Assembly: GCA_024695725.1 (NCBI GenBank)
Contig: JAILHQ010000136.1
Span: forward strand, 1 to 23,190
From: Cyanobacteria bacterium RUI128
Lineage (GTDB): Bacteria; Cyanobacteriota; Vampirovibrionia; Gastranaerophilales; Gastranaerophilaceae
Direction: 5' to 3'
DNA: 23,190 nt
Positions 1 through 23,190 of this stretch are shown here, in pieces; within the stretch, counting starts at the first letter, position 1; every line of letters starts with the position of its first letter. The position numbers and the translations under genes were made by a program. The notes beneath the pieces are model-generated. The model had not been told where the DNA came from. It searched no databases and saw nothing but the letters and a program-made list of their open reading frames with translations.

Positions 1-957
1 TTTTTCTTTACCTAAAGTACCGACGGCTGTCGAGTCAACTCTCTGTCCCTTGAAATAAAAGACCGCTTCTTTAAAATATAACGGAATATCAAACCACGCT
101 TCTGCCCCGAGATTATTTGCGGTACACGTTCCCCAAATACCATCTTTATTTATTTTCAGGTTTACATCAGCGGTTCCTTTAAAATTTCTGAAATTTTCAA
201 TAAACTTTCGCTCGTGCTCCTTTAATTTCTGAATATGCAAAATTGTTGCCATAAGCTCAGATGCAGGAAGTTTTTTACCATTTATATAAAATTCAGGGGG
301 TTCGTTTTTATCAACCAAAACTCCGTCTAAATACAGGTGTGAATTTCCTAAGGTTACTTCAAACTTATTTGCCTTAAGTTTATTATCTACAACTTGCAGC
401 GAACCGGAATCCCCTATATTTACCCCCTCTTTTAAAAACGGAGTATCAATAGCAATTCTCAATTGTATAACGCCGTTTTGTGTGTCAATATTGTTGACAT
501 TGACATTTGCTTCATCAGATTTATAAACCAGATTTGAAATATGAATTTCAGGAAGATTCTTTGGTTCAAAATTACCCCTGCTCTTATGTTTATTTTTTTT
601 ATTTACCCCCTTAAAATAATCTCCGTCAATAAATATATTATTTGCGCTGACCAATGCCAGACGTTTTTGTAATAGCTTATATTTTAAAGAGAGATTATTA
701 ATATCCGCAACCGGTACATTATTATTTTTTGCATTGATCCTGTCAACCTTTAAAGCAAATGTAAGCGCTGGAGATACTTTTAAATTCAGTCCCGTAATAG
801 TTGTTTCTACCCCGCTTTTTTTATTGGCAAAATGGCTCAGTTCCATTTGTACAGATTTACTGTTTACTAATTGTGGCAGCAAAAGTACTATCCCAAGATA
901 TAAACCAATTACGGTTAACAATAAAAGACCTAAAGCTATCTTAAAAATCTTCTTCAT
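1..957 (-). CDS. AsmA/TamB-like envelope protein, N-terminal 319 codons (partial)
   Basis: The frame is open from the ATG at 957 to the window edge, so the gene is cut off on the left. Residues 5-27 form one hydrophobic helix after a Lys-rich start (MKKIFKIALG), giving a signal-anchor with the rest outside the cytoplasm. The following sequence alternates short beta-strand-like stretches (for example ITGLNLKVSPALTFALKVDRI), which resembles AsmA-like proteins that bridge the periplasm and move lipid between membranes. That family call rests on architecture only. No Shine-Dalgarno sequence precedes the ATG, but a TATAAT lies 12 nt upstream, so the mRNA may be nearly leaderless. Two copies of the dispersed GGGGTAAAT element lie inside the gene in the same frame and encode Gly-Val-Asn at residues 117-119 and 178-180. 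The gene lies downstream of the terminator of the preceding minus-strand pair, so it is probably its own transcription unit. Confidence 0.6.
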   Translation of the reverse strand, partial: MKKIFKIALGLLLLTVIGLYLGIVLLLPQLVNSKSVQMELSHFANKKSGVETTITGLNLKVSPALTFALKVDRINAKNNNVPVADINNLSLKYKLLQKRLALVSANNIFIDGDYFKGVNKKNKHKSRGNFEPKNLPEIHISNLVYKSDEANVNVNNIDTQNGVIQLRIAIDTPFLKEGVNIGDSGSLQVVDNKLKANKFEVTLGNSHLYLDGVLVDKNEPPEFYINGKKLPASELMATILHIQKLKEHERKFIENFRNFKGTADVNLKINKDGIWGTCTANNLGAEAWFDIPLYFKEAVFYFKGQRVDSTAVGTLGKEK

Positions 958-969
958 ACATAATATTTT

Positions 970-975
970 ATTATA
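970..975 (-). promoter_or_regulatory. putative -10 box (TATAAT) of a near-leaderless AsmA-like transcript
   Basis: A perfect TATAAT on the minus strand ends 12 nt before the ATG at 957. This puts the expected transcription start about 5-6 nt before the start codon and fits the absence of a Shine-Dalgarno sequence. No good -35 hexamer is seen, and the surrounding A/T run makes chance matches likely. Confidence 0.3.
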
Positions 976-999
976 AAAATAGAATTATAAAAAAGATAA

Positions 1000-1037
1000 A
1001 AATATCGGGTTGAATGTTTATTATCAACCCGATATTT
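1000..1037 (-). terminator. Rho-independent terminator after the AI-2E/secreted-protein pair
   Basis: A perfect 14-bp stem (AAATATCGGGTTGA pairing with 1024-1037) closes a 10-nt loop. On the minus strand it is followed by a T-rich run (TTTTTATCTTTTTT). It lies 11 nt after the stop of the 1049-2074 gene and separates that pair from the AsmA-like gene. Confidence 0.85.
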
Positions 1038-1048
1038 GTAAAAATTTA

Positions 1049-2074
1049 TTAGTATTCAAACTTATAATCTTGCCCCTGCTTTTTAATTGTAAATTGAAGC
1101 GACTGCGGGTCATCTTTAAATTTTAAACAAAGTATTCTCATTGAAGAATTTGCCTTCAGGTCATAATTTTCAGGTAATGAATGAGAGAATCTTGTCGCTT
1201 CTTTTACAACTTTTGCAAGTCTTACATTGTTCGCAACAGTAAAGCCTAATGACAAACCACCTGTAGCAACGGCTAACGGGACACCTAAAGTATCTGCAAC
1301 ATCTAATCTGTCCATATCTACAAATGTTGATGTTGTAATATCTTTTAGTGCAGCAAGTCTTTCTGAGCTGACTTTTTCTACTTTTATATCAGAATTTGAA
1401 TTATTTTTAATAACGTATTCAAATGCGTGAACATATTTATTTTCTTTATTTTTTAAACGATATTCATTAACCGTAACAGTTACGTCAGCATCTGCGTTAT
1501 AAAATTCTTCTGAATCAATACAAGTTAAATCAATCGGATCATTATCCTCTGAATACGGAATAGTAGAGGTCTTTTCATTTCCTTTTGACATTTTATCATT
1601 TAATTTATTCATACCGTTTTTAAGCGGTTTTAAACCGTCAGGAAGGGTGAACAAACCGTCTAATGCACCGGATCTTGCATAATCTATAAAATCAAACTTA
1701 TACTCTTTATAAGCCTCGTCGTCCTTAAGTGTTTCATATTGGTAGTTTTGACTTTTAAAGAACTCCGTAACTCCGTTGTTATCTTTATCATATGTAGCAT
1801 CTGTTACAATATATACATCCGTATCATGCAAAGCAGGATAGAATTTCATATAATAATGTTCGTCTCCGTATGCTGCGTAATATGCATTTCTTGAAAGCTT
1901 TTTAACCTCAACTTCTTTAGATAAAATGCCATCTACAACAGGCACTACCGTTCTTATATTTTGGCCCTTTATTCTGTATGCATGATAATCTTTTATCATT
2001 CCTGCCGCATTGGCTGTTGCTGCAAATAGTACAAGCAACGATAATACATAAATACCTTTTAGCAATTTTTTCAT
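1049..2074 (-). CDS. secreted protein of unknown family, paralogue of 3389-4435
   Basis: I do not recognise a family. The protein is 341 aa with a typical signal peptide (MKKLLKGIYVLSLLVLFAATANA, cleavage expected after ANA near residue 23), so it is exported. It matches the protein at 3389-4435 along its whole length. Shared blocks include PIDL-x-C-x-DS, YRLK-x-KENKYVHA-x-EY, SERLA-x-LKD-x-TT-x2-FVD-x-DRLD and LPENY-x-LK, with MRIL-x-LK-x-KDDP near the C-terminus. Both also have a short hydrophobic stretch about 70-90 residues from the end. The start at 2074 is chosen over an ATG at 2107 because GGAG lies 9 nt before it and the longer form would overlap the upstream gene by 32 bp. It is 1 nt after the permease stop, so the two are co-transcribed and probably translationally coupled. 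Role unknown. Confidence 0.85.
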   Translation of the reverse strand: MKKLLKGIYVLSLLVLFAATANAAGMIKDYHAYRIKGQNIRTVVPVVDGILSKEVEVKKLSRNAYYAAYGDEHYYMKFYPALHDTDVYIVTDATYDKDNNGVTEFFKSQNYQYETLKDDEAYKEYKFDFIDYARSGALDGLFTLPDGLKPLKNGMNKLNDKMSKGNEKTSTIPYSEDNDPIDLTCIDSEEFYNADADVTVTVNEYRLKNKENKYVHAFEYVIKNNSNSDIKVEKVSSERLAALKDITTSTFVDMDRLDVADTLGVPLAVATGGLSLGFTVANNVRLAKVVKEATRFSHSLPENYDLKANSSMRILCLKFKDDPQSLQFTIKKQGQDYKFEY

Positions 2075-2075
2075 A

Positions 2076-3140
2076 TTAATCTTTCTCCTTTGCCGGCAAT
2101 TCGGCATTTTGGTCTTTTTCTTTTATGTTTTTAACGTATAATTCATCAAGTAAAACACAAATTGTTGCTGCCATTGCAGGCCCGAAAAGAACTCCGATAA
2201 AGCCGAAATACTTTCCGCCTAAAATTAATGATAAGAATATAATGGTCGGGTGTAAATCCATTAATTTACTAAAAGCATATGGTCTAACCAAATTATTTTC
2301 AACAAGTTGTGCTAAAACCATAACAACAAGTGTTGTAATAAGTACTTTTGCACCAAATTCGTAAACACCTATTAAACAGATCACAATTGCAATAGCAGGC
2401 CCGACAACAGGAACAATGTCCAAAATAGCTGCTATAAGCGCTATGGAAATTGCATAAGGATTTCTTAAGATTAATAAACCAACTGCATTAACAACAAAGA
2501 CGCTTAATACAGCCATTGTTTGAGCAAATACATATCCGCCCATTTTTGAAGATATATTGTCGACAATTTCTTCCGTTCTATTTTTTATATTTGCAGGGAA
2601 ATAGTTCAAAACAGTTCCTTTAATGCTCTTTTTATCCTGCATAAAGAAAAACAGAAAAATTAAACCGGTTAAGCAATAAGCAAAGCTTGATCCCATACCT
2701 TTTACTAATCCTGCAATATAATCTATTGCACCTTCGGTAGAATTTGCCATAGAGGCAGTCATTCCGTCGATATCTATTTTGGTTATGCCCATTGCCTGAA
2801 ATAAAGCACTACCCTTAATCGCTTCATTTAAATTTTTAACGTAATTCGGATATTCTTTAATTAATTCACTAATTTGGTATGCACCTAACATAAATATAAA
2901 TGCAAATAATATACCTAATATAGACAATGCCCCAAACAACACAATGCATGTAGCAACAGGTCTCGGCATTTTGTTTTCTAATTTGTCAACAATCGGATTT
3001 AATGAGCAAGCAAATACCAACGAAATAAACAGCATTATTGCTACATCAACATTTGTAAACATAAAAAATAAACAAAGTAAAATAAAAAATCCAAAAAGGA
3101 TTGTATTAAACGGAACTTCATTATTAAACAATCTAATCAT
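2076..3140 (-). CDS. AI-2E family (PerM/YdiK-type) membrane permease
   Basis: A 354-aa polytopic inner-membrane protein. Two hydrophobic helices lie near the N-terminus and a third around residues 65-90. A soluble stretch (about 90-150) follows, then a C-terminal block of helices. The family signature is visible: DIVPVVGPAIA in the second half, then AQLVENNLVRP and a glycine-rich GGKYFGFIGVLFGP. Length fits the AI-2E/UPF0118 family (about 340-370 aa). Members have been linked to export of autoinducer-2 or to Na+/H+ exchange, so the substrate here is open. The start has AAAGGTGGG upstream. The C-terminal tail is charged (KEKDQNAELPAKEKD). It is the first gene of a two-gene operon with the secreted protein that starts 1 nt after its stop. 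Confidence 0.88.
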   Translation of the reverse strand: MIRLFNNEVPFNTILFGFFILLCLFFMFTNVDVAIMLFISLVFACSLNPIVDKLENKMPRPVATCIVLFGALSILGILFAFIFMLGAYQISELIKEYPNYVKNLNEAIKGSALFQAMGITKIDIDGMTASMANSTEGAIDYIAGLVKGMGSSFAYCLTGLIFLFFFMQDKKSIKGTVLNYFPANIKNRTEEIVDNISSKMGGYVFAQTMAVLSVFVVNAVGLLILRNPYAISIALIAAILDIVPVVGPAIAIVICLIGVYEFGAKVLITTLVVMVLAQLVENNLVRPYAFSKLMDLHPTIIFLSLILGGKYFGFIGVLFGPAMAATICVLLDELYVKNIKEKDQNAELPAKEKD

Positions 3141-3388
3141 ATTCCCACCTTTTCTCTTCTACAACCACACGAAAATAATATACCAAAGAAATTTTTTGTT
3201 CAATTTATGTGAAGTACTATTTTTCATATATAAAACATTCGTTATCTGCTATTGTACAAATAAAAATTCAAAAATTTTACTAAACATAAATTCCATGCTA
3301 TCATACGAAGTATAAGTTAAGAAATAGAGTTTTATATGGATTTAGTATTATAGAGTAGTTTAAATAATAAAATAATGGAGGCTCAAAA

Positions 3389-4435
3389 ATGAAAAAGATA
3401 CTTAACCTTTTTGTTTTCGCATTACTGGTAACACTAGTAAATTCGGGCATTGTTTCAGCTGAAATCACAAAGAATTTTTACGGTTATCAGGTAAAAGATG
3501 TTAACATTAGACAACTCAAATATAAAATAGATAGGGCTATTGAAGCATATAAAGGGGACGATAAATTCGTACCGCTCGAAAATGTAAAAAATGCTTACAT
3601 ATACACTGATCCTAACTGCACTTATTTTATAAGATTATATCCTGCAAAAGCAGATACTGATATTTACGTTGTTTCCAATGAAAAGTATGATGTTGAAAAT
3701 AACGAACTAATAGAATTCTTAAAACAATATGTTTATTCTTGTGAAAAGATAGATAATAAAGATGCTTTAAGAGAGTATAAATTCGACTTCTTTACCTTAG
3801 CCAGAAAAAATGAATTGGGTAACTTCTACATATCTCCGGATTTGGTTAAACCATTAAAAACAGGTATGAAAAAACTCAATAACAAAATGGCAAAAGACAA
3901 TAAAAAAACATCAGTATTCCCATACACTCCGGATAAAGATCCTATCGATCTGGACTGTGTAGATTCAACAAATTATTATGATGAAAATTCAAAATTTTCT
4001 TTTATCCAAAATGAATATCGTTTAAAACAGAAAGAAAACAAATATGTACACGCTTATGAATATCTTGTAGTCAATAAAAATAATTCAACTGCAACAGTTA
4101 CTGCAACAAGCGAAAGACTTGCAGGGCTTAAAGACGTGACAACAGAAGCTTTTGTAGATTTGGACAGACTTGATTTGATTGATACTGTGGGCACATTCCC
4201 TCCTGTATTAATTTGTACTGCAGGTACATCTGCTATATTAAGTGTTCCTAACTGGATAAGATTAGCAAGAATCACTGCTGAATCAAAAAGATATTCAAAT
4301 GCTCTGCCTGAAAATTATGAACTTAAATCGAAAGGCGAAATGAGAATTTTGGTCCTGAAATATAAAGATGATCCAAAACCGATCAAATTTAATATTAAAT
4401 TTGCAGACGGAACAGTGTACAATGTTTCATTCTAA
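3389..4435 (+). CDS. secreted protein of unknown family, paralogue of 1049-2074
   Basis: Family not recognised. The protein is 348 aa with a signal peptide (MKKILNLFVFALLVTLVNSGIVSA, cleavage near residue 24). It is a full-length paralogue of the product of 1049-2074. Conserved blocks include the DTD[IV]YVV region, YKFDF, PIDLDCVDS, RLKQKENKYVHAYEY, FVDLDRLDLIDTVGT and LPENYELK, plus a C-terminal MRILVLKYKDDPKP. GGAG lies 8 nt before the ATG. The gene diverges from the AI-2E permease across a 248-bp AT-rich gap and ends at a strong terminator, so it is probably monocistronic. Having paralogues on both sides of the permease suggests local duplication with inversion. Confidence 0.85.
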   Translation: MKKILNLFVFALLVTLVNSGIVSAEITKNFYGYQVKDVNIRQLKYKIDRAIEAYKGDDKFVPLENVKNAYIYTDPNCTYFIRLYPAKADTDIYVVSNEKYDVENNELIEFLKQYVYSCEKIDNKDALREYKFDFFTLARKNELGNFYISPDLVKPLKTGMKKLNNKMAKDNKKTSVFPYTPDKDPIDLDCVDSTNYYDENSKFSFIQNEYRLKQKENKYVHAYEYLVVNKNNSTATVTATSERLAGLKDVTTEAFVDLDRLDLIDTVGTFPPVLICTAGTSAILSVPNWIRLARITAESKRYSNALPENYELKSKGEMRILVLKYKDDPKPIKFNIKFADGTVYNVSF

Positions 4436-4462
4436 ATGATATTATCTGTAATATAAAGTTTT

Positions 4463-4501
4463 AAAGATATGTAGTTGAATATTCAACTACATATCTTTTT
4501 T
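4463..4501. terminator. bidirectional Rho-independent terminator
   Basis: An exact 36-bp palindrome (4463-4498, two 18-nt arms with no spacer; the real loop is probably the central AATATT) is followed by T residues on the plus strand, and A residues at its start serve the minus strand. It sits between the convergent genes ending at 4435 (+) and 4553 (-). Confidence 0.88.
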
Positions 4502-4552
4502 ACAGTTTTCATTTTTTATAATCGAATGAATTATTCAGATACAGAAAGTTTT

Positions 4553-5617
4553 TTATCCGGCTATATCAAGCATTGCGCCAACGATATCTTTTGAGATATC
4601 AACCTGTCTTATTCGGTTATAACCGTTTGTTTGAGGCATTCTTTCGCTATTGGTTACAATAACTTCTTCAACAGGAGCCTTACTCAGTCTTTCGATAGCA
4701 GGGCCGTTGAAAAGTCCGTGCGAAGCACATATATATATCTTATCCGCACCGTTGCGTTTAAGCATATCTGCTGCCTGAGTGATAGTGCCCGCTGTATCAA
4801 TAATATCATCATAGATTACACACGTTTTACCCTCAACATCACCCAAAAGCATTTCTGCGACAGCCTGATTATGAGCCGTTCTGTTCTTGTAAATTATCGC
4901 CTTTTCGCAATTAAGCGACTTAGCAAGTTTATCCGCACGTTTTGCGCCGCCAAAATCAGGGGATACAATAACCAAATCTTTCGGATCAATTTCTTTTGAC
5001 TTCAGGTAATCAGACATTACTCTCATTGAAGAAAGCTCTGTCATTTTCATTTCCTTAGCAAACCCCTGCATTGCCTGTGCGTGAACATCTGTCGTTATAA
5101 CCTCATCAACACCCGACGCACGCAACAAATCAAGGTTAAGTCTTGCAGAAATCGGTTCCCCAAACTCAACTTTTCTCTCCTGTCTGCCGTAAGGGAAGTT
5201 CGGCATAATCGCTACAACCTTATTCGCTCCCATTCTTTTGCTTGCATCAGCCTTGAGGTAGGTTTCCATCATATTATCATTAACGGCACGACTTGAAGTC
5301 TGCATAATAAATACATCTTTATTTCTCATATCCTCAAGTATATTCACATAAGTTTCACCATTGGCAAACTTTTTTACAACTGTCTTACTCGGTTCGATCC
5401 CGAGTCTTTTTGAAATATTTTCTTCTAAACTTTCCGGAAATGATGACGGAATAAGTTTCATAAATGCTTTTCTGCTCATAAATGCTGCTGAACCGGCTGA
5501 TTCTTTTTTTTGTATTGTTGGTCTTTCTCCCGAATAAGTATTACGAAAAGTCGGTTTAGTCACTGAATTAGAGGCAGGCTGAACCGAATTCAATGCACCG
5601 ATTGAACTGATAAACAT
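4553..5617 (-). CDS. prs: ribose-phosphate pyrophosphokinase (PRPP synthetase), divergent, with N-terminal extension
   Basis: Makes 5-phosphoribosyl-1-pyrophosphate from ribose 5-phosphate and ATP for nucleotide, His and Trp synthesis. Visible motifs: FANGETYVNI (84-93), YGRQERK (143-149, the ATP-loop region, usually YARQDRK), DVHAQAMQGF (177-186, conserved His), VSPDFGGAKRA (218-228), YKNR (243-246) and the PRPP loop YDDIIDTAGT (269-278). The flexible-loop motif is normally K-R-R; here the middle Arg is Asn. About 50 residues (MFISSIGALNSVQPASNSVT onward) precede the catalytic domain and have no counterpart in standard enzymes of about 315 aa. This start is supported by AAGGAG 8 nt before the ATG, so the extension is probably real. 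A shorter form from Met47 is possible but I see no reason to prefer it. Catalysis is likely, though the divergence leaves room for a PRPP-synthetase-like paralogue. Confidence 0.88.
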   Translation of the reverse strand: MFISSIGALNSVQPASNSVTKPTFRNTYSGERPTIQKKESAGSAAFMSRKAFMKLIPSSFPESLEENISKRLGIEPSKTVVKKFANGETYVNILEDMRNKDVFIMQTSSRAVNDNMMETYLKADASKRMGANKVVAIMPNFPYGRQERKVEFGEPISARLNLDLLRASGVDEVITTDVHAQAMQGFAKEMKMTELSSMRVMSDYLKSKEIDPKDLVIVSPDFGGAKRADKLAKSLNCEKAIIYKNRTAHNQAVAEMLLGDVEGKTCVIYDDIIDTAGTITQAADMLKRNGADKIYICASHGLFNGPAIERLSKAPVEEVIVTNSERMPQTNGYNRIRQVDISKDIVGAMLDIAG

Positions 5618-5772
5618 TTAAGCATCTCCTTATGGTTTTTAGTTGTTGAACACACATCTTTAATAGTTAAAACTTCCTATAACTCATTTATAACATGCAC
5701 AAAATTTTTATACCATGCTTTCCGGCAATAGTTTAAGAAAATATTACATAATTATTTTTCACGCACAACAAA

Positions 5773-5796
5773 TTCCCCGTTTTATCCGTACGGGAA
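5773..5796 (-). terminator. possible weak terminator of the coiled-coil gene
   Basis: An imperfect hairpin (TTCCCCGT against ACGGGAA, one bulge) lies about 30 nt after the stop at 5825 and is followed on the minus strand by only a short T-rich stretch. The rest of the 5618-5824 gap is AT-rich and presumably holds the prs promoter, but no convincing -35/-10 pair was found. Confidence 0.3.
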
Positions 5797-5824
5797 AAGA
5801 TTTGCGAACATATCATCAACAGAT

Positions 5825-7222
5825 TTAGGAAACGACTTCTTCCTCTTCTTCAAGTTCTACCCTTTGGTTAGGATCAAACTTGTACTTGTCGCCTGCCTTT
5901 TGGGCATCTGCAAGATCCGCATCTTTCGCGTTATTCACAGCGGTCGCGTGGTTGTTTACAGCCTCCTGACGCGAAGTTTGAATTACACTCAGAGCACTTG
6001 TTTCCTCTCTGTCATAAGCAGCCACTGCCGCATCATAAGCTAACTTGTATGTCGCAAGTTCAGGATTTGCCTCTACTGCCTCACGCATTTTCTCTTTCAG
6101 CGCACCAATTAAGTTAGTGCGCTCGCCTCTGAGTCTTGTTTCCTCTTCTTTCAGCTGATTAAGATTAATTTCGGCGTTGTTTATTTTGTCGACTTCTTTC
6201 TCTTTCTTTTCTATCGCTTTTCTCAGATTCGCTTTGAGATTACTCAAGGAACGTTGCTGATCTTCGTCAAGCCCCGATTCGTCAACACCTGCCAAAGCAG
6301 TTTCAGCACCTTTCAGCGATTCTAACTCTGCACTTGCAATAGCCAAGGAAGTTTCTTTAACTGATACGAGGGTTTCCATTCTGACAATATCTTTTCTTAC
6401 CTGTCTGTATTGTGACTCAACACCGTCAAGTTGCTCTTTTATCTTGCCAACAGCCTCAGCAGCATCTGCATCTTTTGCAGAAAGTCCGCTTATAAATGAA
6501 CTTAAAGCAATATCTTTATTTCCTTTTTCGTGATTCAGTTTTGTAGTCGTGCCGTCAAAGATTTTATCCAAATCTTCAGTCGAACGGTTAAGCGCACCAA
6601 TTGCCTCTTCTTTTGCAGTTCTTAACTGTTCTGCAGACTGAACCGTATGGACAACATCATCGGTACCGTCAACGACTCCCGTAGTTGCATCACCCGTAGC
6701 AGTTACAGATGCCGTTGTATCAGAGCCTGCCGCACTTGACGTCGTGTCAGAACCTGCCACACTTGTTGCCGCATCAGCGCTTGCAGCTGTCGCATCACTT
6801 GAACCTGTGACACCACCGGACACATCTCCACCCGATACTGCCCCACCTCCGCCTGCTGCATCAGCAGCAGCCGCTGCAGCCGCTTCTTCTTCGGCTTTTT
6901 TCTCTGCTACATGCTCCAGATAATGTTCATAAGCTTTTGCCTGAGCCTGAGTTAAAGCTTCTTTTGCTTCATTCATTTCTTCTGCGGCATCATTATGTTC
7001 TTTTCTTGCAGCATCAATTTTGCTGTTATATGTTTCCTGATAATCATCTAAAGCTTGATAGTATGCTGATACAATGGCTTTTTCATCATTAGTCCACTGA
7101 GATGTTTTTGTGTCAAGTTCCTCGTGTAATGCTTTTTGTTCCTTTTGGATATTTTCAAGATTCTTTTGAGCAATTTCTCTTGCCTCTTTTAATTGTTTAT
7201 TTTGCTCCTTTATAGCATCCAT
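5825..7222 (-). CDS. coiled-coil protein, C-terminal part of an apparently interrupted gene
   Basis: No family recognised. The ORF is 465 aa and begins inside a coiled coil (MDAIKEQNKQLKEAREIAQ). Heptad-like, Glu/Lys/Ala-rich helices cover about 1-115 and 200-445. Between them is an Ala/Gly/Ser/Thr/Asp-rich flexible linker (about 113-195) with repeated SDTTSSAAGSDTT-type units. The tail is strongly acidic (VELEEEEEVVS). It lies in the same frame as the ORF at 7271-8293. Only one TAA and 16 sense codons (TTLEKEQEKEAKLQKT), themselves coiled-coil-like, separate them. No Shine-Dalgarno sequence precedes the ATG at 7222. It therefore looks like the second half of one protein of about 820 aa rather than an independent gene. 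The linker codons are more GC-rich than the neighbourhood. Confidence 0.6.
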   Translation of the reverse strand: MDAIKEQNKQLKEAREIAQKNLENIQKEQKALHEELDTKTSQWTNDEKAIVSAYYQALDDYQETYNSKIDAARKEHNDAAEEMNEAKEALTQAQAKAYEHYLEHVAEKKAEEEAAAAAAADAAGGGGAVSGGDVSGGVTGSSDATAASADAATSVAGSDTTSSAAGSDTTASVTATGDATTGVVDGTDDVVHTVQSAEQLRTAKEEAIGALNRSTEDLDKIFDGTTTKLNHEKGNKDIALSSFISGLSAKDADAAEAVGKIKEQLDGVESQYRQVRKDIVRMETLVSVKETSLAIASAELESLKGAETALAGVDESGLDEDQQRSLSNLKANLRKAIEKKEKEVDKINNAEINLNQLKEEETRLRGERTNLIGALKEKMREAVEANPELATYKLAYDAAVAAYDREETSALSVIQTSRQEAVNNHATAVNNAKDADLADAQKAGDKYKFDPNQRVELEEEEEVVS

Positions 7223-7270
7223 CGTTTTCTGAAGTTTAGCTTCTTTTTCTTGCTCTTTTTCAAGAGTAGT

Positions 7271-7273
7271 TTA
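7271..7273 (-). other. single in-frame TAA splitting the coiled-coil gene
   Basis: Minus-strand frame: ...ATT GAC GAA TAT TAA ACT ACT CTT GAA... continuing without another stop through the ATG at 7222 to the stop at 5825. The 48 nt between the TAA and that ATG are 16 sense codons in the same frame. One base change (for example CAA, AAA, GAA or TAT in place of TAA) would restore a continuous ORF from 8293 to 5825. Confidence 0.8.
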
Positions 7274-8293
7274 ATATTCGTCAATCTTAGTCTGAAGGGC
7301 ACTTATCTTTGAGTCATTCTTTCCTTCTTCATTTGAAGCTTCATAATTTTCTTTCGTTGCTTTTAACGAATTAATTCTGTTATTGATACCGCCAATCTCA
7401 CCTTCGAGGGCTGCATGTTGTGTGCTCAGCTCTGTATATTGATTTTCAGTATCAAGAATTTGCTGATTAAGATCATCAACCTCTTGCTGAGCATCATCAG
7501 CTTCTCGGTCTATAGATCTAATCTGTCCTACCAATTCACCAAGTTCATCCTTATGCGCGCCTAAAACTTCATAAAAAGCTGCTCTTGTATTTGTAATTTT
7601 TTCTTTTGCCGCTGCAATTGACGGTTCCGTCCCGGAACAAATGCTCTGTAAATATTGTGCTTTTTCCGCACGAACAGTATTCGCATCATTAAAACGTGCA
7701 AGGCAAGACGCTAGTTCAGATGCGTCTTCCGCACCTTCCGTGCGCATGAACTCCTGGAAATCAGGTGTAGTATTATTATTTTCCAAAACCGTTTTTATGT
7801 GGGCATTTACGTCTTCTTGTGTAATGGTATCTTTACCCTCGAACTCAGGCACATTCTGAAATGCGGCTGCTATTATCTCGGAATTACTTGCATATGTTGC
7901 AGCCAAGTTTTCCGTATATGCACGACCGTCAGCAATCCCGAATACAGGATTCATTCTAAAACTTGGGTTATTCGGCGAATTAGGCTCTACGTACGCTCCT
8001 TCGCTGGTAACTGTTATTGTCGGAATATCTATTTTTTCACCGACATCATACTGACCATCAGCCCCTTTATTATAAGACTGAATATGTATTGCATCTTGAT
8101 TAACCTCTACTAACGGGGCATCACCTGAATTGCTTAAATACAAACCTAACCTGTCATAACCACCTTGAGCGTACTTTTCACGCATATAGGTATTAAAATC
8201 ACTGTGACCTTTTTGATTTTTAAAACTACCCGGCTCATATGGATTTTTTTGGGTTGGCTCAAAATCATACTTCCTTGAAAATGGTTCCGGCAT
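7271..8293 (-). CDS. N-terminal part of the interrupted coiled-coil protein
   Basis: No family recognised. The ORF is 340 aa with a good ribosome site (AAGAGG 6 nt before the ATG) and no signal peptide. The first 60 residues (MPEPFSRKYDFEPTQKNPYE) are polar. Residues about 60-135 look like a small beta-rich region (VEVNQDAIHIQSYN, IDIPTITVTSEGAYVEP). Residues 135-235 are helical. From about 235 to the end it is a coiled coil (IRSIDREADDAQQEVDDLNQ onward), which stops abruptly at KIDEY-TAA. The same frame continues as coiled coil immediately after that stop, so this is best read as the front of a gene broken by a nonsense change, recoded, or affected by a base error. It diverges from the YkgJ-family gene across about 120 bp. 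Confidence 0.65.
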   Translation of the reverse strand: MPEPFSRKYDFEPTQKNPYEPGSFKNQKGHSDFNTYMREKYAQGGYDRLGLYLSNSGDAPLVEVNQDAIHIQSYNKGADGQYDVGEKIDIPTITVTSEGAYVEPNSPNNPSFRMNPVFGIADGRAYTENLAATYASNSEIIAAAFQNVPEFEGKDTITQEDVNAHIKTVLENNNTTPDFQEFMRTEGAEDASELASCLARFNDANTVRAEKAQYLQSICSGTEPSIAAAKEKITNTRAAFYEVLGAHKDELGELVGQIRSIDREADDAQQEVDDLNQQILDTENQYTELSTQHAALEGEIGGINNRINSLKATKENYEASNEEGKNDSKISALQTKIDEY

Positions 8294-8397
8294 ACAAACC
8301 TCTTATTTTATATAAAATTACACAGTTAGCATGACGGCATAAAGAGGTGAAAACTTAATAATACCGACAATATATTTTACAAATTTTTACATTCTTG

Positions 8398-8406
8398 TGG
8401 TATTAT
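8398..8406 (+). promoter_or_regulatory. putative extended -10 (TGG-TATTAT) giving a leaderless YkgJ-family mRNA
   Basis: TGG followed directly by TATTAT (8401-8406) ends 6 nt before the ATG at 8413, so a start site 7 nt downstream would fall on the A of the ATG. No Shine-Dalgarno sequence is present. A TTTACA-like element lies upstream at an imperfect spacing. Confidence 0.35.
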
Positions 8407-8412
8407 TCATAT

Positions 8413-8985
8413 ATGCATAATCTTGAAAACTACGAAATATTATTAGATTTTATTACACCCGCAATAAACAAAAAATTTGAAAATCAAAAAGAATATCTTG
8501 CGTGTGCGAAAGGTTGCTCTCTATGCTGTAAAACCGTTTCTATGCCTTATTCGGAAATAGAATTTGAATACATAAAACAGGGGTTCAATTCACTGAATAG
8601 TGAAGAACAAAAAGAGATAACCGATAAAATCAAAAACATAACAGAAAACAAGAACGAAACTGCTTGTCCGTTCTTAAAAGATGATATATGTTCAGTATAC
8701 AAATACAGAGGGCTTATCTGCAGGACGTTCGGACTTCTTTTTATAAACGAAAACGGTGAACACACCGTTCCTTTCTGCGTTCATAACGGATTAAATTATG
8801 CAAAAATTTTTGATGAAAAAACTCAAAAATTATCCGTTGAAAAATACAAAGAACAAGGTTTCTCTAATGAACCGACGTTTCACACCCTGACGAGAGAACA
8901 GATTTTTAATCTTACTATTACGAAAGATTTAGGCATTACACCCGGGGAATCAAAGCCACTCTCGGAATGGCTAAAAACGCTGTAA
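8413..8985 (+). CDS. YkgJ family cysteine-cluster protein
   Basis: A 190-aa soluble protein of the YkgJ/CxxCxxCC family (Pfam CxxCxxCC type), predicted to bind Zn2+ or an Fe-S cluster through conserved cysteines. The N-terminal motif C31-x3-C35-x2-C38-C39 (CAKGCSLCCK) is intact. It is followed by C85 (ACPFL), C93 (DICSVY), C103 (YRGLICRTFG) and C122, which is the family pattern of a second cluster with a Y-R-x3-C-R motif. Biochemical function in the family is largely unknown. The ATG at 8413 is preferred; a TTG at 8395 in frame would add MWYYSY but has no ribosome site, while a -10-like element sits just upstream of the ATG. It stands alone between a divergent gene and a non-coding region. 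Confidence 0.85.
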   Translation: MHNLENYEILLDFITPAINKKFENQKEYLACAKGCSLCCKTVSMPYSEIEFEYIKQGFNSLNSEEQKEITDKIKNITENKNETACPFLKDDICSVYKYRGLICRTFGLLFINENGEHTVPFCVHNGLNYAKIFDEKTQKLSVEKYKEQGFSNEPTFHTLTREQIFNLTITKDLGITPGESKPLSEWLKTL

Positions 8986-9041
8986 CCATTCCCCGTCAGA
9001 AATCTGAGAACACATATCAATAAATATTTACCCACCCATAT

Positions 9042-9190
9042 AAAGAAAAAGTTTGCTAGCGGATTTGCGGTAGTGTGACGGTTGCGAAGCAACCTAACAC
9101 GTTAGTAGTCGCAAAACCACGCTTTTGCGACTACCGCATAATCCAAGACTTCTAAACAAAAGAAAAAGTTTGCTAAGAAACTTAGCAAAC
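9042..9190. repeat. hairpin-rich element bounded by 17-bp direct repeats
   Basis: The 17-mer AAAGAAAAAGTTTGCTA occurs at 9042-9058 and 9159-9175. Between and beside the copies lie four dyads: GGTTGC-GAA-GCAACC (9080-9094); a 12-bp stem with a 6-nt loop (9105-9116 with 9123-9134); an outer pair GCGGTAGT (9067-9074) with ACTACCGC (9130-9137); and GTTTGCTAAG-AAA-CTTAGCAAAC (9168-9190). The last is followed on the minus strand by CTTTTTCTTTTG and could terminate the exbD transcript about 250 nt after its stop. GTTTGCTA in the left repeat can also pair with 9183-9190, so local and long-range folds exclude one another. No ORF is present. It could be a non-coding RNA, a small mobile-element relic or a terminator cluster. 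Confidence 0.5.
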
Positions 9191-9370
9191 ATTAAATAAA
9201 CACGAGGATATTAAGAGAGAGTATAAAAAGAATCTTGTGTTTTATCCCCATCTTTGGAACTCGATCCCTTATTCCTCGTTTCAACTATTAAATTTAATTC
9301 CCGTACTTATATAAAGATTTTTTTCATGGGTAAATTGCTTTTTTTGATAAAAGTTGTTACAGTCTGAAAC

Positions 9371-9396
9371 ATAGTATATACTTGAGTATATACTAT
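9371..9396. promoter_or_regulatory. 26-bp palindrome, candidate operator
   Basis: ATAGTATATACT, a TG spacer and AGTATATACTAT form a perfect dyad. The inner 10-mer AGTATATACT is itself a palindrome, so the site also reads as two tandem operators spaced 12 bp. On the plus strand TTGTTA lies 17 bp upstream of a TATACT within it, resembling a sigma-70 promoter, but no plus-strand gene follows. It lies 47 bp past the exbD stop. The 9191-9370 stretch holds no supportable ORF or other feature. Confidence 0.4.
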
Positions 9397-9424
9397 TTCA
9401 TACTTTTACAAAAAAGGTAATTCT

Positions 9425-9439
9425 ATATATTTACCCCTA
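9425..9439. repeat. dispersed element ATATATTTACCCCTA
   Basis: A 15-bp copy of the dispersed GGGGTAAAT element, identical to the one at 13160-13174 and to the reverse complement of 13254-13268. It lies 3 nt past the stop codon of the last exbD gene (TAG, 9445-9443). Confidence 0.7.
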
Positions 9440-9442
9440 ACC

Positions 9443-9820
9443 CTAGCCACCTTGGACAGAAACAGAAGAAACACCGACACTGCGTGCAACATCAATAAGT
9501 TTTACGACAGCACCGTGTTCAGCATTAGGTTCGGGAATGATTAACAAACCATCGGGGCACGTTTTCATTTTTGCTGTAATTGTGTTGGACAAATCTTCAA
9601 GTCCGACTTCGGAATCGTCGAGATAGTATTTCCCGTCAGCAGTAACAATAAAGTCGATAGTTTTAAACTCTTTTGTACTTTGTTGTTTTACAGCCTCAGG
9701 AACAATGAGTTTCAGCCCCTGTTGATCCATCATGGGAGCAATTACCATCATTATGATTAACAGTACCAAAAAGATATCTGTCAACGGTGTAATATTTATC
9801 TCATTAAAACTATCTCTCAT
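9443..9820 (-). CDS. exbD: ExbD/TolR family biopolymer transport protein (second copy)
   Basis: A 125-aa protein of the ExbD/TolR family, which works with ExbB/TolQ as the proton channel that energises TonB- or Tol-dependent outer-membrane processes. One transmembrane helix (about 16-34) follows the family motif EINITPLTD, with the proton-carrying Asp at residue 15. The periplasmic part is residues 35-125. The preceding ribosome site is AGAAGG. The gene lies 23 nt after the other exbD stop and is the last of the operon. The first transmembrane region is identical to that of its neighbour over 20 residues (EINITPLTDIFLVLLIIMMV), while the periplasmic domains differ. That suggests duplicated subunits with specialised periplasmic parts. 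Confidence 0.9.
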   Translation of the reverse strand: MRDSFNEINITPLTDIFLVLLIIMMVIAPMMDQQGLKLIVPEAVKQQSTKEFKTIDFIVTADGKYYLDDSEVGLEDLSNTITAKMKTCPDGLLIIPEPNAEHGAVVKLIDVARSVGVSSVSVQGG

Positions 9821-9843
9821 TTTTACCTTCTGTTCGAATAATA

Positions 9844-10296
9844 CTAATTTTCGACTTCTTCCATTTTTTCTTCTAACATCTTTTGAGCTTTCTTAGTCAA
9901 AGGTTCGCCTGCAAGTACAAGTTTTTTGTACTGAGCTTCCTGCGCAGCGTTCATGATATCCATAATAACAGCGCTTTTAACCTTTTCGTCTGCTCTTACG
10001 ACAACCTCTTGTTTTTGAACATTCGGTTTAATTTTTTCTAACTCAACGGCTAAGTTTTCAGCAGAAACATAAGCATCGTTCAAAAAGATTTTACCGTCTT
10101 TTGTAACCGACACAGTTGCATTCTTTTCTTCTATCGCAGAACCGTTATTGATTTCAGGAATTGTCACATTGTTGTTTATTGACTGGAAAGTCGGCGCAAC
10201 AACCATCATAATAATCAACAGAACGAGGAAAATATCTGTTAACGGTGTGATATTTATTTCTGTAAATAATGCATTCTTGCCTGATTTAATAGCCAT
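9844..10296 (-). CDS. exbD: ExbD/TolR family biopolymer transport protein (first copy)
   Basis: A 150-aa ExbD/TolR family protein. A short cytoplasmic start (MAIKSGKNALFT) leads to the EINITPLTD motif with the conserved Asp at residue 21. A transmembrane helix (about 22-41) follows, then a periplasmic domain (NVTIPEINNGSAIEEKNATV onward) ending in a charged helix (AQKMLEEKMEEVEN). It has AAGAGG upstream and begins 19 nt after the ExbB stop, so the four-gene order is TonB, ExbB, ExbD, ExbD. Paired, non-identical ExbD subunits occur in other TonB systems. Whether both join one complex here cannot be read from sequence. Confidence 0.9.
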   Translation of the reverse strand: MAIKSGKNALFTEINITPLTDIFLVLLIIMMVVAPTFQSINNNVTIPEINNGSAIEEKNATVSVTKDGKIFLNDAYVSAENLAVELEKIKPNVQKQEVVVRADEKVKSAVIMDIMNAAQEAQYKKLVLAGEPLTKKAQKMLEEKMEEVEN

Positions 10297-10315
10297 TGTT
10301 TACTTACCTCTTGAA

Positions 10316-10969
10316 TTATCCTAAAGCAATACTTCCTGAAGAAGATTTTGTACCTGCTTCTTCGTCTGAGTCAACAAAGCTTAAGAATAACAATTTGATT
10401 AACTGAAAATCGTCTTCGTATCTTTTAACGATTGACTGGAATGAGTTGTATGCGATTACTGCACAGATAGCAACCCCAAGACCGAAGGCTGTAGCGATAA
10501 GTGCAGAACCGATACCCATAGCAACCGCTGCTGACTGGTTACCTTGCGTAGCCAAATCTTGGAAGGTGTACAGAATTCTGACAACCGTACCGAACAAACC
10601 TAAGAACGGTGCAACACCACCGATTGTACCCAGAATAGTTAAGTGATTTTCTAATTTTCTTGTAGCAAGACTTGCAGCGATATCGAAGGAACGTGAGAAA
10701 CCTTTCTTTTGTTCGGTAAAGATTCTTACAGCTTCTTCGGTAACTTCACCGATTACGCCGCCGCACTGGATAGCAATATTCTGAGCACCTACAAGGTTAC
10801 CTTTTGCTAATTCTTTTTGAAGTTTCGGAATAAAAAGAACTACGTCTCTTTTATTTTTGTTGTAAAAACTGAATCTGTTGATGACCGCTGCCAATACCAA
10901 GATTGAACAAACCAAAATCGGTAAGAGTACCGGCCAATCCATTTGAATTGAATGTAATAATAATTCCAT
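10316..10969 (-). CDS. exbB: MotA/TolQ/ExbB proton channel family protein
   Basis: A 217-aa inner-membrane protein of the ExbB/TolQ/MotA family, the pentameric scaffold around ExbD that uses the proton gradient to drive TonB. Three transmembrane helices are visible at about 13-31, 109-132 and 147-174. The family core is well preserved (LTILGTIGGVAPFLGLFGTV in TM2, then IGSALIATAFGLGVAICAVI in TM3), and a cytoplasmic helical domain lies between TM1 and TM2. It has AGAGGA before the ATG. The gene sits between the TonB-like gene and the first exbD and belongs to the same operon. Confidence 0.92.
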   Translation of the reverse strand: MELLLHSIQMDWPVLLPILVCSILVLAAVINRFSFYNKNKRDVVLFIPKLQKELAKGNLVGAQNIAIQCGGVIGEVTEEAVRIFTEQKKGFSRSFDIAASLATRKLENHLTILGTIGGVAPFLGLFGTVVRILYTFQDLATQGNQSAAVAMGIGSALIATAFGLGVAICAVIAYNSFQSIVKRYEDDFQLIKLLFLSFVDSDEEAGTKSSSGSIALG

Positions 10970-11003
10970 AATTTTATCCTCTTTCTGTTTCCTTGTTTTT
11001 TAA

Positions 11004-12188
11004 TTATCTCATAGATGCTCCGAATACGTTATAGTCGAACGTAAACTGAATATCTATATTAGTACCTTTGTAATCGGCAGGCAATGGTCTGAACGGAGCT
11101 GTCATTTTAACAGCGTTCAGTGCCGCCTGGTCAGCACTCGGCAGACCTGAAGAACGATATACTCGGCATGAAAGCAGCTGACCGTTCTTAGCTATCTTGA
11201 ACAAAAGTACAACCTTTCTGCTTTCGTTACCTTTTGGCGGATGCCAGTTATATTTAATTCTTCTTTGTAATTCTCTCATGTAAGGACCAAAGTCAGGTTC
11301 CTTAATTGCGTCAATACCCGGACGTCCTCCGCCGCCACCAGGGTTACCAGCATAACCTCCTGTACCTTTGCTTCCACCACTTCCGCGTGAAGAGCCTGTT
11401 CCTGTACCTGAGTATGTAGATAATGACGGTGTAGGCGCATACTTTTTAGTGCCTGTTCCGCTTCCGCCTGCTGCAGTACCACCTGTTGGTGAACCGGTCT
11501 TTGCACCCGTACCCCCGACAGGGCCTGTTGCAAGATAGTTACCCTTTGGTGCTCCACTCGGTACAGGTACCGCAAACGGAGTTGTCTGTTTTGGTGCAAC
11601 TGTCTTAGGTGCAGACACCGGTCTTGTTGACGGTGCAGCTGTCGGTCTTGTTACCGGCGGTTTCGGTGACGGTTTTGTAAACTGTCTTTGAGATTCAGCC
11701 TGATGTTCAGCTGGTTTTGGCTGAGTCTGTTTTTTAACAACTTCTTTTTGAAGTGCTTTTTGCTGCTGTTTCTGAATCATTTTGTTCAAATCTGCAGCCG
11801 CAGATGATTTTGTAGGCTTAGTGTTTGAACCTGTCGGCAGAACAACCGGTTTTGTTTTATCTCTCTGACCGCCTGAGCGTGAACTCATATCAGAACGATT
11901 TTTTGTATTCATATCTCTCGGCGGCGCCGGTTTATCAACCAACACAAATTCTATATCTTTTTTATCCATAGGAGGATTCGGGAAGAGGAAAAAATGTATC
12001 CCCAAAACACCCAAAATAAATACTAAAAGCCAGGCAAGACCAACAGATAACGGGTGCAATATTGTCGATAAAGCAACCGCTTTTTTGAACGACAACTCAC
12101 GCTCATCCTTCTTTATTACCGCAGGAAGAGTGTAACCCCCATTGTCTATACCGTCTTCTATTTCGTATTTATTTCCTAATATGCTCAT
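11004..12188 (-). CDS. tonB: TonB/TolA-type energy transducer with long Pro/Gly-rich linker
   Basis: A 394-aa protein from the ATG at 12188; an in-frame TTG at 12206 would add 6 residues. The N-terminal 40 residues are cytoplasmic, and one transmembrane helix spans about 44-69. A basic, Gln/Pro/Lys/Thr-rich periplasmic stretch follows (about 75-210), then a Gly/Ser/Thr-rich low-complexity segment (about 215-285, with runs such as GYAGNPGGGGGRPG). A TonB/TolA C-terminal domain covers about 298-394 (PDFGPYMRELQRRIKYNWHP, then LLFKIAKNGQLLSCRVYRSS, then AALNAVKMTAPFRPLP). It carries energy from ExbB/ExbD to outer-membrane receptors. No receptor gene is in the window. The linker is longer than in E. 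coli TonB (239 aa in total). Ribosome site weak. It is followed 34 bp later by exbB. Confidence 0.88.
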   Translation of the reverse strand: MSILGNKYEIEDGIDNGGYTLPAVIKKDERELSFKKAVALSTILHPLSVGLAWLLVFILGVLGIHFFLFPNPPMDKKDIEFVLVDKPAPPRDMNTKNRSDMSSRSGGQRDKTKPVVLPTGSNTKPTKSSAAADLNKMIQKQQQKALQKEVVKKQTQPKPAEHQAESQRQFTKPSPKPPVTRPTAAPSTRPVSAPKTVAPKQTTPFAVPVPSGAPKGNYLATGPVGGTGAKTGSPTGGTAAGGSGTGTKKYAPTPSLSTYSGTGTGSSRGSGGSKGTGGYAGNPGGGGGRPGIDAIKEPDFGPYMRELQRRIKYNWHPPKGNESRKVVLLFKIAKNGQLLSCRVYRSSGLPSADQAALNAVKMTAPFRPLPADYKGTNIDIQFTFDYNVFGASMR

Positions 12189-12268
12189 TTTCTTTTCGTT
12201 TCTCAAGGTAATCTTAAATCAAACATGATATAAAATTATCCTCTAAATATCCTAAATCATCTTACCGA

Positions 12269-13000
12269 TTATTGAGATACAGTCGGTGTAGATGTAATAG
12301 GTTGTGTCAACACAATGTCAAAAGAAGAACCTGCAGGGATTTCGACATCACTACCTTTATCCCAAACAGCTTTAACAGCACCGCCGCCTGCACCGACTGC
12401 AGTACCTAATGCAGCACCTCTTCCGATATTACCGCCGGCCAACGCACCGAATACAACACCGGATAATGCGCCAACTGCAGCCCCGCCGACTAAATCTTTA
12501 CCATAAGATTTTGCGACATCCTTCTTTGTTCCGCCAACAAGTACTCCTGATCCATCATCTGTTTTTATAACTGCCGATAACGGAATCTGCATACCTGCAG
12601 GAGTTACTATCTGGTTAAATCTTATACACAATTTACCGTTCAGACTTCCGTGTTTTGCGTGAACAACTTCTATAACGTGACCTGTAACCGTACTTCCTGC
12701 AGGAGCCACAAGCCCTCCGTTATAATAAAAATCTGTTGCAAGAACTGTTGAATAAACCTGTCCTTCATACGCTGTTGCAGAACTCAACGGCGTACTTGTA
12801 ACAACTGATAAATGCTGACCCGCAGGAACTGTAACAACTCTTCCTTTTAAAGTATTATTTTGCGGATATTGTGCATCATAATAACTTTTTTGGCTCGACT
12901 GCGGAATCTGTGACTGATTATATGAATAATTTGCACCTGCAAATGACATATTTATTGATAACATTGATACTGCTAATAATAAGCTAACCTTTTTACGCAT
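12269..13000 (-). CDS. secreted beta-domain/glycine-zipper protein
   Basis: A 243-aa exported protein. Residues 1-21 are a signal peptide (MRKKVSLLLAVSMLSINMSF, then AG). Residues about 58-145 form a beta-rich domain with the pattern VPAGQHLSVV, then VAPAGSTVTGHVIEVVHAKH and IPLSAVI. This pattern resembles the VirB10/TrbI-like beta domain, an inference by eye. Residues about 168-212 are a glycine-zipper segment (VGGAAVGALSGVVFGALAGG), possibly membrane-inserting. A final VEIPAGSSFDIVLTQPI strand follows. The same beta pattern appears at the end of the SLH protein at 21713. A strong ribosome site (GGGGAGGG) and a good promoter lie upstream. The gene precedes tonB by 80 bp and may be co-transcribed with it. 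Envelope role likely, exact function unknown. Confidence 0.8.
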   Translation of the reverse strand: MRKKVSLLLAVSMLSINMSFAGANYSYNQSQIPQSSQKSYYDAQYPQNNTLKGRVVTVPAGQHLSVVTSTPLSSATAYEGQVYSTVLATDFYYNGGLVAPAGSTVTGHVIEVVHAKHGSLNGKLCIRFNQIVTPAGMQIPLSAVIKTDDGSGVLVGGTKKDVAKSYGKDLVGGAAVGALSGVVFGALAGGNIGRGAALGTAVGAGGGAVKAVWDKGSDVEIPAGSSFDIVLTQPITSTPTVSQ

Positions 13001-13042
13001 TAAACCCTCCCCTTACTAATAGTAGTAATGCTGTATAATAAC

Positions 13043-13070
13043 ATTGTAACGGTAAACTCAATTATGTCAA
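13043..13070 (-). promoter_or_regulatory. sigma-70-type promoter for the 12269-13000 gene and possibly the TonB operon
   Basis: On the minus strand TTGACA (13070-13065) is followed after 16 bp by TACAAT (13048-13043). This would give a leader of about 35 nt to the ATG at 13000. It is the best -35/-10 pair noted in the window. Confidence 0.6.
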
Positions 13071-13096
13071 TTTATTTACATTAAATTAAAGTTTTT

Positions 13097-13105
13097 GGGG
13101 TAAAT
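13097..13105. repeat. dispersed GGGGTAAAT element
   Basis: An exact 9-bp copy on the plus strand, followed by CCCCTACCC-type sequence on the same strand. It lies in the non-coding region between the divergent 12269-13000 and rny genes. Confidence 0.6.
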
Positions 13106-13159
13106 GCAGGAACCCCTACCCTGACCCTTCCTCCTTATTAGATAAAAAAAGGGGGGATA

Positions 13160-13268
13160 ATATATTTACCCCTATATACAAAAATTTAAATATATGATAG
13201 AATATAATCAGATGTAGTAGAAAAAATTTTTAGGAAAATATATGCGATAAAATTAGGGGTAAATATAT
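13160..13268. repeat. inverted pair of the 15-bp GGGGTAAAT element
   Basis: ATATATTTACCCCTA (13160-13174) and its exact reverse complement (13254-13268) are separated by 79 bp of AT-rich sequence. A degenerate copy (GCGGGTAAAGCG) follows near 13283. The 13001-13423 region has no supportable ORF. It holds the minus-strand promoter at 13043-13070, these elements, and near 13390 a TATAAT-like sequence without a good -35 that could serve rny. Confidence 0.65.
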
Positions 13269-13423
13269 AGGCTAAAATATAGGCGGGTAAAGCGATATAA
13301 CTATCTGAGTATAATAATAACCGAATATATTTACAAGTAACATCCAAATAATTGTGTTGGCAGGCTATATGTGCCGACGGTCGTGTATATTATAATAAAA
13401 AACAGTAGAAAAGGATAAAGCAG

Positions 13424-14938
13424 ATGAATACCGGTATTTCAATCGCTTTGATTGTGGTGTTGGCACTCGCAGTTGCTGTACTCTGTTTTCTGTACGCAAA
13501 ATTGTCAAAACAATCTAAGCTTAGTGCTGCCGATTTAGCTGAAAAAGAGGCTCTTATAAAGAAAGAAGCCGTTATCAGCGCTAAAGAGGCTTTGCAAAAT
13601 GAAAGAGAAAAATTCAATGACGAAGAAAGAGAACGCAGGAGAGAATTAAACAACCTCGAAAACAAACTCTCAAAAAGAGAAGATGAACTTGAAGTAAAAA
13701 TTCAATCCGTTACAGATAAAGAATCAAATTTAGACCATCGAGAAGAAGAAATAGAACGAAAAGAAAGAGAACTTGATGAAGCACTTAAAAGACAGATGGC
13801 AGAACTGGAAAGAATTTCAGGGCTTTCTGTTGAAGAAGCAAAAAATATGTTATTAGAACAGCTTAAGCAGAGTCTTGCTCAGGAGCAGATGCAGCTTATC
13901 CGTGAAAACGAGGCAAAAATCAGAGAAGATGCACAGGAAAAAGCAAAAGAAATCTTATCTACAACAATGCAGCGTTGTATGATGGAACAGGTTGTAGAAT
14001 CAACCGTATCTGTTGTATCTCTTCCGAATGACGAAATGAAAGGACGTATTATCGGCCGTGAAGGACGTAACATCAGAACACTGGAAACTCTTACCGGGGT
14101 TGACCTTATCATTGACGATACCCCTGAGGCAGTTGTTCTTTCTTCCTTCGATCCTGTCCGCCGTGAGGTTGCAAAGCTTGCGCTTGAAAAACTTATTCAG
14201 GACGGACGTATCCACCCTGTGAGAATTGAAGAAGTTGTCGAAAAATCAAAAGCGGAAGTCGAAAAGAAAATATTTACAGAAGGTGAAAATGCCGCTCTTG
14301 ATATGGGTGTTATGGGTTTAAGCAAAGAACTTATAAAAGATTTAGGACGTTTATACTACAGAACAAGTTACGGTCAGAACGTTCTTAATCACTCACTTGA
14401 AGTTGGACACATAGCAGGTATGCTCGCAGCCGAACTCGGCGCTAATGTCTATACAGCAAAACGTGCAGGTTTATTACACGATATCGGTAAAGCCGTTGAC
14501 CAAACTCAGGAAGGTACACACATTCAATTAGGTGTAGAACTTGCAAGAAAGTTCGGAGAACGCGAAGAAATTATTCACGCAATCGAAGCACACCACGACG
14601 ATGTTACAGCTAACACAATTGAGGCCGTATTGGTTAAAATTGCAGATGCAATTTCAGCAGGCCGTCCGGGTGCAAGACGTGATACTTTGGAAATATACAT
14701 CAAACGTCTTCAGAAGATTGAAGAAATCGTTAACAGTTACGAAGGCATCAAACAATCCTTTGCCGTACAGGCAGGACGTGAAGTCAGAGTTATTGTTGAA
14801 GCTGAACAGTTTGATGATTTGGCATCACAAAAACTCGCTCGTGATGTCGCAAATAAAATAGAAAACGAACTCGATTACCCGGGACAAATCAGAGTAACTG
14901 TTGTAAGAGAGTTCAGAGCAGTAGAAGTGGCAAAATAG
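13424..14938 (+). CDS. rny: ribonuclease Y
   Basis: RNase Y is a membrane-anchored endoribonuclease that starts mRNA decay in many bacteria lacking RNase E-led turnover. The 504-aa protein has the full family layout. An N-terminal transmembrane anchor (about 5-25) is followed by a long charged coiled coil (about 30-185, rich in Glu/Lys/Arg). A KH RNA-binding domain follows, with [10 protein letters not shown] at 207-216. The HD phosphohydrolase domain has H323, the catalytic H352-D353 pair in [10 protein letters not shown], and the downstream EAHHDDV. Length matches the usual 500-520 aa. AGGA lies about 8 nt before the ATG. It heads a compact plus-strand series with ymdB next, the same order as ymdA-ymdB in Bacillus. 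Confidence 0.96.
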
Positions 14939-14964
14939 GGGGGAAATGGTAAAAGGAATTCCCC

Positions 14965-15819
14965 TTGCACCGTTTACTAAATAATATGACAAAACAAGAA
15001 CTAAAAATTTTATTTTTCGGAGATCTGGTAGGTAAAACCGGCAGGAATGCAGTGATTACCTACCTTTCCGAGCTACATCAAAATAATAACATTTACCCTT
15101 TTGTAATTATCAACGGAGAGAACGCATCACACGGGTTCGGACTGACTGAAAAGAACTATACAGAACTGACCGAGGCCGGCGTGGACTGCATAACTTCGGG
15201 AAATCATATATGGGATAAAAAAGAAATCTTTACCTATATAGATTCTGCAGACAAACTTATCCGACCTATAAATTACCCTGCGGGAACCCCGGGGGTCGGA
15301 AGCAGACTCTTTGATTTCAACGGAGAAAAAATTGCTGTAATAAATGTGTTGGGCAGAATATTTATGCAGCCTTTAGACTCACCTTGGGAAGTCGTTAAGA
15401 ACGAGGTTGCTAAATTAAAAGAGTTTACTCACAACATTATTGTTGATTTTCATGCAGAAGCAACAGCAGAGAAACTGTGTTTCGGCAGATATTTATCTGA
15501 ACTCGGGATTTCAATGATGGTAGGAACCCACACTCACGTTCAGACTGCGGACGAAACAATAATTAACGGTATGGCATACATTACTGATGCAGGTTTCTGC
15601 GGTGCTGTTGACAGCATAATAGGTATGGAATACGAAACTTCACTGAAGAGATTAACAACAGCCATGCCTGAACGATACGAAGTCGCGACATCTTACCCTG
15701 CGCAAATCAATGCAGTTGAGGTTACCTTATGTGATGGTAAAGCAACTGAAATAAAAAGAATTAAGTTAGAAGTAGAAGCAAAAGAAGAAATGGAGGTCAA
15801 CGTTGAAAGCAGCGTTTGA
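14965..15819 (+). CDS. ymdB: YmdB-type metallophosphoesterase (TIGR00282 family)
   Basis: A homologue of Bacillus YmdB, a dinuclear-metal phosphodiesterase active on 2',3'-cyclic nucleotides (also cAMP-type substrates in vitro) that affects biofilm and motility gene expression. Metal-binding motifs are all visible, numbered from the TTG start: FFGDLVGKTGR with D20, NGENASHGFG with E52-N53, SGNHIWDK with N80-H81, DFHAEAT with H163, and GTHTHVQTAD with H189 and H191. The start is uncertain. TTG at 14965 has AAAAGGA 7 nt upstream and gives 284 aa. The ATG at 14986 has no ribosome site and would give 277 aa starting MTKQELK. GGGGAA and TTCCCC flank the ribosome site and could form a 6-bp hairpin over it. 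The tail after about 265 is acidic. It begins 26 nt after rny. Confidence 0.93.
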   Translation: MHRLLNNMTKQELKILFFGDLVGKTGRNAVITYLSELHQNNNIYPFVIINGENASHGFGLTEKNYTELTEAGVDCITSGNHIWDKKEIFTYIDSADKLIRPINYPAGTPGVGSRLFDFNGEKIAVINVLGRIFMQPLDSPWEVVKNEVAKLKEFTHNIIVDFHAEATAEKLCFGRYLSELGISMMVGTHTHVQTADETIINGMAYITDAGFCGAVDSIIGMEYETSLKRLTTAMPERYEVATSYPAQINAVEVTLCDGKATEIKRIKLEVEAKEEMEVNVESSV

Positions 15820-15843
15820 GTTTTATGATTCGAGGAGGGTGTA

Positions 15844-16692
15844 ATGAAATCAGATCTTCATATACACACGTATTACTCTGACGGAATATTCTCTCCCGAA
15901 AAAATCGTTGATTTAACTGTCGAGCACGGGCTTGAAGCTATATCATTAACTGATCACGACAATATCTTGTCGTATGATGTTGCCAAAAAGTATGTTGAAG
16001 AAAATAATATTAACCTTGAACTCATAAGAGGTGTTGAAATCAATACTCTCTATAAGAGTAATGAAGTTCATATTCTTGGTTATTTTATGGATGTAAACAA
16101 CAAAGATTTCCAAAATATGCTTAAAGCTCAGCAACAGGCGAGAATCAAGCAAACAAAAGAAATCCTGGCACTTCTTAAGAAAAAAGAAGGTATCAAGATT
16201 AATTTTGAGGATGTTAAGAACATGGTAGCGGAAGGCGGCAGTATCGGTCGTCCGCATATCGCAAAAGCCATCACAAATGTTGGCGGAACAAGCAACGTAA
16301 TCGAGGCATACAACAAATATATTCACGTAGATTCACCTGTTTACGTGGAAAGAAAAACTGTATCGCCTTTTGATGTTGTGGAAATAATATACGATGCAGG
16401 CGGGATACCTGTTATAGCACACCCTTATGATGTTGCTATTGCAGACGATTTAATTCCTGAGCTTGTTAACTGCGGGCTGAGAGGTATCGAGGCTTACCAC
16501 AGAAAACACTCTGCACCGTACATTGAGCACTTCTCTACCTTAGCGGAAGAGTACGGTCTGATTGTTACCGGCGGTTCCGATTTCCACGCACCGAATATCA
16601 TGAACGGACAAATTATTCTCGGGAAAAATTTTGTACCTGAATGGGTTTATGATAATCTTGTAAAAGAAAAGAAACGTTTAGATATGGCATAA
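15844..16692 (+). CDS. PHP-domain phosphoesterase (TrpH/YciV-like)
   Basis: A 282-aa protein of the PHP family related to E. coli YciV/TrpH (3',5'-nucleoside bisphosphate phosphatase, also a 5'-3' exoribonuclease trimming rRNA 5' ends). Metal-site motifs are present: DLHIHTYYSDG (H6, H8), LTDHDN (D37-H38-D39), GVEIN (E65), H76 in VHILGY, IGRPHIA (135-140), AHPYD (H193) and GSDFHAPN (D246, H248). The insertion between about 85 and 130 is charged and helical, as in this subfamily. A strong GGAGGG lies 5 nt before the ATG, 24 nt after ymdB. Sitting beside RNase Y and a 2',3'-cyclic nucleotide phosphodiesterase, a role in handling RNA-decay products is a reasonable inference. Confidence 0.9.
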   Translation: MKSDLHIHTYYSDGIFSPEKIVDLTVEHGLEAISLTDHDNILSYDVAKKYVEENNINLELIRGVEINTLYKSNEVHILGYFMDVNNKDFQNMLKAQQQARIKQTKEILALLKKKEGIKINFEDVKNMVAEGGSIGRPHIAKAITNVGGTSNVIEAYNKYIHVDSPVYVERKTVSPFDVVEIIYDAGGIPVIAHPYDVAIADDLIPELVNCGLRGIEAYHRKHSAPYIEHFSTLAEEYGLIVTGGSDFHAPNIMNGQIILGKNFVPEWVYDNLVKEKKRLDMA

Positions 16693-16708
16693 TAGTGAGT
16701 AGCGAATT

Positions 16709-17329
16709 GTGAATAGGAAAAGTAATTTAAAAGACGGTTTCACATTGGTAGAGGTAATAATTTTATTTGTTATCTTTCTTACGGTTGCGGTACTCGTTGT
16801 ACCTTTGTCTGTTGATGATGCAATTACGACAAAGAACAACACACAATGGCAGCACGTTCAGAGCGGCTTTGCAAGCATACCTATTTCTATGATGAATACC
16901 AGCAGCTACAAACAAAGCGGGGTTGTTTCACTTGAACATTTTATTACCGCACTGATTAAAGTTCATCCTTTACGTAACGTTGTAAGTTACAAGATAAAAT
17001 ATTTGAACGGGGATATACCTGAAGAAAGATATACCTTCAAAGAAATCTATAACACCGATAATGGGGCATCAATAGCTTTTAAATGGTTTGACGATTCTCA
17101 AAAAGTCAACGGGGAAGACAAAATCGAAGGTATAATGATGTATGACGTTAACGGAAAACGCGGGCCGAATGTCTGGGGGAAAGACGTTTTCGGTATGAAT
17201 ATTTACGCGAATAAAATTGAACCGTTCGGGAAAAATATGGATCCGCTGACTGTTTCATCAGACTGTTCAAGACAGGGTACGGGACTATATTGTTCTTATT
17301 CCGTACTGCATAACGTTCAGGAACCGTAG
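16709..17329 (+). CDS. prepilin-like (type IV pilin/pseudopilin) protein
   Basis: A 206-aa protein with a class III prepilin signal: basic leader MNRKSNLKDG, cleavage expected between G10 and F11, then FTLVE with Glu at +5 and a hydrophobic helix (about 13-34, VIILFVIFLTVAVLVVPLSV). The mature domain contains YDVNGKRGPNVWGKDVFGMN. I recall this type of pattern from Gastranaerophilales pseudopilins, but that was not checked. The two C-terminal cysteines (SDCSRQGTGLYCSY) could form a disulphide. It begins with GTG and has only a weak ribosome site. No pilus assembly ATPase or prepilin peptidase is in the window, so it may serve a type IV pilus or a type II secretion-like machine encoded elsewhere. 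It lies 16 nt after the PHP gene. Confidence 0.85.
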   Translation: MNRKSNLKDGFTLVEVIILFVIFLTVAVLVVPLSVDDAITTKNNTQWQHVQSGFASIPISMMNTSSYKQSGVVSLEHFITALIKVHPLRNVVSYKIKYLNGDIPEERYTFKEIYNTDNGASIAFKWFDDSQKVNGEDKIEGIMMYDVNGKRGPNVWGKDVFGMNIYANKIEPFGKNMDPLTVSSDCSRQGTGLYCSYSVLHNVQEP

Positions 17330-17339
17330 AGGCAATAAT

Positions 17340-17942
17340 ATGGATAAAAAGAATATTTGCGTTTTTTGTTCATCTTCAAATACTCTCACAAAAGAGTATT
17401 ATGCTGATGCAGAACTGCTTGGAGAACTGCTTGCAAAAGCGGGGTTCAATCTTGTCTATGGCGGAAGTAATGTCGGAACAATGTATTCAATTGCAAAATC
17501 TGCAAAAGAAAACGGCGCAAAAATATACGGGGTTATGCCAGAAAAACTTCACAGTTTCGGGGTTTATTCCGAGGAATGTGATGAGTTTTATCTGACCGAT
17601 AATATGAGAAACAGAAAGACAAAACTTGACGAACTCTCTGACGGAATTATCGCTATGGCAGGAGGGTTCGGAACACTTGAAGAATTTAGCGAAATTCTCT
17701 GCCACAAACAGTTAGGTTACAACAACAAACCTATCGTATTTTTGAACACAAACGGTTTTTACAATAACCTGCTCAAATTTTTCGATAACATAGTAAAAGA
17801 AAGTTTTGCAAAAAACACGGCAAAAGATTTGTACTTTGTCGCAGATACCCCTAAAGATGCGGTAAAATACCTGCTGAATTATGAATACGGCAAAAAAGAA
17901 ATAAAACCTGAAGACATTTACACCTACAACCTTGCAAAATAG
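17340..17942 (+). CDS. LOG family nucleotide 5'-monophosphate phosphoribohydrolase (TIGR00730)
   Basis: A 200-aa Rossmann-like protein of the LOG/YvdD family. These enzymes split the base from nucleoside 5'-monophosphates (cytokinin activation in plants, purine monophosphates in bacteria). The start CVFCSSSNT, then LVYGGSNVGTMYSIA (38-52), IYGVMPE (62-68), the MRNRKTKLDE block (89-98) and AGGFGTLEEFSE (107-118) match the family. The hallmark motif is usually P-G-G-x-G-T-x2-E; here the Pro is Ala. AGAGG overlaps the stop codon of the pseudopilin gene, and the ATG is 11 nt beyond that stop, so translation is probably coupled. Confidence 0.92.
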   Translation: MDKKNICVFCSSSNTLTKEYYADAELLGELLAKAGFNLVYGGSNVGTMYSIAKSAKENGAKIYGVMPEKLHSFGVYSEECDEFYLTDNMRNRKTKLDELSDGIIAMAGGFGTLEEFSEILCHKQLGYNNKPIVFLNTNGFYNNLLKFFDNIVKESFAKNTAKDLYFVADTPKDAVKYLLNYEYGKKEIKPEDIYTYNLAK

Positions 17943-18003
17943 CCAAAATATTTGTTAATTTATATGAAAATTTTCCCGAAAACTAGCAAAAACAAATGTT
18001 TAC

Positions 18004-19749
18004 ATGGTTTTACCACAGCGTATGGACGGTTTTGTAAATAATAGTACTATTTCCCCTTTTGAGTATGGCTTAAAATACAGCAGCAAATACCAAAACTACG
18101 GTGTTGACAAAATTCGTCAAAATAAAGAGAGCAGCAATACACAAAACCAGCCAAAACAACTGACGAATCAGCCTCAGCCGCTTGGAGCCAATATGAATAA
18201 TCTTATCGGTTCTTCGCTGACTGACAATATGGAAATCGTTGTAGATACAGTTACAACACCTAATCAAAACACCCACCAAAGGTTAAAGACTGCAGCCATA
18301 ATCGGAGGCTCTGCAGGAGTCCTCGGGGCAACAGCACTGTTACTTACAAGAGGCAAAATTACCAAAGGGCTCACAAGCACCTTAGGTAAAATCGCCGACG
18401 GAGCAGGCAAAAAAATTGCGGAATTATCAGAAAAACCAACCATATCAAGAGCTGAAGGATACTACCTGAGTTTCCTGCAAAAAGCAAACAAAATCGCGTT
18501 TATGGCACGCGGAACCCTCTTTAATATCTCACCGCTTAAAGACGTACTGTTTGAAAAAATCGTACGCAACAAGCTTGGGTTAAAGAAACCTTGTGATGCC
18601 ATAACATCAGGGTTCAGAAGATTATCCTTCGGTACCGTAAAATCATCCTACAAAAAAGCCTCTCACGATATCAACAGTATGACAAAACTGTTTGAAGAAA
18701 CAGGAGCAAAACACGGGTTTGAACCTGAAGTAACACAAGAACTTAATCAGGGTATCGAAAGAATAAGAACCGCTTTCGACACCCACTTCAGCGAACCTGT
18801 TCTCGAAAAGAGAAGTAATGCTCTTGTCAAAAGGTTTGACGGACTTGGCGGCAGAGTCTATGATTCGGTGTACGGCAGAATTAAAAACTTCGTTACCGAC
18901 GTTGATGAATGGACAACTTTCGTTTCCGAACGACTTGTCGCAGGGGATAAGAAAAGTATTATGAAGGCTCTTGCCGATAAGAAAAAGATTATCTCTAACA
19001 ACCCTGCCGATAACTATCAGGCAATGACTTCCGTACTTGCTAGACTTGAAAAAACAGTCAATCCGCAACATATAGATTCAAGAGGTCTTTTGAGAACCCT
19101 TAAAGGGCTTTCAAAAGAATATATCTCAATTTCTGGCGAAAACGAATCACTCGCTCGCGGAAAAATTGTTGAAACCATCAACAAAAAACTTGATATTGCC
19201 CAAAAACTTGCAACCATCGAAAGCTATACCCCTGAACAAACCAAAACAATAGAGGCGCTGATTCAGGAATTCAGAACGGTAGTAAACTCAGACAAAAAAG
19301 GTGAAATCGAACTTCTGCTTTCAAAATATAAGCAGTTACTGCCAAAAGAAGAATACCTAAAACTCAAAGCAGCTGCGGATAAAACTGTTAAATCACTTAA
19401 TAAAGCCGTCTATCAGGAAGGGTTCGATTACACAGATAAAATCAGAGATTTATCGGTCGGCTCAGCTCTGACTGACGTTGCAATCGGCATGGCTCTTCCG
19501 ATAGGTACAACAAGTATCGCCATCTCTGCTGCAAAAACAAAAGAAAAGAAACGTTCTGTTGCACTGAAATACGGTATCCCGCTGATTGCTGGTCTTGCTA
19601 CAACAACCCTCTGTACAGTAAAACTTATCTCAGGCGGAAGATCACTCATGCTCGGCGGTCTGGTCAGTATTATAGGTAACGAACTGTGCGAAAGATTAGA
19701 CAAACATCTTTTGTCTAAAGATGCTCAAAAAAATGAAAATAATTCATAA
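18004..19749 (+). CDS. large helical membrane-associated protein of unknown family
   Basis: No family recognised. The protein is 581 aa without a standard signal peptide. The N-terminal 90 residues are polar, low-complexity and Asn/Gln-rich (NKESSNTQNQPKQLTNQPQP). A Gly/Ala-rich hydrophobic segment lies at about 96-115 (AAIIGGSAGVLGATALLLTR). A long helical, charged region follows (about 130-475). Near the C-terminus are Gly/Ala-rich hydrophobic segments (about 481-506 and 516-556) and a charged tail. The layout suggests an inner-membrane or membrane-remodelling protein. Neither the ATG at 18004 nor one at 18022 has a clear ribosome site. The start of the protein (STISPFEYGLKYS) loosely resembles the short N-terminal tags in the small proteins downstream. 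It lies 61 nt after the LOG gene. Confidence 0.7.
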   Translation: MVLPQRMDGFVNNSTISPFEYGLKYSSKYQNYGVDKIRQNKESSNTQNQPKQLTNQPQPLGANMNNLIGSSLTDNMEIVVDTVTTPNQNTHQRLKTAAIIGGSAGVLGATALLLTRGKITKGLTSTLGKIADGAGKKIAELSEKPTISRAEGYYLSFLQKANKIAFMARGTLFNISPLKDVLFEKIVRNKLGLKKPCDAITSGFRRLSFGTVKSSYKKASHDINSMTKLFEETGAKHGFEPEVTQELNQGIERIRTAFDTHFSEPVLEKRSNALVKRFDGLGGRVYDSVYGRIKNFVTDVDEWTTFVSERLVAGDKKSIMKALADKKKIISNNPADNYQAMTSVLARLEKTVNPQHIDSRGLLRTLKGLSKEYISISGENESLARGKIVETINKKLDIAQKLATIESYTPEQTKTIEALIQEFRTVVNSDKKGEIELLLSKYKQLLPKEEYLKLKAAADKTVKSLNKAVYQEGFDYTDKIRDLSVGSALTDVAIGMALPIGTTSIAISAAKTKEKKRSVALKYGIPLIAGLATTTLCTVKLISGGRSLMLGGLVSIIGNELCERLDKHLLSKDAQKNENNS

Positions 19750-19818
19750 ATTTATGTAGCAAATTTTTATTTTACGCACGTTATAACATGTACGAAGATA
19801 AACGAAGGAGAAGAAAAT

Positions 19819-20259
19819 ATGAAAGTTGCACCATCTTATGTATCAAGATCAAGATTATTAAAAAAGATAGAACAGCGCGCAGCAGAAAGAGCAGAAAGAA
19901 TACATATCAACGAAAACGTTGACATAATGGATAAAGCTATAATTGAAGCACAATCTGATAACCTTGCAAGATATGCATCAAGACATAATTGTTCTATGAG
20001 ATTTGTTCCGGACAAGAACAACAACACTGTCATGAAAGTATATGAAGACAAAAACGTACTTTACAGACCGTTTAATCCGCTCTGTGACACAGGTTTTTCA
20101 GACCATTTGGTATATCCGTACGTGGAAAATATATACAAAGGTCAGGCTAGTTTACCATCAAGCCACGTACTCACAACAGACAGAATGTTCGCACAAAAAG
20201 TTAAAGAAGCTGTTAATGGCGTACTGAACGCTAACAAAGGTCTGGACAGAAAGGTATAA
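19819..20259 (+). CDS. small hypothetical protein (146 aa)
   Basis: No family recognised. A soluble basic protein with no signal peptide and a helical Arg/Lys/Glu-rich start (SRSRLLKKIEQRAAERAERI). A middle part is possibly beta-rich (CSMRFVPDKNNNTVMKVYED), and the C-terminal helix is FAQKVKEAVNGVLNANKG. The ribosome site is strong (AAGGAG, 9 nt before the ATG). It is the first gene of a two-gene unit, because the next ATG follows its stop by 2 nt. A GTTATAAC palindrome (within 19770-19800) lies in the leader. Confidence 0.75.
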   Translation: MKVAPSYVSRSRLLKKIEQRAAERAERIHINENVDIMDKAIIEAQSDNLARYASRHNCSMRFVPDKNNNTVMKVYEDKNVLYRPFNPLCDTGFSDHLVYPYVENIYKGQASLPSSHVLTTDRMFAQKVKEAVNGVLNANKGLDRKV

Positions 20260-20261
20260 AT

Positions 20262-20645
20262 ATGAATGTAAATTACTCAAACAACTGCAACAGAACATCT
20301 TTTGGTGCATTTAATCAGGCGCAAAAAAATGTTGTAGATCACTTTTCAGATGTTATCAGAGAAATTTCACCTGAACACAGGAAAAAATTTGTACAGGAAG
20401 TTGCGGAAATAATTGAAGGCGCAAAAGGTTGCCCAATAGCCGTTGAACACGAAATGGTTCAGGCAACTACACCATATTACGCACCGGTTGTTGAAGGAAA
20501 GCGCGTTACAACAACAAATAAACACAATAACAAAGCCAACTATATTGTCGATGTTATGCGACGTGCATCAGAATACGCAAAAAATATTGCCGATGCAAAT
20601 GCAAATATCGAAGAAATTAAACATGTATTAAACTTCCCTGCATAA
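20262..20645 (+). CDS. small hypothetical protein with N-terminal T-S-F-G-A tag (127 aa)
   Basis: No family recognised. The protein opens with a short polar leader, MNVNYSNNCNRTSFGAFNQA, containing S-F-G-A at residues 13-16. A mostly helical domain follows (VVDHFSDVIREISPEHRKKF, then NYIVDVMRRASEYAKNIADA). No membrane segments. It begins 2 nt after the stop of the previous gene, with AAAGG inside that gene's last codons, so the two are translationally coupled. A tandem array of the GGGGTAAAT element starts within 10 nt of its stop. The leader resembles that of the next gene (QSPNFGMAM) and may mark a lineage-specific family of tagged proteins. Confidence 0.75.
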   Translation: MNVNYSNNCNRTSFGAFNQAQKNVVDHFSDVIREISPEHRKKFVQEVAEIIEGAKGCPIAVEHEMVQATTPYYAPVVEGKRVTTTNKHNNKANYIVDVMRRASEYAKNIADANANIEEIKHVLNFPA

Positions 20646-20652
20646 ATCGTAA

Positions 20653-20706
20653 GGGGTAAGTTTGTGGTAAAGGGGTAAATGTAGGGGTAAATGTAAGGGT
20701 AAATAT
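20653..20706. repeat. 12-bp tandem array of the GGGGTAAAT element
   Basis: Two identical units AGGGGTAAATGT (20671-20682, 20683-20694) are followed by a third with two changes, AAGGGTAAATAT (20695-20706). They are preceded by a degenerate AGGGGTAAG (20652-20660) and GTGGTAA. The array is followed by an AT tract (ATATATTAATATATATGATAT-like) and lies just after the stop at 20645, between two small-protein genes. Confidence 0.8.
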
Positions 20707-20783
20707 ATTAATATATATGATATGTTATATTTACTGACAGTTTTTTATGATAATATAAAGGTCAAGGTGTTAAGGAGGTAATT

Positions 20784-21131
20784 ATGGAAGTAAGAAGTAT
20801 AAATCAAAGTCCAAACTTCGGAATGGCCATGGTTAAAACAAAACAAGCCGAAAAATATGTTAACAGATTACCTTATGACAAGGCCATGGAAATAATTGTT
20901 ATGGAGATGGACAGCAAACGTAATCCGCTTGATTTTTATGTATCAACAATCGTGAAAAACGGTAAAGAAAAGATTAAAGTTGAAGCCGGACACAAAACTT
21001 TTGTAGAAGGTTTCTTAAGCGGGCCTGTAAAAACAATAAGAAAAGGGTTTGATTTTATTAATAAACTGAACGAAGAACAACAGGCTCAAAATGCTTTAAC
21101 AAAAGGTATGGCAAGACCAACCTTGGGGTAA
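20784..21131 (+). CDS. small hypothetical protein with N-terminal P-N-F-G-M tag (115 aa)
   Basis: No family recognised. It starts MEVRSINQSPNFGMAMVKTK, with N-F-G-M at residues 11-14, a short tag like that of the preceding gene. It continues as a small mixed alpha/beta protein (KAMEIIVMEMDSKRNPLDFYVSTIV reads as strands and helices, split here by eye) with a helical, Gln-rich end. No signal peptide or membrane helix. The ribosome site is very strong (AAGGAGGT, 6 nt before the ATG). AT-rich sequence after the tandem array (20730-20760, TATAAA-like) may hold its own promoter. The stop codon lies inside GGGGTAA, and a full GGGGTAAAT follows immediately. Confidence 0.75.
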   Translation: MEVRSINQSPNFGMAMVKTKQAEKYVNRLPYDKAMEIIVMEMDSKRNPLDFYVSTIVKNGKEKIKVEAGHKTFVEGFLSGPVKTIRKGFDFINKLNEEQQAQNALTKGMARPTLG

Positions 21132-21140
21132 GGGGTAAAT
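21125..21140. repeat. tandem GGGGTAAG-GGGTAAAT element at a gene end
   Basis: GGGGTAAGGGGTAAAT: the first half includes the last Gly codon and the stop of the 20784-21131 gene, and the second half is an exact dispersed element. It lies 7 nt before the terminator stem. Confidence 0.6.
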
Positions 21141-21147
21141 AACAATA

Positions 21148-21192
21148 CACCATAAAAAAGACTAGGATTACTTCCTAGTCTTTTTTATGGTG
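21148..21192 (+). terminator. strong Rho-independent terminator
   Basis: A 20-bp perfect stem (21148-21167 with 21173-21192) with a 5-nt loop; the core is GACTAGGA/TCCTAGTC flanked by A6/T6 and CACCAT/ATGGTG. It lies 16 nt after the stop of the small protein at 20784. The last two bases are also the first bases of the tRNA-tail repeat. Confidence 0.88.
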
Positions 21193-21208
21193 CCGAAGGC
21201 GGGACTTG
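21191..21208 (-). repeat. 18-bp copy of the tRNA-Leu 3' end (tRNA relic or att scar)
   Basis: TGCCGAAGGCGGGACTTG is identical to 21424-21441, the acceptor and T-arm end of tRNA-Leu, 233 bp apart. After it the sequence differs apart from a TACGCA at a similar offset. Both copies are immediately preceded on the plus strand by a terminator-like hairpin. The stretch between (21209-21387) has no supportable gene. It is rich in small dyads such as AAATCC-TGAC-GGATTT and GCAAC-TTC-GTTGC. Confidence 0.65.
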
Positions 21209-21387
21209 TATCGGATTATTCGGGTACGCATAACACTGCTTTCGCTGTTAAATCCTGACGGATTTAGTTGCTCATTCGTGTTATTTGCTCTTACGAGTTT
21301 CGCAACTTCGTTGCTCACTCTACCGAAAATCCTCTGAACCCGTAAATGCTTCGCATTGGCAGATTTAAGCCCTCACCATTACAATAT

Positions 21388-21421
21388 AAAAAGGACAGTA
21401 ACTTTTGTCACTGTCCTTTTT
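21388..21421 (-). terminator. terminator of tRNA-Leu
   Basis: A stem AAAAAGGACAGT (21388-21399) pairs with ACTGTCCTTTTT (21410-21421), and two further AC/GT pairs can form past a mismatch. It begins 2 nt after the tRNA 3' end on the minus strand, with a T-rich 3' side. Confidence 0.75.
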
Positions 21422-21423
21422 AT

Positions 21424-21504
21424 TGCCGAAGGCGGGACTTGAACCCGCACAGATTTCTCCATACGCACCTGAAACGTACGTGTCTACCATTCCACCACTT
21501 CGGC
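21424..21504 (-). tRNA. tRNA-Leu (anticodon CAG)
   Basis: The minus strand folds as a full class II tRNA. The acceptor GCCGAAG/CTTCGGC is followed by discriminator A. The D-arm is GTG...CAC with GAATGGTAGA in the loop, and the anticodon stem is TACGT/GCGTA with loop TTCAGGT. The variable arm (about 13 nt) is longer than in class I. The T-arm is GCGGG-TTCAAGT-CCCGC. The anticodon CAG (21471-21469) reads CUG. CCA is not encoded. The fold was worked out by hand. Confidence 0.93.
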
Positions 21505-21572
21505 AGAGTGTCCTGCATAACACAAGATGAATAATGAAAGCATACATATCCTTCACTGTTCACTATAAGAAT

Positions 21573-21599
21573 ATTATACACCAATTCAAATAAAACGCA
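21573..21599 (-). promoter_or_regulatory. possible tRNA-Leu promoter
   Basis: On the minus strand TATAAT (21578-21573) is preceded after 16 bp by a weak TTGCGT. It lies about 70 nt upstream of the tRNA 5' end. The region between this and the SLH gene also contains TTGACT on the plus strand (21621-21626) without a recognisable -10. Confidence 0.35.
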
Positions 21600-21678
21600 A
21601 AATTATAATACCCACACGTCTTGACTGAATTTGCAATGAAAACACATGCGAAAGAGAACAATAATTTATTAGTCAGTT

Positions 21679-21696
21679 TAGAGTGAAAACACTCTA
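21679..21696 (+). promoter_or_regulatory. 5'-UTR hairpin before the SLH gene
   Basis: TAGAGTG-AAAA-CACTCTA forms a 7-bp hairpin with an AAAA loop, placed 3-4 nt before the ribosome site AAGGAGG (about 21700-21706) of the SLH gene. Such leaders often stabilise mRNAs of abundant envelope proteins; that role is inferred. Confidence 0.5.
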
Positions 21697-21712
21697 TAAA
21701 AGGAGGTTAAAA

Positions 21713-23190
21713 ATGACGATTAAGAAACTTACAGTGGCAGCTGCACTTGCCGTTGGTATAACAACTTGTTCTATTACATCAGCAATGGCAGCTTGTCCGT
21801 GTGAACAAAAACCTGTTGTTACAGCACCGTCATGCGGCTGTGCACAGGAAAAACCGGTTGTGACAGGTCAGGCTTGCCCTTGTGAAACAACTATCCCTAA
21901 ATGTGATTCCCCTGCATCTGCAATCTGCCCGGGAACTCTCGGTTTAGATAAGTCAAGCATGCGTCAAATATACGCTTACCCTAATTCTATCTACGGTTAC
22001 AATAACTATATCGGGGAGGACGCCTCAAACGGCGTGTTTCGCTCAGCCGGATTCGCAGTATCTGCACGAGGACTTTCTGAAACAACAAACGGGTCAGTGG
22101 TTAGCACCGATTCTTCCATAACAGGTGCCGCAGCCAATATCCCATGTCTTAACGATATCTCATCACATAACGGAATACGCGTCATGAGAGATGAGGCGAA
22201 AATGGACGAAAACTCTACCCCCATCCAAATGGAAACCAAAAACTCAATGCAGGCAATAAAAAAGACACTCGTACCTTACGACCTTAATAAAGAAGGCTGT
22301 ATCACAGGCGGTGCCGCCAGTCTGCAAAGGGGCGCAACACTCGGAAGTTCATTCCCTGACGTTTCAAGCGGATACTGGGCATCCTGCGATATAACTAAAC
22401 TTGCTATGAATGACGTAATTGTAGGCTACCCGGACAGTCTGTTCAGACCTACAAGAAATATTTCAAGAGCCGAGTTCGCAACAATGCTCATAAAAGGATT
22501 TAACAAAGAAGACTGCGCAAGCACAACAAACGCATTCAGAGATGTACCTTCGGGGCACTGGGCTAACACTATGATAGGTCAGGCTGTCCACGAAAACCTT
22601 ATGAAAGGTTACCCGAACGGCTTGTTCAAACCGGCTAACCCTGTTACAAGAGCAGAAGTCCTCTGCGCTATATCTAAGGCAGTAACCTGTGATATGGATA
22701 ACTGCAAAGCTCAGGAAATATTATCAAAATACTGTGACGGTAAAACCGTTCCTGCCTGGGCACAAATACCTATCGCAAAAACGCTTGAACAAGGTGTACT
22801 TCAAAACACCCCTAATCCGAACGTTATCGCACCGTTCAAGGATGCAACAAGAGCAGACGTTGCCTCAATGCTTCAGTCTGCACGTGTAGCACTCGGCTAT
22901 GACAAAAACCCGTCAACCGCAAACAACTGCTGTCCTCCAAAAGATGACAGAACAGCCTTTGTTGAAAACGAAGAGGTAGTGAAAATACCTACACTCCAGC
23001 TTGAATTTAAAGATCAGGTTAGCGCAAAATCTTCTCACGTAGGCCAGAAATTTGCAGCAAAAACCCTAGAAGAAGTAACTATCGACGGACAATGCTATCC
23101 TGCAGGTTCAAACGTTTACGGTAAAGTCGTAGAAGTCATAAGACCGTCAGGCTGTCAAAAAGGCGCGCTGAAACTTGCCTTCACAGAAAT
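21713..23190 (+). CDS. cysteine-rich S-layer-homology surface protein (partial, first 492 codons)
   Basis: Open from the ATG at 21713 to the window end, with no stop reached. A signal peptide covers about 1-26 (MTIKKLTVAAALAVGITTCS, cleavage after AMA). The mature start is cysteine-rich with near repeats (ACPCEQKPVVT, then SCGCAQEKPVVT, then ACPCETT). I count about 20 Cys in the 492 residues. Three SLH domains follow: about 213-262 (FPDVSSGYWA, IVGYPDSLFRP, SRAEFATM), 274-325 (FRDVPSGHWA, MKGYPNGLFKP, TRAEVLC), and a weaker one at 340-400 (TRADVASML). From about 425 a beta region (YPAGSNVYGKVVEVIRPSG) resembles the domain in the protein at 12269. SLH proteins with beta-rich C-termini are typical outer-membrane porins of Cyanobacteria and relatives, anchoring the outer membrane to peptidoglycan-linked polymers. 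The ribosome site AAGGAGG is strong. Confidence 0.9.
   Translation, partial: MTIKKLTVAAALAVGITTCSITSAMAACPCEQKPVVTAPSCGCAQEKPVVTGQACPCETTIPKCDSPASAICPGTLGLDKSSMRQIYAYPNSIYGYNNYIGEDASNGVFRSAGFAVSARGLSETTNGSVVSTDSSITGAAANIPCLNDISSHNGIRVMRDEAKMDENSTPIQMETKNSMQAIKKTLVPYDLNKEGCITGGAASLQRGATLGSSFPDVSSGYWASCDITKLAMNDVIVGYPDSLFRPTRNISRAEFATMLIKGFNKEDCASTTNAFRDVPSGHWANTMIGQAVHENLMKGYPNGLFKPANPVTRAEVLCAISKAVTCDMDNCKAQEILSKYCDGKTVPAWAQIPIAKTLEQGVLQNTPNPNVIAPFKDATRADVASMLQSARVALGYDKNPSTANNCCPPKDDRTAFVENEEVVKIPTLQLEFKDQVSAKSSHVGQKFAAKTLEEVTIDGQCYPAGSNVYGKVVEVIRPSGCQKGALKLAFTE

What the first reader, a model, noticed from the sequence alone, without database searches (positions are those of the whole stretch)
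9425..21140. Dispersed GGGGTAAAT / ATTTACCCC element, nine exact copies
Exact copies on either strand lie at 418, 601, 9429, 13097, 13164, 13256, 20672, 20684 and 21132. Near copies lie at 9027, 9328, 13283, 20653 and 20697. By a rough hand estimate for about 35% GC, one 9-mer of this make-up should occur about 0.2 times in 23 kb on both strands. Three copies extend to the same 15-mer, TAGGGGTAAATATAT or its complement. Several sit within 10 bp of a stop codon. It resembles neither a terminator nor a DnaA box. A DNA uptake sequence, a nucleoid or regulator site, or a HIP1-like repeat of this lineage are all possible; the window cannot decide.
Basis: partly seen in the sequence, partly recalled or inferred. 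Interest (0 to 1): 0.72.

Follow-up and report, generated by a model that had tools for sequence, protein, structure and literature searches.

The report
Genome-wide DNA word in gut bacteria
A nine-letter DNA word, GGGGTAAAT, is scattered far more often than chance through the genomes of one branch of gut-dwelling relatives of cyanobacteria, inside and between genes, which suggests that some cell machinery recognises it, although that machinery is not known.

Summary
GGGGTAAAT occurs 9 times in the window (0.18 expected) and 36-403 times in ten related genomes (reversed-word control 7-40); high counts mark one well-supported Gastranaerophilales clade. The window's own genome is not held. The word is enriched between genes and, beyond what amino acids and codon usage predict, inside genes on both strands. 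Over-representation falls with mismatch number (19-43x, 1.7-2.0x, 1.1-1.2x, about 1x). Where an orthologue lacks a coding copy, 25 of 30 sites align without a gap. DNA signal words (uptake sequences, HIP1, Chi) behave so; transposons and regulator sites do not. Many copies contain or follow a stop codon; some lineages carry tandem arrays headed by the word. The obvious reading, a type IV pilus uptake signal, fails a test: all 13 genomes of the window's sub-clade lack the secretin and the 9 tested lack PilB/PilT-grade ATPases, yet four hold 277-403 copies. ComEC and DprA remain. Best reading: a genome-wide recognition word kept by an unidentified DNA-level process. Interesting, not solved.

The parts
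418..426 (-). exact GGGGTAAAT inside ORF 1-957(-), read as Gly-Val-Asn
601..609 (-). exact GGGGTAAAT inside ORF 1-957(-), read as Gly-Val-Asn
9425..9439 (-). TAGGGGTAAATATAT; exact core at 9429-9437, 5 nt after the ExbD/TolR stop codon, sense
13097..13105 (+). exact GGGGTAAAT, left arm of an inverted pair (13097-13172) that is predicted to fold as a hairpin
13160..13174 (-). TAGGGGTAAATATAT; core at 13164-13172, right arm of the pair; an exact copy at this place upstream of RNase Y is seen in 8 of 29 relatives printed, but not in the nearest ones (L001, L002, L003, L005)
13254..13268 (+). TAGGGGTAAATATAT; core at 13256-13264, upstream of RNase Y; same position in L001, L002, L003, L005
20653..20704 (+). 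short imperfect tandem array: GGGGTAAGT, two exact copies (20672, 20684; period 12), AGGGTAAAT
21132..21140 (+). exact GGGGTAAAT directly after a GGGGTAA that supplies the stop codon; followed by a perfect 20-bp inverted repeat at 21148-21192 (terminator-like)
14939..14947 (+). one-mismatch copy GGGGGAAAT directly after the RNase Y stop codon, where several relatives have the exact word

Best explanation
GGGGTAAAT (flanks mostly A before and RTA after) is a genome-wide DNA recognition word of one Gastranaerophilales clade. Shown: it is over-represented genome-wide in relatives, in both orientations, between genes and inside conserved genes beyond what codon usage predicts, and where an orthologue lacks a coding copy the site usually aligns without a gap. 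Inferred: a trans-acting factor that reads double-stranded DNA favours alleles carrying the word, so copies build up by point change wherever constraint is weak: spacers, gene ends, tolerant codons. The mechanism I find most likely is a recombination- or uptake-biased molecular drive working through the retained ComEC/DprA route, with a recogniser that is not a type IV pilus in the window's lineage. Tandem arrays headed by the word in some lineages would be secondary duplications. The recogniser and any benefit are not shown.
For: Counts of 36-403 per genome in 10 relatives against a reversed-word control of 7-40; 50 further genomes hold 6-416. On a tree of 61 RNase Y rows (60 genomes and the window, which I labelled high although its genome is not held), rows with 60 or more copies lie on one side of a branch with 47 rows (support 100/98: 41 high, 6 low) and the other 14 rows are 13 low and 1 high; the label needs 7 changes against 16.5 for shuffled labels, 0 of 500 shuffles as low. 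In G003 no other 9-mer or 10-mer passed the same thresholds except ones overlapping it; in low-copy G096 only poly-C did. In conserved genes (788 of 1334 ORFs), sense 39 observed against 4.7 expected and antisense 11 against 2.5 under a synonymous-codon model. Mismatch gradient in four genomes 19-43x, 1.7-2.0x, 1.1-1.2x, 1.0-1.06x; G096 0.4, 1.0, 1.05, 1.03; control words at most 5 copies (3.3x) at zero mismatches and 0.58-1.14x at one. Of 114 coding sites, 42 are covered by an orthologue from another genome: 37 without a gap, 5 in a gap; of the 30 where the orthologue lacks the word, 25 are without a gap (which mends). The RTA flank recurs in coding copies. ComEC in 34 of 35 genomes, DprA in 14 of 14.
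Against: The window's sub-clade lacks the pilus secretin (0 of 13 genomes) and PilB/PilT-grade ATPases (0 of 9) but holds up to 403 copies, so a Haemophilus-type drive cannot be what keeps the word there now. The low-copy relatives tested also have ComEC, DprA and secretin. In mixed-distance pairwise DNA alignments, 161 of 330 comparisons had a gap in the word. Many copies in G269 and G312, and some in G010, sit in 45-62 bp arrays, which looks like copying, not point change. Spacing is not more even than random in any of 10 stretches. ORFs without a held orthologue carry the word more densely than conserved ones, 56 in 174,004 codons against 50 in 263,424. The strong bias towards the strand sense to a stop codon (64 sense, 5 antisense) is only partly explained by the word containing stops.
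Confidence: 0.42

Rival explanations
1. Classical uptake signal sequence: a type IV pilus receptor prefers DNA with the word, and transformation spreads it by molecular drive.
For: Mismatch gradient, coding copies mostly in place, non-coding preference, inverted pairs in G003 (7 convergent against 1 divergent within 400 bp), ComEC and DprA present; secretin in 11 of 11 other high-copy genomes tested.
Against: Secretin absent from all 13 genomes of the window's sub-clade, PilB/PilT-grade ATPases absent from 9 of 9 tested there, while G001, G002, G003 and G005 hold 277-403 copies. Low-copy relatives have the same machine.
Confidence: 0.17
2. A site that works inside the cell: a Chi-, HIP1- or nucleoid-protein-like recognition word kept by selection for recombination, repair or chromosome organisation.
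For: Exact word kept across a deep clade, on both strands, inside genes, with or without pili. By 20-kb stretches it lies more often on the G-rich strand in G003 (42:19), G269 (65:44) and G312 (54:30), not in G010 (37:36).
Against: Over longer joined stretches with the word removed from the skew, 173 copies lie on the G-rich strand and 141 on the other, and orientation follows the gene where gene and skew disagree. Not palindromic as HIP1 is. Heavy preference for spacers. The nuclease or binding protein was not sought.
Confidence: 0.25
3. A short dispersed and tandem repeat family that spreads by copying (like cyanobacterial short tandemly repeated repetitive sequences, or decayed miniature elements).
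For: Neighbouring copies at 9-30 bp and 50-57 bp; an 8-bp unit gained or lost between G269 and G312; other short tandem repeats occupy the same spacer in other species; 161 of 330 pairwise comparisons gapped.
Against: In G003 45 of 61 copies are solitary; interiors of inverted pairs differ in length and mostly in sequence; 25 of 30 coding sites lacking the word in an orthologue align without a gap; perfect arrays are few.
Confidence: 0.17
4. A regulatory or transcript-end element: operator near promoters, or an mRNA 3'-end signal after stop codons.
For: 41 of 157 intergenic clusters lie within 20 nt after a sense stop against 6.7% of random intergenic positions; copies upstream of RNase Y recur across species.
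Against: Antisense copies in conserved genes exceed expectation, 11 against 2.5; 30 of the 64 stop-adjacent copies overlap the stop codon themselves; fewer than random near start codons.
Confidence: 0.1

Closest known systems
DNA uptake signal sequences (USS of Haemophilus, DUS of Neisseria)
   Same: Exact 9-10 bp word, over-representation falling with mismatch number, preference for non-coding and weakly constrained coding positions, gain by point change (as described in PMC1939737, passages read; PMC7811141, passages read); ComEC and DprA present.
   Different: Fewer copies (up to 416 here, against 1471 in H. influenzae as quoted in PMC1939737); no secretin or PilB/PilT-grade ATPase in the window's sub-clade; tandem arrays; stop-codon adjacency; no uptake experiment.
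HIP1 (GCGATCGC) of cyanobacteria
   Same: Lineage-wide, genome-wide over-represented short word of unsettled function, in related bacteria (PMC4390886, passages read).
   Different: HIP1 is a palindrome tied to methyltransferases for GATC and CGATCG (abstract); this word is not palindromic and has no such core.
Chi sites
   Same: Short asymmetric G-rich word, also found in genes (Chi features recalled).
   Different: No clear leading-strand bias; strong intergenic preference; recombination nuclease not examined.
Short tandemly repeated repetitive (STRR) sequences of filamentous cyanobacteria
   Same: Intergenic, and tandem 7-8 bp units occur in these genomes; function not known (PMC2670836, passages read).
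   Different: Most copies in G003 are solitary; the word also sits in genes; STRR units are usually 7 bp.

Membership tests
Uptake signal sequence (USS/DUS) | exact word strongly over-represented genome-wide, with graded excess of mismatched forms | tested here: met
Uptake signal sequence (USS/DUS) | copies arise by point change in place, mostly in weakly constrained positions | tested here: inconclusive
   coding: 25 of 30 sites where the orthologue lacks the word have no gap; pairwise DNA comparisons of all distances: 161 of 330 gapped
Uptake signal sequence (USS/DUS) | competence genes ComEC and DprA | tested here: met
   ComEC 34 of 35, absent only in G001; DprA 14 of 14
Uptake signal sequence (USS/DUS) | type IV pilus uptake machine (secretin, PilB/PilT) in the organism | tested here: not met
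   window's sub-clade: secretin 0 of 13, strong T2SSE 0 of 9; secretin present in the other 15 genomes tested. The window's own genome is not held.
Uptake signal sequence (USS/DUS) | preferential uptake of DNA carrying the word | not testable with these tools
   needs a cultured competent strain
HIP1 | palindromic GCGATCGC | tested here: not met
   word is GGGGTAAAT
HIP1 | associated orphan methyltransferases | not tested
   no search made
Chi site | bias to the leading strand | tested here: inconclusive
   198 on the G-rich strand and 129 on the other by 20-kb stretches of four genomes; 173 and 141 over longer stretches, orientation following the gene
Chi site | recognised by a RecBCD/AddAB-type nuclease | not tested
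   no search made
Miniature transposable element | inverted termini around a conserved interior | tested here: not met
   the 14 convergent pairs printed (24-254 bp) have mostly unrelated interiors; two in G003 are related
STRR | tandem heptanucleotide arrays | tested here: not met
   45 of 61 copies solitary in G003; where tandem, spacings are 8-30 and 45-62

The most novel reading that the evidence does not exclude
GGGGTAAAT is the signal of an unknown DNA-recognition system in a major clade of gut Vampirovibrionia: a self-DNA or recombination tag that outlived the loss of the type IV pilus, so either these bacteria take up tagged DNA by a pilus-free outer-membrane route, or the tag is read inside the cell during recombination.
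Probability: 0.3. Interest if true: 0.8.

Novelty: new variant of a known kind. Interest (0 to 1): 0.58.

Why it matters
Genome-wide signal words are known for few lineages, and the well-studied ones led to molecular systems (uptake receptors, Chi-reading nucleases). One in uncultured gut relatives of cyanobacteria would point to how these bacteria exchange or repair DNA. The clade offers a natural experiment: lineages with and without type IV pilus genes keep the same word, so uptake drive and in-cell selection can be told apart. It could also help to assign DNA of this clade in metagenomes.

Tried and rejected
Chance or composition: rejected. Window-only enrichment: rejected. Protein-level explanation (a favoured Gly-Val-Asn tripeptide): rejected as sole cause, because the frames open to the word on both strands exceed a synonymous-codon model. 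Miniature element: convergent pairs have mostly unrelated interiors. Perfect short tandem arrays: few, 0.5-3.4 per 100 kb, and about equal in high-copy (2.5) and low-copy (2.2) loci. Even spacing as for uptake words: not seen. Comparison of the close pair G269/G312 gave little: the fetched stretches share only about 49 kb and 3 places differ. Rfam at gathering scores gives only the tRNA-Leu in the window. Literature: searches listed no paper that by title or abstract treats such a word in Melainabacteria or Gastranaerophilales; one search listed 10 of 97 papers that contain the letters; subscription journals are not held.

Mended on checking: one search had counted hits of a genome to its own loci (L003, L161, L019, L025, L028) as orthologues, giving 38 of 43; one search leaves those out and gives 37 of 42.

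Limits: genes were called as long ORFs without a trained gene finder; the held stretches are about a fifth of each genome; the threshold of 60 copies is mine and the tree is rooted at the midpoint; the codon model ignores codon-pair bias; PilB and PilT are my names for strong matches to PF00437; completeness of the genomes is not told by the tool.
Full report
Observation. Three extend to TAGGGGTAAATATAT. Seven lie between genes, two inside an ORF.

Genome-wide. No genome is held for the window. RNase Y of the window found relatives in the genome collection; the best 80 loci were kept, the nearest 96% identical in protein. In ten genomes behind those loci the word occurs 36-403 times; the same word read backwards occurs 7-40 times. 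Fifty more genomes (of the remaining 70 loci) hold 6-416. Of 289 genomes drawn from the class of G003, all have at least one match; read by eye, most lie near the control and a minority far above it. On a tree of RNase Y from 60 genomes plus the window, rows with 60 or more copies lie on one side of a branch of 47 rows (support 100/98; 41 high, among them the window, which I labelled high without a count, and 6 low); the other 14 rows are 13 low and one with 70 copies. So the word belongs to a deep clade, with later reductions.

Consensus. Between genes the flank after the core reads R-T-A, and the base before it is A in 58% (G003), 72% (other loci) and 6 of 7 (window), but A or G in G010 (its output was cut in part). 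Copies inside genes show the same 3' flank: purine at +9 in 83-91%, T at +10 in 62% of frame-1 and antisense copies (37% in frame 0), A at +11 in 44-81%.

Where it sits. About 90% of the fetched DNA is coding, but 36 of 73 copies in G010, 35 of 61 in G003 and 51 of 86 in the other loci are intergenic, gene-edge copies not counted. Of 157 intergenic clusters in four genomes, 41 lie within 20 nt downstream of a sense stop codon, against 6.7% of random intergenic positions; copies close to start codons or antisense to a stop are fewer than random. Around 2377 stop codons there are 64 sense and 5 antisense copies; in 15 the stop is the TAA inside the word and in 15 the TAG overlaps its first G. 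Part of this bias follows from the word containing stop codons in one frame; the rest I cannot explain. After removing stop-proximal copies, spacers between tandem genes hold 4 sense and 4 antisense copies in G003, 6 and 10 in G010, 30 and 15 in G269, 8 and 11 in G312.

DNA level, not protein level. With amino acids fixed and synonymous codons drawn by usage, conserved genes of four genomes (788 of 1334 ORFs) should hold 4.7 sense and 2.5 antisense copies; they hold 39 and 11. In ORFs without a held orthologue the figures are 40 against 3.5 and 16 against 1.6; some of those ORFs are probably spurious reading frames through arrays. Of 114 coding sites, 72 have no orthologue from another genome among the held sequences. 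In the other 42, 37 align without a gap (12 share the word, 10 have the same residues but not the word, 15 have other residues, such as Gly-Ile-Glu, Asn-Ile-Asn or Gly-Lys-Asp for Gly-Val-Asn) and 5 lie in a gap.

Mismatch gradient. Observed over expected for 0, 1, 2, 3 mismatches is 18.6, 1.67, 1.21, 1.06 in G003; 31.7, 1.75, 1.17, 1.01 in G010; 43.2, 1.83, 1.17, 1.04 in G269; 39.3, 1.96, 1.12, 1.06 in G312; and 0.41, 1.0, 1.05, 1.03 in low-copy G096. A reversed and a shuffled word reach at most 5 copies (3.3x) at zero mismatches and 0.58-1.14x at one. A published analysis describes such a falling excess for the uptake words of H. influenzae and N. gonorrhoeae and quotes 1471 exact and 764 singly mismatched copies in H. 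influenzae (PMC1939737, passages read).

Turnover. The spacer after the RNase Y stop codon shows how labile the sites are: of 29 relatives printed, L005, L007 and L043 have the exact word overlapping the TAG, L001, L003 and L025 4-5 nt on, L004, L029 and L048 near forms, and several others unrelated short repeats. Upstream of RNase Y the copy at 13256 recurs in L001, L002, L003 and L005. The one at 13164 has exact counterparts in L015, L018, L019, L025, L029, L035, L040 and L046, but the nearest relatives L001, L002 and L003 have changed forms there and L005 none. In pairwise DNA alignments of all distances the word is the same in 61 of 330 comparisons, changed without a gap in 108 and gapped in 161; these are not independent. 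In about 49 kb shared by the fetched parts of G269 and G312, 3 places differ, each by substitution, besides an 8-bp unit beside a shared copy.

Arrays. In G003 45 of 61 copies are solitary. In G269 42 of 109, in G312 25 of 84 and in G010 8 of 73 have their nearest neighbour at 45-62 bp. There the word heads a unit of about 52-57 bp with a second constant block, CTACAA, some 28-31 nt further on (counted by eye); a loose search for it matched after 30 of 109 copies in G269, 22 of 84 in G312, 13 of 73 in G010 and 0 of 61 in G003.

Which machine. ComEC is found in 34 of 35 genomes and DprA in 14 of 14, high- and low-copy alike. A secretin is absent from all 13 genomes of the window's 14-row sub-clade (support 100/99) and present in 11 of 11 other high-copy and 4 of 4 low-copy genomes. 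In the 9 genomes of that sub-clade searched for T2SSE ATPases the best match is 4e-28, while 6 of 6 others reach 8.5e-124 or better. The sub-clade nevertheless has 277-403 copies in G001, G002, G003 and G005. The window differs from their RNase Y regions by about 13-24% in DNA, so neutral copies left from a pilus-bearing ancestor should largely have decayed (inference). A pilus-dependent uptake drive is therefore not likely to be the present cause there. Chi-like strand bias is not settled: by 20-kb stretches of four genomes 198 copies lie on the G-rich strand and 129 on the other; over longer joined stretches, with the word left out of the skew, 173 and 141, and orientation follows the gene where gene and skew disagree.

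Verdict. A real, lineage-wide DNA signal word with the sequence signature of uptake or recombination words, whose reader is unknown and probably not the pilus in the window's lineage. I commit to a recombination- or uptake-biased drive through the ComEC/DprA route as the most likely mechanism, with an in-cell recognition word as the near rival.

Noticed in passing
window 9153-9396: A 240-bp intergenic stretch next to exbD matches at 72-88% in G001-G008, at two places in G001 and G002; no Rfam family matches (best E 0.43). It may be a structured RNA or another dispersed repeat.
   Followed up: partly
window 21149-21505: The stretch around the tRNA-Leu and the sequence before it matches many dispersed places in G001-G008, so it holds another repeat family.
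   Followed up: no
window 9056-9149: Another short dispersed repeat, with many matches at 75-92% in G001-G008.
   Followed up: no
G001-G009, G298, G299, G300, G302: This Gastranaerophilales sub-clade seems to have lost the type IV pilus (secretin 0 of 13, strong T2SSE 0 of 9), although the window encodes a protein at 16709-17329 whose start looks to me like a pilin (no Pfam match).
   Followed up: partly
L121-L160 (G269, G312): Other dispersed words are abundant in G269 and G312, such as GTCATTGCGA, GTAGTGTGGAGC and runs of AGTGACTG; they are not among the over-represented words of G003.
   Followed up: no
L121-L160: G269 and G312 are about 96% identical in most aligned segments, but the fetched contigs share little order.
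   Followed up: no
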